Shown piece after piece: positions 1-64,000 of a stretch of 64,000 nt of DNA; position 1 is the stretch's first letter; each line of letters opens with the position of its first letter. The notes below the pieces were generated by a model that had not been told where the DNA came from, made no database searches, and saw only the letters and a list, made by a program, of their open reading frames with translations. This DNA comes from Acidobacteriaceae bacterium KBS 89 (GTDB lineage Bacteria > Acidobacteriota > Terriglobia > Terriglobales > Acidobacteriaceae): the NCBI GenBank assembly GCA_000381605.1, contig KB906759.1, positions 186,001 through 250,000 of the forward strand. Direction: 5' to 3'. The translations under genes were made by a program, and so were the position numbers.

Positions 1-2525
1 TCGAACTCCTGTTCCACCGTCACGTTCCATCCCCACGCCTCGGGGCTCGGATACGTGTAGGCATGCGAGGTGAAGGCGAGCGGTGTGGCGTTGATGCCGA
101 TACCCCCAGGGTTGTCGACGCTGCCGCGGGTAACGTTCGACGCTGGCTGGAAGGGAGCATTGCCGCCGACATGCACCGTATCGCTGATGCCGAGGCGTTG
201 CATGTATCGACCGGCTCCGGCGCGAAAGACCGTGCCGGGTGTTATCGAGTATGCAAAGCCAACCCGCGGCTGAATGTTGCTGTAGACGGTGGGTGAGTAG
301 CCGCTGCTATAGCCGCGGAAGAGGCGTTGATAGGGGCCATTAAGAATAGCGTCCGGAACATGTCCCTGGGCTGAGCTGGGGAAGCCAGTGCCGGGGATTA
401 CGACGCCGTTCAGAGGATCGCCACCAGTGATGAATCCGGTGGTTGGATTCACCGCAGGGGCAAGGGTGGGATTGTAGTCCTTCTCACTGAAGAAGGCCTG
501 GTTACCCCACAACGCGTGGTACGGCGTCATGATGTCGTACCGGAGCCCATACTCCAACACGAGCTTCGGCGAAACGCGCCACTGGTCCTGGCCAAACATG
601 CTGTACATGTTGCCGCGGAACAGGGTGTAGGAGCGAGTGCCGATCTCGCCATAGGTGTCGAAGAGACCGAGCGCCGCATTGGCGACAGCGGCCTTTGACG
701 TGGGAACCGGTGATGCCGAACTGCCGCCACGAGCATCGGTAAAGACAAAGAGCCCGTTCTGATTGTTGGTGGTACCAGGCCGTGTGTTATCGACACTGAT
801 CTGGTCGTAGTTATTCTCTCCCGCATACTCCCACAGCCCACCGAACTTGAGAGTGTGAGCTCCCCAAACCTTGGTGATAGTATCGCCGACGTCCCAGACG
901 ATGCCGCCCGAACGCGACGGGTACGGACCGCCGTCAAGCGTACCGAAGTTCGAAAGCTGATTGGTCGGAATCTTGTTTGGAATCACCTTGGAAGCGGATC
1001 CGTAAAGATACGGGTAATTGATACCGTATTTGGTACGGTCGTAAAGGCCCGATGAAGTGTCGATGTTGATGTCGACGTGGTCCGCCGCACCGGACACAAA
1101 GGCATCGTTAACCATGCTTGGGCTGACGGTCCAGGTATAGCGCAAGACACCAATCTGGTTAGGGCGATTGAAGATGCGTGGGTTCGTATTGAAGTTGCCG
1201 AAGTGCGGCTCGTAGTCGTTGTAGTTATAGTTCAGAACACTAAAGCGGAAGTGATTTTTATCGTTCGGAACGAAGTCAACGACGTAGCTGTCTTTTCGCT
1301 GGGCCTCGGTATAAAGCGCAGAGTCAATCCAGTTGTTTGGATTGTTGACTGTGTTGGGCTTTGGGTATGCATTGAGAAGGCCAATACCGTTGGTGCTTAA
1401 CTGGTTTTGCGGAATGACATTGTTTGGGTAAGGAACACCCGTGGTCGGGTTCACGATCTGCACTGGTGAGGTGTAGAAGATGTTGGGGCCGAGCAGCTCA
1501 CTGAAGTTGCCGGTACGCATCAGGGTCGTCGGAACCCTCTGTTGTGATAGATCGTCGTGGTTGTAGCTTGTCCACTCCTGTCCGGCGAGGAAGAAGAGCT
1601 TTTTGCGGTCCTGATTGAAGTGACCGGGAATGTAAATGGGGCCATTCAAATTCCATCCGTATTGGTTGTAGTGGAACTGCTGACGTTTGAGGCCAGTATT
1701 ATTGCGTGCCCAGGTGTTGGCATTGAGGGCAGTGTTGCGAAAGTACTCAAAGACACTCCCGTGGAAATCGCTCGTCCCGCTCTTGGGGATCATACGGATC
1801 TGGCCGCCTGAGGTGCGGCCGTACTCAGCTGGATAGCTGGTGGTCAGCACTTGCACCTGCGAGGTCGAATCCACATCGGCGACGCCCACGCTTGTGCCGT
1901 TCGATCGTGTACGCACCATCGGCGCACCATCATAGGTAAGCACGCTCTCCTGCGAGCGCGCGCCGTTGACGTTGATGCCGTTATCAAGTCCGAAAGAAAA
2001 TGACGCCATCGGGTTGGTGCGCACGACCCCCGGCTCCATCTGGGAAAGATATAAAGGATTGCGGCCGTTAAGCTGAATGCTCTTTACCTGCTCCTGTGTG
2101 ATGAGCTGGCCGACCGCGCCGCTCTCCGTCTGCACGTTGTTAACGCCAGCCTCGACCGTAATCGTGATGGAGGTGTCGCCAACCTTCATGGCGATATCGA
2201 CCTTTCGTCCGATGCTGGGATCCAGGTGCACATCGTTGAGTGTAGTGGCTTGAAAGCCAGCCTTTGTCGCGCGAACAGTGTAGTCGCCGGGAGGGAGGTT
2301 CGTCAGGGTAAAGGCACCGCTCTCATTGCTAGTGATCGTCCGGTCGGCGAGAGTCGCATTGTTGTGAACGGTGATCTGCGCACCAGGAACAAGCGCTCCC
2401 GATACATCAGTAACTGTTCCGCTCATGGAAGAAGTATCAGATTGGGCGAGGATTGAGGTAGCGGTAACTAACAGACAAACCATGACCATCAATACGATGC
2501 GGATATTGAACCTATCGTCTCTCAC
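1..2525 (-). CDS. TonB-dependent receptor, Oar-like (3' end outside window)
   Basis: Outer-membrane receptor that probably imports an oligosaccharide or similar nutrient using TonB energy. Reading the minus strand from a GTG at 2525 gives a signal peptide (hydrophobic IVLMVMVCLLVTATSILA), then a carboxypeptidase-regulatory-like domain (SGTVTDVSGALVPGAQI ... LPPGDYTVRATKAGF, about residues 35-115). A plug region follows (NGRNPLYLSQMEPGV, VNGARSQESVLTYDGAPM) and then barrel repeats rich in aromatic residues and Asn. The start is set by GGGAGG five bases upstream of the GTG; no better start is visible. About 841 codons are present and the frame is still open at base 1, so the C-terminal strands are missing. 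It is divergent from the LacI-family gene at 2696, which may control it. The substrate cannot be told from sequence. Confidence 0.93.
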   Translation of the reverse strand, partial: MRDDRFNIRIVLMVMVCLLVTATSILAQSDTSSMSGTVTDVSGALVPGAQITVHNNATLADRTITSNESGAFTLTNLPPGDYTVRATKAGFQATTLNDVHLDPSIGRKVDIAMKVGDTSITITVEAGVNNVQTESGAVGQLITQEQVKSIQLNGRNPLYLSQMEPGVVRTNPMASFSFGLDNGINVNGARSQESVLTYDGAPMVRTRSNGTSVGVADVDSTSQVQVLTTSYPAEYGRTSGGQIRMIPKSGTSDFHGSVFEYFRNTALNANTWARNNTGLKRQQFHYNQYGWNLNGPIYIPGHFNQDRKKLFFLAGQEWTSYNHDDLSQQRVPTTLMRTGNFSELLGPNIFYTSPVQIVNPTTGVPYPNNVIPQNQLSTNGIGLLNAYPKPNTVNNPNNWIDSALYTEAQRKDSYVVDFVPNDKNHFRFSVLNYNYNDYEPHFGNFNTNPRIFNRPNQIGVLRYTWTVSPSMVNDAFVSGAADHVDINIDTSSGLYDRTKYGINYPYLYGSASKVIPNKIPTNQLSNFGTLDGGPYPSRSGGIVWDVGDTITKVWGAHTLKFGGLWEYAGENNYDQISVDNTRPGTTNNQNGLFVFTDARGGSSASPVPTSKAAVANAALGLFDTYGEIGTRSYTLFRGNMYSMFGQDQWRVSPKLVLEYGLRYDIMTPYHALWGNQAFFSEKDYNPTLAPAVNPTTGFITGGDPLNGVVIPGTGFPSSAQGHVPDAILNGPYQRLFRGYSSGYSPTVYSNIQPRVGFAYSITPGTVFRAGAGRYMQRLGISDTVHVGGNAPFQPASNVTRGSVDNPGGIGINATPLAFTSHAYTYPSPEAWGWNVTVEQEF

Positions 2526-2623
2526 TTTAGCCTCCCGGAAAAAAGTACAGGTTGTTTTATGATTGCGTTATCACGGTGGGTAACTGTTTACATATTTTGT
2601 TGCTACCTTGTCAACAAAAAACT

Positions 2624-2635
2624 GGTAAATTTACC
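2624..2635. promoter_or_regulatory. 12-bp perfect palindrome, candidate LacI-family operator
   Basis: GGTAAATTTACC is its own reverse complement. It lies in the 170-bp gap between the divergent TonB receptor (start 2525) and the LacI-family gene (start 2696). LacI-family proteins bind palindromes of this size next to their own genes, so autoregulation plus control of the receptor is a reasonable inference. The central AT, rather than the usual CG step, makes the assignment less certain. Confidence 0.5.
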
Positions 2636-2695
2636 GCTAACGTGGATCGACCAATTTTTAGAATCCGCATGATAGGCCTCTCATAAAGGAAAAGA

Positions 2696-3724
2696 ATGGC
2701 ACGCAGGTCGTCTCCCCCGAAACGGGCAACTCTTGAAGATGTGGCGCGGACGGCCGGAGTGGGGCCCATGACCGTCTCCCGCACCATCAATGGCCATCCC
2801 TATGTCGCGCAAGAGACTGCGAAGCGAGTTCGTGCTGCCATCGCGCAACTGAATTATCGGCCCAACCACGCCGCCCGTATGCTGACAGGTCAGCTGTCGA
2901 GATCGATCGGCTTGATCGTCCCGGACTTGGCAGACCCTTTCTTTTCAGTGATCAGCCATGCTGCTCAGGAGACCGCCCGGGAGAGCGGCTACCTCGTGTG
3001 GTTAGCCGCGTCGAACTACGATCCCTCGATAGAGGCCGCGCAAGTAGAACAGATGACCCATCATCCTGTAGACGGAATTCTGCTGGTGCCTGTGGACAGC
3101 CGACACTCCTATCTGAAAAGCGCAGTTTTAGGAAGAACTCCGATTGTGGCCATCGATCGGCCAATTGAAGTCGTCTCGACTGATTCAGTGGAGACCGAAA
3201 ACCGGTCTGGAGCGCGATTAGCCGTGGAACACCTTATCGGCCATGGCTATAAAAGAATTGTTTGTGTGGCGACAAACTCCCACCTACGAACACTCAAAAA
3301 CCGCATCGCGGGCTACGAAGAATCTCTGCGACATGCAAGACTTCCCCGCACCAAGGCCCTGCAGTTGTTGAGTTTGGCCGACGCCAAGACCAAGCTCTCA
3401 GAGCTCTTCAAGTCCCGTAATCGGCCTGACGCGTTGTTCACGGCAAACAACTCATCCACGATCTGGGTCATTGAGGCACTCCGGGAAATGAATATTCAAA
3501 TAAATAAGCATGTGGCGCTCGTAGGCTTTGACGACGTTGACTTTTACACTCTGATCACGCCTCCCGTCACGGCTGTACGTCAGCCCGCGGCGGAACTCGG
3601 TCGAGTGTCGGTTCGGCTCCTGATGCAAAGGATCAAGGGCGATTCCTCGCCACCGGGTGTAAGAACGGTGCTGCCCGTCTCGTTGGTTATTCGCGAATCG
3701 TGCGGATGCAAAAGAAGAGAGTAA
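2696..3724 (+). CDS. LacI-family transcriptional regulator
   Basis: Cytoplasmic sugar-responsive transcription factor of 342 residues, the normal family length. Residues 11-63 form the LacI helix-turn-helix and hinge (ATLEDVARTAGVGPMTVSRT, then LNYRPNHAARML). The rest is a periplasmic-binding-protein-like effector domain (IGLIVPDLADPFFS, PVDGILLVPVDS, GFDDVDFYTLITPPVTAVRQP). The tail carries two Cys residues (ESCGCKRRE), as is common in this family. The start follows AAAGGAAAAG. It is transcribed away from the TonB receptor gene with a palindrome between them, which suggests local control of carbohydrate uptake. The effector is unknown. Confidence 0.95.
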   Translation: MARRSSPPKRATLEDVARTAGVGPMTVSRTINGHPYVAQETAKRVRAAIAQLNYRPNHAARMLTGQLSRSIGLIVPDLADPFFSVISHAAQETARESGYLVWLAASNYDPSIEAAQVEQMTHHPVDGILLVPVDSRHSYLKSAVLGRTPIVAIDRPIEVVSTDSVETENRSGARLAVEHLIGHGYKRIVCVATNSHLRTLKNRIAGYEESLRHARLPRTKALQLLSLADAKTKLSELFKSRNRPDALFTANNSSTIWVIEALREMNIQINKHVALVGFDDVDFYTLITPPVTAVRQPAAELGRVSVRLLMQRIKGDSSPPGVRTVLPVSLVIRESCGCKRRE

Positions 3725-3987
3725 GTTATTACCTTCTAGACCACCTTGCGCGAAGATTTCCGGCCGGGTGTCCACCGAAACCCGAATCAAACAAAAAATA
3801 TATTTGAAAATATTGGCGTGTTTTTCAGCAACAAAAAGCGACCGCCAACTCACCATCTTTACCACGCATTCCACCACAAAATGACCACAAAAACACCACG
3901 ATCTACCATCACAATTCCTCAAAACCCCCTGCAAAAACACCACTCCACCACACCGAAAAAAAACATGCAGAAGATGCGATCTTTGAA
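3725..3987. other. Convergent intergenic region with a strongly C/A-biased tract
   Basis: Between the convergent lacI-type gene and the DUF4382 gene lies a stretch, clearest at about 3840-3965, that is almost free of G on the plus strand and made of runs of CACCAC, CAAAA and CCACC. It contains an open frame (3746-3994) whose translation is low-complexity Thr/Pro/Lys/His, which I do not believe is a protein. The strand asymmetry and position at two 3' ends suggest a dispersed intergenic element or a transcription-end element. No hairpin terminator is obvious. Confidence 0.5.
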
Positions 3988-5481
3988 CTACTGACATCCT
4001 GTAAAAGACAGCGAAGGCACCAGCAGAGTGGATCCGGCTATGGGCGTTACCGGAGTTGTCTGCAACTCCCCAGGGGAACAATCTGTCGTTCCACCGGAAG
4101 AGGGCACAAACGCGATCCCATCCATGATGTACGCCGCAGGAAGCAGACTCTGTGTCAGCGTCGTTCCACTAGCTGCGAACGCTCCGATGTACGGTGTGCC
4201 GGCGGGCAATTGCATTGCGTAGCTCACACAATCTTTACCTGTCGCGCAGGAGCTGCTGCTTTCCGTCGTCAAAGCCAGCGTCGGGCCAGGAGAATTTGGA
4301 AGCTGCGGCACTGTCACCATAAGGCCGGGCTTCACCGATTCCAGAGCGCTGACCTGTACGTCGATGCTTGTAGCAGATGACGGATTTGCGCCATTCTGTG
4401 AAGTCACGGTGCCCTGAAGCTTCGCGGCGCCAGATGCAACGGAGGGTTGAGGGTGCAGTTGCACAGTGGACAGAGTGGACCCAGTCGAAACCCCGGTAAC
4501 AACCGTCGGAGCATATGCCGCACCTCCTAAGGACTCTCCAACGATGACCACGTCATAGGTGCCCGAGGGCAAAGGACAAAAGACGAAACCTCCACCCGCG
4601 TCGGTGAGAGTGCTCATAAATATGCGGTCTACGCCATTCCCGTCCACTTGTTCGAGCGCGACGAGCACCGATCCGTTGAACGCCTTGCCGGTTGTACTAT
4701 CGACAACAACTCCATTGATGGAGGTCGACGTTGTCGCAACCTCACCGGCGTGCAGCACAGGCTTCAGCCGAAACTTGCCATTGCCTTGCCGAATGATGGA
4801 TACGCACGTGTTGAAATCAATATCCAAGTCCTTGGTCTCTCCTGCGGCGATGTTCAATCCTCCATTCGCGATCTGGCCTGGAGGGATTTTGATGCCAGTT
4901 GTCGCTTCGCTTGACAGCTCCAGGGTATGAACCGTGCTGTCGTTGAGCACCACGCAATTAGCCGCGCCATTGCTGCATAGATTGTTCGGAAGGGTCTTGT
5001 TTACAGCCCCCGGGCTGTTATCGGTCAAAATCACACGAATCTGCTGGTACTTGCCGGGTTGCAACTGCTGAGTGGAGCCGAGAGTAGCTAGGAAGCATTG
5101 GTTCGTAGCCTGCCCCAGAAGGTCTATCTGTTGCGGATGGGCAGGCAAGCCCGGCGTCAGGTCCACAAAGCCCGAGTCGTTGTCGCCCGCCGCTCCGCTC
5201 ACGTGAGCCTTCACGTCTGACACGCTAACGTAGACATGGGCATATGGCCCGTTGGGGGCCATACAGGTCGCCGGATCGCTTAGCTTAATCGATACCTGAG
5301 CCATTGGGTTTGTAGCAGAGGTAGAGGGGGTAGTCGTACCACTCCCGCTGCAACCAGAGATCATTGCGGCGGCTGCTCCCAATACCAGGGACAAGATCAG
5401 AAATACCTGCTGCGTCGAGATGCTAACTTTAGTCAGTCGCGAGGGCTTTCTACTGCTTCCCGGTTTCATAATCGTGTTCAC
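3988..5481 (-). CDS. DUF4382-domain lipoprotein with carboxypeptidase-regulatory-like domain
   Basis: Predicted lipoprotein of 497 residues. A long basic N-terminus and hydrophobic segment (about 26-42) end in a lipobox with Cys44 (MISGC-SGSG), followed by a Ser/Thr-rich linker. Residues about 65-245 match the DUF4382 pattern (QVSIKLSDPATC, VYVSVSDVKAHVSG, GKYQQIRVILTDN). Residues about 250-345 are a beta-sandwich of the CarboxypepD_reg type (INGVVVDSTTGKAFNGSVLV, PLPSGTYDVVIVGESLGG). The C-terminal part is Ser/Thr/Gly-rich with several Cys and may be a surface domain. The function of the family is unknown; a surface-exposed or matrix role is inferred. It is the last gene of the minus-strand block, 193 bp after the GH20 gene, and may have its own promoter. 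Confidence 0.85.
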   Translation of the reverse strand: MNTIMKPGSSRKPSRLTKVSISTQQVFLILSLVLGAAAAMISGCSGSGTTTPSTSATNPMAQVSIKLSDPATCMAPNGPYAHVYVSVSDVKAHVSGAAGDNDSGFVDLTPGLPAHPQQIDLLGQATNQCFLATLGSTQQLQPGKYQQIRVILTDNSPGAVNKTLPNNLCSNGAANCVVLNDSTVHTLELSSEATTGIKIPPGQIANGGLNIAAGETKDLDIDFNTCVSIIRQGNGKFRLKPVLHAGEVATTSTSINGVVVDSTTGKAFNGSVLVALEQVDGNGVDRIFMSTLTDAGGGFVFCPLPSGTYDVVIVGESLGGAAYAPTVVTGVSTGSTLSTVQLHPQPSVASGAAKLQGTVTSQNGANPSSATSIDVQVSALESVKPGLMVTVPQLPNSPGPTLALTTESSSSCATGKDCVSYAMQLPAGTPYIGAFAASGTTLTQSLLPAAYIMDGIAFVPSSGGTTDCSPGELQTTPVTPIAGSTLLVPSLSFTGCQ

Positions 5482-5674
5482 TTTCCAGATTCGGACTCGA
5501 TAGGACGGTGTACCGATACTGACACGTAGAATCGAATCTCGCTAAGTCCCTGGATCCGTGAGATGCCTGAATTACATGCAAGGTTTTCACTCTATTGCTG
5601 TTGCTGGCAACATCGCGGTGGAATCAGAGGGCGTCAGCAGCTATTGCTGCCGCCAACTTGTCATACCAGTCAAG

Positions 5675-7858
5675 TTAGGGTGCGCCTGTATGTTCGGTTT
5701 GTGACACGGCCAACACCAATTTGCGCATGGAATGCAGAAACGTAAACCGCACCAGTGCTGATGGTTGCCCGGCCGCATCAAGAATGCTCATCTGCCGCGC
5801 TTTCCACCCTGCTGGAGGCACAGTGTGGGTTTGGAGATATGCGAGCGCGGAGAGCCCCACCCGGGCCACCTCGCCTAGCTGCTCGGCGCGTATGGCGGCG
5901 TCGCTTAGTCGTGGGGTTTCCTGCACGCCCTCAAGGAGGCGCGTCTCGGCTGTCTGCCACGAGAGGAATCGCTGACGTAGCCGATCCAAAGCCATCTCCG
6001 GAGAAGGCGCCGCACCCGATGACACATCGCCACTCAAGTCCAGCGCCAGCTTCGGATCCGACGGCGGCACCGTGACATTTCCTGCGAGTGCATCCACATC
6101 GCCTGCGATCTGTTGCCGCGACGGCGGGTCAGCTACAACGGCATCCACGAGCCGATTGAGCGTCGTCAGTCCGTTCGTGTGCTGCCCCTCGTACCGCTCA
6201 TGGAAGCTCACCGGTTCAAGCACGGACGCTAGGACATCAAGCGCATCGGGGTGGCGTTCGAGAAGCAGATTCCGTCGCATGATCTCGGGAGCGCTGATGT
6301 GCCGTAGCCCCACATCCTCAAGCTTCAGCGAGTTGATGCGCAGACGCCGGTACATATCGGAAACATCTCGATCGCTTTGCGGCGACCAAAACCGTTCTGC
6401 GATAGCCATCGTGCGTGGCCACACGCGCGAGTCAACCGTCTCGAGGTTGAGTTGCTCAGCCCACATGCACACCTCGCCACCCAGGATCAGTTTTTGCTGA
6501 TCAACGGTCAGCGTTGTGTCTGAAGGAATCGGATCTGCGAGAAACATTTGCGCCGAGGTCTTCTGCGCGTCGAGATAGTATGGCGCTGACAAGATTCCCT
6601 GATACCCTTGTCGCGCGCCTTCCGCCAGAGACGCCTCTCCCCGCCAGCTCTGGATCACGATCGTCTTCGGCAGAGCCGGGTTCAGAATCTCATCCCACCC
6701 GATCATCTTCTTGTCGTGCTTTTTCAGGATAACTTCCAGCCGCTGGTTGAAGTAAGCCTGCAACTCGGCCGGTGTAGTGAATCCTTTCTTTTTCATGAAT
6801 TCGACGACTTGCGGATTGGAAAGCCATGCCTTGCCCTGCACCTCGTCGCCGCCAACGTGAAAGTATTCGTCAGGGAAGATCTTGCCCATCTCCTCAACTA
6901 GCGTGTTGAGGAACTTGAATGTGCTGTCACGTGTGGGATCGAGTACCGCAGTGGGAGTACCGTAGACAACCGGCAGCTGCGTGATGTGCGCTTCAGGACT
7001 CAGCTCAGGATAGGCAAGTATCCAACTGGTCCCATGGCCCGGCATGTCAAACTCCGGCACTACGCGAATGCCACGCGCCCACGCGTAAGCTACGACCTCG
7101 CGCATCTCATCCTGCGTGTAGAACTGACCGTCTGACGCCAGTCCGGTCAGTTTGGGGAATTTTTTGCTTTCTGCACGAAAACCCTGATCGTCGCTGAGAT
7201 GCCAGTGAAAGACGTTGAGCTTCGCCGCGGCCATGCCGTCCAACGTGCGTTCAATCACCCACACTGGCTCAAAATGACGGCTCACATCGAGCATGAAGCC
7301 ACGCCAGCGAAAGCGCGGTGTGTCGCTTATCTTCACTGCTGGCAGCACGCAGGCACCGCGCTCGTTTGTGGCCAGTTGCAGGATCGTCTCGAGTCCATGC
7401 ATCGCACCGGTATCAGTCGCCGCTTTCAGTTCGCCTCCTTGCGGAGTGATGTTCAACTGGTAGCTCTCATCCTCGTTCACCGTCTGCACCGGCCCGCTCG
7501 TCCCAGCTACGCTAATGGTGAGCGATGGATTCGCCGGAGCAGGATGGTCTACAGTGGATCGCAACACATCTCCACCGCAGGTGCGGCCGAGTTGCAGCAG
7601 CGTCCGTTTCACGGCAGCTTCCAGCCGCACGTCGTGCGTCTGATCGTAGCGGTAGGTGAATATCGAGCCAACGCCACTGGCAGGAGTAACTGTGAGTGCA
7701 CCTTCGCTCTGAGTAATCGAGCTGGGAAGAGGCATCAGTGCGAGCTTGGACTGAACGGCCGGCGCTACCTGCGCGGTTGCCATCACGGCGGAAGGTATCA
7801 TGCCGAGGATTCCTGCAAACAATGCAATCTGTACAGTTACACGCGCTTTCCAATTCAT
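5675..7858 (-). CDS. Exported GH20 beta-N-acetylhexosaminidase
   Basis: Hydrolyses terminal beta-linked GlcNAc/GalNAc from chitooligosaccharides or glycoconjugates, probably in the periplasm or outside. From the ATG at 7858 (MNWKARVTV, with GAAGGA upstream) it has a Sec signal peptide of about 30 residues. A GH20 N-terminal beta/alpha domain follows (LALMPLPSSI ... LKAATDTGAMHGLETILQL), then the catalytic barrel (FRWRGFMLDVSRHF, FHWHLSDDQGFR, FDMPGHGTSW). The catalytic pair is in HVGGDEV, Asp338-Glu339 by this start; GH20 uses the Asp with the substrate acetamido group for assisted catalysis. A longer in-frame start at 7882 is possible but adds nothing domain-like. The roughly 200-residue C-terminal extension is helical and unassigned. 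Its neighbours (TonB receptor, PLP lyase-like protein, RidA, lactonases) suggest an aminosugar use cluster. Confidence 0.93.
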   Translation of the reverse strand: MNWKARVTVQIALFAGILGMIPSAVMATAQVAPAVQSKLALMPLPSSITQSEGALTVTPASGVGSIFTYRYDQTHDVRLEAAVKRTLLQLGRTCGGDVLRSTVDHPAPANPSLTISVAGTSGPVQTVNEDESYQLNITPQGGELKAATDTGAMHGLETILQLATNERGACVLPAVKISDTPRFRWRGFMLDVSRHFEPVWVIERTLDGMAAAKLNVFHWHLSDDQGFRAESKKFPKLTGLASDGQFYTQDEMREVVAYAWARGIRVVPEFDMPGHGTSWILAYPELSPEAHITQLPVVYGTPTAVLDPTRDSTFKFLNTLVEEMGKIFPDEYFHVGGDEVQGKAWLSNPQVVEFMKKKGFTTPAELQAYFNQRLEVILKKHDKKMIGWDEILNPALPKTIVIQSWRGEASLAEGARQGYQGILSAPYYLDAQKTSAQMFLADPIPSDTTLTVDQQKLILGGEVCMWAEQLNLETVDSRVWPRTMAIAERFWSPQSDRDVSDMYRRLRINSLKLEDVGLRHISAPEIMRRNLLLERHPDALDVLASVLEPVSFHERYEGQHTNGLTTLNRLVDAVVADPPSRQQIAGDVDALAGNVTVPPSDPKLALDLSGDVSSGAAPSPEMALDRLRQRFLSWQTAETRLLEGVQETPRLSDAAIRAEQLGEVARVGLSALAYLQTHTVPPAGWKARQMSILDAAGQPSALVRFTFLHSMRKLVLAVSQTEHTGAP

Positions 7859-8027
7859 CCGCATTCCTTCACTCTCCAGCACAGCCCAAATTGCCTCTAC
7901 ATTCTTTCCCGCGTATCACCATACGCTACGGGAGGAAAACGAAAGAGTAGCCTCTTAGGCCTAACTCCTTCGTCTGCCGTGTATCTCGGATCCGCGGCGG
8001 AACTTACACATCTCGCCTGGGGCGAAG

Positions 8028-9428
8028 CTAGGCCTTGGGAGCTTCACTAAAAATTTCCACCAGGCGGTCCGCGATTATTTTGTCCTCACCGTCCTTAAGT
8101 TGCCAGACCGCAAAGCCGAAGCTGTTCGGGTCATTCGATCGGCCGGAGCCCCCGCGACGCGCACTTGCAGCGGGACCGCCAGGAGGGGCAGCTGGATCGC
8201 GTCCACGCATGCCACTCGATCCGGCGCCCATGCTGCCGATTCCGACCGGCCTGGTGTCCGCTAGCTTTTGCATGACCTCTGGGCCCGTTATCTTAAGTTT
8301 GGCCGGATCAATCTGCCAGCTGTAGCGAGGGGTGACGTTGCCAAGTGCTTGAGGGTTGAACTGCCGCGGCAGCGCCGTCACTCCGAACCGTTTCACTGCA
8401 TCGGTGATGACCTGTGCCCGTGCATCGTACATCCGTAGTATGGCGTCGTAATCCTGGTTTACGAAGATCTCAAGAGCCTTCAATAGAGCAAAGATCGTCT
8501 CCTTGCCAACCTTGCAGGGGCGGCCAATTCGGTCTTCCTGCGGGCTCATGTTCAACATCGACCAGCGAATCAGTTCTTCTTTGCCGATGAGTATGCCGGA
8601 GGCTTGCGGCCCGCAGATGTCCTTCCCACCGCTGAAGGTGACCATGTCGAAGCCAACCGCAGGATACTCCCAGAGCCGTTCTTTCGGCGGCACATCAGCT
8701 GAAGCGTCGTTAAAGGTGTAGATGTTGTGAGCTTTGGCAATCTCGACTGTCTCAGGGCCGCTGACCTTGCCTCTGTCAGACAGGATATTGGTGAAGTGAA
8801 TCGCCAGCGTTTTGGGGTTGATGGCAGCGATCATCTCTTCGCGCGTCTCCACCTCGACCAGCTTTGCTCCAGTCTGGCGGATCTGATGATCAAACGGATA
8901 ACGATGGCTCTTTTGGATAATGACTTCGGTACGCGGGAAGCCGGTCACGTCGGGACAGGCAATGATCCGAGGTTCAAGATCTTCCGTCATCATGCCCGCG
9001 TATCCGACCACCATGGCCGCTGCCGCTCCGCCCGTCACCAGGCCGGTGTAGCCCGAGGGAGACTTGCATAACTTAGCGATAAACTTGCCCGCTGCAACCT
9101 CGAGTTCGTTGATCAGGACGAAGTGCTGATTGCCCTGACGCATCAGCTCCATCACCTCTGGCTTCATCACCGACCCGCCGATAACAGTGACCGTGCCGTT
9201 GATATTGATAAGAGGCGTTACGCCAAGCTCGGCGTAAATGTCTCCAGTCGAGCCAAGTCCAGTTGTTATAGGAACAATCGGATTTCCGTCGACAGAGGGC
9301 GCCGCGGACTTGGCTTTTCTGCTAGACATCCCTTCCGCATTGAGCTTAGCGGGGGCAAACAAACTGCCGGCAGCAGCACCGAGCGTGGACAAAAAGGAAC
9401 GGCGATTCCAAGCTGACTTCAAATTCAT
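8028..9428 (-). CDS. Exported SelA/DgaE-like PLP-dependent enzyme
   Basis: Fold-type I PLP enzyme of the SelA-like group, which includes selenocysteine synthase and D-glucosaminate-6-phosphate ammonia-lyase (DgaE). Here it carries a Tat-type leader (NRRSFLSTLGAAAGSLFA, residues 8-25), so it should work outside the cytoplasm, which is unlike SelA. The core shows the expected PLP pocket: VTGGAAAAMVVGY (phosphate side), Asp241 in NDASADVPP (pyridine nitrogen) and Lys269 in TFSGGKDICGPQ (Schiff base). A Gly/Ser/Arg-rich loop of about 40 residues near the C-terminus (GAGSSGMRGRDPAAPPGGPA) looks like an insertion. The exported RidA gene lies 33 bp upstream in the same direction. The most economical role is elimination of ammonia from an amino acid or aminosugar acid; a selenium role is unlikely because no SelB, SelC or SelD is nearby. 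The substrate is inferred. Confidence 0.85.
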   Translation of the reverse strand: MNLKSAWNRRSFLSTLGAAAGSLFAPAKLNAEGMSSRKAKSAAPSVDGNPIVPITTGLGSTGDIYAELGVTPLININGTVTVIGGSVMKPEVMELMRQGNQHFVLINELEVAAGKFIAKLCKSPSGYTGLVTGGAAAAMVVGYAGMMTEDLEPRIIACPDVTGFPRTEVIIQKSHRYPFDHQIRQTGAKLVEVETREEMIAAINPKTLAIHFTNILSDRGKVSGPETVEIAKAHNIYTFNDASADVPPKERLWEYPAVGFDMVTFSGGKDICGPQASGILIGKEELIRWSMLNMSPQEDRIGRPCKVGKETIFALLKALEIFVNQDYDAILRMYDARAQVITDAVKRFGVTALPRQFNPQALGNVTPRYSWQIDPAKLKITGPEVMQKLADTRPVGIGSMGAGSSGMRGRDPAAPPGGPAASARRGGSGRSNDPNSFGFAVWQLKDGEDKIIADRLVEIFSEAPKA

Positions 9429-9461
9429 TCGTTACTCCGTTTAGATATATTCACAAGAAAA

Positions 9462-10064
9462 TTACTCGCCAGCAGGGACAGTCGATGGGGGTGGCGCAAT
9501 TACCAACGCGCTGCCTACGACTTCAATCAGCGAATCACCAGGGATCCACTCTAGCGCCATGCAAGCGCGGGATGGCGCTTTTCCCGGGCTGAAGTAGGTC
9601 CCGTAGATCTTGTTCAATGCATCGTACTGCGCTTTATGCGCGTCGAACCGCGCTTTGCCGGTAGGCATAGGGATGCCATCGGCGAGAGGCAGGCAGAGAA
9701 AGACTTGGAGATTGATGATGCTGTCCATTGTGCAACCCGCTCGCTCCACTGATTTCTTCAGCGCGTCCATCGTGCGGGTGACGTGTTTCTCGAAGGGGTC
9801 GGTTACAAGAATGTGGTCATCCTTCGGGTAGCCGTCATTGGAACCAGTTCCGGAAAAGAAGTAGATACCGTTGTGAGTATGGCTGGAACCACCCGCTCGG
9901 CGCGGACCATCACCGCCGGGCACTCCTGCCGCAGGGGCGCCGCCAGAAGCAGGAGAGCCAACAGAAGGAGCCGTCTGCTGCGAGAAGAGTTTTGGTGCAC
10001 TGGTTATGAGCGCCACTATCGCCGTCACCTTGCTGAAGAAACTGCGTCGCGTTTCGATCTCCAT
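9462..10064 (-). CDS. Exported RidA-family (YjgF/UK114) protein
   Basis: RidA proteins hydrolyse reactive enamine/imine intermediates to ketoacids and ammonia. Starting at the ATG at 10064 (GAAGGAG six bases upstream) the protein has 200 residues. The leader has a basic n-region and hydrophobic stretch (TRRSFFSKVTAIVALITSAP), then a Gly/Ala/Pro-rich linker, then a RidA domain (NGIYFFSGTG ... FEKHVTRTMDALKKSVERAG ... LQVFLCLPL ... APSRACMALEWIPGDSLIEV). The Arg in PSRACM matches the conserved family Arg that binds the ketoacid carboxylate. The frame stays open upstream to 10328, but that extension is not protein-like and would overlap the lactonase gene. Export of RidA is unusual. Pairing with the adjacent PLP enzyme suggests it clears that enzyme's enamine product. 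Confidence 0.87.
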   Translation of the reverse strand: MEIETRRSFFSKVTAIVALITSAPKLFSQQTAPSVGSPASGGAPAAGVPGGDGPRRAGGSSHTHNGIYFFSGTGSNDGYPKDDHILVTDPFEKHVTRTMDALKKSVERAGCTMDSIINLQVFLCLPLADGIPMPTGKARFDAHKAQYDALNKIYGTYFSPGKAPSRACMALEWIPGDSLIEVVGSALVIAPPPSTVPAGE

Positions 10065-10176
10065 GGAACTCTCCTTCGCCACCTTAGCGCATTTATCTTC
10101 TTCTATCTGCAAGTACCACTGCGTCAGAACTGAAATCTCATGCATACAAGGTATCGGCGCGCAGAAACTGAGGCAT

Positions 10177-11316
10177 CTAAACAAATACCAAACATTGTGG
10201 CCTGGAAATAGGAAATGTCCTCCCTTCGTCTGCCAGTTTGCCTGTCTTGCTATCACGTGCAAATACGGCAATCGTGTCGGTATCCTGGTTTGCAATAAGG
10301 AGCCAGCGATCCGTATGATCGACTGCAAGATGGCGCGGCCTCTTCCCTCCGCAGGACGTCTTGTCGATCATCGTGAGCCTTCCATCCGGTGACACCGCGA
10401 GGGTGACCATAAAATCGTCAAGCCGGCTGGCGACATAGGCAAAACTCATCTTTCGATCAAAGGCGATATCCGATGGCGCTGCTTTGCCGTCATAGTCTTC
10501 CGGCACGAGCGTGATATCCTGCAGAGTCGTCAATACGCCACGTTCGCTGTCCCACCCGAGTACATTTACTGTCGGCTTCAGCTCATTGACGCAATAAGCC
10601 ACTCGCCCGTTCGCGTGAAATTGTAACGCCCGTGGACCGTAGCCTGTCTTCGCCTGCCACAACGGAGGGTCATGCGGAGTCAGTTTCGCCGTAGAGGCGT
10701 CCATGCGATAGATGTGAATCACATCCAGCCCGAGATCGTTCACCAACAAGAATCGATTATCTGGCGAGACAGTCACCCGATGCGCATGTGGCTTTCGCTC
10801 ATTCTTTTCTTCATCGGCGGAATACTGAAGGAAAGAGACCGCTTCACTCAGCTGCCCGTTGCTATTCACTAGGAATGACGCAACGCTTCCTCCGCCATAG
10901 TTTGCCGCGAAGACGGATCGCCCCGAATGGTCCACCGCGATATGCGTTGGCCCTCCGCCCTTTGAGGAGACCTTACTGATCTCCTGCATCTTCATGCTTT
11001 TCTTATCGAAGGAAAAACTTGAGACTGTTCCCTGCCCCACTTCGTTTACAGCATAGACAAATCTCTCACGCGGGCCTAGCACCAGGAAGGTGGGGCTCTC
11101 CGCCTCAACCGCAAGGCCGATCTGTGTGAGTTCGCCGGACTCCGCGTTGAAGCGATAGCCATAGATGCCCTTGCTTGTGCTTGGCTCGGCAGTCTGTGTT
11201 CCAACCAGCAATAGCTGTTCGTGAACAAGGTCCGATGCAAATCCTGACCACGGATGGGTCGCAAGAGTCAGCGCCGACGCGCCCCCAAGAAAATTGCGCC
11301 GCGTGATTCTCTGCAT
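10177..11316 (-). CDS. Tat-exported lactonase-family beta-propeller
   Basis: Seven-bladed propeller of the 6-phosphogluconolactonase (YbhE)/3-carboxymuconate cyclase type, 379 residues. The leader has a twin-arginine motif (ITRRNFLGGASALTLATHP, residues 4-22). Family blocks are visible: YGYRFNAESGELTQIG, PTFLVLGPRERFVYAVNE, GGGPTHIAVDHSGRSVFAAN, PHAHRVTVSPDNRFLLVNDLG, GYGPRALQFHANGRVAYCVN, RPRHLAVDHTDRWLLIANQ. Known members hydrolyse sugar lactones in the cytoplasm; an exported one implies lactones formed outside, for example by sugar dehydrogenases. It sits 68 bp after the TonB receptor gene and before RidA, so it is probably co-transcribed with both. A paralogue lies at 16287-17453. Lactonase activity is family knowledge; the exact substrate is unknown. 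Confidence 0.88.
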   Translation of the reverse strand: MQRITRRNFLGGASALTLATHPWSGFASDLVHEQLLLVGTQTAEPSTSKGIYGYRFNAESGELTQIGLAVEAESPTFLVLGPRERFVYAVNEVGQGTVSSFSFDKKSMKMQEISKVSSKGGGPTHIAVDHSGRSVFAANYGGGSVASFLVNSNGQLSEAVSFLQYSADEEKNERKPHAHRVTVSPDNRFLLVNDLGLDVIHIYRMDASTAKLTPHDPPLWQAKTGYGPRALQFHANGRVAYCVNELKPTVNVLGWDSERGVLTTLQDITLVPEDYDGKAAPSDIAFDRKMSFAYVASRLDDFMVTLAVSPDGRLTMIDKTSCGGKRPRHLAVDHTDRWLLIANQDTDTIAVFARDSKTGKLADEGRTFPISRPQCLVFV

Positions 11317-11384
11317 CCGACCTCACTTTGCAAAATTTTGCGCGAGGCCCGCCTCGTCGTGAAGACGAGCCTCGCTTCTCTCCG

Positions 11385-14300
11385 CTAGAACATGTACTTC
11401 AAAGAGAGTTGTAGCTGCCTCGGACCAGATCGTATTGGTGTTGCCTGGCCTTGGATATCCCCAAAGCTAGTAGAGACGACGTTGCTGACAGGGTTGCCGA
11501 GGTATGCGCTGTTGAAGAGGTTATCGGCATCAGCTCTGAAGTTGATCTTCTGCTCATGCCAGATCGAGAAGTCCTTCAGGATGGATGCACCATATGTCTG
11601 GAAACTCGGTGCCCGTTCCGATGAGGGACGAGCGGTGCCGTATGTTCCATTCGCCGGCTGACCATAGGCGCAAACGCCGTTATCGACACCGGGCGAGGTG
11701 CAGGGGACAGCTGAAGGATCGGTCCCGAACCAGTGGCTGTTGGAGCGATTGACAATCTTCAACGCCCGGTAGTGATTGGCGCGCTGAGAATTGGCGTTTG
11801 TAAAGGTGTTGTTGGTTCCTGTGTTCATGTTGACGGGGAATCCGCTGTAGGCGACACCGGTCATGCCGATCTTCCATCCGCCTACGATCTCGTCAAGGAT
11901 CAGCGGCATCCCGGAACCGAACTGGCGTCCGCGGCCAATCGGAAGGTCATAAATCAAGTTCCAATTGACTGCGTTGCGCACATCCTGTCCAACGGGGCCA
12001 TACTCCGAATGGAGATCATAGACATTTTCGGCATACGCACTGGCCGCCGTGATGCTGGGAACGCCGTAGAAGCCGGTGCTATTGGTCATACCGTGGCTCC
12101 AGGTGTAGTTCGCTGTGTACTGCAAACCGTGCCAGGCGCGCTGACGCAAGGTGGCCTGCAACGCGTTATAGTTCATCATCGCGTTCGAGTCGGTGAAGCG
12201 AATAACGCCGTTGTAGCCAACCCCCGGGGTTGCATAGAAAGGGGCGGGTGCTTGTGCGAGGCAGGCAGCACTCGGGTTTGGAGTTGCGGCGGTTACCGCG
12301 ACGCCATTGACGATGCAGGGATTGTGGAGCTGATTTCTTTGATTTGCAGTAACCAGATGCTGTCCATTTTCGCCAACATATCCGACCTGTACAGACGCGG
12401 TGTTGTTGAGCTGATATTCAACAGTCATGGTGTACATGCCGATGAATGCGGGCTTGATGTGTTTGTTCCACACGTTGTAGACCGCTCCAGAGGTTGCTGC
12501 GCCGGAGGCGGGATTGCTAAAGCCGTTTTGCACTAAGAAGAAATTTCCCACGTTGGTGCTGGCGGGTAAAGCTCCACTGGCCTGGTAGGTTGATTGGAAC
12601 GGAAGGTTGGTCGTCATGCGAAGATTCGCGCCGGTCCCTTCCATATAGTTCTGGAGACCATATCCGCCGCGCAGAACGAAGCGAGGAGTTGCCGACCATG
12701 CGAAGCCGAGACGAGGCATCACACTGCCGTAGTAGGGATCAACGAGTCCACGGCCATATCCGGCAGCCGCGGCCTGGGGCGAGCCATCGAGCAGAATGAC
12801 CGCAGGATTATTCGGATCGATCGTCGACATCTTGTGATTGACCTCATAGATCGGCTGGATGTACTCATACCGAACACCGAGGTTGAGAGTGAGGGTTGGC
12901 GTGAGCTTCCAATCGTCCTGGACGAAGTAAGCGTCGCGCCACGACCGCATGCCTACGGGCCCGGCGACACCGCCTTTGCTGACAAAGCCGGCACGGTTTA
13001 ACAGGAAATCGGCCGCGGTATATCCGTTCGATTTGAATCCGTTTGGGTTGACGAACGAACTTACGTTGGACGATCCGGCGCCAAGGTAGTAGAAGCCGCC
13101 GATCGAGCCGTCGTTGCCGGGGTAGAAGTTGTTCTGCTGTTGGCGAAGGAACTGAACACCGAATTTGAAGGTGTGTCGGTTCTTCAACAAGGTGAAGTTA
13201 TCTCCGTACAAAAATGTATTCAGAGTGTAGTTGGTGCCGAGATTGGCGTTGCCGAGGGTGGTGTATTCCGTGCCATTACTAACGGTGAACCCCTGTGGGC
13301 TGTTTGAATTGTTAAAGGCTAACGCTGAGAAGCCGGCAAACGCCTGAGGTGCCGAATTGGAGACGCTCGAGCCGATGCCAAGGATCTTATTGCCATTGAG
13401 TCCGAACACGCCGGTTGGATCCAGAAGGACAGCGCCGTTGTTCTGGATGCGGGTATAGCCGGCGCGAAACTCGTTCACCATGGAAGAATTGAAAGTGTGG
13501 ACCTCGTTGATGGCCAAACCCCAAAGCGGGAATGTAGGGGCCGGGGCGAAGCTGGTTGGCAGCGGGTTGATGGTGGTCTGGCCGAAATGTCCCCACGTGT
13601 AGCGAACCGACAGGTTGTCCTTTTCAGTTGCCTTCCAATCAACTTTGGTGTCGAACTGGTCGCCGTAGTTGCGGAGCTTTTGCTGGCCACGATAGTTGTT
13701 CGTCGCAGGCGAGCCAGCCTGAGGAGGCTGGTTAGGCAATGGATAAAGTGCGGGATTTGCAAGCAAGTAAGTCGCGGCAGAGTTGCTTCCGATCGGGATC
13801 TTGTTGTTCGGATAGGCAGGGAAACCCGGCGTAGTCGCGTTGTAAAGCTGAATCAACTTTCCCGTGCACTGGGCCTGGGTATCTGAGGAGAGACACATGA
13901 GACCGCGATCAAGCAGCTCGGAAAAGTCTCCCTGGCGCTCTTTCAGCGTGAGAACGGTCGCATTGGCTGGACCGGCGAGGTGATAGCGGCCACCCTGATA
14001 GTCGCCGAAGAAGAAGAGCTTGTCGTGGAAGATCGGCCCACCAATAGTGCCGCCGAAAATGTTGCGGGTGAACGAATTCTTTGCCGTGACATTCGCAGTG
14101 TGTTTGTTGGCCCAGGTATTTGCGTTCAGGTTGTAGTTGCCAAGATAGTAGAACGCGCTTCCATGGAACTGGTTGGTACCACTCTTGGTCTGATACAGAA
14201 TATCGCCGCCAAGCACGTTGCCATACTCCGCAGGCGCATTCGCAGAGATCACCTGGACCTGGCCGATAGCATCAACGCTAGGGCTATAGCCCGCTATATT

Positions 14301-14942
14301 GTCGAGATTCTGGTTGATATCCATGCCGTCGAGCAGGTAATTGTTGGTCTGCTGCCGGTTGCCGTTGATAGAGACCGTTTGATTAACGCTAATCGGCCCG
14401 GAGATTGATGCCTGGCTCACAAAGCCGTTAGGGTTGGTGCTGACAGCACCCGGCAGAAACATCGTCAAAGCGATGAGATTGCGACTTACCAACGGCATAT
14501 TCTCGATGGCGTGTGTATCGAGCGTAGTCGCCAGCACGGGACTCTCCGTATTCAACAGTGGAGCGATCTCGGATGCAACGGAAACTGTTTGTACGTGACC
14601 TGTCAACTGCAGCTTTACATCGACCTTTGCATTCTGGCCAGTCTCGAGCACAAATGGTCCTAAGTCCGCTCCAGCAAACCCTGCTGCGTCAACCTTTACC
14701 TTGTAACTGCCGATCTGCAGAAACCGGATGTTATAGATACCCTCGCTGTTCGTGGTAGAGAGCGTTTCAACATTTGTATCGACGTTCGTCGCCGTTACTT
14801 TTGCATTTGCAACGACTGCTCCTGTCGGATCAGTCACCGTTCCGTTCACGCTGCCTGTAATTGTCTGTGCCTCCAACGCGAAGCCGCAGCAAAGCAGCAA
14901 CGCAAGGAGAAACACTCGAATATTCTGGATATGTTTCATCAT
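11385..14942 (-). CDS. TonB-dependent receptor, Oar-like, complete
   Basis: Outer-membrane receptor of 1185 residues. A signal peptide (IRVFLLALLLCCGFALEAQ) is followed by a carboxypeptidase-regulatory-like domain (about 26-112: SVNGTVTDPTGAVVANAKVT, IGSYKVKVDAAGF). A plug follows (about 130-260: MPLVSRNLIALTMFLPGAV, VSINGNRQQTNNYLLDGMDI, AEYGNVLGGDILYQTKSGTN) and then a long barrel ending in the outer-membrane signature Phe (LQLSLKYMF). The start is set by CGGAGG six bases upstream. It is the first gene of a probable operon with lactonase, RidA, PLP enzyme and GH20, so the imported ligand is probably a sugar or aminosugar fragment; that is inferred from context only. Confidence 0.95.
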   Translation of the reverse strand: MMKHIQNIRVFLLALLLCCGFALEAQTITGSVNGTVTDPTGAVVANAKVTATNVDTNVETLSTTNSEGIYNIRFLQIGSYKVKVDAAGFAGADLGPFVLETGQNAKVDVKLQLTGHVQTVSVASEIAPLLNTESPVLATTLDTHAIENMPLVSRNLIALTMFLPGAVSTNPNGFVSQASISGPISVNQTVSINGNRQQTNNYLLDGMDINQNLDNIAGYSPSVDAIGQVQVISANAPAEYGNVLGGDILYQTKSGTNQFHGSAFYYLGNYNLNANTWANKHTANVTAKNSFTRNIFGGTIGGPIFHDKLFFFGDYQGGRYHLAGPANATVLTLKERQGDFSELLDRGLMCLSSDTQAQCTGKLIQLYNATTPGFPAYPNNKIPIGSNSAATYLLANPALYPLPNQPPQAGSPATNNYRGQQKLRNYGDQFDTKVDWKATEKDNLSVRYTWGHFGQTTINPLPTSFAPAPTFPLWGLAINEVHTFNSSMVNEFRAGYTRIQNNGAVLLDPTGVFGLNGNKILGIGSSVSNSAPQAFAGFSALAFNNSNSPQGFTVSNGTEYTTLGNANLGTNYTLNTFLYGDNFTLLKNRHTFKFGVQFLRQQQNNFYPGNDGSIGGFYYLGAGSSNVSSFVNPNGFKSNGYTAADFLLNRAGFVSKGGVAGPVGMRSWRDAYFVQDDWKLTPTLTLNLGVRYEYIQPIYEVNHKMSTIDPNNPAVILLDGSPQAAAAGYGRGLVDPYYGSVMPRLGFAWSATPRFVLRGGYGLQNYMEGTGANLRMTTNLPFQSTYQASGALPASTNVGNFFLVQNGFSNPASGAATSGAVYNVWNKHIKPAFIGMYTMTVEYQLNNTASVQVGYVGENGQHLVTANQRNQLHNPCIVNGVAVTAATPNPSAACLAQAPAPFYATPGVGYNGVIRFTDSNAMMNYNALQATLRQRAWHGLQYTANYTWSHGMTNSTGFYGVPSITAASAYAENVYDLHSEYGPVGQDVRNAVNWNLIYDLPIGRGRQFGSGMPLILDEIVGGWKIGMTGVAYSGFPVNMNTGTNNTFTNANSQRANHYRALKIVNRSNSHWFGTDPSAVPCTSPGVDNGVCAYGQPANGTYGTARPSSERAPSFQTYGASILKDFSIWHEQKINFRADADNLFNSAYLGNPVSNVVSTSFGDIQGQATPIRSGPRQLQLSLKYMF

Positions 14943-15190
14943 TGTGGACCTCCGAGAATTATTTAGTGGCCGGGTGAAACCGCTGAACGTTCTTATGAGT
15001 TTTCTTCCCCAATTGCTTGGGGATCCAGGTGCTGCTCAGACGAATCACCTGTCTAGGCATCCATACGTGAAGATAAGTTGAATGTGGCGCAATTCTAGTC
15101 CCATCGGCAAATGGCGTATAGGACGAATGCCCTAGATGGCCCTGAAAATTAGCATCGTCCGCACTTTGCGCCGCGCTTCAGAATGATTCG

Positions 15191-16270
15191 TTAGCTTGAG
15201 GGCGCGAAGAATCGGTATCGCAGCGTCCAGCGGCTCGTTTCACCCGGGGCCACCTTCAATTTGATGTAACCCTCCGGACAAATCGTCGTTTGGGTAGACC
15301 AGAAGTAAAGTCGCGCCAGCGAGTGGTCGGACGTCTGCTGCACTCCAATCTTCGATCGCGTATCTTCCACTATGAAATCGAAGTCGCGAACATCATCCGA
15401 GTACCCCGTCAGATAGCCCGCGACTCCCTTACGTGGGGCGAGTGCATCAACATACACCAGATCCTTGCCTTCGATCTTCGCCGCCGCTCCGATCTCACCC
15501 TGCGGCTTCGGCTCAAACTTAAAGTGCACTACCATTCCTGGCCCTGTCGGCTTTCCGTCAAGCATGAAGAAGTCGTGATCGTACACATATGTCTCAATCA
15601 CCTTCTTCCCCGTGTTCTTCAAACTGTGTTGCAGCGTCATTACCGGCTCGTTCTTGTTGAGCGTCAGCGTCTTTTCGTATACATAGGCATAACCCTCAGG
15701 CCCGCTCAGCACCTGCCGAAATCGCACCGACCGCTTCCCCACTTTCGCAGTCCATGTCCCCGTATCGACAATCGGATATGCTCCGCCAAACTGATACGGC
15801 GAGTCATCCACCTTCCGCAACACGCCGACGCCCGGCTTCAGAAATGTCTCCCCCGGTTTGGCCTCTTGAAACCCGATCGCCCCCGGCCGCACAGACAGAT
15901 CGACTGGCCCCGGTCCGCGGGCCACCGTTGAGCCGTTGTCGATGCGAAACTCCTCGACAGGCCCGGTGATCGAGTCATTCTTTAACGGATCGTACTGTGC
16001 GAACCACTCTCCGAAAAATCTATGTCCGTTCAGCGAAACACATCCAACCACTCCCGACCAGTCAAACCGCGTAGACCGGTAGTACCCGTTCTTCGCGTCA
16101 GGAAGAAACACCAGCGCATCCAGCTTCCCATTCGTCAGCAGAGCTTTTGGGTGGTCTCCATGCGGAACGTCGGCACATTCTGAGACCGTCTCCGCCGCTG
16201 CAGCGCACGCTATCGCAACACCCAACACGGCAATACACCCCGACCAAGTCAGACCAGTCCAGCGCTGCAT
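15191..16270 (-). CDS. Exported protein, possibly galactose-mutarotase-like fold
   Basis: 359-residue exported protein with a signal peptide (about 8-27: LTWSGCIAVLGVAIACAAAA). The body is beta-rich, with alternating charged and aromatic strands (NGKLDALVFLPDAKNGYYRS, TRFDWSGVVGCVSLNGHRFF, VMTLQHSLKNTGKKVIETYV, YDHDFFMLDGKPTGPGMVVH). Phrases such as ALLTNGKLDALVFLP, LKNTGKKVIETYVYDHDFF and a closing ETSRWTLRYRF recall aldose-1-epimerase-like sandwich proteins, but I cannot point to the catalytic His/Glu pair with certainty. The gene begins 16 bp after the lactonase gene at 16287-17453, so the two are surely co-transcribed. A mutarotase-like role next to a lactonase would fit oxidation of a sugar anomer, but this is inference. 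Confidence 0.6.
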   Translation of the reverse strand: MQRWTGLTWSGCIAVLGVAIACAAAAETVSECADVPHGDHPKALLTNGKLDALVFLPDAKNGYYRSTRFDWSGVVGCVSLNGHRFFGEWFAQYDPLKNDSITGPVEEFRIDNGSTVARGPGPVDLSVRPGAIGFQEAKPGETFLKPGVGVLRKVDDSPYQFGGAYPIVDTGTWTAKVGKRSVRFRQVLSGPEGYAYVYEKTLTLNKNEPVMTLQHSLKNTGKKVIETYVYDHDFFMLDGKPTGPGMVVHFKFEPKPQGEIGAAAKIEGKDLVYVDALAPRKGVAGYLTGYSDDVRDFDFIVEDTRSKIGVQQTSDHSLARLYFWSTQTTICPEGYIKLKVAPGETSRWTLRYRFFAPSS

Positions 16271-16286
16271 CTAAACCTCTTTCGCC

Positions 16287-17453
16287 CTATAGCGACTTCA
16301 TCGCCATACTCATAGGTGCCGCCAGGCTTGCCATCTGCACACCACGGCTCAACTGTCCATTCGCGACTCGCCAACCGAATACCCCGCCATCCTTGCGGTT
16401 CAAGCCCACCAGGTTCTTACCATCGGCTGTCATTGTTATCTCGTGCAGTGGCGAACCACCTTCATCTACAACCTGCAACCGTCGCACCGCACCTGTCCCT
16501 CCAGCGATTCTCCACATCGACACACCCGCGCCCCCCCATCGGCTCGTCGTATATAAAAACTCTCCCTTCGGGTCCAACGCCATCGCCACTCCGCCAGTAT
16601 TTCCGCCACTAGCCGTCATGACTTGTCCGAGCCTCCCCACAATCTTTCCCGCATCCGGGTCGTACTTGTACCAGGCAACCGAAGCATCCAGTTCATTCGC
16701 CACAAACAATAGCCGCCCATCAGGATGAAACGCAATCTGACGCGGTCCGTCTCCCGCTTGTGCCGCGAACCTTCCCGCAATATTTAACGGCGCAGCGTCA
16801 AGCGCCAGCACACTCAGCCGGTCGCTCCCGAGGTCCGCGCTCACTACCCTGCCTGCGCAATCAAATACCACCATTTGAGGATGCGCCGACCTCTGTTCAT
16901 CATGCGGCCCCGATCCCGTCTCCTTCAAAATTCCCGATACGGCTCCCACGCTTCCATCTGTTCCCAATGGCAAAAGGTTGTAGGCTCCCCCGCCATGTAC
17001 CGCCACAACCAGAGACCTTCCATCCGGAGAAACCGCCGCATGTCTTGGTGCGGTCGCCGACAACGACAGATTTTGCCTGTTCACCAACGTCAGGCTCCCA
17101 TCCGCCGCATCGATGGCATAGGCCTCCACCGTCCCCGACGGCAAACCATCGTACTCATCAACCTCGTTCACCGCATACAGAAAACGTTCGCTCGCATCCA
17201 TCGCTAACGATGAAGGCGCGGCACTCGCGACCACACCCACCCGTCTCCATCGCCCGCCTCTCAGGTCGAAGACTGCGATCCCCTCTTCCTTCGCGCCTTT
17301 CCCACCAAATCCTATATAGGCGAATCGCGTTTCTAGCTCTTCACTCGCCGAGGTCGCGTGAGCAAGCACGGGTAGCCCAAAATTCATTGCGCCGAGAGAC
17401 GTGCCCGCCACCTGGATAAACTCTCTTCGGCTCCAACACGACCGGTCCTTCAT
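16287..17453 (-). CDS. Tat-exported lactonase-family beta-propeller (second paralogue)
   Basis: 388 residues, same family as the protein at 10177-11316. The leader has SRREFIQVAGTSLGAMNFG (residues 8-26), a twin-arginine pattern. Propeller blades include PSSLAMDASERFLYAVNEVD, APRHAAVSPDGRSLVVAVHG, GSGPHDEQRSAHPQMVVFDC, GPRQIAFHPDGRLLFVANEL, GGVAMALDPKGEFLYTTSRW and SPLHEITMTADGKNLVGLNR. The SGPHDEQRSAHPQ segment matches the family's substrate-pocket region. It leads a two-gene unit with the mutarotase-like gene 16 bp downstream. Having two exported lactonases within 6 kb suggests that sugar lactones are a regular extracytoplasmic intermediate here. Confidence 0.87.
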   Translation of the reverse strand: MKDRSCWSRREFIQVAGTSLGAMNFGLPVLAHATSASEELETRFAYIGFGGKGAKEEGIAVFDLRGGRWRRVGVVASAAPSSLAMDASERFLYAVNEVDEYDGLPSGTVEAYAIDAADGSLTLVNRQNLSLSATAPRHAAVSPDGRSLVVAVHGGGAYNLLPLGTDGSVGAVSGILKETGSGPHDEQRSAHPQMVVFDCAGRVVSADLGSDRLSVLALDAAPLNIAGRFAAQAGDGPRQIAFHPDGRLLFVANELDASVAWYKYDPDAGKIVGRLGQVMTASGGNTGGVAMALDPKGEFLYTTSRWGGAGVSMWRIAGGTGAVRRLQVVDEGGSPLHEITMTADGKNLVGLNRKDGGVFGWRVANGQLSRGVQMASLAAPMSMAMKSL

Positions 17454-17752
17454 CTAACCCTCCTTCAAAATCAAGTCATGCATTTTCTCTAAGGACGAAT
17501 CGACATCGCGTTATGAAAGATATGTTCGGATCATACCGCTGTTTCACTCCCTTGAGCATGCGGGGTGGGATTGCAGGAGTTGCGCGAACTGCGACAGTTA
17601 CGCGATGAGAACGCGAAGGCGAAGCGCCCGGTTTGGCGAAGACCATTCTTAGTAATTAATCCAGGCGGAGGGTCTCGGGTATGCGCTGCTTGTCAGAGCG
17701 TCGATAGTGGCGGGCCCGGACATAGAGACAAGCCAACAGAGTCGGTCGAGGT

Positions 17753-17962
17753 CTACTCGAAGAGGGAGATTGCGACGCGGAGATCGTCGGCAAGGCGCCG
17801 ATATAACTCCTGGATCGTGCGCAGCGCGAGTAACTGGTCCGAGGTATCGAGCCTCTCCGAGGCGATCAGCCGCTCGATAGCCTCAATGTCGATCGCGACA
17901 GCTTCCAGCTTCTCGATCAGCAGGGTTACAGCGCCTTGTGGCATGGCAAAACAGTCTAACAT
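17753..17962 (-). CDS. Possible small helical protein
   Basis: A 69-residue frame (63 from a second Met) with plausible amphipathic helices rich in Leu, Ile, Glu and Arg (LLIEKLEAVAIDIEAIERLI, LRTIQELYRRLADDLRVAI). Codon use and composition look protein-like, unlike other short frames nearby. No clear ribosome-binding site is seen before either Met. I recognise no family. It could be a genuine small protein or a remnant. Confidence 0.35.
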   Translation of the reverse strand: MLDCFAMPQGAVTLLIEKLEAVAIDIEAIERLIASERLDTSDQLLALRTIQELYRRLADDLRVAISLFE

Positions 17963-18000
17963 CGTGGCGCCCGGAGGGCACTTGAAACCCCCACGACCTG

Positions 18001-18018
18001 ATAAGGGTCTGCGGATTT
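18001..18018. repeat. 18-nt dispersed repeat, copy 1
   Basis: ATAAGGGTCTGCGGATTT occurs here and exactly at 48709-48726, about 30.7 kb away. Both copies are followed within a base or two by AAGTC. Both lie beside decayed or gene-poor sequence, which suggests a dispersed element end or a scar rather than chance. Confidence 0.6.
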
Positions 18019-18215
18019 AAGTCCTATTTGAGCTATGTCACAGATTCTCGCATAATGTTGTAACAGAGCGAAAACGCCCATTCATTCAATTACTTATGTC
18101 ACGTCGTTCGACTGCACAGACTCGCAGGATATGGCATGTTGCGCAGCCAACCATCTCCTGATGCGGAAGTTGAAGGTCATGGCAAGATCGTAATTCGCCA
18201 TCGCGAAAAGGGCCG

Positions 18216-18251
18216 TTGACATTCGCATGAATTTTCTGTTGATAGATCAAC
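18216..18251 (+). promoter_or_regulatory. Promoter-like hexamers overlapping an inverted repeat
   Basis: TTGACA (18216-18221) and TTGATA (18239-18244) are separated by 17 bp, as for a sigma-70 type promoter. The -10-like hexamer lies inside GTTGATAGATCAAC (18238-18251), an inverted repeat with arms of six bases. No supportable plus-strand gene lies downstream; the next plus-strand gene is at 23931. This is suggestive of a regulated non-coding transcript, or may be chance. Confidence 0.3.
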
Positions 18252-18632
18252 ACTTACATACAAAGTGTTTCACCCCGCAAGGGTCATCATTAACGCGAAC
18301 TTTGAGCCCTTGGCAACCGGGATTCCATCTCACCACGCAAGGGAACCTTTTCCCCTCCGCCGCAGAAAATTCTGTACGATGCCGGTGCGGTGCTCATTAC
18401 TGTCGGCTTCGACGCATCCACTGAGAGCGAGGGCTTCGATCGGACTAATACCATGTCTTGGCGGCAGAACAAAATTATCCAGCAGGTCATGACGCTCAAC
18501 TCCAAAGACAATCGTCTCCATCAGCGCTTGCGGTGCCCTGGAAAACTGCGCTTTGGATAACGAATGTCCCGCACTGCTTCACAACTGCTATCCCGATAGC
18601 AGCATTGATCGACGGAAAGTTGAGAGCGTTGC

Positions 18633-19727
18633 TCAGCGTCCCACGACGATAACGGAAAAGGTACCCGGGACTGGCGTTGGGCGAAATTGTAGCTCCTCAG
18701 ATACCGCGCCTGTGTTTTGCCCAAACTTGGAAGTTACCAGGTAAGCTTTCCCGTCTTGTCGGCTTACGACCATGGTTTTGGCTCCGGGTTGAGTCTTCAC
18801 TTTCTGGAGCTTTGAATACTTATTGAGTGAGTTGCGGCGAAAGATGGTTAGAGTTCCAGAGGCATCCGCAAGGAAGAGCATGTTGTGTTTGGAGTCGAAG
18901 CTGATGTCGCCGGAGTTCACGGGAGCATCGGCGACTGAAGCGACGTTGCCTGTATCTGCATTGACGGCGACAAGTTTGTGGTCCTCACATACGGTAAGGA
19001 GTTGACGGCGGGCGCTGTCGATCGCAAGTCCTGTTGGGCCGGTACAAGGCGCGAGTTGCCATGATGCCGTTACCTCCTTTGCAGCGGTATCTAGCCGAGT
19101 GATTTCACCTAACGCGGGAAGGGTGACATAGACACTGCCTGTGCCATCCGTGATTGCGGAACCGGGGCGCCCGCTAAGTGGAATGGTTGCAGTGACCTGA
19201 TTAGTCACGGTGTCGATGACGGTCGCACTATGGCCGCGTGAATTGAAGACGAACACGGACTTGGTAGCGGGATCAAAGACGATGGCACCGGGTATCAGTC
19301 CGGTGGGAATAGAGGTGACGAGTTTGAGAGTGGAACGCTCGAAGACTCGGACAAAGCCTGAAGTCCCATCCGTGACGTCGGTGACGTAGCCGTATCTGCC
19401 GGAGTCATCGAGAGCAATGTCCCGCGCATTCGTCATACCGTCCACTTCGCCGGAGACCTCGCCGGTCGCTGTGTCGACAACCATGACGCGATCGGTGCGC
19501 GGTATGTAGAGACGACGTGTAGATGCATCGAGACACAGGAGACCCCATCCACCTTCCCCCCCCACATTCCATTGGTTCTCGATATGGAAGGCAGTTGGGG
19601 CTGTGGGCGTGGCTGCGCGCAGAGCGGTGGCTGGAACGGTTGTTGCGACGGCGAGAATAAGTGACAGAGCCACTAGAAGACTCGTTGTTGGATTGCCGGA
19701 GGTAATGTTTGAGTTTTTCATTTTCAT
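18633..19727 (-). CDS. Exported YncE-like beta-propeller
   Basis: 364 residues with a Sec signal peptide (SLLVALSLILAVATTVPATA, about 17-36). The repeats are of YncE/NHL type: RLYIPRTDRVMVVDTATGEV, ARDIALDDSGRYGYVTDV, PGAIVFDPATKSVFVFNSRG, SATVIDTVTNQVTATIPLSG, TGLAIDSARRQLLTVCEDHK. Such proteins lack known catalytic residues and usually bind ligands or partners in the periplasm. It lies 78 bp downstream of the phosphoesterase gene in the same direction. In several bacteria a YncE propeller is fused to an alkaline-phosphatase-family domain in one polypeptide, so this pair looks like an unfused version of that arrangement. Confidence 0.85.
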   Translation of the reverse strand: MKMKNSNITSGNPTTSLLVALSLILAVATTVPATALRAATPTAPTAFHIENQWNVGGEGGWGLLCLDASTRRLYIPRTDRVMVVDTATGEVSGEVDGMTNARDIALDDSGRYGYVTDVTDGTSGFVRVFERSTLKLVTSIPTGLIPGAIVFDPATKSVFVFNSRGHSATVIDTVTNQVTATIPLSGRPGSAITDGTGSVYVTLPALGEITRLDTAAKEVTASWQLAPCTGPTGLAIDSARRQLLTVCEDHKLVAVNADTGNVASVADAPVNSGDISFDSKHNMLFLADASGTLTIFRRNSLNKYSKLQKVKTQPGAKTMVVSRQDGKAYLVTSKFGQNTGAVSEELQFRPTPVPGTFSVIVVGR

Positions 19728-19805
19728 AGTTGTTCTTTCTCAAAATGCACTTCGACGGCCAGTGATACTAGCCGCCGAAGTGCGGAATTGATTTCGGATT
19801 GGTTA

Positions 19806-21749
19806 TTAATTGGAGGGAAACTGGAAGTCGTCCGTAAGATCGCCAATCGCCGGGCTGTTGGTCGGGACATACGGGTTACCTGCCTTTTGGATTGGGTTCG
19901 GCAGGTTGTCGCGACTGCGTGAGGTGATCGGGGAGAGACCCCAGTTCTTTTCAATGAATTTGATGAGCGATACGTGATCGCCATACTCGTGCGAGACGTG
20001 ACCGCCCTTGGAGTATTTCGAGACGATGATCAGAGGAATGCGGGTACCGTCGCCGAAGAAATCGACAGGCTGGACGTAACCCGAGTCATAGTATCCGCCA
20101 CCCTCGTCAAATGTAACGAAGATAGCAGTGTCAGCCCAAAGGGTTGGGTTTGCCTTGACCTGGTTGACGACTTTTTTGACAAAGCCTTCGAAGAGGTCGA
20201 GTTTGGAGGACGCTGGGTGACCGTCATTGAAGCCGCTCGGCTTCACGACGGAGACTGGGGGCAGGTTGTTGGTGTCGATGTCTTCATAGAGCTGGGTCGT
20301 GTCCGCCATGTATTTCTCGCGGGTCGCTTGAGTGCCCATGAACTGCGTCTGGTATTGGAACGGGTTGCAGATATTGCAGTAGCGATCATAGGTATTGGAT
20401 TCGGCGGGGTCGGTCACGTAGAGATCCCACCCCTCGCCGTAGTACTTGAAGGGGATGTTCTTGGCGACGAGGGAGTCCCCGATGCTCTTGACGTTCGTGG
20501 GAGGGATTGTGAAGGGCGAGAGCTGTGCGGTGAGAGTACCGTCGCCGTTGTAGCCAGGGTTGTAGTTGTTGACGAGGTAGTAGTGACCAGGTGCGCAATT
20601 AGCAGCTACGGGCCTTTTCAGCGACTGAAGATAGTTCGTGACGGCAGGGACGCCGGGCTGGCTGATGTCGGCGCAATTCACGTAGCTGCCACCGCTGTAG
20701 CCGTCCTGATCGTACCAATTGTTGGTTGAGGGCTGCGGGTTGGGATTTTCAACCTGATTGATCGGAGGCGTCATCGGATTGCCATTACCGTCGCTGTACC
20801 AGATGGAGTCGGCAAAACCGAACATGATGTGGTTGGCGCCGGTTCCACCCATGACAGACTGGTGGAAGTTGTCGCTGATGGTGTACTCATCTGCGAGTTC
20901 CTTGAAGTAAGGAGCGTCGCCTTGCGCCATGTTGTAGAAGCCCATGGCTGTAGAGCCTTCGCCTGTGGTGGTGTCGTTGAAGTTGGAAGGCAGTGCAGCA
21001 CCATTGTTGCCGGCACCGATAGTCGTCTCGACCCAAGGGAACAGATCGTTCAAACAGCCGCTGGAGTTGTCCTTGGTAGCGTAGTCGGCGTTGCAGTCAA
21101 GCTGCTGCCACATCTGGAAGAAGCGGTGCACAGGGCTTTGCGTATAGGCGTCATAGGGCATCTTGGCGCCGCTGATTTGAAAGACACCTTCGCGCAGACT
21201 GGTGGCATTGTCGATACGAGTGTCAACCTGACCTGCGGGAATGCCGGTCGCACCTGTGAGCAGAAATTTGTTGTAAGCAGGAGCAAGCCCCTGGTCGGCA
21301 AGCTTCGCGACTTTCAAAGTTTGGAAAGGAGCGGGAGCAGTATCGCTAGCTTCCGAAGCCCCGCCCGCCAGAGCCGGAGGAAGCGTGCTGTAAATGCTCT
21401 TGGACTGTGGACTGACCGAGTAAACGCCTCCGGAGGCAGTGTTATCAAGCGCCGAGAACTGCGCAGATAGGGAGTAGTTTGGGCCAGGCTTACCGTTGGC
21501 CCTCACAATTTTCTTGGAGAGAAGATTGGAAACAGTCTCGCCCTCCTTTGGCTGGTAAGTCGCATAGACGTGATCAAAGGTACGATTTTCGCCGATGATG
21601 ACAATAACATGCTTAATCGGAGTCGTTGTTGCCGGAGCAGCGGTTTGGGCGTAGGCGGATTGTGGCGGTCCCGCAAACACTTGCAGCGCAATCAATGTCA
21701 TCGCGCCGCACTTCAAAGTCCCGTTAGGGCCGTTGACAGTACGTTTCAA
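19806..21749 (-). CDS. Exported phosphoesterase (phospholipase C / acid phosphatase AcpA family)
   Basis: 647 residues with a signal peptide (CGAMTLIALQVFAGPPQSAYA). It belongs to the phosphoesterase family of bacterial phospholipase C and AcpA, metal-dependent enzymes that cleave phosphate esters outside the cytoplasm. Diagnostic blocks: KHVIVIIGENRTFDHVYATY (metal site and nucleophile region, about 46-65), DNFHQSVMGGTGANHIMFGF, TAIFVTFDEGGGYYDSG and RIPLIIVSKYSKGGHVSHEY followed by GDHVSLIKFIEKNW. The extra Cys pairs near the middle suggest disulfides, as expected for an exported enzyme. It leads a likely two-gene unit with the YncE-like gene. Possible substrates are phospholipids or organic phosphates from soil. 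Confidence 0.9.
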   Translation of the reverse strand: MKRTVNGPNGTLKCGAMTLIALQVFAGPPQSAYAQTAAPATTTPIKHVIVIIGENRTFDHVYATYQPKEGETVSNLLSKKIVRANGKPGPNYSLSAQFSALDNTASGGVYSVSPQSKSIYSTLPPALAGGASEASDTAPAPFQTLKVAKLADQGLAPAYNKFLLTGATGIPAGQVDTRIDNATSLREGVFQISGAKMPYDAYTQSPVHRFFQMWQQLDCNADYATKDNSSGCLNDLFPWVETTIGAGNNGAALPSNFNDTTTGEGSTAMGFYNMAQGDAPYFKELADEYTISDNFHQSVMGGTGANHIMFGFADSIWYSDGNGNPMTPPINQVENPNPQPSTNNWYDQDGYSGGSYVNCADISQPGVPAVTNYLQSLKRPVAANCAPGHYYLVNNYNPGYNGDGTLTAQLSPFTIPPTNVKSIGDSLVAKNIPFKYYGEGWDLYVTDPAESNTYDRYCNICNPFQYQTQFMGTQATREKYMADTTQLYEDIDTNNLPPVSVVKPSGFNDGHPASSKLDLFEGFVKKVVNQVKANPTLWADTAIFVTFDEGGGYYDSGYVQPVDFFGDGTRIPLIIVSKYSKGGHVSHEYGDHVSLIKFIEKNWGLSPITSRSRDNLPNPIQKAGNPYVPTNSPAIGDLTDDFQFPSN

Positions 21750-21985
21750 GGTGATACCTCCAGAACACTGAGGGACTGGCGTAAGCCGTTGGGGAGTTCA
21801 TCCTCAGTGGGATAACCGTAGAGGCAGGGGCGCCTTTGATGTGTGACGCAAGAATTAAATGATTAATAATTACGATTACGTTATTCGTCGTTCTGCGTCG
21901 CTGAAAAAATATTGCTATCAGCGAGATTGTTCATAGCCTGATTTGCATAGGACGAATTTCTCAACAGAGAGAATTTGGAAACAAG

Positions 21986-23692
21986 CTAAACAATAACTTT
22001 GTATGGCCTCATCATCTCGTTGTCTTCATGCTCGAGGATGTGGCAGTGCCAGACGTACAGAAGTTCTTCTCCTGGAGTTACTGGCGCTCCGTGTGGCAGA
22101 TCGAAACGCATGATAACTCGGGTAACATAACCGGGATAAGACTTGACAGTGTCTTTGCGGGCAGGACGTTCATTGCCTTCTGGAGCCATGGGCTTACCGG
22201 TAAAGACGAGCTTGCCGGTCTGCTGATAGGTCGGTACGTCGAAGGCCTGGCGATTCAGCACCTGAAATTGCACAAGGTGAACGTGCAAAGGATGAACGTC
22301 GCCGGTAACGTTAATGAAAGACCATATCTCAGTACTGCCGGCCTTTGGGTCTTCGGTGATGGGTTCGTGCCAACGGGCATTGCCCAACAAGCCAATGATG
22401 ACATAGCCGTCGGAGGCGCGCTCTTTCTCTGAAACCAGTAACAGCCGCTCTCGCGTGGCATAGGTAGGATTCAAGGGCTCGAAGGGAACAAGAGTTTCTG
22501 GCACACTGCTGGTGTCCTTGCCGGAAAGCGCCTTGGTGACTTTGAAGAGCATCACGTCGTCAGCCAGATACTGGCCGCCCATCGTATAGGGAGCTGGCGC
22601 ATCATTAATGAGAGAGAAGGATTTACCGTCGCAACCTGAGAAGTCGATGACGACATCGAAGCGTTCGGCAGGACCGATGAGCAGGTAATGCAGTTCGAGT
22701 GGAGCGGGAATGAGACCGCCGTCGGTACCGATCTGCTGGAAGGAGGGAACGTCGAAGGATTGGCTCATGACTTTACCGGTCGCGTCGGAATTGAAAAGGC
22801 GGAGGTGGTAGAAGCGGGAGTTTGCGGCATTCAGGATGCGGAAGCGGTATTTTCTTGGCTCGACCTCAAGAAACGGCGTGACCTTGCCATTGACGCAGTT
22901 CAAATCGCCGTAGAATTCCTGGATCCAGATTGGATGTTCTCTGGTGCCGTTGACGACTTTGGGGTAGTAAAGGGAACCGTCATGATGAAAGAGGCGGTCT
23001 TGCAACATCAGGGGAATCTCGAACTCGCCCTGCGGGAGGTTCAGCGCTTTCTCTGCTTCGTCGCGGATGAGATAGAAGCCAGCGAGCCCGGCGTACACGT
23101 TGAGCCGAGTGATGCCGAGGGCGTGGTCGTGATACCAGAGGGTGGTGGAGGGTTGACAGTTAGGGTACGAAGAAGGCCGCGGATTAAACTTCGGGCCGTG
23201 CTCGCCGTGCGCGGTGAACCATGCTTCGGGGTAGCCGTCGTCATCCGGCAGAGTACAGGCGCCGTGGAGGTGGGCCACGTTGCGCACCAAAGGAAGCGTC
23301 GATTCCGCTCCATGAATTGAGTGGTCGATAGGAAGGAGATGTGTGGCTGGAAGCTTGCTGACCCAGTTGATGTTGACGGGCCTGCCACTTTGCACGTCGA
23401 TCGTGGGGCCAGGCCAGGAGCCGTTGTACCCCCACACCGTAGTGGGAGGGAGATCCCGATGCAGCTTCTGTTGGAACTGGAGCATTTCGATCTCGACCAC
23501 CTCATCGAGCTTGCCCGTGTGACGAATTACAGGAGGAAGAGGTAGAGGATCGACATAGGCGGTCAGTCTGACGCCGCTACGCACCGGAGCGGGTGAGGCC
23601 ATGGCTTGACTGAGGGCAGGTACACCTTTGCTGAACGTGACTGCGGCTGCCGTGTAGAGACCGCTATGGAGAAGTTGGCGTCGACTAAGCAT
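21986..23692 (-). CDS. Multicopper oxidase, CotA-like laccase/bilirubin-oxidase type
   Basis: 568 residues, three cupredoxin domains. The N-terminus has a Tat-like leader (LSRRQLLHSGLYTAAAVTF, residues 2-20). All four copper-binding blocks are present: HLHG (141-144), WYHDH (186-190), HPLHVHLVQFQV near the C-terminus, and WHCHILEHEDNEMMRPY at the end; the last contains the Cys and the axial Met of the type 1 copper site. VWGYNGSWPGPTIDVQSG is the usual entry motif. The long loops match spore-coat CotA rather than CueO. It oxidises phenols, metals or pigments in the periplasm. It stands alone between longer gaps, with no copper-resistance partners nearby. Confidence 0.93.
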   Translation of the reverse strand: MLSRRQLLHSGLYTAAAVTFSKGVPALSQAMASPAPVRSGVRLTAYVDPLPLPPVIRHTGKLDEVVEIEMLQFQQKLHRDLPPTTVWGYNGSWPGPTIDVQSGRPVNINWVSKLPATHLLPIDHSIHGAESTLPLVRNVAHLHGACTLPDDDGYPEAWFTAHGEHGPKFNPRPSSYPNCQPSTTLWYHDHALGITRLNVYAGLAGFYLIRDEAEKALNLPQGEFEIPLMLQDRLFHHDGSLYYPKVVNGTREHPIWIQEFYGDLNCVNGKVTPFLEVEPRKYRFRILNAANSRFYHLRLFNSDATGKVMSQSFDVPSFQQIGTDGGLIPAPLELHYLLIGPAERFDVVIDFSGCDGKSFSLINDAPAPYTMGGQYLADDVMLFKVTKALSGKDTSSVPETLVPFEPLNPTYATRERLLLVSEKERASDGYVIIGLLGNARWHEPITEDPKAGSTEIWSFINVTGDVHPLHVHLVQFQVLNRQAFDVPTYQQTGKLVFTGKPMAPEGNERPARKDTVKSYPGYVTRVIMRFDLPHGAPVTPGEELLYVWHCHILEHEDNEMMRPYKVIV

Positions 23693-23930
23693 TAGTTGAA
23701 GCCAAAATGGTACTGATCTTTACGGGAGGGATTTTCATTAGATTTTTGGGTAGATGATCCCGATCAGATTAGTTGGGGCTTATTACAGATGCGTAAAGGA
23801 CGCGCTCTTTCAGAACGCCGCCTATGAATCATGCGCCCAAGGAAACTCGGGCTTAGCGACGTGCGAAAAAAATTACCATTTGCAAAAGTACGTTTTGTGT
23901 GACTAGTCTGTTACCGGCCTAAGGAGCACC

Positions 23931-24686
23931 ATGGGATCTTCTGCGGATCGTCCACTCACCATTTTCGGCAGCACGTCGCGGCGGGATGCATGGTGGGTTG
24001 AGATTCTGCCCGTCGTCATCATCCTCAGCGCCTTCGGAATCTACGCCACGTACCGGGCGTTTGAAGGAAAGTTCTACGCGTGGGGACCATATCTCTCGCC
24101 GTTTTACTCTCCGCTCATCGATCCTGACCACCACTGGTGGCGGTTTTCCCCGGCACTTTTGATTCTGGCTGGCCCGCTCGGATTCCGCGCGACCTGCTAC
24201 TACTATCGAAAGGCCTACTATCGGGCGTTCTTCCTGCATCCACCGGCTTGCGCGGTAAGCGAAGGAGGGAGGCGCGACTACCGCGGCGAAACTCGCTTTC
24301 CATTCATTTTGCAAAACCTCCATCGCTGGTTCTTTTACCTCGCATTGGTGTTTCTCTGCTTCCTTTGGTGGGACGCTATTCGAGCTTTCTTTTTTTCGGA
24401 TGGATTTGGGATCGGCGTGGGCTCGCTCGTCCTGTTGGCAAATATCATGCTGCTCACTCTTTACACGTTCTCTTGTCACTCCCTGCGTCACCTGGCAGGA
24501 GGAAAGCTCGATTGCTTCTCCTGCACGAGGTTTGGACCTCCACGCCGCACTGCTTGGGGATGGCTCAGCCGCTTGAATGAACGCCATATGCTCTTCGCGT
24601 GGCTCAGCCTCTTTTCCGTCGGCCTGGCCGATCTCTACGTACGCATGGTTTCTGCGGGTCTCCTGAAGGATATTCGGCTTCTGTGA
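23931..24686 (+). CDS. sdhC: Succinate dehydrogenase membrane anchor (cytochrome b-type)
   Basis: 251-residue integral membrane protein. Hydrophobic segments lie at about 22-41 (WVEILPVVIILSAFGIYATY), 70-88, 128-150 (FFYLALVFLCFLWWDAIRAF), 158-178 and 220-245. Several His residues near the helices (HHWW, NLHRWFF, CHSLRH) could ligate haem. It matches the single-anchor Sdh type seen in actinobacteria and acidobacteria rather than separate SdhC and SdhD. AAGGAG lies five bases before the ATG. Its stop overlaps the GTG start of sdhA (GTGA), so the assignment rests largely on operon position. Confidence 0.8.
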   Translation: MGSSADRPLTIFGSTSRRDAWWVEILPVVIILSAFGIYATYRAFEGKFYAWGPYLSPFYSPLIDPDHHWWRFSPALLILAGPLGFRATCYYYRKAYYRAFFLHPPACAVSEGGRRDYRGETRFPFILQNLHRWFFYLALVFLCFLWWDAIRAFFFSDGFGIGVGSLVLLANIMLLTLYTFSCHSLRHLAGGKLDCFSCTRFGPPRRTAWGWLSRLNERHMLFAWLSLFSVGLADLYVRMVSAGLLKDIRLL

Positions 24687-26410
24687 ATTCTAACTACGAA
24701 GTCCACGAACACGATGTGCTCATCATCGGCGCCGGCGGTGCGGGACTTCGCGCCGCGATTGAAGCCTTGGCCCAGGGTGTGCGGGTCGGGGTTGTGTGCA
24801 AATCTCTGCTCGGCAAAGCTCACACAGTGATGGCCGAAGGTGGCATTGCCGCGTCTATGGCCAACGTGGATACGTCGGACGACTGGCGTGCGCACTTTCG
24901 CGACACTATGCGCGGCGGCAAATTTTTGAACAACTGGCGCATGGCGCAGCTCCACGCCCAGGAGGCGCCGGAACGCGTGCGCGAGCTCGAACAATGGGGT
25001 GCCCTGTTCGATCGCACTGATAATGGCGATATCCTGCAGCGAGCCTTCGGTGGCCACACCTATAAACGGCTATGCCATGTAGGTGACCGCACTGGACTTG
25101 AGATGATTCGCACCCTGCAGGACCGCGGCGTGCACCTTGGCATCGACGTCTATATGGAGTGCACGATCACACGGCTGCTCCAAGACGGTGATCGCATCGC
25201 CGGAGCTTTCGGCTATTGGCGCGAGCAGGGCCGCTTCGTTGTGTTTAGGGCCAAGTCCGTAATCATTTGTACGGGCGGCATCGGCAAGGCGTGGAAGATC
25301 ACCTCGAACTCCTGGGAATACACCGGCGACGGTATGGCCCTCGCCTATGATGCAGGCGCCGAACTGATGGACATGGAGTTCGTGCAGTTTCATCCCACTG
25401 GCATGGTCTGGCCACCCGGCGTGCAAGGCATTCTGGTGACTGAAGCCGTGCGGGGCGAGGGCGGAGTTCTCCGTAACAAGAATGGAGAGCGTTTCATGGA
25501 GCGCTACGACCCCAAGAAACTGGAGCTCTCCACCCGCGACGTAGTTGCGCGCTCGATCTACACCGAAGTGCGCGAGGGCCGCGGCACCGAACACGGCGGC
25601 GCCTTCCTCGACATCTCTCATAAACCCGCCGACTACGTAAAGCGCAAGCTGCCGAGTATGTATCACCAGTTTCTGGAGCTGGCGGACGTGGATATCACCA
25701 AGGGACCCATGGAGGTCGGCCCGACTTGTCACTACATGATGGGAGGCATCCATGTAGACGCAGAGACGGCACAGACCTCAATCCCCGGACTCTTCGCTGC
25801 AGGAGAAGCGGCCGTCGGACTTCACGGAGCGAATCGGTTAGGAGGCAATTCCCTCTCGGACCTGTTGGTGTTCGGGCGCCGAGCCGGGCTGGCCGCTGCC
25901 GATTACGCCAAAGGAAACGCGTTGCCCCAGATCGATTCTTCACAAATCGAAGAAGCCGCCCAACAGATGCTGGCGCCGTTCGAACGACCCGATGGCGACA
26001 GCCCCTATGTCATTCACGATGATCTCCAAAGCGTAATGCAAAGCCTTGTCGGCATCTTTCGCGACGAGCCGGATCTGCGCCGAGCCCTCTCGGAACTCGA
26101 TGCACTGAAAGCCCGCGCAGCCCGGGTGCGCGTAGAAGGCTCCCGGCTCTTCAACCCCGGATGGCATCTCGCCTGGGACTTGCGCAGCATGTTGACAGTC
26201 GCCGAAGCGGTAACCCGCAGCGCCGCTGCGCGCCGTGAGAGCCGTGGTGCCCATAGCCGTATCGACTACCCCGCCCTGGACGATGCTTGGGGAAAGAAGC
26301 ATAATGTCGTGGTCAAGAAGGCGGGCACAATGACCCTCGTAGAAACGCCTGTCCTTGAGATGCCGGATGGACTGAAGCAACTGTTGGCGGAAGATAGTGG
26401 AACGAAGTAG
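24683..26410 (+). CDS. sdhA: Succinate dehydrogenase flavoprotein subunit
   Basis: Oxidises succinate to fumarate, passing electrons via FAD to SdhB. I place the start at the GTG at 24683, which overlaps the sdhC stop by four bases; a longer frame upstream lies inside sdhC. Seen motifs: VLIIGAGGAGLRAAIEAL (FAD Rossmann), GKAHTVMAEGGIAAS (His for covalent flavin), FVQFHPTGM (substrate), VRGEGGVLRN (catalytic Arg region), CHYMMGGI and GANRLGGNSLSDLLVFGRRA. About 575 residues, normal for the family. It is translationally coupled to sdhC and followed after 12 bp by sdhB. Confidence 0.96.
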   Translation: MNSNYEVHEHDVLIIGAGGAGLRAAIEALAQGVRVGVVCKSLLGKAHTVMAEGGIAASMANVDTSDDWRAHFRDTMRGGKFLNNWRMAQLHAQEAPERVRELEQWGALFDRTDNGDILQRAFGGHTYKRLCHVGDRTGLEMIRTLQDRGVHLGIDVYMECTITRLLQDGDRIAGAFGYWREQGRFVVFRAKSVIICTGGIGKAWKITSNSWEYTGDGMALAYDAGAELMDMEFVQFHPTGMVWPPGVQGILVTEAVRGEGGVLRNKNGERFMERYDPKKLELSTRDVVARSIYTEVREGRGTEHGGAFLDISHKPADYVKRKLPSMYHQFLELADVDITKGPMEVGPTCHYMMGGIHVDAETAQTSIPGLFAAGEAAVGLHGANRLGGNSLSDLLVFGRRAGLAAADYAKGNALPQIDSSQIEEAAQQMLAPFERPDGDSPYVIHDDLQSVMQSLVGIFRDEPDLRRALSELDALKARAARVRVEGSRLFNPGWHLAWDLRSMLTVAEAVTRSAAARRESRGAHSRIDYPALDDAWGKKHNVVVKKAGTMTLVETPVLEMPDGLKQLLAEDSGTK

Positions 26411-26422
26411 CGGAGGCTAGCC

Positions 26423-27205
26423 ATGGTTGAAGGCTCGTTCGCAGACGCAACGTTGAGGGTCTTCCGCGGCGACAAGCAAGGTGGAACGCCTGCCGACTAT
26501 CGAGTCCCGCTTGTCCCGGGAATGGTCGTGCTTGACGCACTGCACTCGATCCAGTCGCACCAGGCGCCCGATCTGGCCGTGCGCTGGAACTGCAAGGCAG
26601 GAAAATGCGGCTCATGCTCCGCTGAGGTCAATGGCCGGCCGCGGCTCACTTGCAAAACGCGCATGGACGCTCTTCCTCTTGATCAGCCCATCACCATCTT
26701 TCCTATGAAGGCATTTCCAGTGATCAAGGATCTGGTCACGGACGTCTCCTGGAATTTTCGAGTCAATCAGAAAATCCCCCCGTTCCAGCCACGACCTGGT
26801 ACCGAGTGGAAGATGGATCAACGGGATGTCAATCGCGTACAGGAATTTCGCAAGTGCATTGAGTGCTTCCTCTGCCAGGATGTCTGCCACGTCCTGCGCG
26901 ATCACGGCAAGTTGGAACAATTTGGGGGACCGCGGTTCTTCGTACGAACCGCTTCGCTTGAGATGCATCCGCTCGACGGAGCCTCCCGGGCGCAGGTGTT
27001 GAAGAACGAGCTGGGCATCGGCCTCTGTAACATCACGAAGTGCTGCACCGAGGTCTGCCCCGAAGATATCCATATCACCGACAACGCCATCATTCCACTG
27101 AAGGAGCGTGTGGTGGATGAGTTCTACGATCCGCTGCTCATGCTTGTCCGCAAGATCCGCAGCGCGAAAAAGCCTAGACCTGGAGGAGAGGGCCATGGAA
27201 TATAA
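26423..27205 (+). CDS. sdhB: Succinate dehydrogenase iron-sulfur subunit
   Basis: 260 residues carrying three Fe-S clusters between SdhA and the membrane anchor. The [2Fe-2S] ferredoxin domain shows CKAGKCGSCSAEVNG with the last Cys in RLTCKTRM (about 54-80). The second domain has CIECFLCQDVC ([4Fe-4S]) and CNITKCCTEVCPEDI ([3Fe-4S] region). The long N-terminal strand (ATLRVFRGDKQGG) and the RVQEFRKCIECF segment are typical of the actinobacterial-type complex. Its 3' end overlaps the next gene by 11 bases. Confidence 0.96.
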   Translation: MVEGSFADATLRVFRGDKQGGTPADYRVPLVPGMVVLDALHSIQSHQAPDLAVRWNCKAGKCGSCSAEVNGRPRLTCKTRMDALPLDQPITIFPMKAFPVIKDLVTDVSWNFRVNQKIPPFQPRPGTEWKMDQRDVNRVQEFRKCIECFLCQDVCHVLRDHGKLEQFGGPRFFVRTASLEMHPLDGASRAQVLKNELGIGLCNITKCCTEVCPEDIHITDNAIIPLKERVVDEFYDPLLMLVRKIRSAKKPRPGGEGHGI

Positions 27206-27710
27206 ACTCAAACGCATTTCGTCAGCGGGAATTCCCGAGGCCATCGCGAAGGCCGGACTCTACCGTTCCCTCAACGAACCGGAAGAAGCAGAGTCGATCT
27301 GTCGCGATATTCTAGCCGTCGAACCGCAGCATCAACTCGCATTGCGTCTAGTCGGGCTCGCTCTTACGGATCAGTTCACCGGCGGTGCGTCCGATCGCTA
27401 CCGGGAAGCGGAACTAGCCTTCCAGCAGTTGAACGACCCCTATGAGCGGCTCTACTACGCAGGGATTCTGTACGAACGCCGCGCGAAAGCGCAACTCAAT
27501 GCCGGACTGCCACCTTATACGCTGCTGCCGCTTTTCGAGCAGGCTCTGCGCTCGTTCGCGGAAGCGGAAAAAATCCGTCCCGCAGGAAACGACGATGCCA
27601 TCCTTCGTTGGAATCGTTGTGTCCGTCTGCTCCAAACCCCAACATATCTATCGGATGTATGGGAACAAGAACGTGCTCCATTCGACAATCAGGACACGCC
27701 GCCAACATAA
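27195..27710 (+). CDS. TPR-like helical protein coupled to sdhB
   Basis: 171 residues from the ATG at 27195, which follows GGAGGAGAGGGCC inside the sdhB 3' end. Helix-turn-helix repeats typical of tetratricopeptides are visible: GLYRSLNEPEEAESICRDIL, LALRLVGLALTDQFTGGA, LPLFEQALRSFAEAEKIRPA. No signal peptide, so it is cytoplasmic. The overlap with sdhB argues for a function linked to the complex, such as assembly or flavinylation, but no such role is known for this protein and SdhE is unrelated in fold. Confidence 0.75.
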   Translation: MEYKLKRISSAGIPEAIAKAGLYRSLNEPEEAESICRDILAVEPQHQLALRLVGLALTDQFTGGASDRYREAELAFQQLNDPYERLYYAGILYERRAKAQLNAGLPPYTLLPLFEQALRSFAEAEKIRPAGNDDAILRWNRCVRLLQTPTYLSDVWEQERAPFDNQDTPPT

Positions 27711-27934
27711 ACAACTTCGGGTCATTGAAGAGGCTTATCGAGGACGGTTCTTCGGAAACGTCGCTCTCTCGATTCATCCAAGGACCAATACTCATCTGTT
27801 GACGCGCAGTTACCGGTTCGCGCTATCCGATCGCGGGTAAATGCTGGGTCGCCGACTCGGACCGAACATCTGCGAATACAATCAAGAACTTCGGGTAGTA
27901 ACGCAGCGTCCGCGACGCACGGCAAAAGGAGAGT

Positions 27935-29266
27935 ATGAGCGACACGGCAACGCCCACTTCCAGCCTCCTCGAACAACGTGCGATTCGGAAGATCACCTGG
28001 AGGCTTATTCCTTTCCTGATGCTGCTCTACTTTGTGGCCTTTCTCGATCGCATCAACATAGGCTTCGCTGCGCTGACCATGAACAAGGAGATAGGCCTGA
28101 CGTCGCAGATGTTCGGGCTCGGTGCGGGCATCTTCTTTCTAGGCTACTTCCTCTTCGAAGTGCCATCCACGGTCATCCTGCACAATGTCGGAGCGCGCTT
28201 CTGGATCGGCAGGGTCATGATCACATGGGGCCTGGTCTCGGTCGCGATGGCCTTCACCCGAGGCCCGATTAGCTTCTATGTTCTGAGGTTCCTGCTCGGC
28301 CTCGCGGAAGCCGGCTTCTTTCCTGGAATCATCCTCTATCTCAGCTACTGGTTTCCCGCAAATCATCGCTCGGCTGTCACCGCCATGTTTATGGCAGCCG
28401 CGCCCGTCGCGGGATTTATCGGCTCGCCAGTCTCAGGCGCCCTGCTGCAACTCGACGGTCTGCTCGGTCTGCGAGGTTGGCAGTGGCTCTTCCTCCTCGA
28501 AGGCGTCCCCGCAGTGGCACTTGGATTCATAACCTTCCGCTTTCTTACCGACCGTCCCGCCGACGCCGTCTGGCTGAGCGCAGACGAACGTGATTGGCTC
28601 TCATCTGCGATTCACGAGGACCAGTCCGGCATTAAAGATCCCCACAGCCGCAGCGTATGGCGTGCCCTGGCAGACTGGAAAGTTGCTGCGCTTTCTCTTG
28701 CATACTTCGGAACCTCCGCCGGCCTCTACACCATCGGCTTCTGGGCTCCGCTGATCATCAAGGGCCTGGGCTTCTCGGTCTTCCATGTAGGCCTTCTGGT
28801 TGCTATCCCAAACCTGGTCGCCGTAGTCGGCATGATCCTCTGGTCGCGTAACTCTGACCGTACGGGTGAGCGCTACTGGCACGCCGCGCTCGCCTGCCTC
28901 ATTGGCGCAATCGGGATGGCCGTAGCCGCCCGCTCTGGCTCCTCCGCTTTTTTTGCAATCGCCGGACTCTCGCTCACCGCATTCGGTGTCAGCGCCGCCA
29001 AACCGCCACTCTGGTGCCTGCCCACCATCTTCTTCTCCGGCACTGCTGCCGCCGCGTCCATCGGACTCATCAACTCGCTCGGCACCCTAGGCGGCTTCGC
29101 CGGACCCTACATGATCGGCTCAACCGAGGGGACCAGCGGACACTTCACTCGCGGACTCTACCTCGTCGGAGGTACGCTGATAGTGTCCGCAATCACCATC
29201 GTCATCATGCGTCTAGTAGAGCATCATCAGACGAACCAACTCCATAGAACCCGAAAGGCGCTCTAA
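27935..29266 (+). CDS. MFS transporter, anion:cation symporter family (tartrate-type)
   Basis: 443 residues, 12 predicted transmembrane helices. Family signatures: WRLIPFLMLLYFVAFLDRIN (helix 1, typical of ACS-family porters), FGLGAGIFFLGYFLFEVPST, RFLLGLAEAGFFPGIILYLS and RGWQWLFLLEGVPAVALGF. It resembles TtuB-like tartrate and aldohexuronate/hydroxyacid proton symporters. The start follows AAAGGAGAGT. The tartrate dehydrogenase gene begins 2 bp after its stop, so the pair forms a transport-and-oxidation unit for tartrate or a related hydroxy-diacid. Confidence 0.9.
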   Translation: MSDTATPTSSLLEQRAIRKITWRLIPFLMLLYFVAFLDRINIGFAALTMNKEIGLTSQMFGLGAGIFFLGYFLFEVPSTVILHNVGARFWIGRVMITWGLVSVAMAFTRGPISFYVLRFLLGLAEAGFFPGIILYLSYWFPANHRSAVTAMFMAAAPVAGFIGSPVSGALLQLDGLLGLRGWQWLFLLEGVPAVALGFITFRFLTDRPADAVWLSADERDWLSSAIHEDQSGIKDPHSRSVWRALADWKVAALSLAYFGTSAGLYTIGFWAPLIIKGLGFSVFHVGLLVAIPNLVAVVGMILWSRNSDRTGERYWHAALACLIGAIGMAVAARSGSSAFFAIAGLSLTAFGVSAAKPPLWCLPTIFFSGTAAAASIGLINSLGTLGGFAGPYMIGSTEGTSGHFTRGLYLVGGTLIVSAITIVIMRLVEHHQTNQLHRTRKAL

Positions 29267-29268
29267 CT

Positions 29269-30375
29269 ATGCCTCATCCTGATCAAGCCACACGCAGCTA
29301 TAGAATTGCCGTAATTCCCGGCGACGGTATCGGCAAGGAAGTCGTCCCCGAAGGCGTGCGGGTTCTCGAAGCCGCGGCAGAAAAGTACGGCTTCAAACTT
29401 CAGCTAGATGAGTTTGACTTTGCATCCTGCGACTACTACCTGAAATACCACAAAATGTTGCCCGACGACTGGAAAGATCAGATCGGCCACTACGACGCTA
29501 TCTTCTTCGGAGCCGTAGGCTGGCCGGAAAAAATTCCAGACCACATCTCACTCTGGGGATCGTTGATCCAATTCCGACGCGAGTTTGATCAATACGTCAA
29601 CCTCCGGCCGGTTCGCCTGATGCCCGGCGTACCGTGCCCACTCGCAGGTCGCAAGCCTGGCGACATCGACTTTTTCGTAGTTCGTGAAAACACCGAAGGC
29701 GAGTACTCATCCATCGGTGGCAGAATCTTTCCCGGCACCGACCGCGAAGTTGTCGTTCAAGAGACCGTGATGACCCGCGTCGGCGTAGACCGCATCCTGA
29801 AATTCGCCTTCAATCTCGCGCAGAGACGCGAGAAGAAGCACCTCACCTCCGCAACCAAATCCAACGGAATCTCCATCACCATGCCCTACTGGGACGAGCG
29901 CGTGCTCGAGATGTCCAAAGCCTTCCCCAGCGTTACTTGGGACAAATTTCACATCGACATCCTTACAGCCCACTTCGTCCTCAACCCCGACCACTTCGAT
30001 GTCGTCGTAGCCTCCAACCTCTTCGGCGACATCCTCTCCGACCTCGGCCCCGCGTGCGCCGGAACCATCGGCATAGCGCCCTCCGGCAACATCAACCCCG
30101 AACGCCGCTTCCCATCTCTCTTCGAGCCCGTCCATGGCTCCGCTCCCGACATCGCAGGCAAGGGCATCGCAAATCCAATCGGCCAGGTCTGGTCAGCCGC
30201 CATGATGCTCGACCACCTCGGCGAGGTCGAAGCCGGGGCCGCTATCCTCAAAGCCATCGAAACCACCCTGGTCGACAAATCACTCTGCACCCGAGACGTA
30301 GGTGGAACCGCTAACACCTCCAACGCCGGCAAATCCATCGCGAACGCGCTCGCCTCAGTCCACGCACTCGCGTAG
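29269..30375 (+). CDS. ttuC: Tartrate dehydrogenase / decarboxylase family
   Basis: 368 residues of the isocitrate/isopropylmalate dehydrogenase fold. It shows IAVIPGDGIGKEVVPEGVRV at the N-terminus, substrate-binding LRPVRLMPGVPCPL and VVRENTEGEYSSIGGRI, the metal site NLFGDILSDLGPACAGTIGI, and NAD-binding HGSAPDIAGKGIANPIGQVW. Tartrate dehydrogenases act on tartrate, malate and related acids with Mn2+ and NAD+. The TtuB-like transporter 2 bp upstream supports tartrate over isopropylmalate; no leuCD genes are nearby. Placed after sdhCAB, whose substrate and products are also C4 acids, although a 224-bp gap separates the groups. Confidence 0.88.
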   Translation: MPHPDQATRSYRIAVIPGDGIGKEVVPEGVRVLEAAAEKYGFKLQLDEFDFASCDYYLKYHKMLPDDWKDQIGHYDAIFFGAVGWPEKIPDHISLWGSLIQFRREFDQYVNLRPVRLMPGVPCPLAGRKPGDIDFFVVRENTEGEYSSIGGRIFPGTDREVVVQETVMTRVGVDRILKFAFNLAQRREKKHLTSATKSNGISITMPYWDERVLEMSKAFPSVTWDKFHIDILTAHFVLNPDHFDVVVASNLFGDILSDLGPACAGTIGIAPSGNINPERRFPSLFEPVHGSAPDIAGKGIANPIGQVWSAAMMLDHLGEVEAGAAILKAIETTLVDKSLCTRDVGGTANTSNAGKSIANALASVHALA

Positions 30376-30427
30376 GTGCCTTCCTAGGGTTGACGCCATC
30401 TATGGCCGGTCATCCGGAGGTCAAGGG

Positions 30428-31036
30428 CTAATTCTGTGCTGGTGTTCCGATCTCTTTCTGGTAGGCGGCGGCGACTGTGCCCTTGCTCTTTGCAATTGGC
30501 AGCAGAGTTGGATAAAACTGGACGAACGTGGTGTCCACGGCCGCGTGGGACTCGTGGCAGCTGTAGCAGGCGGCCGTGGTTGGAATCAACTTGGCAGATT
30601 TGGCATCACCAAAGCCAAAGAATGCCCACTTGCCCGGGAAACGTTTTTCGTCTTTGACGTGCACCTCGATACCCATGACGGCTCCCTGGTAGTTCCCTTT
30701 CTGGTTGATCGAACCCTTGCCCTCTGCACGGCGACCTTCGAGCACGAAGGTGGTTTTGTCAGGCCAGGTACCGGTCGCTATAAATACTCGGTATGCCTCG
30801 GGATTGACGAAGACATTGTCGAACATGTGGTGGCCCATCTCCATTGCGTTGGGGCTGTAGCTCATGTCGAAGCCGGCGGTGAGGTAGACCCATTCTCGAT
30901 AATGGTCGGGGAGCTTGAGTTGAGCGTCGGCGGTATATTGCAGGGTCGAGTCCGACTCGGTCACACTCTGATGAAAGTCAGTCGAGGCGATTAGAACGAC
31001 TACGAGGAGCAGAACGGTCTGGGCTGTGGTCATCAT
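30428..31036 (-). CDS. Cytochrome P460-family protein
   Basis: 202 residues with a signal peptide (AQTVLLLVVVLIASTDFHQS). One c-type haem motif, CYSCHESHAAVD, lies near the C-terminus. LPDHYREWVYLTAGFDMSYS and FDNVFVNPEAYRVFIATGTW followed by PDKTTFVLEGR are characteristic of the cytochrome P460 family. Known P460 proteins oxidise hydroxylamine or bind NO, using a Lys cross-linked to the haem; many homologues in heterotrophs lack assigned activity. It converges with the tartrate operon and is divergent from the sensor kinase at 31149. No nitrification genes are nearby. Confidence 0.85.
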   Translation of the reverse strand: MMTTAQTVLLLVVVLIASTDFHQSVTESDSTLQYTADAQLKLPDHYREWVYLTAGFDMSYSPNAMEMGHHMFDNVFVNPEAYRVFIATGTWPDKTTFVLEGRRAEGKGSINQKGNYQGAVMGIEVHVKDEKRFPGKWAFFGFGDAKSAKLIPTTAACYSCHESHAAVDTTFVQFYPTLLPIAKSKGTVAAAYQKEIGTPAQN

Positions 31037-31148
31037 GTGAGGAGTATGCTCCGGGTCGGGCGGAAAGTGATAGACCGGTTACTGCACGGTTCCGGTGATT
31101 CGCTGCATTGCTGATCATTTTGATTGAGCCGTAGAATACGATCTCGAT

Positions 31149-32267
31149 ATGGACACGAACTCCAGACGCGCGCGGTCGCACCGATGGATATGGATTGTCT
31201 CGATCTGGCTCGGCTTCGGGCTGGTTGACGCGGCGCAGACCGTTTTTGTGATGCGTGGGGAGGGCATGCACCACGCGTGGGGGAGACTGTTCTGGACTTG
31301 CGTGGCGGGCTGGATACCGTGGGCTCTCGCGACTCCGCTGGGGCTCTGGCTTGGACGGCGGTTTCCACCGGTGAAGTTGCGGCCGGTAAGGACTTGGGTA
31401 GTGCATCTGGTGGCATGTGCCGGGGTCGGATTGATCTTCTCCGCGTTTATGGCGTGGATGGATATTGCCTTCAACCCGTATGCCAGGCATTCGCCTGCGG
31501 GATCCTTCACGCGTGTCTGGGCCGACAAGTTCGACAGCGGGATCCTTACGTTTCTGGTGTTATATGGCGCGATCGTAACGGTGAGCTATGTGCTGGATTC
31601 GAGGGAACGGCTAGCGCTGCAACAGACGGAGACGGCCCGGCTGAACGAGATGCTTTCGAAGGCGCAGCTGGATGCTCTGCGGCGTCAGATTGAGCCGCAC
31701 TTTCTGTTCAACACATTGAACGCTGTTGCCGGGTTGGTGCGCGAGGGACGCAACGATGCTGCGGTGGGGATGATTGTGGGGCTGAGCGATTTTCTCCGAC
31801 GTGTGTTGCAGGACTCCACTCAACAACAGGTCCCTCTGGGAGAGGAGATGGAGTTCGCGCAAAAGTATCTGGACATTCAGAAGGTGCGGTTTGCGGAGCG
31901 GCTTCAGCTGAGTGTGGAGGTGCCCAGAGAACTATATCGAGCTCAGGTTCCCAGTCTGATTTTGCAGCCGATGGTGGAGAACGCGGTGAAACATGGCATT
32001 GCGAAACGGGCGCAGGGTGGAGCGATTCGGATTGCCGCGTCTCACCGCAATGGTGTGCTTACGCTCAGCGTTTGCAATGATGGTCCGAGCCTGCCTGTCG
32101 GTTGGGAGATGGCTCGATCCGGAATTGGTATGTCCAATGTGAGAACCCGCCTACAGAGTCTGTATGGAGACGCGTTTGAGTTGAACATTCGGAATCAGGA
32201 TACCGGCGGCGTGGAGGTGTCGGTTTCCATGCCCTTCGCGGTTGCCATGCCCAGGAGGGAAGGTTGA
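31149..32267 (+). CDS. LytS/YehU-type sensor histidine kinase
   Basis: 372 residues. Four transmembrane segments occupy the N-terminal half (for example RWIWIVSIWLGFGLVDAAQT, VVHLVACAGVGLIFSAFMAW, LTFLVLYGAIVTVSYVL). A short coiled coil (QQTETARLNEMLSKAQLDAL) leads to the His_kinase domain with the phospho-acceptor block RRQIEPHFLFNTLNAVAGL. An ATP-binding region follows (VPSLILQPMVENAVKHGIA, SGIGMSNVRTRLQSLYG). There is no extracellular sensor domain, so the membrane part probably senses the signal. The LytTR regulator starts within 1-4 bases of its stop. Confidence 0.92.
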   Translation: MDTNSRRARSHRWIWIVSIWLGFGLVDAAQTVFVMRGEGMHHAWGRLFWTCVAGWIPWALATPLGLWLGRRFPPVKLRPVRTWVVHLVACAGVGLIFSAFMAWMDIAFNPYARHSPAGSFTRVWADKFDSGILTFLVLYGAIVTVSYVLDSRERLALQQTETARLNEMLSKAQLDALRRQIEPHFLFNTLNAVAGLVREGRNDAAVGMIVGLSDFLRRVLQDSTQQQVPLGEEMEFAQKYLDIQKVRFAERLQLSVEVPRELYRAQVPSLILQPMVENAVKHGIAKRAQGGAIRIAASHRNGVLTLSVCNDGPSLPVGWEMARSGIGMSNVRTRLQSLYGDAFELNIRNQDTGGVEVSVSMPFAVAMPRREG

Positions 32268-32270
32268 TTG

Positions 32271-33023
32271 ATGTACTCGGAAGAACGTCTTCTAAAAATA
32301 CGCGCGCTGGTCGTGGATGATGAGCCTCTGGCCCGCAGTAATCTGACTGTGCTTTTGCGGCTCGATCCAGAGATTGGTGTAGTAAAAGAATGCGGATCTG
32401 GCATGGAGGCGCTGGCGGAGATCCGAATCTCGAAGCCGGACCTCGTCTTCCTCGACGTTCAGATGCCGGAGTGCGACGGGTTTGATGTCCTCGAGATGTT
32501 GGGGAGAGATCTACCTTCCGCGGTCGTCTTCGTCACGGCATACGATCAATACGCACTGCGAGCTTTCGAGGCCGGAGCGCTCGACTACCTCTTGAAGCCT
32601 TTCGACAATGCTCGATTCGATCGTGCGCTCGGGCGTGCAAAGGAGAGAATCGCACATGACAGAGATCCGCCGCGAGCAATGGCGTGTTTCGCTGTAAAGA
32701 GTGCGGGGCAGGTCTCATTTCTGAAGCTCTCGGAGATCGATTGGATCGAGGCTGCGGACTACTACTCATGCTTGCACGTAGGAGCGAGAACACATCTCTT
32801 GCGCCGCAGCATGTCGGAACTCGAGCAAGAGTTGGATCAGGCCCTCTTTTGCCGGATTCACCGATCTACGATCGTGAAACTAGATCGAGTCCGTGGTCTC
32901 AAACTCAACGAGAATGGCGAATATGACGTGCTCCTCGACAATGGAACTAGACTTCGGTTGAGCCGACGTTACCGCAAGCAACTACAATCTCGCCTGCGCG
33001 TTCGCGCCTCGAGCCTCCCCTGA
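32271..33023 (+). CDS. LytTR-family response regulator
   Basis: About 250 residues. A receiver domain (ALVVDDEPLARSNLTVLLRL; phospho-Asp in LVFLDVQMPECDGFDVLEM; Lys in DYLLKPFDNARF) is followed by a LytTR DNA-binding domain (SFLKLSEIDWIEAADYYSCL, RIHRSTIVKLDRVRGLKLNE, GTRLRLSRRYRKQLQSRL). AGGAGG at 32253 serves either this ATG at 32271 or an in-frame TTG at 32268. It is coupled to the upstream kinase. LytTR regulators bind direct repeats upstream of target genes; none was identified here. Confidence 0.92.
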   Translation: MYSEERLLKIRALVVDDEPLARSNLTVLLRLDPEIGVVKECGSGMEALAEIRISKPDLVFLDVQMPECDGFDVLEMLGRDLPSAVVFVTAYDQYALRAFEAGALDYLLKPFDNARFDRALGRAKERIAHDRDPPRAMACFAVKSAGQVSFLKLSEIDWIEAADYYSCLHVGARTHLLRRSMSELEQELDQALFCRIHRSTIVKLDRVRGLKLNENGEYDVLLDNGTRLRLSRRYRKQLQSRLRVRASSLP

Positions 33024-33049
33024 TCGCCTCAATTGCGCGGCCGTGCCAA

Positions 33050-34117
33050 TCACTTGTTGATATCCCGCTTGGCCTCCAGTTGCGTCACCAGGCCCTGCAA
33101 ATAACCCTTTTGGCTGTCCGGAGCTGCTGCGATAGCCAGCTTCATCTCTTTTACCGCGTCATCAAAGTTTCCTTCAGACGAGTAAACGCGAGCCATTCCA
33201 GTATGGACAAACCAAAGATCGGGGTTCTTTTTCGCGTTCTCGCGGAAAATCGCGAACGCTTCCTGATTGCGATTTTCTCCCTGCAATTGCCTGCCAAACA
33301 TATGGACCTGAAGCGGGCTCGCCAACCCCAGGGCCTTCTTTTGTGCCGCTGCCGCGTCTTCCTTACGGTTGAGAGCTGTCAGCGCCTTTGACTTCGTCAT
33401 CTCGTTGTCATAGCGGTCTTCAATTTCGATGGATTTGTTCGCGTATGTTAGCGCGTCGTTGAATTCAATCTTTTCGGTGAGCAGGTAGTTGGCTGCATCG
33501 TCCCAACTCATCCATGTGTACTGTGCCAGGCCTCGCAGCTGCTTCTTCAGGCTTGCAAGCACCACGGCATGCACATCGACCGAAATCTTGAATGGCACTG
33601 CGCTTTTGTCCCACTCTAGTTCAACCACGACGGAGTCGGCCTGAACCTGGTCGAAGTCGTAGGTGAGAGCGTTGTGCAATTCTGCGGCGACGGGCTTAAC
33701 GTTTACGCGGACGGCATCTTCTGACTGGTCGTAGGTGAAAGATCCCCAGTCCGTAGAGATCTTCGAAAAGATGATCGTCCATTCATTGGCGTTCGGGATC
33801 ATGTGGAGCCCGTACGTTCCCTTATCGAGTGGCTTCCCTTCGATCGTCACCGGATCGGAGAACGAGATAATGGTGTTTTCATTCGCGCCGCCGCGCCAGA
33901 CCTTACCGTACGGAACAACCCCATCCCAAATCTTGCGGCCAGCTGCGAGCGGGCGATGATAATTGATCGTGATATCAGTAATTCCGATTCGTTGACTGAC
34001 CACTGCGCGCTGGCTTGGTAAGGGAAGATCGAGTACGAATGATTGGGCTTGGCTCCCAGACGCTAAGGTGAGTAGTGATAGGCAAACAAGAAAATCTTGT
34101 GACAATACTCTCAACAT
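33050..34117 (-). CDS. Exported DUF2911 protein with TPR-like C-terminus
   Basis: 355 residues from the ATG at 34117, preceded by GAGG at good spacing; an in-frame ATG at 34135 is less likely. A signal peptide ends near GSQAQ. The DUF2911 domain covers about 25-180: LPSQRAVVSQRIGITDITIN, YHRPLAAGRKIWDGVVPYGK, VWRGGANENTIISFSDPV, GTYGLHMIPNANEWTIIFSK, DWGSFTYDQSEDAVRVNVKP. The remainder has helical repeats (ALTYANKSIEIEDRYDNEMT, FAIFRENAKKNPDLWFVHTG, MARVYSSEGNFDDAVKEMKL) typical of TPR. The function of DUF2911 is unknown. It converges with the two-component genes. Confidence 0.85.
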   Translation of the reverse strand: MLRVLSQDFLVCLSLLTLASGSQAQSFVLDLPLPSQRAVVSQRIGITDITINYHRPLAAGRKIWDGVVPYGKVWRGGANENTIISFSDPVTIEGKPLDKGTYGLHMIPNANEWTIIFSKISTDWGSFTYDQSEDAVRVNVKPVAAELHNALTYDFDQVQADSVVVELEWDKSAVPFKISVDVHAVVLASLKKQLRGLAQYTWMSWDDAANYLLTEKIEFNDALTYANKSIEIEDRYDNEMTKSKALTALNRKEDAAAAQKKALGLASPLQVHMFGRQLQGENRNQEAFAIFRENAKKNPDLWFVHTGMARVYSSEGNFDDAVKEMKLAIAAAPDSQKGYLQGLVTQLEAKRDINK

Positions 34118-34444
34118 TGAGGCCTCATTGGACAAAAGACTCGGGAGTCGCCCGGATGGAAATACGCTAACAACAACTACGTATACCCTTTGTAGCGCAC
34201 AGGCAATCCATCATTGTGACGAGTGGTCTGCCCAGGGTGATAAAGGGCAAAGGAACTTGGTTTTGTTGTAACCCAGAGAGTTTGCGCCATGTCGAAGGCG
34301 CATTGCCAACCGAGCGGTCACTGGCGCACTAGTTGTGCAGGGCAAATGCCCTATCAGGCGACAACGCGAAAGCACGTGCCGCGTTGGCGGCAACTTTGGG
34401 AGTGAACTTGCCTAGACTTTGCGGTAGTCAATCTTGGGGTTGGC
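34118..34444. other. Intergenic region, nothing recognised
   Basis: About 330 bp upstream of the DUF2911 gene and downstream of the membrane acyltransferase gene, both on the minus strand. It should contain the DUF2911 promoter. Short frames here have no family resemblance, and no clear terminator hairpin or repeat was seen. Confidence 0.4.
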
Positions 34445-35686
34445 TTATAGTTGCAGGCGCAGCTTCACCTTTGTGAGCAGAGCGGAGATTGAGAGCATGA
34501 GCGCGGTGAAGACGAGCGCGCGAACGATGCCCCAAGCGCCCCAACTGAAATGCGTGTCAAGGTAAGTGAAGCCTGTGATGCCGAGGATGTAGTACCAGCA
34601 GTCCGGTAGCAGGTAGGTGAGGAGCGTGTTCGATCCTGCGGAACGAACCCAGAAGGCCCACGTGGTGTGATGCTTCACGTCGCATATGAAATAGAGCAGT
34701 ATGAAGAGAATCACCGTTGCGCCAATGGTGTAGAGGCACCATGTTGGGGTGGCGCGGATCTTCGAGATGCCGAACGGATGGAGGAGACGCGCGGCGAGGA
34801 GTGAAAGCGCGGCCAAAATAATTGAGGGGACGGCCTTCTTGCGGAAGGTGTCGAAGCGCGGTTCGAGGAAGAAGATTGTCGTGAGTGTGATGCCTCCGAA
34901 GGCGATGCATGGCATGGATCCGTTCTGCAAGGGGAACTGGTACCACGGCAAGTGCATGTTGAGGTAGTGGCTTGAGCATGCGACGTTGAAGGCCGTGAAG
35001 GCGACGAACCAGACGGCAGGCGCCCAAAGCCAGCGGCGTGTGGCGAGATAGAGCACTGACACGGCGAAGTAGGTGTAGCCGATGAGGCCGAGGATCTCGG
35101 GATAGCGGTAGGAGAGCCAGCCTATGGAGCCATCCCGGTTGTTGTGGCGATAGATGGCGGCGAGACCCACGAGGACCACGAAACCGAGGAGGCGTAGTCC
35201 GCGATAGAGGTTGCACCGGAACTTGTCTTCGGTCTTCGGATAGACGAACCAGATGAGACATGCGGCGAGGAGCGCGGTGAGTCCCCAGGCGAAGCGGCCG
35301 ATGCCGTGCATTAGATCCGAATTTCCGTGGGAGCCGTTGGCCAGGATGATGCCGAGCACAATCAGAGCGACGGAGCGTAGTGTGATGTGTCCAAAAAGTG
35401 CGGGAATCTTGGCGCCCTTCTTGATGCGCGCTTGAAGCGCGAGCGGTATGGCCATGCCGAGGATGAAAAGGAAGCCGGGGAAGACCATGTCTACGTAAGT
35501 CATCACGTCGATCCTGCCGGGAGCGTGATAGGTCCACCAGGGCAGCCCTTTCACCTCTGCGAGCTCGTTGACGAAGATCATGAGCGCGATGTTGAGTCCA
35601 CGAAGGACATCAAGCGAGACGATTCGATGATGGTGAACCATTTGCGTACCGAGCGGATGCGGCGCTGCGGATGTTGTGGTGCTCAT
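34445..35686 (-). CDS. DUF5009/NagX-like membrane acyltransferase
   Basis: 413-residue polytopic membrane protein related to heparan-alpha-glucosaminide N-acetyltransferase (HGSNAT) and bacterial NagX. The family signature is visible: RIVSLDVLRGLNIALMIFVN near residue 22, then VDMVFPGFLFILGMAIPLAL, and about ten hydrophobic helices. HGSNAT moves acetyl groups across a membrane onto glucosamine; bacterial homologues occur in chitin and aminosugar clusters. The start ATG overlaps the GH18 stop (ATGA), so the two are translationally coupled. Inferred role: modifying or handling glucosamine released by the chitinase. Confidence 0.85.
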   Translation of the reverse strand: MSTTTSAAPHPLGTQMVHHHRIVSLDVLRGLNIALMIFVNELAEVKGLPWWTYHAPGRIDVMTYVDMVFPGFLFILGMAIPLALQARIKKGAKIPALFGHITLRSVALIVLGIILANGSHGNSDLMHGIGRFAWGLTALLAACLIWFVYPKTEDKFRCNLYRGLRLLGFVVLVGLAAIYRHNNRDGSIGWLSYRYPEILGLIGYTYFAVSVLYLATRRWLWAPAVWFVAFTAFNVACSSHYLNMHLPWYQFPLQNGSMPCIAFGGITLTTIFFLEPRFDTFRKKAVPSIILAALSLLAARLLHPFGISKIRATPTWCLYTIGATVILFILLYFICDVKHHTTWAFWVRSAGSNTLLTYLLPDCWYYILGITGFTYLDTHFSWGAWGIVRALVFTALMLSISALLTKVKLRLQL

Positions 35687-36852
35687 GGTTTCACCTTCGC
35701 GTGAGGATGGAGGCCGGCATTGATGGCGTCGAGGAGAACGTTATTTGGGTCACCAGTGTACTCCCAGAACATCATGCCGCCGAGGTGATAGTCGCGGACG
35801 TAGAGCGCTTTGTGCGCGAGAGATTCAGCGTCTTCGTAGTCCACCCAGGTTTGGGTACTGGCGTTGTAGAGATAAGGTGAGTCAGAGGTGTAGTCCCAGT
35901 AGCGCACATAGCCGGAGCCGGGCTTAAGAAGAATGGACTCGATGCTGCCGTAGTCGAGGTGAAGGTCGTGTGCGGAGGTGCCGGACTGAAAGAGACCGTT
36001 CCTGGTGGCGGCGACGTTGGTCCAGCCTTTGCCATAGAAGGGGACACCTAGGACGATCTTGTTCGGCTTCACGCCAGCTTCGAGGTAGTTGTGTACGGAC
36101 TTGTTCGACGAGACGTGCTTGGGATCGTCCGGGTTCTCGTAGAGCGGGGAGTGGTGGCCTGTGTTCTTGTCACCGCCGTACATGTCGTAGGTCATGAGGT
36201 TGATCGAGTCGACGTAGAGCTGCACCTTGGCCATCTCGGTATGTTCAAGGAAGTTCTCACTGCTTCCGGTGGCGATGGAGGTGTAGAGGTGGCGATGGAG
36301 GCGCGCGCCTTCGCGGTTGAAGCGGAGGCGTAGTTCTTTGAGAAGCAGAGTGAAGTTTTCTTTATCTTCAGGGCGGAACTTGTTGTCGTCACCCTTGAGG
36401 CCGGGGTACTCCCAATCGACGTCGAGGCCGTCGAGGTCGTATTTGGTGACGAAGTCCACCGCGCTATCGATGAAGATCTTGCGGCTCTCCTTTGTCAATG
36501 CGGCGTCAGAGAAATTTTTAGACCACGCCCAGCCACCTACCGAGACAAGGATCTTGAGGTTGGGGTTCTGCCGTTTTAGTCCGTTCAGGATGGCAAAGTT
36601 CTCCTTGTCGTGCGCGGAACCCTCAACCACTTTGCCGTCTGCTACGTTGGCGAAGGCGTAGTTGATGCGCGTCAGCTTTTTCCCTGCAACTTCACTGGGC
36701 CCGAGGACCCGGCCGCGTGGGAAGACATAGCCGATGATCTCTGTCCTGTTGGCAACGGTGGAGGCGGAGCTTGTCTGTCTTTGAATGGCGAGGGTGGGGA
36801 GCGGCAGAAGGGTGGCGAGGGCGAACATGCTGACCATTAGGTGCGAGTGCAT
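35683..36852 (-). CDS. Exported GH18 chitinase
   Basis: 389 residues from the ATG at 36852 (AAGGA five bases upstream); the frame is open further up but the signal peptide (MVSMFALATLLPLPTLA) begins here. The GH18 barrel has KILVSVGGWAWSKNF and the catalytic DGLDVDWEYPG block with Asp141, Asp144, Asp146 and catalytic Glu148, followed by INLMTYDMYGG and the insertion domain, then KIVLGVPFYGKGW and GGMMFWEYTGD. Substrate assistance through the acetamido group is the known mechanism. It hydrolyses chitin or chitooligosaccharides. It overlaps the NagX-like gene by four bases. Confidence 0.94.
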   Translation of the reverse strand: MHSHLMVSMFALATLLPLPTLAIQRQTSSASTVANRTEIIGYVFPRGRVLGPSEVAGKKLTRINYAFANVADGKVVEGSAHDKENFAILNGLKRQNPNLKILVSVGGWAWSKNFSDAALTKESRKIFIDSAVDFVTKYDLDGLDVDWEYPGLKGDDNKFRPEDKENFTLLLKELRLRFNREGARLHRHLYTSIATGSSENFLEHTEMAKVQLYVDSINLMTYDMYGGDKNTGHHSPLYENPDDPKHVSSNKSVHNYLEAGVKPNKIVLGVPFYGKGWTNVAATRNGLFQSGTSAHDLHLDYGSIESILLKPGSGYVRYWDYTSDSPYLYNASTQTWVDYEDAESLAHKALYVRDYHLGGMMFWEYTGDPNNVLLDAINAGLHPHAKVKP

Positions 36853-37129
36853 GAAATTCCTTAGAGGCTCTCCGCGAAAAGAGGCCGCGAAGCTTGATTG
36901 GCTGGAGATTGTGCGTGCACGACTTACCACAGCCTAACTCCATTTTCATTCGCCGTCCGTCAAAAATGGTATACACAACTCATCTCACTCTTCCGAAACT
37001 TCAATCCATAGAACAGTTGATGAGAGATCAGCGACAAATATCTTCGTTAGTGGCCGATATGGGAGCTGAGACTGTTTTGCCGCGCAACCTCACCAGGAAG
37101 GCAAATTGGAAGTGCAAGCTACGTGAGAT

Positions 37130-39310
37130 TCATACCTCAAGGGCTACAACCTCATAGATTTTGATCGACGGCACGGTGAGTTCGACGATGCGGCCAGTCT
37201 GATTGAACTGAACATTTGTCTCTGCGCGCAGAAGCGATGCCGTCTTGATCTTTACCTCGCGCGGAAGGCGAACACGAACCGTTTGGTTGCCGAGAGCGAC
37301 TGGCTTGCGCATACGTCCTCGGAAGGCGTTCGGGCCGTTGTAGTTGAGCATGTGTACTGCGAAACCCGGTTCTGTCTCCCAGGCGATCACTTCCATCAGT
37401 CCTTCGCCTTGCACTTGAACGGAATTGTTATCACCAATGAGCCACTGCACCACGTTGAGGAGTTGACGTCCCAGATCACCGTTATCCGTCCTCCAGTAGG
37501 TGGCGTCCATGTCTCCAGCGAAGTAGGCGAGCCGTGATTTGCCTACTTCGCGGAGCACGACGGAGGGCATGTTCGACGGTTCGTCGCGAGCGAAGACTGC
37601 TTCGGGAGGATAGACGGGATACGGCCTGATGTACGTCATCACGGGATTTGCGATGGGAGCTAAAGGAACGCTCCACACGGGGCCGGCGATCCAGGCGGTC
37701 TCTTCGAAGCCACTGGTAAGAGCGTTACGCTGGCGAATGAATTGGAGATGCACCGAGGTGATGGGATCGGTAGCTTTCGCCTCTGAGCGCTGACGATCTC
37801 CAACCTTACTAATGCCAAACAGTTTGCCAATTGCGAAATCGGGACGCGGTTTACCCGTCTCGTAGTAGAGTCCGGTTTCAAAAGTGGCCAACAGCGAGCC
37901 ACCCCGCTCAACATAGCTCTCAAGTGCATGGCACTGTGTGTCACTTAGCAGCGCGAGGTTGGGAAGGATGAGAGCAGAGTACTGCGAGAGGCGACTCTCG
38001 TTGAGGTCCTCTTCGTGGACAAAGTCAAACGGAATTCGAGCCTCCGTCAAGACGGAGTACATTCCTTCAATATGATCCGTCTTCTCTTCCGCTGTAGGGG
38101 CCTTATAGAGTGTCACTGATTTTGATGAGGCGACAATCGCGATCTTCGCAAGCGAACGAATGTTATGGAAGTGCTTGTCGTGACGTGCGTGCCAGCTGAG
38201 GAAGTCGCGACCCGGACCCTGCCAGCGGCGATCCTCCTCAAGGCCTTGTTCCATGCCCAGCCAGTGATACCAGATGATGCCGCCTGAGGCCGCGGTCTGG
38301 GACATGCGGCACTCAGGTTCGACTGACGTATCGGTGACCTGGCGCCACATGATATGGCCAGAACGGGAATAGCTTGCAGTAACAGCGGTGACGGGCCGAT
38401 CTCCCATGAGGGCGTGTGCGAACTTGACTTGCTGAGAGTCCTGCCAGATGGGAGCGACCAGGCCGGAGCGCGATTGATTATCTGCGGTGTACCAGAGGGC
38501 TTCACGGGTAAGTTTCCACTGGTCTAGACCGGATTCTTTCAGACCGCCGCCAAGGTTACAGCTATAGAAGTTATTCGGACTCTTTTCCAGCACAACCTTC
38601 TTGTAGAGATTGATGAGATCGGCTGCACTGTCCATGAGGGAGGCCCTGTACAGCTCGGAATGTGGGTCGCCAATCTTCTTGCAGTTCTCGCAGTAGCAGA
38701 CCTGTAGGCCGGGCCAACCGTTCATGTACACGCCGTCGATGTCATAGCGCTTATTAAGTTCGCGGATGATGGCGGGCTGCTGCTCTGAGTAATGACCGCT
38801 GAATTGACAAGTAAACGCGATGTTGGGTGCCGAGGATTGAAGGCTGCCATCCTGATTGCGTCTGAACCATAGCGGATGGACTTCAAGAAGTTTGGGATCA
38901 AGCCATTGGATGTCGGGACTCATGCGCGCATACACGCGAATACCTCTGGATTTTGCTGCCCGGACGCACTCTCCAAATAAGTCGCGATCGTTAAGATAAG
39001 AGCTGTGATGAAAGAAGGGAACCTCTGTTGGATAGAACGCTACCGGACCAGACACGGAGAGGGCCACAGCCCCGACTTTGGCCGAAGCCCAGTAGTCAGC
39101 CCACTTTTCGACATTCCCGTACTGCGGGTCTTTTTCATTGAAGTTCGTCTGTCCGATGCGTTTGATGCGACGGTACCAGGGAGTTTCTGCTGCTGTTGAA
39201 GGTGCGGCCGATGGATCGATGGACAAGGCAGACAGAACTGAGGGTGTCGAAAGAGTCGCGACCACGCTGCCCGCTCCCATCAGAGTGAATTGGCGCCGAT
39301 TAGGCCTCAT
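37130..39310 (-). CDS. Tat-exported glycosidase-like protein with beta-galactosidase trimerisation-type domain
   Basis: 726 residues from the ATG at 39310, whose leader RPNRRQFTLMGAGSVVATLS is twin-arginine-like; upstream in-frame codons look untranslated. The N-terminal half is a TIM-barrel of the hypothetical glycosyl hydrolase type (KSRGIRVYARMSPDIQWLDP, KRYDIDGVYMNGWPGLQVCY, CENCKKIGDPHSELYR). The middle resembles a beta-galactosidase trimerisation/glutamine-amidotransferase-like domain (SQYSALILPNLALLSDTQCH, ALESYVERGGSLLATFETGL, LAYFAGDMDATYWRTDNG). The end is a beta-sandwich. The Cys cluster in VCYCENCKK could bind a metal. Substrate is unknown. Transcribed towards the GH18/acyltransferase pair but with a 277-bp gap. 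Confidence 0.75.
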   Translation of the reverse strand: MRPNRRQFTLMGAGSVVATLSTPSVLSALSIDPSAAPSTAAETPWYRRIKRIGQTNFNEKDPQYGNVEKWADYWASAKVGAVALSVSGPVAFYPTEVPFFHHSSYLNDRDLFGECVRAAKSRGIRVYARMSPDIQWLDPKLLEVHPLWFRRNQDGSLQSSAPNIAFTCQFSGHYSEQQPAIIRELNKRYDIDGVYMNGWPGLQVCYCENCKKIGDPHSELYRASLMDSAADLINLYKKVVLEKSPNNFYSCNLGGGLKESGLDQWKLTREALWYTADNQSRSGLVAPIWQDSQQVKFAHALMGDRPVTAVTASYSRSGHIMWRQVTDTSVEPECRMSQTAASGGIIWYHWLGMEQGLEEDRRWQGPGRDFLSWHARHDKHFHNIRSLAKIAIVASSKSVTLYKAPTAEEKTDHIEGMYSVLTEARIPFDFVHEEDLNESRLSQYSALILPNLALLSDTQCHALESYVERGGSLLATFETGLYYETGKPRPDFAIGKLFGISKVGDRQRSEAKATDPITSVHLQFIRQRNALTSGFEETAWIAGPVWSVPLAPIANPVMTYIRPYPVYPPEAVFARDEPSNMPSVVLREVGKSRLAYFAGDMDATYWRTDNGDLGRQLLNVVQWLIGDNNSVQVQGEGLMEVIAWETEPGFAVHMLNYNGPNAFRGRMRKPVALGNQTVRVRLPREVKIKTASLLRAETNVQFNQTGRIVELTVPSIKIYEVVALEV

Positions 39311-39505
39311 GTATTTGCTGCTCCGATACTGACGATTCACCGCAATGGATGGAATACACACCGAGATGATAATCCTTGAGAGCGTCAACGGTTGTCCCCG
39401 ACAGTAGGAATGTTTGGGGGAAACTAAATTATCGGCAAATTCTTCTGCACTTGGGAGACCTTGGCTTTCGCACAATATGTGATTGCACGCGTTCCGTCAG
39501 GCGAC

Positions 39506-40270
39506 CTAATTCGCCGGCCTGCCCAGCCACAACAGCGAATTCTCGAAGAGCGTGCGTATCTCCGGATTACTCATCACCTTGTCGCCGTGGCCCATATTCA
39601 GATACAACATCCTGTATTTCGTGTTTGTCCATACCAACGGGCAATCTCCCGAGAGCAGACGATCTTTGAAGCCCAGCGGATAATTCGAAGGATCCAGCGT
39701 CACCAACACTTTCACAGCGGGATTCGCCCGCGCAGAGGGCTTCCACACATACCACTCGTTCGCGGGCGCCAGAAAGCTACGCGGTAGTCCCTTCACGACC
39801 GGATGTGTCGGATCATCGACGTGCAGCGTCGCAGGAAGGGGAGGCCAGTTGTTCGCGAAGAACACCGCCCCGCCGAAGAAGTCCACAAACCAGCGCCACG
39901 TCGTGCTGCGATCGTTATAGCCAGAGACGTGCGTTCCCAGCCACCCACCATCGTGGTTCATATAGCTCTCGAATGCCGCGCGTTCCTCCGCGGTGTTCGG
40001 CTGTCCATTCAGCCACACCACCACCTGCGTCTTCGCCAGAGTCTCCGGATTCATCTCCTTCCAGTCTGTGGTTGCGCGAAACTCGAAGTGGTCGCGCCCC
40101 GCAGCCTCGGTATAGAACGCGATCGCCTGACGCGCAAAGTCTGAGTGATCCACCTCGCCCTCCGTAGTCCAGAAAGCAAGCACGTGGAACGTCCGATCCT
40201 GGGCGGGTGCACTCGACACCACAACACATGCGAAGACAAAAATTGCAGCCGCTCTCAGATATACGCGCAT
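39506..40270 (-). CDS. Exported ThuA-like domain protein
   Basis: 254 residues with a signal peptide (AAAIFVFACVVVSSAPA). The ThuA/glutamine-amidotransferase-like fold shows TFHVLAFWTTEGEVDHSDFA, QVVVWLNGQPNTAEERAAFE, NHDGGWLGTHVSGYNDRST, PTHPVVKGLPRSFLAPANEW, CPLVWTNTKYRMLYLNMGHG. ThuA-like domains occur in sugar-use clusters of planctomycetes, bacteroidetes and acidobacteria; their biochemical role is not settled. A paralogue ends 3 bp upstream on the same strand, so they are a tandem pair. Confidence 0.85.
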   Translation of the reverse strand: MRVYLRAAAIFVFACVVVSSAPAQDRTFHVLAFWTTEGEVDHSDFARQAIAFYTEAAGRDHFEFRATTDWKEMNPETLAKTQVVVWLNGQPNTAEERAAFESYMNHDGGWLGTHVSGYNDRSTTWRWFVDFFGGAVFFANNWPPLPATLHVDDPTHPVVKGLPRSFLAPANEWYVWKPSARANPAVKVLVTLDPSNYPLGFKDRLLSGDCPLVWTNTKYRMLYLNMGHGDKVMSNPEIRTLFENSLLWLGRPAN

Positions 40271-40273
40271 TCG

Positions 40274-41053
40274 TTAATTTGCCGCCCAGTGAATTGCATT
40301 CAGAAACAGCTCCTGGAAGTTAGCGTTGCCCAGCAGCTCTCCATGATGGCCGAACTGGAAGTAGACGTTCCGCGCCCTGTAGTGTTCATTGCTCCACACC
40401 ACCGGGTGATCCCCCATCTTTACATCGCGCGCCGGCTGATAACTGCTTTCGTCCACGTTCGCCAGCACATGCACATTCGACCGCGGAGACCGATCGTACG
40501 TGTACCACTCGTCGTTCTCGATCACAAAGCTCTTCGGCAGTCCCTTCATCACCGGATGCTTCGGAGCCTCCACATGAACCGTCCCCGTCGCAAACTCCGC
40601 GATATAGCTCTTGAACTGGATCCGGCCCATGAAGGCGTAAAAGAACGGCGACATCTCGAACCCGTCGAACTTCCCCAGCAGGCTCGCATGATGAAACCCG
40701 ATATAGCCGATCGTTCCCCGCTCCATCGCCTTCTTGAACGCGGCCTCTGCCACCGGCGTCCACCGATACGGCGGGTAATTCAACTGCACGAACAGCTTGT
40801 GCTGCGCCAAATAATCATCCGTGATCGGGTCCGTCGTGCGAATGTAGTCCACCGCGAACCCTTCCTTCGCCCCCACCTTCTCCAGGAACTCGAGCGCGGC
40901 ATCCGCAAATCCCTGGTGCAGCCCCTGGCCCGGCTCCGCCAGCGCAATGACGCGGTACCGCACCGGCGCCGTGGACTGCGAGCGCGAAGGCGCCGTCGCG
41001 AAAAACGCCAGCACCAGAAGCACAGCGAAATGGATATTGCGGAGACGTGGCAT
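40274..41053 (-). CDS. Exported ThuA-like domain protein (paralogue)
   Basis: 259 residues with a signal peptide (IHFAVLLVLAFFATAPSRSQ). It shares the layout of the downstream neighbour: RVIALAEPGQGLHQGFADAA, HKLFVQLNYPPYRWTPVAEA, RGTIGYIGFHHASLLGKFDG, KHPVMKGLPKSFVIENDEWY, HPVVWSNEHYRARNVYFQFG. The two are clearly diverged in sequence, so the duplication is old and both are probably functional. It is divergent from the YncE-like gene at 41163, with a 109-bp gap for both promoters. Confidence 0.85.
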   Translation of the reverse strand: MPRLRNIHFAVLLVLAFFATAPSRSQSTAPVRYRVIALAEPGQGLHQGFADAALEFLEKVGAKEGFAVDYIRTTDPITDDYLAQHKLFVQLNYPPYRWTPVAEAAFKKAMERGTIGYIGFHHASLLGKFDGFEMSPFFYAFMGRIQFKSYIAEFATGTVHVEAPKHPVMKGLPKSFVIENDEWYTYDRSPRSNVHVLANVDESSYQPARDVKMGDHPVVWSNEHYRARNVYFQFGHHGELLGNANFQELFLNAIHWAAN

Positions 41054-41162
41054 AGGGTCGGGCGGTCCCGGCTCATTCGATTCGGTTCTGCTTGTAGGAA
41101 TCCATACTAACCGCGAATCCTTCGGCGCGCTGTCTCACGCGGCTGCTATTGTATTGTTTGCC

Positions 41163-42275
41163 ATGACATCTTGCCTTCGCCTCTTCTTCCGGGCCTTCAC
41201 CGCATTTCTCCTGGGAGCCTGCGCGTCTGGAAGTGCCTGCGCTCAGGCGCTCACCTCCGTTCCACCTGCCGGTACTCTCCTCTCCGATCGAGGCATCGCG
41301 CTCAACGCCGCCGCGCATAAGATTTACGCTATCGATCAGGCCCACGGAGGCGTAGTCATCATCAACAGCCGCACCGGTGCAGCCAAGAGCATCGCCACCG
41401 GCACGCGTCCCGACGCCGTCGCCGTCAACAACGCGACCAATCGTATCTACGTGGTGAACTCCGGCGCTGGCAACGTAAGCGTCATCGACGGCGCCGATGA
41501 TCAAGTCACCGGCACCTTCAAAACAGACCGCCGGCCCTACTACATCGCCGTCAACGAAGCCACCAATAAGGCGTATGTCTCCAACACCTTCAGCAAGGTG
41601 ATGACCGTGCTCGACCTCGCCACCGGCTCTCCCAGCGACTGGCCCATCGGATCCGGAGACGCCGTCGTCGTCGATTCGAAAAACGATCAGGTTTATCTGC
41701 TGGGGTACGAAGATCCGAACCTCCGCATCATGAACGGAGCGACCGGCGAGGTCACCCGCGAGCCTGTCGGAAGCATCCATGCCTGGGCTCCGGCCATCGA
41801 TGAAGGACTCCGCAAGCTCTATGTAACCAGAGTTGGTTCTGCCGACGTGCTCGTCGTCGATCTCGAGTCGCGCGCACACACGGTCATCAAGGTCGGCAAC
41901 TATCCCTGCGCGATCGCGGTGAATCCGAAGACCCATATGGCCTACGTCACCAACTACGCCGATAACACCGTCAGCGTCATCGACGGAGTCAGCGGCACAG
42001 TCAGAGGCACGATTCCGGTCGGCAGCCATCCGCAATCGGTCGCCGTCGATCCGAACAGGAATCGAGTGTACGTAGGCAATGTGCAGGGCAACAACATAAG
42101 TGTTATCGACGCCTCACGCATGAAGGTCATTCAGACACTACCCGCCGGCAGTCACCCTTACGCCGTTGTCACCGACCCCGAGACAGGCGCGGTCTACACG
42201 GGCAACATGCCCGATCCAGAAAACACAGAAGCCCCTGTCTACACCGCCGTCATCGCCGCGAAGGCGACAAAATAA
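41163..42275 (+). CDS. Exported YncE-family beta-propeller
   Basis: 370 residues from the ATG at 41163; the frame is open upstream but that part runs antisense through the ThuA gene. The signal peptide is LFFRAFTAFLLGACASGSAC. Seven YncE-type blades are easily seen (DAVAVNNATNRIYVVNSGAG, NVSVIDGADDQVTGTFKTDR, YIAVNEATNKAYVSNTFSKV, CAIAVNPKTHMAYVTNYADN, TVSVIDGVSGTVRGTIPVGS, SVAVDPNRNRVYVGNVQGNN). The repeats are unusually regular. No catalytic residues are known for this class; ligand or surface binding is assumed. Confidence 0.88.
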   Translation: MTSCLRLFFRAFTAFLLGACASGSACAQALTSVPPAGTLLSDRGIALNAAAHKIYAIDQAHGGVVIINSRTGAAKSIATGTRPDAVAVNNATNRIYVVNSGAGNVSVIDGADDQVTGTFKTDRRPYYIAVNEATNKAYVSNTFSKVMTVLDLATGSPSDWPIGSGDAVVVDSKNDQVYLLGYEDPNLRIMNGATGEVTREPVGSIHAWAPAIDEGLRKLYVTRVGSADVLVVDLESRAHTVIKVGNYPCAIAVNPKTHMAYVTNYADNTVSVIDGVSGTVRGTIPVGSHPQSVAVDPNRNRVYVGNVQGNNISVIDASRMKVIQTLPAGSHPYAVVTDPETGAVYTGNMPDPENTEAPVYTAVIAAKATK

Positions 42276-42292
42276 CCACCGCCCTGGCGCAA

Positions 42293-43099
42293 TCAACACT
42301 TAGGTGTATTCATTCGACAATTGGTATTCCCCGCCCCGCGATATCGACGAAGAAGAATGTCGTTACTCGTGTGGCGATCTCGTTGGCGGCCGTGTCGAGG
42401 AAGAAGTGACCGCCATTGACAATGTGAAGCTGTGCTGAAGGCACTATTATCGGGATCTTGTGGCTCGCTTCCAACTGTTCGCCCGACTATCTCTTGTGCG
42501 TTTGTGAGGCAGCCGTCGTCCCATGCTCGATGGGTGCCGTGGAGGGTGGGGATACTGGTGGGCTGCTCGCCGTCTTTGGGTGCGGCGCTTTCCTGCGGTG
42601 CGTGTTGGTCTTCTTTGAGCATTTTTTCGATCAGGAGAGCGACGACGCTTTTGCGTTCTGCGGCTTTGCCGACTTCAGCAGGTGGGGCGAGGAGGCCAAG
42701 TTCGGGATCGGCGGTGATCTCTTCGACAGGTTCGGGCTCGGATTTGGTGTCCTTTTGCGGTTTGGGTAGGTTGAGGCTTGCGATCTGGAGGCCGTAGAGG
42801 AGGAGTCCGGCGCGGCGGGGGTCGATGTCGTTGGCGGCGATGCGCTGGAGGACCTGGCCGATGGTGTGTTGGATCGCGGAGCGGTCTTCGGGGAGCGGGA
42901 TTTCGAAGGTGGAACGTCGGCTGCGGCGGGCGCGTGGGTTGTGTGCGGGTTTGCGGGTGGTGTGGTGGTAGTAGCAGAGGCTTTCTCCGCGGAGGCATGG
43001 GCTGCCGCAGCGTTGGCCGTCGGTGAAGATGTGGCGGCACTGGTAACGTTTGGGTGTTTCGGTTTGTGACTGGTTCTGTTCGATGGCGGTGTTGTGCAT
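42293..43099 (-). CDS. Cys/His-motif hypothetical protein with altered C-terminus
   Basis: From the ATG at 43099 (MHNTAIEQNQSQTETPKRYQ) the N-terminal half shows a probable zinc-binding motif, CRHIFTDGQRCGSPCLRGES followed by LCYYHHTT, then a basic stretch (NPRARRSRRSTFEIPLPEDR) and helices (AIQHTIGQVLQRIAANDIDP, GLLLYGLQIASLNLP). I associate this layout with a family that recurs in Terriglobia genomes; its function is unknown. After about residue 180 (near 42550) the reading continues into sequence that, in another frame, encodes the end of an alpha/beta-hydrolase, so the last 60-80 residues are probably not native. An upstream in-frame ATG at 43132 lies within the 100-bp repeat (MHQKVPRG) and is probably not used. 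Confidence 0.65.
   Translation of the reverse strand: MHNTAIEQNQSQTETPKRYQCRHIFTDGQRCGSPCLRGESLCYYHHTTRKPAHNPRARRSRRSTFEIPLPEDRSAIQHTIGQVLQRIAANDIDPRRAGLLLYGLQIASLNLPKPQKDTKSEPEPVEEITADPELGLLAPPAEVGKAAERKSVVALLIEKMLKEDQHAPQESAAPKDGEQPTSIPTLHGTHRAWDDGCLTNAQEIVGRTVGSEPQDPDNSAFSTASHCQWRSLLPRHGRQRDRHTSNDILLRRYRGAGNTNCRMNTPKC
42310..42486 (-). pseudogene. Remnant of the C-terminus of an alpha/beta-hydrolase
   Basis: A minus-strand frame from about 42486 to a TGA at 42310-42312 reads SGEQLEASHKIPIIVPSAQL then HIVNGGHFFLDTAANEIATR and VTTFFVDIAGRG. The HIVNGGHFF block with its His looks like the end of an alpha/beta-hydrolase, where the catalytic His sits. In this frame a stop codon (42487-42489) lies just upstream, and no hydrolase N-terminus exists in the window, so this is a fragment embedded in the 3' part of the Cys/His-motif gene. 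Confidence 0.55.
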
Positions 43100-43107
43100 T
43101 AGTCCCT

Positions 43108-43212
43108 CCCCACGGGGTACTTTTTGGTGCAAAGTCTTCGGTGGAAAGGGGTTGAGTCTGGACTTCCCCCGCGGACTTTGCGGTTAAAGGCGAAGGCCCG
43201 GCTTTTGGCCGG
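43108..43212. repeat. About 100-bp direct repeat, copy A
   Basis: Begins CCCCACGGGGTACTTTTTGG and runs through to the GGCCCGGC hairpin. Copy B is at 44363-44466 in the same orientation, with scattered substitutions and a 1-base length difference. The pair flanks the GNAT gene. Read on the minus strand, each copy encodes MHQKVPRG at the apparent N-terminus of the gene to its left. Confidence 0.8.
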
Positions 43213-43225
43213 GCCTTGTTTTCTT
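43193..43225 (+). terminator. Rho-independent-like terminator inside repeat copy A
   Basis: A perfect 10-bp stem, AAGGCCCGGC (43193-43202) with GCCGGGCCTT (43208-43217), has a 5-nt loop and is followed by a T-rich run (GTTTTCTTGTTTTC). In the plus direction this has the form of an intrinsic terminator, although no plus-strand gene ends immediately upstream. In repeat copy B the hairpin is degenerate. Confidence 0.6.
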
Positions 43226-43442
43226 GTTTTCTATCTACCCTTAATTTTAGCGAATTGAGTGAAACTAAAATGCCAGTTTTGGCGGATTTATTTTTGGCTT
43301 GCAGGTAATTGATTTTGGGTTAGTTATTGATTTTCTGGGCGATGGTTTTGGGGGCTGTGGGCTTGACATGCGAGTTTGCTGGATTTTTTGAGGGGTCGGG
43401 TGGTTGTCGTAGCGTATCCGGGCAAGACGATACTTCAGCGCC

Positions 43443-44318
43443 TCAAAAAAGTACGGATGGCAGCCATGCGCCAGCTGGATTGTTGTACAGTCCGGTGCTC
43501 ATCACCGTCATGGGCTGGACTACTCGCAGGCCGTTCGCCAGGCACCAGCGCAGTAGCGCGCTGTTCCTTGAAGGCACGAGGATTCCAGGGCCGGCGAAGG
43601 CTTCTGCTGAAGTGATGAGGGCCTGGAGGTCAATGTTCGTCTCCGCTGTGGAATGGCCGAAAAATGCGAGGTGCGTCGTGTATCCGGTGATGCGGTCTTC
43701 GCGTTCGACTACGCGCGCGGTGCCTTGTTCGATTGCCTGCGCCAAGTCGACACCTCGATCGAATCCGTGGACCCGGTGCGATAGAGCGTTGCAGACGGTC
43801 AGGTCGTCGGGCCCTGCGGAGCGCACTGTGCAGCCGGGAACGCTTCGCTGGAGGGTCTGTCCCTGCAGGCAGGAGAGAGGTTCGCGGATGTCGAACCCGA
43901 GGGAGGTGTAGAGGGAGAGCGAGCGATTGTGGAAGGCGGCCTGGACCAGGCGGACTCCGGCAGCGCCCTGCTCGTCCGCGCGGTCCATAGCGGCCTGCAT
44001 GAGTTTACGACCGACGCCGAGGTTTTGTACGTTCGGGTCGATGGTGATGGGGCCAATGCCTCGAATCACAGAGCGTTCATCGAGGCAGTTGCTGCCGACG
44101 ATCCGGCCGTCGTGTTCGGCGACCACACAATAGAAACCGGGGCTCGAGAACATCATGGAGAGGAGGCCGACAGCAGCCTCCGGGCTGGGAAGATCGCAGG
44201 GAAAATTGTGGGATGCGCTGATCGTGGAAAAGGCGTTGAAGCAAATCTGCCCGGCGACGAGGCTATCTTCCGGTGTGGCGGTGCGAACTACGATGTCAGG
44301 CCGTGCTTTCTGCGGCAT
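43443..44318 (-). CDS. GNAT-family acetyltransferase, two-domain
   Basis: 291 residues from the ATG at 44318 (AGGAG eight bases upstream). The N-terminal half is a full GNAT domain: IVVRTATPEDSLVAGQICFN, FYCVVAEHDGRIVGSNCLDE, GPITIDPNVQNLGVGRKLMQ (acetyl-CoA loop Q/G-x-x-G-x-G/R), NRSLSLYTSLGFDI. The C-terminal half (TVRSAGPDDLTVCNALSHRV, RVVEREDRITGYTTHLAFFG) looks like a second, degenerate GNAT domain. The substrate is unknown. An in-frame upstream ATG at 44387 lies in the direct repeat. The gene is enclosed by the two repeat copies, so it may have moved as a unit. Confidence 0.85.
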   Translation of the reverse strand: MPQKARPDIVVRTATPEDSLVAGQICFNAFSTISASHNFPCDLPSPEAAVGLLSMMFSSPGFYCVVAEHDGRIVGSNCLDERSVIRGIGPITIDPNVQNLGVGRKLMQAAMDRADEQGAAGVRLVQAAFHNRSLSLYTSLGFDIREPLSCLQGQTLQRSVPGCTVRSAGPDDLTVCNALSHRVHGFDRGVDLAQAIEQGTARVVEREDRITGYTTHLAFFGHSTAETNIDLQALITSAEAFAGPGILVPSRNSALLRWCLANGLRVVQPMTVMSTGLYNNPAGAWLPSVLF

Positions 44319-44362
44319 GCCCTGGTCTCCTTTTGATTGGTCGGAAAGAAGTGTAGCAGGCG

Positions 44363-44466
44363 CCCCACGGGGTACTTTTTGGTGCAAGGTCTTCGGAGGA
44401 AAGGGTTAAGTTTGGACTTCCTTTGTGGACTTTGTGGTTAAAGGCGAAGGCCCGGCTTTGGTCGGA
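44363..44466. repeat. About 100-bp direct repeat, copy B
   Basis: Same orientation as copy A (43108-43212). Shared blocks are CCCCACGGGGTACTTTTTGG, GTGCAA, GTCTTCGG, TTGGACTTCC-type and GGTTAAAGGCGAAGGCCCGG. The terminator stem of copy A is disrupted here. It lies in the upstream region of the GNAT gene and so may carry or displace its promoter. Confidence 0.8.
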
Positions 44467-44680
44467 TTTTCGACGGTGCCGATGGAGGGAATAGAGTGGA
44501 GACGGATTCGAGAGGAGACTCGAATGCGACGCTTTGTACTGGATGGACTTTCTGTCGGCACTTCAAATGACGGAGGTGCGATCAATGGTCAAACTTCAAC
44601 TGATCCTAACAAGAAGGCCATCGTCCGTCGGTCGCCGGGCGTGACTGTTGGCGGTTGCCAGCCGAAACTACGGAGAACCC

Positions 44681-45439
44681 ATGATTAACGAAACTAGCTC
44701 TCACGATCAGTCTGGGTCGACGCTACGTGGCCAAACCGTTGTCGTAGTCGGTGGTAGCGCCGGGATTGGTCTTGAAACTGCCCGACGAGCACATGCTGAG
44801 GGCGCCAAGGTGATTCTCACAGCGCGAAATCCTGAACCGCTCGAGCGTGCTGCGAGAGAGGTCGATGCAATCAGTACCGTCGCGTTCGATGCTACCGATT
44901 TCAAGCTCCTCGACAAGTTTTTCGATGACCTGCCCTCGCAGGTGGACCATGTGTTGGTGACTGGCCCGGGACCTTATTATGCGCCGCTGGCAGAGTTCGA
45001 TTTCGAGAGGGCTCGCCAGGATATTGAGTCCCATCTATTGCTCCCTATTCAAGTGGCGCGGAACGCTCGAAATAGAGTCCGACCGGGCGGAACCCTGCTT
45101 TTTATGGGTGGTACAGGCGGCCGCAGTACGGCAACGGGAATGGTCCTCATCTCGGCGCTAACGGCTGCCCTTCCGGCCATGGCGAAGAACCTTGCGCTCG
45201 AGCTGGCGCCTATTCGGGTTAATGTCATTGCTGCCGGTTTTGTAGATACACCTTTGTCTGCGCAGTTACTTGGAGAGACGATCGAAGACCGTCGCAATCA
45301 GCTACGGACTATGCTTCCCATCCGGCGTGTGGTTGAGTCTGCTGATGTAGCCGCGCTTGCCATACACATCATGACCAATACGGCCCTCACAGGCGCAACC
45401 TACGACATCGACGGCGGGCAGCAGCTCGTGTCTATGTAG
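44681..45439 (+). CDS. SDR-family protein without the usual Tyr-x-x-x-Lys
   Basis: 252 residues from the ATG at 44681 (GGAG upstream). The Rossmann nucleotide site is normal (TVVVVGGSAGIGLETARRAH, then VILTARNPEPLERAAREVD), and the C-terminal block ELAPIRVNVIAAGFVDTPLS fits short-chain dehydrogenases. The region that should hold YxxxK reads GMVLISALTAALPAMAKNLA, with no Tyr four residues before the Lys. It may therefore bind NAD(P) without classical catalysis, or use another residue; atypical SDRs of this kind exist. Stand-alone gene. Confidence 0.82.
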   Translation: MINETSSHDQSGSTLRGQTVVVVGGSAGIGLETARRAHAEGAKVILTARNPEPLERAAREVDAISTVAFDATDFKLLDKFFDDLPSQVDHVLVTGPGPYYAPLAEFDFERARQDIESHLLLPIQVARNARNRVRPGGTLLFMGGTGGRSTATGMVLISALTAALPAMAKNLALELAPIRVNVIAAGFVDTPLSAQLLGETIEDRRNQLRTMLPIRRVVESADVAALAIHIMTNTALTGATYDIDGGQQLVSM

Positions 45440-45533
45440 TTCGTGCTAACTTCGTTCTCTTCGGGCGTAACGCGCATGCTGGGATTCTACATTCCACTTC
45501 TGCTCACACCTTTAAAGTTGCGGATCGCGATCG

Positions 45534-46001
45534 TCATGCGCCCCAGCTTGGCACGGTGCGAACCATGTTCCACATGAGTTGGTCGAGGGCGGAGTCGATT
45601 TCGTTGGAGGGTTGGGAGCGGGTATTGCATAGGCCGGCCCAGCAGAAGCCAGTGCTGGTGCGGACCATGATAGTGGTGGTGCCGGGGAGGCTGCCGTTGT
45701 GCCACCGGTTCCCTGCTCCGTTGTTGCGGACCATCCAGCCGCGGGCGTCGCCGGGTGGGTAGGCGGGGGCGGGGGTGGTCATGGTTTTGATGGTGGCGGG
45801 TTTGAGGAGCGCGGGGATGCCGGGGGCTCCGGCGACGTGGTTGAGGAACTGGACGAGTTCGGTGGAGGAGGCGATCCATCCGCCGTGCGAGTCCATGCGG
45901 GTGACGTTGAGTTTGTAGGGGTCTTCGCCGTACTGGCCGACGTAGACGACTTCGTTGGGGGCGCGCTGGCTCTCTTTGTTGGCGGCGACTTTGGGAAGCA
46001 A
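45534..46001 (-). pseudogene. C-terminal fragment of a class C beta-lactamase-like serine hydrolase
   Basis: 155 codons encode only the last third of a serine beta-lactamase/DD-peptidase-like protein (VTRMDSHGGWIASSTELVQF, LLKPATIKTMTTPAPAYPPG, GWMVRNNGAGNRWHNGSLPG, TTTIMVRTSTGFCWAGL). The HNGSLPGT segment corresponds to the KTG-like box. The SxxK nucleophile and YxN boxes are missing, and the sequence upstream (46002-46394) carries no continuation. This is a truncated remnant, although the remaining frame is intact. Confidence 0.7.
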
Positions 46002-46394
46002 GAAAGTGGCAATTGCTTCAGCGACCGGTGGACAGTGACAACGGATCTTGTATCTATCTCTTACGCTCCGCCGAGAACAATAATTGCCAGGCAGGACGGC
46101 GTCAGACCGGAGGTAATTTCGCTCCGTGCGGGCGGCAAGTCATCGGCGAGTCTCTTCAGGAGAGATTACGTGGCGCCCGCCGAGAACCGTGCTTAAAGGC
46201 ACCCATATTCCCGAGGATGATTCAGGCGTTACAAATGGTCTATGCTCTACGACGCAACGCCGCGCATTCGGTCGGTGTCGAAGAAGAATCCTAAAATTGC
46301 TTTTTTTTGAATCCCGATACGTGTTGTAACACTCATATACGTGTTGCAACACTCAATGCTTGCCGGAAACCCGGGAGCGCAAAGGAGAATCAAA
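46002..46394. other. Intergenic region carrying tandem palindromes
   Basis: About 390 bp between the serine-hydrolase remnant and the NAD(P)-binding gene. The left 300 bp shows no recognisable gene. The right end holds two phased palindromes (46321-46352) upstream of the 46395 gene. Confidence 0.5.
46321..46352. promoter_or_regulatory. Tandem palindromic operator-like sites
   Basis: GTGTTGTAACAC (46321-46332) and GTGTTGCAACAC (46341-46352), the latter a perfect palindrome, sit in direct repeats of about 20 bp period. Two sites two helical turns apart on one DNA face suit co-operative dimers of a winged-helix regulator. The first downstream gene starts at 46395 and a MarR-family gene follows at 47158, the obvious candidate binder. 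Confidence 0.65.
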
Positions 46395-47018
46395 ATGAAC
46401 GTCGTACTCTATGGAGCCACTGGAAACTCAGGCCAACGTATTTTGAAGGAACTCACCAATCGCGGGCATCATGTTACGGCGGTCGCCCGTGATACCTCGA
46501 AGGTCCCCTCGACCGTAAAAGCCGTCAAGGACGACCTAAGCAGCGTAGAGGCGATCGCCTCCATTATCGCTGGAGCCGATGTTGTGGTCAGCGCCTACGC
46601 TCCCCCTCAAGACAATACCGACGCACTGCTTGGCGTCACCGAGCGGCAGATCGCCGCAGTGAAGAAAGCTGGGAAGGCGCGCTTGATCGTCGTCGGAGGT
46701 GCCGGACTGCTTGAGGTTGCGCCCGGCGTCACACTGATTGCCTCGGGTTATCTACCCGAAGCATACCTCCCCATAGCGACGTCACACGAAAAGGCTCTCC
46801 GCATCCTCAAAGCGTCTGACATCAACTGGACCTACTTCAGCCCTGCCGGTTTTTTCGAGGCGGGCGAGCGAACGGGCAAGTTCCGGCTCGGCACTACCAA
46901 GCTGATCGCCAATGAGAAGGGGGACAGCCGCATCTCCTTTGAGGACTACGCAGTCGCCTTGGTAGATGAAATCGAGAAACCGGCTCATGAGCGTGGCCAG
47001 TTGTCCATCGGCTACTAA
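46395..47018 (+). CDS. NmrA-like NAD(P)-binding protein
   Basis: 207 residues from the ATG at 46395, preceded by AAAGGAG. The N-terminal dinucleotide motif is MNVVLYGATGNSGQRILKEL, then HHVTAVARDTSK. ADVVVSAYAPPQ, ARLIVVGGAGLLEVAPG and INWTYFSPAGFFEAGERTGK are typical of the atypical SDRs (NmrA/HSCARG-like), which act as redox-sensing or isomerising enzymes. It lies just downstream of two palindromes and upstream of a MarR gene and an LLM-type oxidoreductase, a layout common for electrophile or oxidant response units. Confidence 0.87.
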   Translation: MNVVLYGATGNSGQRILKELTNRGHHVTAVARDTSKVPSTVKAVKDDLSSVEAIASIIAGADVVVSAYAPPQDNTDALLGVTERQIAAVKKAGKARLIVVGGAGLLEVAPGVTLIASGYLPEAYLPIATSHEKALRILKASDINWTYFSPAGFFEAGERTGKFRLGTTKLIANEKGDSRISFEDYAVALVDEIEKPAHERGQLSIGY

Positions 47019-47157
47019 GGGTAAGGTCACACTTCTGCTTGTGCTCGATTCGAGTGAGAGACTGCTTTGACTTCGGTTCGGTGTCGCAAACCGTCGGCAG
47101 CCTCACTCGTCTGTGAGCGGGATCGTCAACGTTGGGTAAGCACTGAAAGAATGACTC

Positions 47158-47649
47158 ATGGCGACTACCAGCAAATCTCCTTTGGCCGTAACGCTAAAGC
47201 AAAACCGGCCTTTTGTTTCCTTGCAACAGGAAGCATTCCTGAGCATCATACGCACAGCCTCGGAGCTGTCGAACGCTGCCGACAAACTGCTGCGCCGATT
47301 CGACATCACCCAGCAGCAGTACAACGTTCTTCGCATTCTGCGGGGAGCCGGAACAGAGGGTCTTTGCAGAAACGAGATCTCGGCACGCATGGTGGCGGCG
47401 GCGCCTGACATGTCTCGCCTGTTGGACCGCATGGAGAAGTCCGGTTGGATCACTCGAGAGAGGGCTGAGGATGATCGGAGGCAGGTGTCGACCTTCATCA
47501 CCGATTCCGGCAAGAAGCTGCTCACGATCATCGAGGGTCCAGTTCACCAACAGATTCATCGACTGTTTGAAGGTGTAAAGTCCACCGATCTCAAAATGTT
47601 GCTCGACATACTGGCACAAATCAGAAGCCGTCGTGCCGAACTCTCTTGA
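47158..47649 (+). CDS. MarR-family transcriptional regulator
   Basis: 163 residues. The winged helix is clear: LLRRFDITQQQYNVLRILRG, LCRNEISARMVAAAPDMSRL, LDRMEKSGWITRERAEDDRR with the characteristic D-x-R wing motif, then QVSTFITDSGKKLLTIIEG. MarR dimers usually repress nearby genes and are released by small ligands or Cys oxidation; one Cys (LCRNEI) is present. It lies between the NmrA-like and luciferase-like genes. The perfect palindrome at 46341 fits MarR site geometry. Confidence 0.9.
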   Translation: MATTSKSPLAVTLKQNRPFVSLQQEAFLSIIRTASELSNAADKLLRRFDITQQQYNVLRILRGAGTEGLCRNEISARMVAAAPDMSRLLDRMEKSGWITRERAEDDRRQVSTFITDSGKKLLTIIEGPVHQQIHRLFEGVKSTDLKMLLDILAQIRSRRAELS

Positions 47650-47685
47650 AAGAACAACCGAACCGGAACATTGGGACTTACCTAC

Positions 47686-48708
47686 ATGAAGAAGATTGCC
47701 TTTCTCTCGTTCGGCCATTGGACGGCGTCGCCGCAGTCACAAACGCAGTCGGCAGCTGATACGCTCCTGCAATCCATCGACCTCGCAGTGGAGGCCGAGC
47801 GCCTGGGAATGGACGGAGCCTACTTCCGTGTTCATCACTTCGCCCGACAACTGGCATCGCCATTCCCGCTGCTCGCGGCAGTCGGGGCTAAAACGAGCAA
47901 GATTGAAATTGGCACGGCAGTGATCGATATGCGGTATGAGAATCCGCATTACATGGCGGAGGATGCCGGTGCTGCGGACCTCATCGCGGGTGGCCGCCTG
48001 CAGTTGGGAATCAGCCGCGGTTCGCCCGAGCAGGTGATCGATGGGTGGCGCTATTTTGGCTATACCCCGCGTGAAGGCGAGAGCGATGAAGACATGGGCC
48101 GACGCCACGCCAAAGAGTTTTTCGAGCTCCTGCGCGGCAAGGAATTCGCTCCACCGAACCCACGTCCGATGTTTCCAAATCCACCAGGGCTGTTGCGTCT
48201 CGAGCCTTACTCCGAAGGACTGCGTGATCGGATCTGGTGGGGTGCGGCTTCCAATGCCACCGCTGTCTGGGCCGCCAGGCTTGGAATGAATCTGCAATCT
48301 TCGACTCTCAAATTCGATGAGACGGGTGAGCCGTTCCATATCCAACAAGCCGCCCAGATTCGTGCCTTTCGCGCGGCCTGGAAAGAGGCTGGCCACTCTC
48401 GCACCCCGCGCGTTTCCGTCAGCCGCAGTATCTTCCCGTTGATCGACGACCGTGATCGCGCCTATTTCGGACGAGGAGGTCAGGAACAGGACAAGATCGG
48501 ATTCATTGACGGAGACAGACAGGCGGTCTTCGGTCGTGGCTACACTGCAGAACCGGATGCTCTCGTTGAGGAGCTTAGGAAAGACGAGGCGATCGCCGAG
48601 GCCGATACGTTACTGCTGACGGTTCCGAATCAACTAGGTGTTGCCTACAATGCGCATGTGATGGAAGCAATTCTGACTACGGTCTCTCCAGCTCTCGGTT
48701 GGCGCTAA
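47686..48708 (+). CDS. LLM-class flavin-dependent oxidoreductase
   Basis: 340 residues of the bacterial luciferase-like monooxygenase family (MKKIAFLSFGHWTASPQSQT, VEAERLGMDGAYFRVHHFAR, LLAAVGAKTSKIEIGTAVID, DLIAGGRLQLGISRGSPEQV). These enzymes use reduced FMN, and some act as flavin reductases or monooxygenases on aldehydes or aromatics. The start at 47686 is preferred over upstream in-frame codons. It lies 36 bp after the MarR gene. The substrate is unknown. Confidence 0.88.
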   Translation: MKKIAFLSFGHWTASPQSQTQSAADTLLQSIDLAVEAERLGMDGAYFRVHHFARQLASPFPLLAAVGAKTSKIEIGTAVIDMRYENPHYMAEDAGAADLIAGGRLQLGISRGSPEQVIDGWRYFGYTPREGESDEDMGRRHAKEFFELLRGKEFAPPNPRPMFPNPPGLLRLEPYSEGLRDRIWWGAASNATAVWAARLGMNLQSSTLKFDETGEPFHIQQAAQIRAFRAAWKEAGHSRTPRVSVSRSIFPLIDDRDRAYFGRGGQEQDKIGFIDGDRQAVFGRGYTAEPDALVEELRKDEAIAEADTLLLTVPNQLGVAYNAHVMEAILTTVSPALGWR

Positions 48709-48726
48709 ATAAGGGTCTGCGGATTT
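48709..48726. repeat. 18-nt dispersed repeat, copy 2
   Basis: Exact match to 18001-18018 (ATAAGGGTCTGCGGATTT), beginning one base after the stop codon of the luciferase-like gene and immediately upstream of an SDR pseudogene. Confidence 0.6.
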
Positions 48727-48756
48727 CAAGTCTCTGAAGTACAGCTGGTGTGAAGC

Positions 48757-49352
48757 GAGTTTGCCGCCGCCAAAGAGGTCTCGGAAGACCCCAGCGCGGT
48801 CCGCGTCCTCGCTGGAGATATCGGCAAACCTGCAACCCATCTGCTCTCGTAGATCTCGCCGAGAAAGAGTTTGGAGGCTTGGATGTTCTCATAAACAATG
48901 ATGGCTTCCTCAACACGATTCTGAAGGGCAAATTCTTCATGGCACAGGCGGCCGCGAAGGCGATGAGGAAGCGCGGTGGCGGCGCGATCGTTCAGACCGG
49001 TTCTCTATGGGCTCTTCAGGCCATCGGCGCCACCCCGTCCTCTGCCTATTCAGCAGCTAATGCAGGCGTTCATGCCCTCGTGCACAATCTGGCCCTCGAA
49101 TTGGCAGCTGACAAGATCAGGGTCAACGCGGTTGCTCCGGCGGTGGTTGAGACCCCAATCTACTCTACGTTTCTTTCGAAGGACGAGGTGCCGAAAGTTC
49201 TTCCTACTTTCAATGCCCTCCACCCATAGGGGCGTATCGGGCAACCTGGGGATGTCGCCGGCGCAATCCTCTTCCTAGCGTCCGATGAGAGTGGGTGGAT
49301 TACCGGTACCATCTTGCCGGTGGATGGCGGCGTAATGGCAGGCCGCAATTAG
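48757..49352 (+). pseudogene. Degraded SDR-family dehydrogenase
   Basis: Fragments of a classical SDR are spread over two frames. EFAAAKEVSEDPSAVRVLAG followed by DIGKPAT (48757 onward) shifts near 48836-48850 to ALVDLAEKEFGGLDVLINN, then joins directly to NTILKGKFFMAQAAAKAMRK, implying a deletion of about 15-20 codons. SSAYSAANAGVHALVHNLAL carries a YSAAN version of the active-site motif. An in-frame TAG at 49227-49229 ([15 protein letters not shown]) interrupts the last part, which ends [10 protein letters not shown] at 49352. The nucleotide-binding N-terminus is absent. At least one frameshift, one deletion and one nonsense change make this non-functional. Confidence 0.8.
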
Positions 49353-49926
49353 CAGCTAAGGAGGAATGGCGCGCTCTTCTCGATTGCGGCCATCCCTTTG
49401 GCTCTCAATTGGTGATAACAGGGCATTCGCTGATTGAGCTGTTTTACCTAATCTCTGCCTAAGCCCAAGTCGCCGATAAAACCGGCTTACTGGCCATGTG
49501 GCCGGTGTTCCATTATCGATCAGTGCATTAGCGATTCCTCACGTCGAGATAGATATAAGAGATCATTGACTAAACTCACTGGCTACCTCTCGAGTGGCAG
49601 TGCCAGTATTGCGTTCACGAGTGCGTCGCCAAAGTCCAGAGGCGTCCGCAACTAGGGCAAGATCGAGTCCAATAGTCTTCAGTCCGGCCGCTTCTACAAA
49701 CCCGTGTTTGGCGCTGAATCGTAGTCCAGGCTCGCCGGCCTCACCTTCCAGCTCGACCTCCAGAGCCCCCCTCATCCCCGCAGGTTCTCCATCCCCAGCG
49801 CTGACGAAATCCCCGCTACGACATCACCAACTCCAGATCAGCGCCTTCGGAACGGAACATCGCGAGCCATTCCCGCGTAATTGCTGTCGCCGGCATTAAT
49901 AAATCGCAAAGCGATGCGTCATCTCT
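49353..49926. other. Intergenic region upstream of the sigma-factor operon
   Basis: About 570 bp with no convincing gene. A 70-codon minus-strand frame at 49563-49775 has a plausible protein-like composition (ALEVELEGEAGEPGLRFSAK) but no start signal or recognised family; it may be a remnant. The promoter for the operon starting at 49927 should lie in the right-hand part. Confidence 0.4.
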
Positions 49927-50490
49927 ATGAAGAAGCAAGAAGGTGAACTCTTGGCTGCTACCAGCATGACCATACCGTCCACGGAAAACGTCTCGCAACT
50001 CTTCGCGGAGCATTACCCCCGTGTGCTGCTGGCTGCCCATCGCATCACGGGCAGCATGGCCGATGCGGAAGATATTGCGCAGAGCCTCTTTCTGCGCCTG
50101 GCAACCGGGGAACGACCGATCGACAACATCGGCAGCTACCTCCATCGCGGGGCGATCAACGGGGCTCTCGACGTGCTGCGCAGGCGAAAGAGTGCAGCGA
50201 CAGAACCGCTGGATCAGGCAGACCATATCGCGGTCAGTGGGCGAAGCTCGCCGGAGTCTGAGGTCTCAAGCAGACAGTTGGGGGATGCCTTGAGGATCGC
50301 GATCAGCGAGCTGGCTCCAAAGGCGGCAGAGATGTTTGCCTTGCGCTACTTCGAGGAACTGGGCAACAAAGAGATCGCAGCGCTGATGGAAACTTCGCAG
50401 ACTGTGGTCGCCGTCACGCTTCACAACACACGATCTCGGCTCAAGAAAAGACTTTTAGAAATGGATGGGAAGATCAATGAGACACGATAG
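49927..50490 (+). CDS. ECF-type RNA polymerase sigma factor
   Basis: 187 residues. Region 2 is QLFAEHYPRVLLAAHRITGS followed by MADAEDIAQSLFLRLA (core binding and -10 recognition); region 4 is LAPKAAEMFALRYFEELGNK followed by EIAALMETSQTVVAVTLHNT (-35 recognition helix-turn-helix). It directs RNA polymerase to a small regulon, often including its own operon. Its end overlaps the next gene, which encodes a membrane protein with an anti-sigma zinc-finger motif, its probable antagonist. An alternative start inside the first 15 codons is possible. Confidence 0.92.
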   Translation: MKKQEGELLAATSMTIPSTENVSQLFAEHYPRVLLAAHRITGSMADAEDIAQSLFLRLATGERPIDNIGSYLHRGAINGALDVLRRRKSAATEPLDQADHIAVSGRSSPESEVSSRQLGDALRIAISELAPKAAEMFALRYFEELGNKEIAALMETSQTVVAVTLHNTRSRLKKRLLEMDGKINETR

Positions 50491-53077
50491 CGAATCCTTA
50501 CTCGAGACGGCGATCCACGTAATTCACGCTGCTGAACCGGATGCCACGCAGATCTCTACCTCTGCGAAGCGAGTGGCCGATCGTCTCGGCATCGACTCGA
50601 CACGCAGCTTGAACCTCTCAGTCTCTTCTACGATCGAGAGCTGCGCCGATGTGCAGCATTTGCTGGGTTCGTATCGTACCGGAACTTTGTCTGATGCTCG
50701 TACACTTCTGATCCGAGTTCACCTGCGCGATTGTGGGGAGTGCCACCGCTCCTATGCAGCCGGCCCGGGAAGAGACGGGCTTGACTGGTCCGCTCCCGAA
50801 CCAGCCCGCTCTCTATCATGGAATTTTCGCGCATTCCGTTGGGCACTCGCTCCCACGCTTGCTGTTCTGGCGTTGACGTTCTTCCTTTATCGTGCGTTCT
50901 GGCAGATTCCTCCGGGTGTTCGCGCCGAGGTGGAATCGATCGACGGCTCTGCCTCCCGCATCTCGGGTGCGGGTGACACTCCGATCTCGGCGGGCGACAA
51001 GTTGAATGAAGGCGACCATCTGCGGACGAGCGGCGGAGCCCACGCCATGCTTCGGCTTTCGGACGGTTCAACTGTCGAGGTCAACGAACGCAGCGTTCTC
51101 GCCGTCGGGGCCAGAGGGCGAAACATGACGGTAGCAGTCGATAGCGGAGCGGTGCTCGTACAGGCAGCCAAACGCACCTCAGGCCACCTGTATGTGAAGA
51201 CTCCGGATTGCCGCGTCGCTGTCACCGGAACGGTCTTCTCGGTAAACGCCGGGATCAAAGGTTCACGCGTTGCGGTATTACAAGGAACCGTCCATGTGAC
51301 TCACGCCGGCATAGAGACACTGATGCACGCGGGCGATCAGATATCGACGAACGAAAATTTAAGCTTGGAGCCAGTCGATCAGCAGATCGCATGGAGTCGC
51401 GATCTCGACAAGTATCTTCCCCTGCTCGCGCAGTTCAGCACGCTTCAACATAGGATTGATCAGATTCCGACACCACAGCTCAGGTACACGAGCGATCTGC
51501 TGGGACGTGTTCCCGCGAACACCCTGTTCTTTGTCAGCATTCCCAATCTCGGCAATTTTTTGAGCGAGGCGAACAATATCTTCCACGACCAGTTAAAGCA
51601 GAGTCCGGTGCTTCAGCAGTGGTGGGAGAATGGGGCGCGTCACAATACTGCGGAGCTCGATGCTCTCGTCAACCAACTCCACCAGGTGAGCGAATATCTA
51701 GGCGATGAAGTCGTGGTCGTCGGAGTGCAACAGCCGGAAGCTCGTCGATCGAATCCCGGGTTCGCGATTGTCGCCGATCTTCAGAAGAGCGGCCTGGGTG
51801 ATGTTCTGAAGAGTTCGGCTCCCGCCATTACGGTGTTCGACGAAGCTTCACTCGCCACAGCTCCAGCTTCGAGGCAAGATCGGCCAGGACAGTTCGCTCT
51901 TATTCGGCAGCGTGAAGCAGTCTTCTCGAGCAGCGTCACCGTACTGAAGCAGATGCAAGCACATCTGAACGGGAATGCAAGCGGGTTCGCAACCGGAGAT
52001 TTCGGTCAGCAGATCACCGCGGCGTACAGCCGCGGCGCCGGCGTCATCCTTGCGGCAGACCTTCATCAGATGCTGCACTCCGCCTCCGAGAGAGGCAAGG
52101 ACAATCCACGCAGCCAAAACGCTCTGCAGAGTAGCGGCATCGAGGGAGTTCGCTATCTCATCGCGGAGCATCGCGAACAAAATGGTCTCCCTGAGAACCA
52201 TGTGAACCTGCAGTTCGCGGGAACAAGGCATGGCGCAGCTTCGTGGCTCGCAGGCCCTGCCCCCATCGGGTCACTAGAGTTCGTCAGTCCAAATGCTGCC
52301 ATCGCGGTCGCGTTTCTTTCGAAGGACCCAGTAGCCATCGCCGACGACATTGTGAAGATGGCCCAGTCGTCTAGTGCATCTGGCAGGAGTGGTTGGAGCG
52401 AGGCTGAGGCGAAGCTGCAGATCAGTATCCGCGACGATCTCGCGGCAAATCTCGGCGGCGACTTCTTGATATCGCTCGATGGCGCGATGCTGCCAACCCC
52501 GGCCTGGAAAGCTGTCGTTGAGGTCCGTAACGCAGACCAGCTTGAGAGGACTCTCGAACGACTGACGGAGGCCGTTCGCAACCAGAGCGGCAACCACGCT
52601 CACGACATCGCGATCCAGTCGAATCAGAGTGACGATCAAACGTTTTACTCGATCAAGAACGTCACCTCCGGCGCCACGATTGCGCAATACACCTTTGCGG
52701 ACGGTTATATGATCGTGGCTCCCGATCGCGCTCTTCTGATGCAGGCGCTGCACGTGCATGCAAGTGGCAACTCTCTAGCACGTTCCGCGGCCTTCAAGGC
52801 GCTCTTGCCGAAGGATGAGAATGCAAACTACTCCGCCGTCGCATACCAGAATGTCGGACCGGTTTTGACGCCGCTGCTCTCTCAGTTGAGCGGCGAGTCG
52901 GCCCAGGCGTTGACCCAACTCGCAGCAGATGGCAGACCTACCGCGATCTGTGCATGGGGGAAGGAGGATCGCATCGAAGCCGCCAGCAACACGCATCTCT
53001 TCGGAATCGATCTTCTTGCACTGGAAGTCCTCGTACATCCAGGGAACAAGCGGGCAGTGGGAAACGTACGTGAATAG
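50477..53077 (+). CDS. Anti-sigma zinc-finger/FecR membrane protein with large DUF3352-like exterior domain
   Basis: 866 residues from the ATG at 50477, overlapping the sigma gene by 14 bases. Cytoplasmic part: HLRDCGEC with His82, Cys86, Cys89 is the H-x3-C-x2-C motif of zinc-binding anti-sigma (ZAS) proteins. One transmembrane helix follows (about 121-142, [20 protein letters not shown]). The exterior begins with a FecR domain (about 150-290: [60 protein letters not shown]). The remaining 550 residues ([60 protein letters not shown]) resemble DUF3352-type proteins of unknown function. A ZAS-FecR-DUF3352 fusion is not a layout I know. It probably senses an exterior signal and releases the sigma factor. 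Confidence 0.85.
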
Positions 53078-53078
53078 C

Positions 53079-54020
53079 ATGGGAACGGTTGAACTCGATG
53101 CGCTCGAGGTCCGGATTGGCGGTCGCACCATACTCGATCGGCTGAGTGGAGTACTGCGCGGTCAGGCGATCGGCCTGCTTGGCCCGAATGGAGCGGGCAA
53201 GTCAACGCTGATCAACACGCTCCTTGGCTTTCACCGTGCGTCGAGTGGAACAGCCCGCATCTTTGACCTCGACACGTACCGGGATCGGGCGGAGATCCGC
53301 AGCGGCATCGGATATATGCCGGAGAACGATTCCTTCATCGGCAACATGAGCGGCGTTCACTTCGTCCGCTACATGGCCGAACTCGCCGGCCTGCCCTCGA
53401 CAGAGGCGCTGGAACGCGCGCATGAAGCGCTTTTCTACGTTGGGCTGGGCGAGGTCCGGTACCGCAAGGTGAACAGCTACTCTCTTGGGATGAAGCAGCT
53501 CATCAAGCTTGCCCAGGCACTAGCGCATGGGCCCAGGCTGCTGATCCTTGACGAGCCCACCAACGGCCTCGATCCCATTGCGCGGCAGCGCATGATTCAT
53601 CTAATCCAGGAGATTCGCAAGGAAGGCAGTGTCCGTCTGTTGATCTCCTCGCATCTGCTGCGAGACATCGATGAGACCTGCGACGAAGTCCTCATCCTGA
53701 AGAGTGGTCGCATTGCGGCCCTGTGCAATATCGAAGAGGAACGCCGCTCCAACCATAGCTTCATGGAACTCGAGACAGCGGGCGCGACAGATAAATTCTC
53801 TGTCAGTGTCCGTGGCCTCGGTTGCGAATGCGCATGCTTTTCCGGCGGCCGAATCAAGCTCGTACTTCCTGAACACATCGAAGCCCGCGACCTCTATCGC
53901 ATCGCTTCGGAACAGAAGGTGCAGATTCGCAAGATGCATGTACGCCGCGACTCCCTTGAGGACATCTTTCTACGAGCGATGGATACCGAAGGAGAACGCC
54001 CAGCACATGTCCATCTATAA
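53079..54020 (+). CDS. ABC transporter ATP-binding protein (first pair)
   Basis: 313 residues from the ATG at 53079; an in-frame GTG at 53070 inside the preceding gene is also possible. Walker [20 protein letters not shown], signature [17 protein letters not shown] (S-L-G-M-K variant of LSGGQ), Walker [20 protein letters not shown] and the switch His in [18 protein letters not shown]. The C-terminal 90 residues ([20 protein letters not shown]) are an added domain typical of exporter ATPases. Followed by a permease gene overlapping by 14 bases. Confidence 0.93.
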
Positions 54021-54882
54021 ACATCACTATCGCGCTTACACCGGCAGGGTCACGCCGATCTGGACTCGCATCTTCGCGCTCGCACGGTATGGCTTAGCCG
54101 AAGCATGGAGCACGAAGATCACCGCCGTGCTCTTTGTGATCTGCCTGATCCCTCCGGTCGGCTTTCTCTTCACCATCTATCTCTCGAACAATCCATCCGC
54201 GAGACTGCTTATGGGGACCGTGGGCACGCGAGTCCTTGCCATCGATGGAAGTTTCTTTCTGAGGGTGCTGACCATCCAGTCATGGCTGGCGATGGCGCTC
54301 GCTTCGTGCATCGCGCCCCGCCTGATTACGCTGGATATTGTCGACAATGCGCTGCCGATCCTTCTCAGCCATTCCATCTCGCGCTTCGGCTATGTCCTGG
54401 GAAAGTATGCCGCTCTTTTTGCCACGCTATCGACGGTCACATGGGTTCCGTGTTTGCTGCTCTTCGCGTATCAGGGATACGCTTCGCCGGTGCCGTGGGC
54501 AGCGAGCAACCTTCGCATTGGCGTTGGGATGCTGGCTGGAGCGTTGATCTGGATTGCGCTCATCTCGCTTCTCGGCCTCGCTCTCTCCTCGTGGGTCAAG
54601 TGGAGAGGCGTCGCCACCGGCGTCATCTTTGCCGTCATTCTCGTACCGGCGGGCGTCGGAGCGATTGTGACCGGGGTGCTCCACACCAAGTGGGGCTTGC
54701 TGCTCAATGTTCCCGTGATGATGTCCTACCTCTGGGAGCGCCTGCTTGACGTCCACAACCGCATCGATAATGCTTTGCAGCTCCCTACAATGGCCATCGT
54801 TACGATGCTCGCGCTCGGGTGCTGCCTCTCTATGGTCATGTTGAATACGCGCATCCGAGCTCGCGAGGTGGTCCGCGGATGA
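54007..54882 (+). CDS. ABC transporter permease (first pair)
   Basis: 291 residues, about six transmembrane helices ([117 protein letters not shown]) in an ABC-2 type arrangement typical of exporters. The long cytoplasmic N-terminus ([20 protein letters not shown]) precedes the first helix. Its stop overlaps the second ATPase start as ATGA. Confidence 0.88.
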
Positions 54883-55823
54883 ACGACCTGATCGTCTTCG
54901 AGAATGTCTCCAAATTTTACGGCGAAGTCCTCGGCGTGAATCGCGTCTCACTGACAATTCCGCCTGGCATCACAACCCTTGTAGGTCCCAATGGATCGGG
55001 AAAGACGACCCTGATGAATCTCTTGACGGGGCTTGTTCAACCATCGAGCGGAAGTATCTCGGTCATGGGCTTGTCTTCTCGCGATGCAAACAAGTTCTTC
55101 GCAACGGTTGGTTATTGCACGCAGTTCGACTTCTTTCCGCGCGACATCACCGGATGGCAATTTCTTGTGGACAGCCTGATGCTATACGGGATGAGCAAGC
55201 TCACCGCGATCCAGTTAGCAGAGGAGTCTCTTCAACGAGTGCAACTCGATAAGACTGCGGCGTGGCGGAAGATCGACGGCTACAGCAAGGGAATGCGCCA
55301 GAAGATCCGGCTTGCGCAGGCGATTGCGCACCGCCCCAGGGTTATCGTTCTCGATGAGCCGTTGAATGGATTGGACCCCATGGCTCGTGCCGAAGCGATG
55401 GCGCTCTTCGAAGCGCTCGGCTGCCAGGGAATCCATCTCATCATCTCCAGCCACGTACTCGACGAAGTAGACCGCATCGCCGATCGCGTCGTGCTGATCA
55501 CTGGTGGATATCTGATCGCTGAAGGCAATATTCATCAGGTACGGCAAGAGGTGCGCGAGAAGCCCATGCAGGTGCTCGTTCGCTGCGATCGTCCTGAGGC
55601 GCTCGCCTCGAAGATGTTTGCCATGAACCACTGTGTCGAAGCCAGGCTCCATCCGGACGGCAAGGGCATCTTTCTTCGCACTGGCGACGTAGACCAGTTC
55701 TATTCCATCCTGAACGTGATAGCCACGGAGGGTATCGTAAAGATCGAAGCCGTGGCGCCCGCCGATGACGATGCCAATGCCATCTATCAGTACCTCATTG
55801 GTTCCGATGGAGGCGCACTATGA
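54879..55823 (+). CDS. ABC transporter ATP-binding protein (second pair)
   Basis: 314 residues from the ATG at 54879. Walker A TTLVGPNGSGKTTLMNLLTG, Q-loop TVGYCTQFDFFPRDITGW, signature DGYSKGMRQKIRLAQAIA (YSKGM variant), Walker B VIVLDEPLNGLDPMARAEA, switch HLIISSHVLDEVDRIADRV. A C-terminal domain of about 90 residues has its own beta-alpha pattern. Only moderately similar to the first ATPase, so the two pairs are paralogues with separate roles rather than a recent duplication. It overlaps both neighbours by four bases. Confidence 0.93.
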   Translation: MNDLIVFENVSKFYGEVLGVNRVSLTIPPGITTLVGPNGSGKTTLMNLLTGLVQPSSGSISVMGLSSRDANKFFATVGYCTQFDFFPRDITGWQFLVDSLMLYGMSKLTAIQLAEESLQRVQLDKTAAWRKIDGYSKGMRQKIRLAQAIAHRPRVIVLDEPLNGLDPMARAEAMALFEALGCQGIHLIISSHVLDEVDRIADRVVLITGGYLIAEGNIHQVRQEVREKPMQVLVRCDRPEALASKMFAMNHCVEARLHPDGKGIFLRTGDVDQFYSILNVIATEGIVKIEAVAPADDDANAIYQYLIGSDGGAL

Positions 55824-56686
55824 TGCAACAAGCTGATCCCGGGCTGCGAGAAGATCTGATGCGACAGCCTTGGGCTCTCTGGTGGCTGCAGGCGAAACGT
55901 CTTACACAGATTGAACTAAGACGGAATTTATTTTCGTGGAGAGCGAGCTGGATTTATTTCCTCGCGTTTATTCCAACTTTAATAATTTCCATCCACTCCA
56001 TCGTTGATCCACACGATCCCACATCGATCAGCGACGATACCCAGATGCTTGCGAGCATCGTTCACCTCTACTACATTCGACTGGGAGTCTTCTTTGGCTG
56101 CCTGGGTATCTTCTCGCGGCTCATCCGCGGCGAGATGATCGAACGCAGCCTGCATTTCTACCTCTTGTCGCCGGTCAGGCGCGAAGTGCTTCTGCTGTCC
56201 AAGTTCGCTGCGGGATCGGCCACCGCCCTTCTTCTCTTCGTTACGGCCACCCTGGCTAACGTCGCATTGATCTATCTGCCATTTGGTGCTGCAGGGAGGG
56301 ACTATCTCTTCAATGGCCCGGGGATCGAACAACTCGAGGCGTACGTCTTGATCATTGTGCTTGCCTGCCTCGGATACGGAGCTGTCTTTCTTCTGTTGAG
56401 CATGATGTTCAAAAATCCAACTCCGGGAGCGCTGCTCTTCCTTGGCTGGGAGGCGATCAACCCGGTCCTGCCATCCATGCTTCAGAAGCTTAGCGTTGCG
56501 TCCTATCTCCGCCACCTGATGCCAGTTAATATTGGCGTGAAGGGGCTCATCGCACTGCTGACAGTCGAGACGGAACCGGTCGCCGGCTGGGTTGCGACGC
56601 TGGGCTTACTTCTTCTCATCACAGCAGTACTGCTTTACTCCTGCTATCGCATTCGAACGCTCGAGATCCGCTACACAACCGAATAA
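55820..56686 (+). CDS. ABC transporter permease (second pair)
   Basis: 288 residues with six hydrophobic segments (SWIYFLAFIPTLIISIHSIV, LGVFFGCLGIFSRLIRGEMI, SKFAAGSATALLLFVTATLA, AYVLIIVLACLGYGAVFLLL, TPGALLFLGWEAINPVLPSM, WVATLGLLLLITAVLLYSCY). The SLHFYLLSPVRREVLLLSKF segment after the second helix is the amphipathic coupling region common in ABC-2 exporters. It overlaps the second ATPase by four bases (ATGA). It is the last gene of a six-gene, fully overlapping unit beginning with the sigma factor at 49927. Confidence 0.88.
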   Translation: MMQQADPGLREDLMRQPWALWWLQAKRLTQIELRRNLFSWRASWIYFLAFIPTLIISIHSIVDPHDPTSISDDTQMLASIVHLYYIRLGVFFGCLGIFSRLIRGEMIERSLHFYLLSPVRREVLLLSKFAAGSATALLLFVTATLANVALIYLPFGAAGRDYLFNGPGIEQLEAYVLIIVLACLGYGAVFLLLSMMFKNPTPGALLFLGWEAINPVLPSMLQKLSVASYLRHLMPVNIGVKGLIALLTVETEPVAGWVATLGLLLLITAVLLYSCYRIRTLEIRYTTE

Positions 56687-56694
56687 TCCGAAGG

Positions 56695-57990
56695 TCAATC
56701 AGGTGAGATGGTTAGATCCATATCTTTTGTTTCGCGAATCAAGAGCAAACCAACGAAGGTGGCAATGGCGGAAGTTGTGAGGTAATAGCCGACATATTGC
56801 AGACCATAGGTCCGCGCAAGCCAAGTCGCGACATAGGGAGCGAGCGAGGCGCCGAAAATGCCGCCCAAGCTAAAGGCAAGGGAGCTGCCGGTGTAGCGAA
56901 CGGGCGTTGGGAAGAGTTCGGAAATAACTGTGCCGAGAGGACCGTAAGTGAGGCCCATGAGTGCAAGACCCAAAGTCATCATAGCGATAACTCCGGTAGT
57001 ACCTGCGTTGAACAGTGGCGCGAGTAGAAGGCCAAAAATGGCAATGAGTGCCGTTGCCCCTAGCATAACGGGACGTCGTCCTCGTTCGGCTACCACCGCA
57101 GAGATAGGGATGGATAATGCGAAAAAGAGAGTGCCGAAAAGCTGGATCAGCAGGAAGCTGTCACGGCTGTAGTGGAGAGCCGTAGTTCCCCATGACAATG
57201 CAAAGACAGTCATCAAGTAAAAGAGAACAAAAGTCGCGAGGCAAACAAGAACGCCGGCAACGAGCGCACGGGTATGGCGGCGAAAGACGGCAAACATTGG
57301 AACACTCGTCTGCTCGCTACGTTGAATGGCCTTCTGAAAGACGGGTGTTTCGGTGATCGTGAGGCGAACGTAGAGTCCGAGCAGCACCAACACGGCGCTG
57401 GTGAGGAACGGCAACCGCCAACCGAACGAGAAGAACTGCTTATCTGTGAGCCAGCGCGAGAGCAAGAGAAAGGTTGCGCCTGAGAACAGGAAGCCAATTG
57501 GCGCACCAAGCTGCGGAAACATACCGTAAACTGCGCGTTTATTTGCAGGAGCGTTTTCGACGGCAAGCAGGACGGCGCCACCCCATTCGCCGCCGAGCCC
57601 GATCCCCTGGCCGAACCGGCAGAGAGCAAGCAGCAATGGTGCAGCGAATCCGATCGAATGATAAGTGGGCAGCGCGCCAATCGCGAATGTCGAGACCCCC
57701 ATCGTTGACAAAGCGAGGACCAACGTCTTCTTGCGGCCGATGCGATCGCCGAAGTGTCCAAAGAGTACAGATCCAATAGGGCGGGCAATGAAGGCGATAC
57801 CGAAGGTCGCCAGAGAAGCCAGCGTCGAAGACGCTGGATCGGAAGCCGGAAAGAAGATGCGCGGGAAAACAATCACCGCTGCTGTGGCGTAGATATAAAA
57901 GTCGAAAAATTCGACGATCGTCCCGACCATACTGGCGAAGAGAACTTGACGCGGCGTATTGATCTGCTTTTGTGGTGTTTCGTCCGTCAT
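56695..57990 (-). CDS. MFS transporter, metabolite:H+ symporter (MHS) type
   Basis: 431 residues, 12 helices. MHS signatures: VGTIVEFFDFYIYATAAVIV (helix 1), FGHFGDRIGRKKTLVLALST (loop 2-3), RFGQGIGLGGEWGGAVLLAV (helix 4) and PTPVRYTGSSLAFSLGGIFG. Family members import shikimate, alpha-ketoglutarate, proline/betaine or citrate; the substrate here is unknown. It converges with the ABC permease gene with an 8-bp gap and no terminator seen between them. Confidence 0.9.
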   Translation of the reverse strand: MTDETPQKQINTPRQVLFASMVGTIVEFFDFYIYATAAVIVFPRIFFPASDPASSTLASLATFGIAFIARPIGSVLFGHFGDRIGRKKTLVLALSTMGVSTFAIGALPTYHSIGFAAPLLLALCRFGQGIGLGGEWGGAVLLAVENAPANKRAVYGMFPQLGAPIGFLFSGATFLLLSRWLTDKQFFSFGWRLPFLTSAVLVLLGLYVRLTITETPVFQKAIQRSEQTSVPMFAVFRRHTRALVAGVLVCLATFVLFYLMTVFALSWGTTALHYSRDSFLLIQLFGTLFFALSIPISAVVAERGRRPVMLGATALIAIFGLLLAPLFNAGTTGVIAMMTLGLALMGLTYGPLGTVISELFPTPVRYTGSSLAFSLGGIFGASLAPYVATWLARTYGLQYVGYYLTTSAIATFVGLLLIRETKDMDLTISPD

Positions 57991-58541
57991 CGCTCTGGAG
58001 ATTCAATTCTAGTCGAGCTGATTGGTTCCACCGGCGTATTGGATAGGGTGCGGTGAATAAAAACGAATGCCGTTCGGACGTGAGAACCCCAAAATGGGGC
58101 CGATTGGGAGATCTCCGGTGTGCCGCTGGAGAAGACGGAGTGGATGCCAAAAAGAGATTGGATCGCACCAGTGGTCGAGATGGAGACGAGCAGTTTCGAA
58201 TCTAAAAATGATTCGGCCCTATGGAATTGGCCTAAATAAGCTTACTGCTCACCCGGCAATGCTGATTGCACTTGGTCGCCGGACCGCAAATCCCGGTTTT
58301 TTGCTAGAGCTCGCGGGATTGCGCTCGGATTGTCGAGAGTCTGAGTTTAGGGCAGCGTTAGTAGACAGATGGTTGTATCCCATTTACTAATCCTGTTCGA
58401 GCCGCTCAATTCGTCACCTGGTGGGTGCCTGCGGTGATCATACTTAAACAACAAAGGCAGCATCCCAATAAATGTCCGCTTTGACCCTATCGCCCGGATG
58501 TGATCGATGACAAAAATCGTTTTATTGCTCTCGCATGAACC
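57991..58541. other. Intergenic region, nothing recognised
   Basis: 550 bp between divergent genes (MFS porter leftward, MMPL exporter rightward). It should hold both promoters. Short frames of up to 107 codons are present (58067-58390) but have no recognisable family or ribosome site. No palindrome stood out. Confidence 0.4.
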
Positions 58542-60809
58542 ATGCCAAGCGTAAAGACTGGCCATGGTGCCGCTCGCCGCCGATTCTGGTTGGCGATGTC
58601 TGGGTTTGTCATGGCGCTTGTGTTGGTGCCGTTTTCCTACAAAGTCGAACGGCGCCTGGAGACAGCTGTTCACATCAAGGGCGGAGAATCCGAAAGAGTT
58701 GACCTGGAACTGGCGCAGCGTTTCCAGTCTCCCTACGCCCACCGCCTGGTTCTGGTGATCAGCGGTATTCCCGATCCGGATTCAGCAAAAGGTGCGGACG
58801 CCTTGGGCTTCTTAACCAGTTCCTTGCGTAGTGTGCCGGGAGTGTCGGGCGCCGTCTCGAGTCTCGATTGGCCAGATCCTCTGTTCACCGGGAACAATGG
58901 CGGAGCCTTGATCATCGTCGGGTTGGACCCGCACGATGAAAGTGTCGAGGCTTTGGTCCCCAGACTGAGGGAAAGAGCAGACTGGATGGAAGGTCAGCTT
59001 CGGTCGCAATATCCCAACATAAATCTGGAGATTACTGGTGAAACGCCACTGAACTTCGATCTTCGTAAGGTCAGTGCAGACGACGTTAAGCATGCCGAGA
59101 CACGAGCGATGCCGGTAACTCTCTTGCTGCTGTTGCTGGCTTTCGGCAGTCTTGTGGCCGCGCTATTGCCGCTCGGAGTTGGAGTCCTCTCAATCTCGAT
59201 GGCGTTGGGTGCGGCTGCGCTACTCTCGCGTTATCTGCATCTGTCCATCCTGGTTCAGAATCTGGCGACGATGCTCGGTCTTGGCCTGGGCATCGACTAC
59301 GCCTTGCTGATGGTGAGCCGGTTTCGCGAAGCGTTGGCCGAGGGACATGATCCAGGCCACGCTGCCGATATTGCTGCCAGTCAAGCGGGGCGGACGCTGA
59401 TCATCTCGGCCACTACAGTTGCAATCGGATTTTCAGCGCTACTGACTGTGCCCATCACCGAACTGCGCTCCATCGGGATTGCCGGCCTGCTGGTGACCGT
59501 TTTGAGCGTCATGCTGTCTACATTAATTCTGCCCTGGATGCTTAGTCTGCTAAAGCATCGCATCAATTCCACCAGAGTACGTCTTCCAGCCAGACGATCC
59601 AAAACGCGTGAGAGCCTATGCGCGCCCAATGACCGGTGGGTTCGGTGGGGCAACATCGTAACTCGCCGGCCCTGGACAGCTCTGCTTGTCGCCGGGATTC
59701 CGCTACTGATCCTTGCATTCCAGGCGCGGAGAATCGCTCCCGGGGTTCCTGACCGAGACTCGCTTCCCGCCGCCGCCGAGTCGGTGCAGGCACTGCACAC
59801 GCTTCAAGGCATGGGGCGGTCAGGTATCGTGGAGTCCCTTCGAGTGGTCCTGGAGTTGCCGCCGCAGTCTCCGCCGCTCTCGGCGGCCGGCTGGCTTGCC
59901 GTCAGTCGCTTGACGAAAAGCCTCCAGAGCGATCCTAGAGCCGAAGAGGTCTTATCTCTTCCGACCCTCACGGGAATGTCTGACAGTGCAGACGCAGTCG
60001 ACCAGGTGCCCGAGTCAATTCGGAAGAGTTTTCTGCGCAGCGATGGCCAGGCTACCTTGATTGAATTGCTGCCGACCGCCACTCTTGTGCCCAACGAGCA
60101 GATACGATGGGTGCGAGAGGTGCGCTCCTCCGATGTCGCGGCGATCACCGGTGTGCCCGGCGCTGTGCTCCGCGTCGGCGGCATTCCCGCACTCAACGCG
60201 GATTATGACTCGGTAGTAAAAGAGCGGTTGCCGAGGGTGATCCTTGGCGTCGTATTGGGAAGCTTGCTGGCGCTTCTAATCGGGTTACGTTCTTTATTTG
60301 CGGCTGTCAAAGCAATCCTGCTCAATCTGCTCTCCGTTGGCGCTTCCTTCGGTGCATTAGTTCTCGTTTTTCAGGAAGGCCACGGTAGCAAACTCTTTGG
60401 GCTCCACGGGCCGACGGGCAACGTATTCCCGATCGTACCGATCCTCTCGTTTGCCATCGTCTTCGGATTGAGCATGGACTATGAGGTATTCCTTGTCGCC
60501 CGAGTGCTCGAAGAACGGCGGCGCGGTCTATCGGAGAGATCAGCGGTGATCGAGGGCCTGGCGCGGACGGCCGGGCTCATCACCAGCGCGGCTGCAATTA
60601 TGATTGCCGTCTTCACCGCATTCACCGTGGGAAGCTTTCTGGTCGTCCAAATGCTGGGCTTTACGCTCGCCGTGGCGGTCTTCCTTGATGCCACAGTCGT
60701 GCGGGTGGTTGTCGGGCCGGCACTATTGCAACTTGCCGGCGACTGGAATTGGTGGCCTTTTGGCCTATCTGGGTCCCCGGAAGCCTCTGAAAAGGAGCCT
60801 ATTCCATGA
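58542..60809 (+). CDS. MMPL/RND-family exporter (HpnN-like)
   Basis: 755 residues of the MMPL branch of RND pumps, the layout used for lipids and hopanoids. Two six-helix halves and two exterior loops. The first half has TRAMPVTLLLLLLAFGSLVA, GLGLGIDYALLMVSRFREAL; the second PIVPILSFAIVFGLSMDYEV, FLVARVLEERRRGLSERSAV. The GxGxDY and GLSMDY motifs are the proton-relay Asp sites. A typical MMPL protein is larger by about 100-200 residues, so the loops are short. It converges with the LolA-like gene. The substrate is unknown, but lipid export is likely for this branch. Confidence 0.88.
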   Translation: MPSVKTGHGAARRRFWLAMSGFVMALVLVPFSYKVERRLETAVHIKGGESERVDLELAQRFQSPYAHRLVLVISGIPDPDSAKGADALGFLTSSLRSVPGVSGAVSSLDWPDPLFTGNNGGALIIVGLDPHDESVEALVPRLRERADWMEGQLRSQYPNINLEITGETPLNFDLRKVSADDVKHAETRAMPVTLLLLLLAFGSLVAALLPLGVGVLSISMALGAAALLSRYLHLSILVQNLATMLGLGLGIDYALLMVSRFREALAEGHDPGHAADIAASQAGRTLIISATTVAIGFSALLTVPITELRSIGIAGLLVTVLSVMLSTLILPWMLSLLKHRINSTRVRLPARRSKTRESLCAPNDRWVRWGNIVTRRPWTALLVAGIPLLILAFQARRIAPGVPDRDSLPAAAESVQALHTLQGMGRSGIVESLRVVLELPPQSPPLSAAGWLAVSRLTKSLQSDPRAEEVLSLPTLTGMSDSADAVDQVPESIRKSFLRSDGQATLIELLPTATLVPNEQIRWVREVRSSDVAAITGVPGAVLRVGGIPALNADYDSVVKERLPRVILGVVLGSLLALLIGLRSLFAAVKAILLNLLSVGASFGALVLVFQEGHGSKLFGLHGPTGNVFPIVPILSFAIVFGLSMDYEVFLVARVLEERRRGLSERSAVIEGLARTAGLITSAAAIMIAVFTAFTVGSFLVVQMLGFTLAVAVFLDATVVRVVVGPALLQLAGDWNWWPFGLSGSPEASEKEPIP

Positions 60810-60881
60810 CGGCTAACACCGTGGATGCTCCAGTGACAGCACAGGGCGTTGCACCAGCCTGACTAAGTAATTCGATTTATT

Positions 60882-61730
60882 TCACTTTCTTTCCCTGAGC
60901 GCTGGACCGATAGCAAAGTCCTTGGGTCCAAGATTTGCCCTTCCCGAGCCAAATTCGAATGCAAGAATCGAGGAGCCGGGCTTGCCCTGCACCTTCGCCT
61001 CCACTTGCGACGCAGACCAAACGCCTCCGACCTGCCGCAGTCCAAAGTAAACGAACTCCTTCTGCTGACTCGTCCCGCGAAGCGTCTTCACCACATGCAC
61101 AGGGAACAAAATGGTGCGGTCAATCCAGGACGTTACCGAACCATAGTAAGTCCGGTCCTGAGAGCCGGGCACGCTCTTAAGGACAAAGCAATCCCGTGTG
61201 CCATATTTCTCCGATGGCAGGAGTTCCTGATTCTTCCAGAAGAACTCGCTCTCTACCATGTCTTCAATGGAGAAGTCTGTTCCCACGAGTGGGTCGTTCC
61301 AATGTTCGAATGGCAACACGCTAGCGGCCTTCTGGCCAGGAAGCACCGTCTCGATGGTCACGTGGCCACTCACGTTCATATGCAGAAGAAGGATCGTCTT
61401 CTCTGAGCCAGGCCCAGAGATCTCGCATAGCAGACGCAGACCATCGGGAAACCAGTGGGCCTTGGCGACAAACTTGTAGCTCATGCGCTTGCCATTGCCT
61501 TCCACCCGTGTGAGTCGCCCGGTCACGCGGTAGTCCATGGTCTCAATACGCTGGCGCGAACCATTCAGGACAGTCGCCAGGTCAGGACTCGCCGCGAAGC
61601 TCCGCGGTGGATGCACTAGCGCTAGGAGCACTAACAAAGCAATGGACGCTTGAATCGGTCCAGAGGCGCAATTCGCCCATTTGGCTGCGGGATAGCGGAA
61701 CCGGCGGTTGCGAGAGGGCTGAAAGGTCAT
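60882..61730 (-). CDS. LolA-like outer-membrane lipoprotein-sorting protein
   Basis: 282 residues from the ATG at 61730; an in-frame TTG upstream at 61748 is less likely. The leader (IQASIALLVLLALVHPPRSF) is a signal peptide. The body has the LolA-type half-barrel pattern (MDYRVTGRLTRVEGNGKRMS, YKFVAKAHWFPDGLRLLCEI, IETVLPGQKAASVLPFEHWN, CFVLKSVPGSQDRTYYGSV, FVYFGLRQVGGVWSASQVEA). Such proteins often partner MMPL/RND exporters to carry lipids across the periplasm. The two genes here end 72 bp apart, in convergent orientation. A TGTATACA palindrome overlaps the start region (61736-61743). Confidence 0.8.
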   Translation of the reverse strand: MTFQPSRNRRFRYPAAKWANCASGPIQASIALLVLLALVHPPRSFAASPDLATVLNGSRQRIETMDYRVTGRLTRVEGNGKRMSYKFVAKAHWFPDGLRLLCEISGPGSEKTILLLHMNVSGHVTIETVLPGQKAASVLPFEHWNDPLVGTDFSIEDMVESEFFWKNQELLPSEKYGTRDCFVLKSVPGSQDRTYYGSVTSWIDRTILFPVHVVKTLRGTSQQKEFVYFGLRQVGGVWSASQVEAKVQGKPGSSILAFEFGSGRANLGPKDFAIGPALRERK

Positions 61731-61898
61731 AGCTATGTATACAACCAAAGCCCGCTAAGCCAATCCTGCAATCGGGAACTAAGAGACGCTAGTTACCCTA
61801 AGATTCGGCTTTGAGGAAGTTGCCTCAGTGTCTCGGTGTAAGGAACTCTTCGGCAGAAGCTTCGTCTCCACCATCAATTCAAGAACTCAATCGGCGGC

Positions 61899-62363
61899 TC
61901 ATCGCCGACAGATTCCTTTGGGAGTCCAATCAGAGACGGTTGTTGCCGGCTTCGAAGCATCATGCACAATTGCGAACAGGGCCTCGCGGTTACCGCTGCT
62001 AGTGATATTTAATTGCATGGGAACTCCAGCCCTCGCAAACATCCCCTCGCCTGCTTTTGCTCGCGTCGCGCCATCGGGAGTTTCCAGACACTGCTCTCCA
62101 GTGAGCACGTACCATATCTCCGGTCCCGAGTGCGTGTGAACCGCTTTAGAGATTGCGGCGTTCATAGCGGGTCCAAAGTCCGCGTCTGCGACCTGGATCT
62201 CGTAAGTACTCCCGCGAGGGATCTCCGAGAGCGGACCGATCTCGGTTACGAAGTTTCCTCCCGTCGATCGTTCTCCCTTCGTTGCCACAGTCAGGAGCCA
62301 GATCTTGCCGTCGGCTTCGACGACGACACCTTTTGCGCTAACTGCGGCACGCGCAGTCTCCAT
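61899..62363 (-). CDS. Cupin-domain protein (5' end uncertain)
   Basis: 154 residues from an ATG at 62363 (GGAG 11 bases upstream); the frame is open to 62597, overlapping the SnoaL-like gene. Body: VEADGKIWLLTVATKGERST, FVTEIGPLSEIPRGSTYEIQ, AVHTHSGPEIWYVLTGEQCL (cupin motif 1 with His-x-His and Glu), AGEGMFARAGVPMQLNITSS (motif 2 region). Metal binding is likely; activity is unknown. No signal peptide is seen, whereas the upstream neighbour has one. The N-terminus may be damaged or the two genes may have become fused by deletion. Confidence 0.65.
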   Translation of the reverse strand: METARAAVSAKGVVVEADGKIWLLTVATKGERSTGGNFVTEIGPLSEIPRGSTYEIQVADADFGPAMNAAISKAVHTHSGPEIWYVLTGEQCLETPDGATRAKAGEGMFARAGVPMQLNITSSGNREALFAIVHDASKPATTVSDWTPKGICRR

Positions 62364-62389
62364 GGAAGCGAAGTTCTCCACGCGAAGAA

Positions 62390-63016
62390 CTATTGGACTG
62401 CTTGGCAAGGAGCCGAACGTCTTGCGGGCGATGATGCGCAACCCGCATCGGGCGGCCTCTTCCCCATAGTAGGAGAATCCGGACAGTCGACGAGATGATG
62501 ATCCGAAGAGGTCGGAGAGCTGGGTGTTGGTGGAGGTGTTCCGAAGGCGTATCCGGGGCCGCCTGTCAGGGTGTTGTGAAAGGCGGAGATCTGCCACGTA
62601 CCGTTGCGCTTGACGGGCGCTGCCGTGGCGAGTGCAGTGCGGATGTGCTCAACGCCATCCTGGGTGTAGTGTGCACCGGATGTGACATGAGCGATTGCAA
62701 CGTTCGGTCCGAAGAATCGAATGGCAACCGTCTCCATGGGGATGCTGCGGCTGCCCTTGTAGAAGGTGGCAAGCAAGTTCTTGTGATAACTGACGATTTC
62801 GCTTCGGCCCTTAAGCCATTTGCCTGTAATGACGACAAAGTCAGCGTCTTCGGAGAAGAGGTCGCCGAAGCCCGGCATGCCTGGCTGATCCCATATCGTG
62901 GAGAAACGGGAGAAGACGCCTTTGATTGCCGTGGTGTCTTGGTTGTCCGCTGCCAATGCTGACTGGTTCGACGAAAGGGATAGTACGCATAACAATGTGG
63001 CAACGAGAGACTTCAC
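62390..63016 (-). CDS. Exported SnoaL-like/DUF4440 protein
   Basis: 208 residues from the GTG at 63016, chosen because GGAGG lies eight bases upstream and a signal peptide begins there (VKSLVATLLCVLSLSSNQSA); an in-frame ATG at 63067 adds a basic stretch. The SnoaL-like fold shows TAIKGVFSRFSTIWDQPGMP, DLFSEDADFVVITGKWLKGR, SEIVSYHKNLLATFYKGSRS, VAIRFFGPNVAIAHVTSGAH and NGTWQISAFHNTLTGG. Related proteins are annotated as SgcJ/EcaC oxidoreductases. After about residue 160 the sequence is Pro/Ser-rich (TPPPTPSSPTSSDHHLVDCP) and coincides, in another frame, with the cupin upstream region; that tail is probably not native. Confidence 0.7.
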   Translation of the reverse strand: MKSLVATLLCVLSLSSNQSALAADNQDTTAIKGVFSRFSTIWDQPGMPGFGDLFSEDADFVVITGKWLKGRSEIVSYHKNLLATFYKGSRSIPMETVAIRFFGPNVAIAHVTSGAHYTQDGVEHIRTALATAAPVKRNGTWQISAFHNTLTGGPGYAFGTPPPTPSSPTSSDHHLVDCPDSPTMGKRPPDAGCASSPARRSAPCQAVQ

Positions 63017-63291
63017 CGAACACCTCCGCAGATGAGCGATTGAGGCCCGGATGCTTGATGCAATCATTTTGCCGTAATCTCACAACTCCAATTCCCAGAA
63101 ATGCCACACAGATAGGGAAACATAAGTGCGTTTATCAGGACTAATCTGCCGAATCGTTCCTAACCAAGTTCAATGAGTGTATTGCCCTGATAGGGTTCAA
63201 TTGAGAAAAGCCATCACTGGCTGAATTTAGAACCGAGACAGGTATGCTTCCCTGTGGGCTGCCGCATCCTTACCTAGGCAGAGGTCTATTT

Positions 63292-63975
63292 GTGAAGCAG
63301 AGTTTCGCAGCAATTATCCTTGGTGGTACCGGACAAGTCGGCGCTGCAGCGGTCACGGAACTGCTAACAACCTCGGAATGCCGGGAAGTGGTGATGGTCA
63401 CCAGAAAGCCCATCGCGCCGCGATCGCGGGTGCGCAACGTCGTTCTTGATACCGGCGCTGCTGACTTTGCCGAGCGCACTGCCGCCCTTGCCCGTGGAGT
63501 TTTGAGCCAAGGTCCCGTCAGCGCCGTGAGCTGTGTGGGTGTCGGTTCTGGATCGATGCGCTGGAGCGAAGAAGAATTGCAACGACTTGAGGTCGGCGTC
63601 GTCGGCGCCTTTGCGCGTGGCTGCCATAACGCCGGAATCGCTCAATTTTGCCTCCTTTCTGCGGCAGGAAGCACGCCTCGCAGCCGGCTTCGCTATGTGC
63701 GAGTAATGGGCATGAAGGAAGACACGGTGCGTAATGTCGGTTTTGCCCGCCTCGCCATATTTCGCCCCGGCATCATTGTCGGCAACGCTCATACCCCGGC
63801 CTGGGTCGGTTGGTTGGGAAGCCTCGTGCCTGGATCGTTTGGCAATATTGATCAGCGAATTCTCGGTCGCTCAATCGCTGCAGAGATAGCTTTGCACAGT
63901 CGAGAAACTGGAGAAGTCACCCGCGAAAATGCAGCAATGAAAGAACTCGCTGCGCAATTCAATAGCGTGCCTTAA
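63292..63975 (+). CDS. Atypical SDR/NAD(P)-binding protein
   Basis: 227 residues from the GTG at 63292 (AGAGGT seven bases upstream); an in-frame ATG at 63244 is the alternative. Rossmann motif FAAIILGGTGQVGAAAVTEL, then REVVMVTRKPIAP. VSAVSCVGVGSGSMRWSEEE, GCHNAGIAQFCLLSAAGSTP and VGFARLAIFRPGIIVGNAH match the extended, HTATIP2/YwnB-like atypical SDRs. The role is unknown. Stand-alone gene at the window end. Confidence 0.85.
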   Translation: MKQSFAAIILGGTGQVGAAAVTELLTTSECREVVMVTRKPIAPRSRVRNVVLDTGAADFAERTAALARGVLSQGPVSAVSCVGVGSGSMRWSEEELQRLEVGVVGAFARGCHNAGIAQFCLLSAAGSTPRSRLRYVRVMGMKEDTVRNVGFARLAIFRPGIIVGNAHTPAWVGWLGSLVPGSFGNIDQRILGRSIAAEIALHSRETGEVTRENAAMKELAAQFNSVP

Positions 63976-64000
63976 GAATTTGTGCGTGGAACCCATCAAC

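Follow-up and report, generated by a model that had tools for sequence, protein, structure and literature searches.

A conserved ECF sigma factor, zinc anti-sigma-type membrane protein and ABC-2 transporter operon of Acidobacteriota as a candidate envelope-sensing and export device

In the Pmt transporter (PmtABCD), two ATPases and two permeases occur side by side, and NosD acts beside NosFY as a periplasmic partner that accepts the substrate or hands it on. ECF sigma factors are described as comprising the sigma2 and sigma4 domains only, connected by a short linker, and AAC is given as the usual element in the -35 region of their promoters (PMC8103513). Class I zinc anti-sigma factors are reported to possess a small helical domain with an H-x3-C-x2-C motif across its second and third helices (PMC7406223). 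In the MucA/MucB system, MucB is reported to bind lipid A, and lipid to induce dissociation of MucA and MucB (PMC7400510).

The window analyzed here, a stretch of 64,000 nucleotides from Acidobacteriaceae bacterium KBS 89 (contig KB906759.1), harbors six genes in the one-strand order SIG-MEM-A1-P1-A2-P2 (49927-56686, + strand). Frames read from the window sequence abut or overlap at every junction, in order by a 14-nt overlap, a 1-nt gap, a 14-nt overlap, a 4-nt overlap and a 4-nt overlap, which bears out the claim of an earlier note on this DNA that six genes overlap or nearly touch. The features are as follows, with their basis in brackets.

49854..49880, + strand: GGAAC-N17-CGTA(A), weak secondary promoter-like box (minority of relatives)
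49896..49920, + strand: TTAATAA-N14-CGTC, candidate autoregulatory sigma promoter (recurrence upstream of SIG)
49927..50490, + strand: SIG, ECF-type sigma factor, 187 aa, sigma2 and sigma4 (Pfam, TIGR02937, alignment)
50477..53077, + strand: MEM, 866 aa, single-pass, with zinc anti-sigma domain, transmembrane helix, FecR and DUF3352 (Pfam, hydropathy, model)
50642..50746, + strand: zinc anti-sigma domain (zf-HC2) of MEM, Cys56/His82/Cys86/Cys89 (ligand conservation, profile matches)
50837..50902, + strand: transmembrane helix of MEM, model residues 121-142 (hydropathy; model, of modest confidence there)
51017..51292, + strand: FecR domain of MEM (Pfam)
51452..53074, + strand: DUF3352 domain of MEM, predicted exterior, residues 326-866 (Pfam)
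53079..54020, + strand: A1, ABC ATPase (Pfam ABC_tran, Walker A/B, H-switch His)
54007..54882, + strand: P1, ABC-2 type permease (ABC2_membrane_2 matches among alignment members)
54879..55823, + strand: A2, ABC ATPase of a line separate from A1 (Pfam ABC_tran, identities, motifs)
55820..56686, + strand: P2, ABC-2 type permease (Pfam ABC2_membrane_2, below cut-off)

The assignment of the first gene to the ECF sigma factors is upheld by Sigma70_r2 (residues 25-88) and Sigma70_r4_2 (residues 122-172), both above the Pfam cut-off, and by TIGR02937 (78.1 bits, cut-off 42.9), so that SIG consists of sigma2 and sigma4 only, with a short linker, as is typical of ECF factors. In addition, SIG adjoins the anti-sigma-type gene MEM and is preceded by a promoter-like box. 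MEM, for which an earlier in-frame ATG at 50465 would yield 870 aa, matches zf-HC2 (23.6 bits, cut-off 22.2), FecR (56.5 bits, cut-off 24) and DUF3352 (29.1 bits, cut-off 26.8) in Pfam. A single transmembrane helix is placed at residues 119-137 by hydropathy and at 121-142 in the model, there in a low-confidence stretch. The earlier note's description of an 866-residue single-pass protein with zinc, transmembrane and FecR parts thus agrees with these results, as does its motif His82/Cys86/Cys89, which forms part of a putative ligand set completed by Cys56, a likely fourth ligand absent from that note. All four residues are conserved in 61 of 63 aligned MEM sequences and are hence not freely variable; the MEM proteins of loci L095 and L097 are devoid of all four. 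The H-x3-C-x2-C spacing coincides with model helices at residues 56-68, 73-85 and 87-94, and the zinc-domain profile matches ChrR (2q1z, E 0.0045) and RsiW (5wuq, E 0.028). Like SigW-RsiW and ChrR, the locus combines adjoining genes for a sigma factor and a membrane anti-sigma-type protein with this domain, and features a box with a CGT -10 before its own sigma gene. Unlike these systems, MEM bears exterior FecR and DUF3352 domains, exporter genes are part of the operon, the -35 of the box reads TTAATAA instead of AAC, and two relatives are without zinc ligands. Moreover, MEM had no match in the plasmid collection searched, and plasmid carriage was discarded as an explanation on this ground.

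Behind the single transmembrane helix, MEM displays the layout of FecR-type regulators, with an exterior FecR domain (Pfam, model, fold match) that matches the folds of PupR and 4m0n. FecR-like signaling, in which a TonB receptor of the outer membrane, with its gene outside the operon, would act on SIG by way of the FecR domain, is nevertheless improbable. No TonB receptor gene occurs among the six operon genes, as the earlier note had stated, or in the immediate flanks scanned, which encode a luciferase-like monooxygenase, an MFS transporter and an MMPL protein. The zinc ligands present in 61/63 sequences set MEM apart from E. coli FecR, a member of the distinct anti-sigma group AS243 (PMC7406223), and the DUF3352 domain of 540 residues is foreign to FecR. 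Compared with FecI-FecR and PupI-PupR, a zinc anti-sigma domain replaces the FecR N terminus, a large DUF3352 domain is added, and an ABC-2 exporter stands in place of an importer. A receptor-like barrel is encoded 35 kb from the operon.

The best fold match of DUF3352 is the lipid-carrier-like protein TP0453, a weak match (Foldseek E 0.0044) ranked below one unrelated chain and not accompanied by any sequence match between the two; no other domain-sized match in the fold searches stood clear of the rest. By analogy with RseA/RseB and MucA/MucB, an exterior domain, possibly of lipid-carrier type, could gate the anti-sigma factor, although no sequence match to these proteins was found, and DUF3352 is about twice as long and fused to the anti-sigma-type domain.

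The box TTAATAA-N14-CGTC lies 6 nt before the SIG ATG, where a leaderless start is possible. Its -10 (CGT) is that of ECF promoters, while its -35 lacks AAC. The box recurs in 67/116 upstream regions; the remaining 49 fall under the promoter score, with start codons that were picked mechanically and are in some cases probably wrong. In 114 upstream windows it was found 67 times, versus at most 9/106 in seven displaced windows and 1/114 on the opposite strand. An exact TTAATAA-N13/14-CGTC occurs once in the 6.0-Mb genome, at the operon, as often as a reversed control, and one-mismatch sites number 20 versus 43 for the control. There is therefore no surplus of the box elsewhere in the genome, and further regulon members were rejected as a candidate. 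Of 16 operon-bearing genomes, nearly all of them selected for the presence of the box at their locus, 15 contain an exact copy; the sites total 20 versus 17 for the reversed control, and 15 of the 20 are, by matched letters, those upstream of SIG. The shared promoter motif that the earlier note proposed to look for is borne out by the recurrence of the box upstream of SIG in relatives. A second box, GGAAC-N16..18-CGT[AC], was present in 21/114 upstream windows versus 0-2 in six displaced ones; the seventh, inside coding DNA, gave 18/115, and GGAAC-N17-CGTAA yielded 7 genome sites versus 5 for the reversed control. As a second promoter it was rejected on these two controls and is retained only as weak.

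With respect to the transporter genes, A1 and A2 carry the hallmarks of ABC-2 ATPases: Walker A and B are present in 60/60 sequences of each, and so is the H-switch histidine when read from the alignment. A heteromer with one dead ATPase was considered and dropped, since apparent H-switch losses in 29/60 A1 sequences stemmed from too narrow a motif. Sequence identity, with a median of 37% between A1 and A2 versus 61% within each, marks the two ATPases as separate lines of old standing. The P1 of the window had no Pfam match at 0.001 or 0.1, but in its alignment 22/26 sequences have an ABC2_membrane_2 match at E<=0.1; for P2 the figure is 19/26 at E<=0.01, with the window's own P2 below cut-off, and the P2 profile retrieved nothing from PDB sequences at E<=0.1. 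The presence of two ATPase-permease pairs in the earlier note is confirmed; its interpretation as two exporters is less likely, as the ATPase lines are distinct and the quartet stays together even in loci without SIG-MEM. A1-P1-A2-P2 is hence probably one heteromeric ABC-2 exporter. Like PmtABCD, it comprises two ATPases and two permeases encoded next to each other; the NCBIfam models for PmtA and PmtC match A1, and that for PmtA matches A2, all below cut-off. NosF is among the PDB sequence matches of A1, a likeness to NosDFY. Unlike in both systems, a sigma-type regulator resides inside the operon, and P1 and P2 have no NCBIfam match. PADLOC matched A1 and A2 six times each but did not match SIG, MEM, P1 or P2; the matches are read as shared ATPase motifs, and a defence system was therefore dropped.

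The SIG-MEM-exporter unit is a conserved operon. All six genes occur in order in 59/62 full-length loci retrieved from the class and in 19/20 retrieved from elsewhere in the phylum Acidobacteriota, so the linkage of the twin ABC genes to SIG-MEM raised in the earlier note is widely conserved. The exceptions comprise L092, L113 and, outside the class, L305, which end at contig edges, and L104, which lacks a SIG match. L104 features a 235-residue frame ending just before MEM with weak similarity to sigma region 4 (14.4 bits, cut-off 25.7), which may be a diverged sigma factor. Across the named loci the order is found in 58/80. Among 399 class genomes, MEM was matched in 108, P1 in 117 and both in 101; 16 have P1 without a MEM match, and the 7 MEM-only genomes match about residues 290-850 only, a short DUF3352 paralogue. 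In a genus sample of 23 genomes, P1 occurs in 2, which also carry MEM, and MEM gave no match in the remaining 21. Given this recurrence in 59/62 class loci and the four putative ligands kept in 61/63 sequences, a chance arrangement is unlikely. Of 237 confirmed stretches the best 80 were covered, and exclusivity to Acidobacteriota is accordingly not claimed; one of these 80, L139, is titled Betaproteobacteria, and we suspect a mislabelled MAG.

It is highly improbable that the linkage reflects history only, with an ordinary ECF/anti-sigma pair serving unrelated genes and the transporter merely adjacent. Such a view can invoke L171, L176 and L190, where the quartet does not follow SIG-MEM and, as judged from P1, occupies another genomic site, so that co-transcription is not universal, as well as 11 loci in which the quartet stands alone, SIG and MEM matches being absent from 8 kb or more of DNA upstream. 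It is opposed by the order in class and phylum, by junctions of at most 20 nt at each of the five boundaries in 51-59 of 60 loci, and by a promoter box without surplus elsewhere in the genome. In L157 and L179, too, the quartet does not follow directly, as 1.3-1.5 kb behind MEM contain no ATPase match.

Another view, which we consider rather unlikely, holds MEM to be chiefly a structural or accessory exporter subunit, a periplasmic substrate partner, whose sigma/anti-sigma part would report transporter occupancy, similar to flux sensing. In favor of it, 101 class genomes contain both MEM and P1, and MEM without P1 is seen only in the form of the short paralogue. The NosF match of A1 and the likeness of DUF3352 to a proposed lipid carrier point in the same direction, as does the fact that evolutionary distances correlate best among MEM, A1 and A2 (0.87-0.89). 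Such correlations, however, extend to all six genes (0.73-0.89), as also expected from plain vertical descent. Since the 11 loci with the quartet alone have no MEM nearby, MEM is dispensable for the quartet, and SIG-MEM therefore looks like a dedicated regulator of the transporter and not an integral part of it.

The explanation we favor, and hold to be reasonably probable, is an autoregulated ECF sigma/zinc anti-sigma pair with a fused envelope sensor and a dedicated ABC-2 exporter as output, that is, a self-contained sensing-export operon. Its computed basis is gene order, conservation, the promoter box and its rarity, and domain folds; we infer that MEM binds SIG and that the promoter is used, and likewise the signal, the substrate, the manner of release and the direction of control. 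The N-terminal zinc domain of MEM, of class I anti-sigma type, would keep SIG inactive at the inner membrane, while the exterior FecR and DUF3352 domains, the latter with its lipid-carrier-like predicted fold, would sense some condition of the envelope, the likeliest stimuli being a lipid or amphiphile and the transporter's own working state. The signal would release SIG via a conformational change or intramembrane proteolysis, and freed SIG would start transcription of the operon, its own gene included, at the promoter TTAATAA-N14-CGTC, raising the level of the A1-P1-A2-P2 exporter. Once the exporter had cleared the stimulus, MEM would recapture SIG. A more far-reaching and tentative version takes DUF3352 as a lipid-binding envelope sensor fused to an anti-sigma factor, which would control a sigma factor with a one-operon regulon. 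A heteromeric exporter of lipids or glycolipids would be the sole output, and the whole would constitute a closed membrane-component homeostat across Acidobacteriota. If this were true, MEM alone would perform the job that RseA and RseB share as two proteins.

The earlier suggestion of an undescribed system is in line with a literature search that found no paper mentioning DUF3352 and none joining three of the terms anti-sigma factor, FecR domain, zinc-finger and ABC-2 type transporter. Acidobacteriota are widespread in soil, and to our knowledge little has been worked out on their envelope stress systems. The six-gene set appears to be a self-contained device for envelope sensing and export of a kind not described before, and it offers a complete and testable circuit of sensor, switch, promoter and output within a 6.8-kb unit. 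Moreover, relatives provide a natural series of variants that lack the zinc ligands or a recognisable sigma gene, have the quartet unlinked or have it alone. The uncharacterised family DUF3352 gains both a cellular place, on the exterior and next to a transporter, and a first clue to its fold.

The six genes that the earlier note had placed end to end on the forward strand were borne out at their coordinates, every junction being either a 4-14 nt overlap or a 1-nt gap:

49927-56686, + strand: operon encoding, in order, an ECF-type sigma factor (SIG), a single-pass membrane protein (MEM), an ABC ATPase (A1), an ABC-2 type permease (P1), a second ATPase (A2) and a second permease (P2)
49896-49920, upstream of SIG: promoter-like box TTAATAA-N14-CGTC in its exact form, the only copy in the genome (N13 or N14 searched)

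In Pfam searches SIG matched Sigma70 regions 2 and 4, A1 and A2 matched ABC_tran, and the proposed fusion nature of MEM was upheld, with zf-HC2, FecR and DUF3352 all above cut-off. The window's P2 matched ABC2_membrane_2 below cut-off and its P1 lacked any Pfam match; ABC2_membrane_2 was matched at E<=0.1 by 22 of the 26 members of the P1 alignment. NCBIfam yielded no match for P1 or P2, and none of the best 25 of 186 (A1) or best 25 of 187 (A2) matches reached cut-off. Each part of the operon is of a known kind; an open-literature search found neither the six-part combination and its conservation nor any paper on DUF3352 in print. Since a published ECF reclassification may already include SIG as a numbered group, the sigma group is not claimed to be new. 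Elsewhere in the window, 3991-14942 and 35686-39475 hold glycan-degradation genes (GH20, GH18, GH42-like) and the gene of a large outer-membrane barrel protein that includes a carboxypeptidase-like domain; no link of these genes to the operon was seen.

Among 399 genomes drawn from the class, MEM matches at E<=1e-30 numbered 108. A set of 68 regions was chosen for genus spread from these matches together with two further genus relatives; 62 carry full-length MEM (loci L057-L118) and six a short paralogue (L119-L124). Profile searches recovered all six genes, ordered and on one strand, in 59 of the 62 full-length loci, the exceptions being L092 and L113, cut by contig ends, and L104, devoid of a SIG match. 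At each of the five boundaries, junctions of <=20 nt occur in 51-59 of 60 loci (the 59 plus the window). L111, one of the 59, has a 3.6-kb stretch between A1 and P1 with a long opposite-strand frame. Several loci display peculiarities of their own. In L095 (7896-10460, - strand) and L097 (4980-7565, + strand) all four zinc ligands of MEM are replaced with the remaining protein and operon kept, and these proteins read as natural versions without the zinc site. In L104, the place before MEM where SIG would be expected is taken by a 235-residue frame (4160-4864) that weakly resembles sigma region 4; the sigma factor may have diverged or been replaced there. L068, L071, L143 and L150 (L071 and L150 apparently being one contig) carry an additional DUF3352 gene directly before SIG and in the same orientation; in L068 and L071 it begins with a hydrophobic stretch. 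The DUF3352 proteins of L119-L124 (734-778 aa) are without zinc-finger or FecR part and remote from any such operon.

A scan of named genomes confirmed 237 stretches, of which the best 80, some on the same contigs as the class loci, were analysed. Of these, 79 bear titles which we take to be those of Acidobacteriota or its subgroups, ranging from Granulicella, the nearest at 80% identity, as far as Pyrinomonadaceae and Blastocatellia; L139 is the sole Betaproteobacteria title. Six genes are present in 58 and incomplete in 22, most of the latter representing short contigs or contig-end matches; in L153, P1 lies on the opposite strand at a contig end. The twin ABC genes do not always follow MEM: in L171, L176 and L190 at least 2.4 kb downstream of MEM lack an ATPase match; L157 and L179 lack one over 1.3 and 1.5 kb. 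In the genomes of L171, L176 and L190, P1 is present elsewhere, and among eight genomes with incomplete loci searched for P1 it was present in seven and absent in one (2.9 Mb). In a phylum-wide draw, MEM matched at E<=1e-50 in 80 of 396 genomes, four of these from the class. Of 20 loci taken from the non-class matches, 19 hold all six genes and the other, L305, runs off its contig; in L307, A1 and P1 are separated by a 2.8-kb insert. An extra frame of ~397 codons with repeat-like stretches separates MEM and A1 in L305 (7666-8856), and this gap is also longer in L301, L302 and L307, likewise outside the class. In L317, L320 and other genomes of genus g196 (family f60), the MEM profile matched only to position ~714 of frames of ~1000-1460 residues, and the C-terminal part may therefore differ there.

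The class genomes also yielded 117 P1 matches at E<=1e-10. Comparison of both lists gave MEM and P1 in 101 genomes (in a few, such as G059, G106, G109 and G159, the match covers part of MEM only), MEM only in seven and P1 only in 16. The seven MEM-only matches are confined to residues ~290-850, corresponding to the short paralogue. Profile searches of the 16 P1-only loci showed a contig-end fragment of MEM in two (L287, L299) and a contig break just upstream in three (L288, L289, L292); in the remaining 11, no SIG or MEM match occurs although the upstream DNA extends for at least 8 kb. No common partner gene was seen among the neighbouring frames listed for ten of the 16. In a genus sample, P1 occurred in 2/23 genomes and MEM in the same two, the other 21 having no MEM match. 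SIG-MEM therefore accompanies the transporter, whereas the transporter also occurs with no SIG-MEM nearby, as would be expected if SIG-MEM were its dedicated regulator. The distances of the six proteins correlate (0.73-0.89), a result that vertical descent alone could yield.

Two exporters had been proposed previously. Because the four transporter genes stay together even without SIG-MEM, comparative sequence evidence favours one heteromeric exporter instead. Walker A and B motifs as well as the H-switch histidine are kept in A1 and A2 in 60/60 loci, and both ATPases form separate lines (median identity 37% between, 61% within). A PDB sequence search with A1 placed ABCA-type phospholipid-transporting ATPases on top and NosF next; being generic for the ATPase family, these matches are no evidence on the substrate.

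Across 116 distinct SIG upstream regions (class loci, named loci and window), a blind two-block search returned TAAT-N16-CGTC as top pair in 45 regions, shuffled tops reaching 8. At least 14 points for GTTAATAAT-N11..14-CGTC were scored by 67/116 regions versus 6/116 shuffles, by at most 9/106 in any of seven windows displaced within these loci, and by 1/114 on the opposite strand of the upstream window. The shared motif sought upstream of 49927 and elsewhere is present at SIG, with no further exact copy in this genome, and one-mismatch sites (20) are fewer than the 43 of the reversed control. This control likewise has one exact copy, so that a single copy is the chance expectation; what counts is where that copy sits and that there are no others. 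Among 16 operon-bearing genomes, nearly all selected since their locus shows the box, 15 contain it exactly, with 20 sites in total versus 17 for the reversed control; 15 of the 20 read, by matched letters, as those upstream of SIG. As CGTC ends 6 nt before the SIG ATG in the window, the transcript may be leaderless. A sigma-70 scan of the region gave one promoter-like site, within P1, scoring below the shuffled mean.

In the favoured reading of the mechanism, a signal would be perceived at the DUF3352/FecR part of MEM. A lipid is a tentative and rather doubtful candidate for it, suggested by one fold match and by analogy to MucB, a precedent for a lipid signal (PMC7400510). Perception would free SIG from the zinc domain of MEM, whereupon SIG would transcribe its own operon, the amount of exporter would rise, and the exporter would in turn remove the stimulus.
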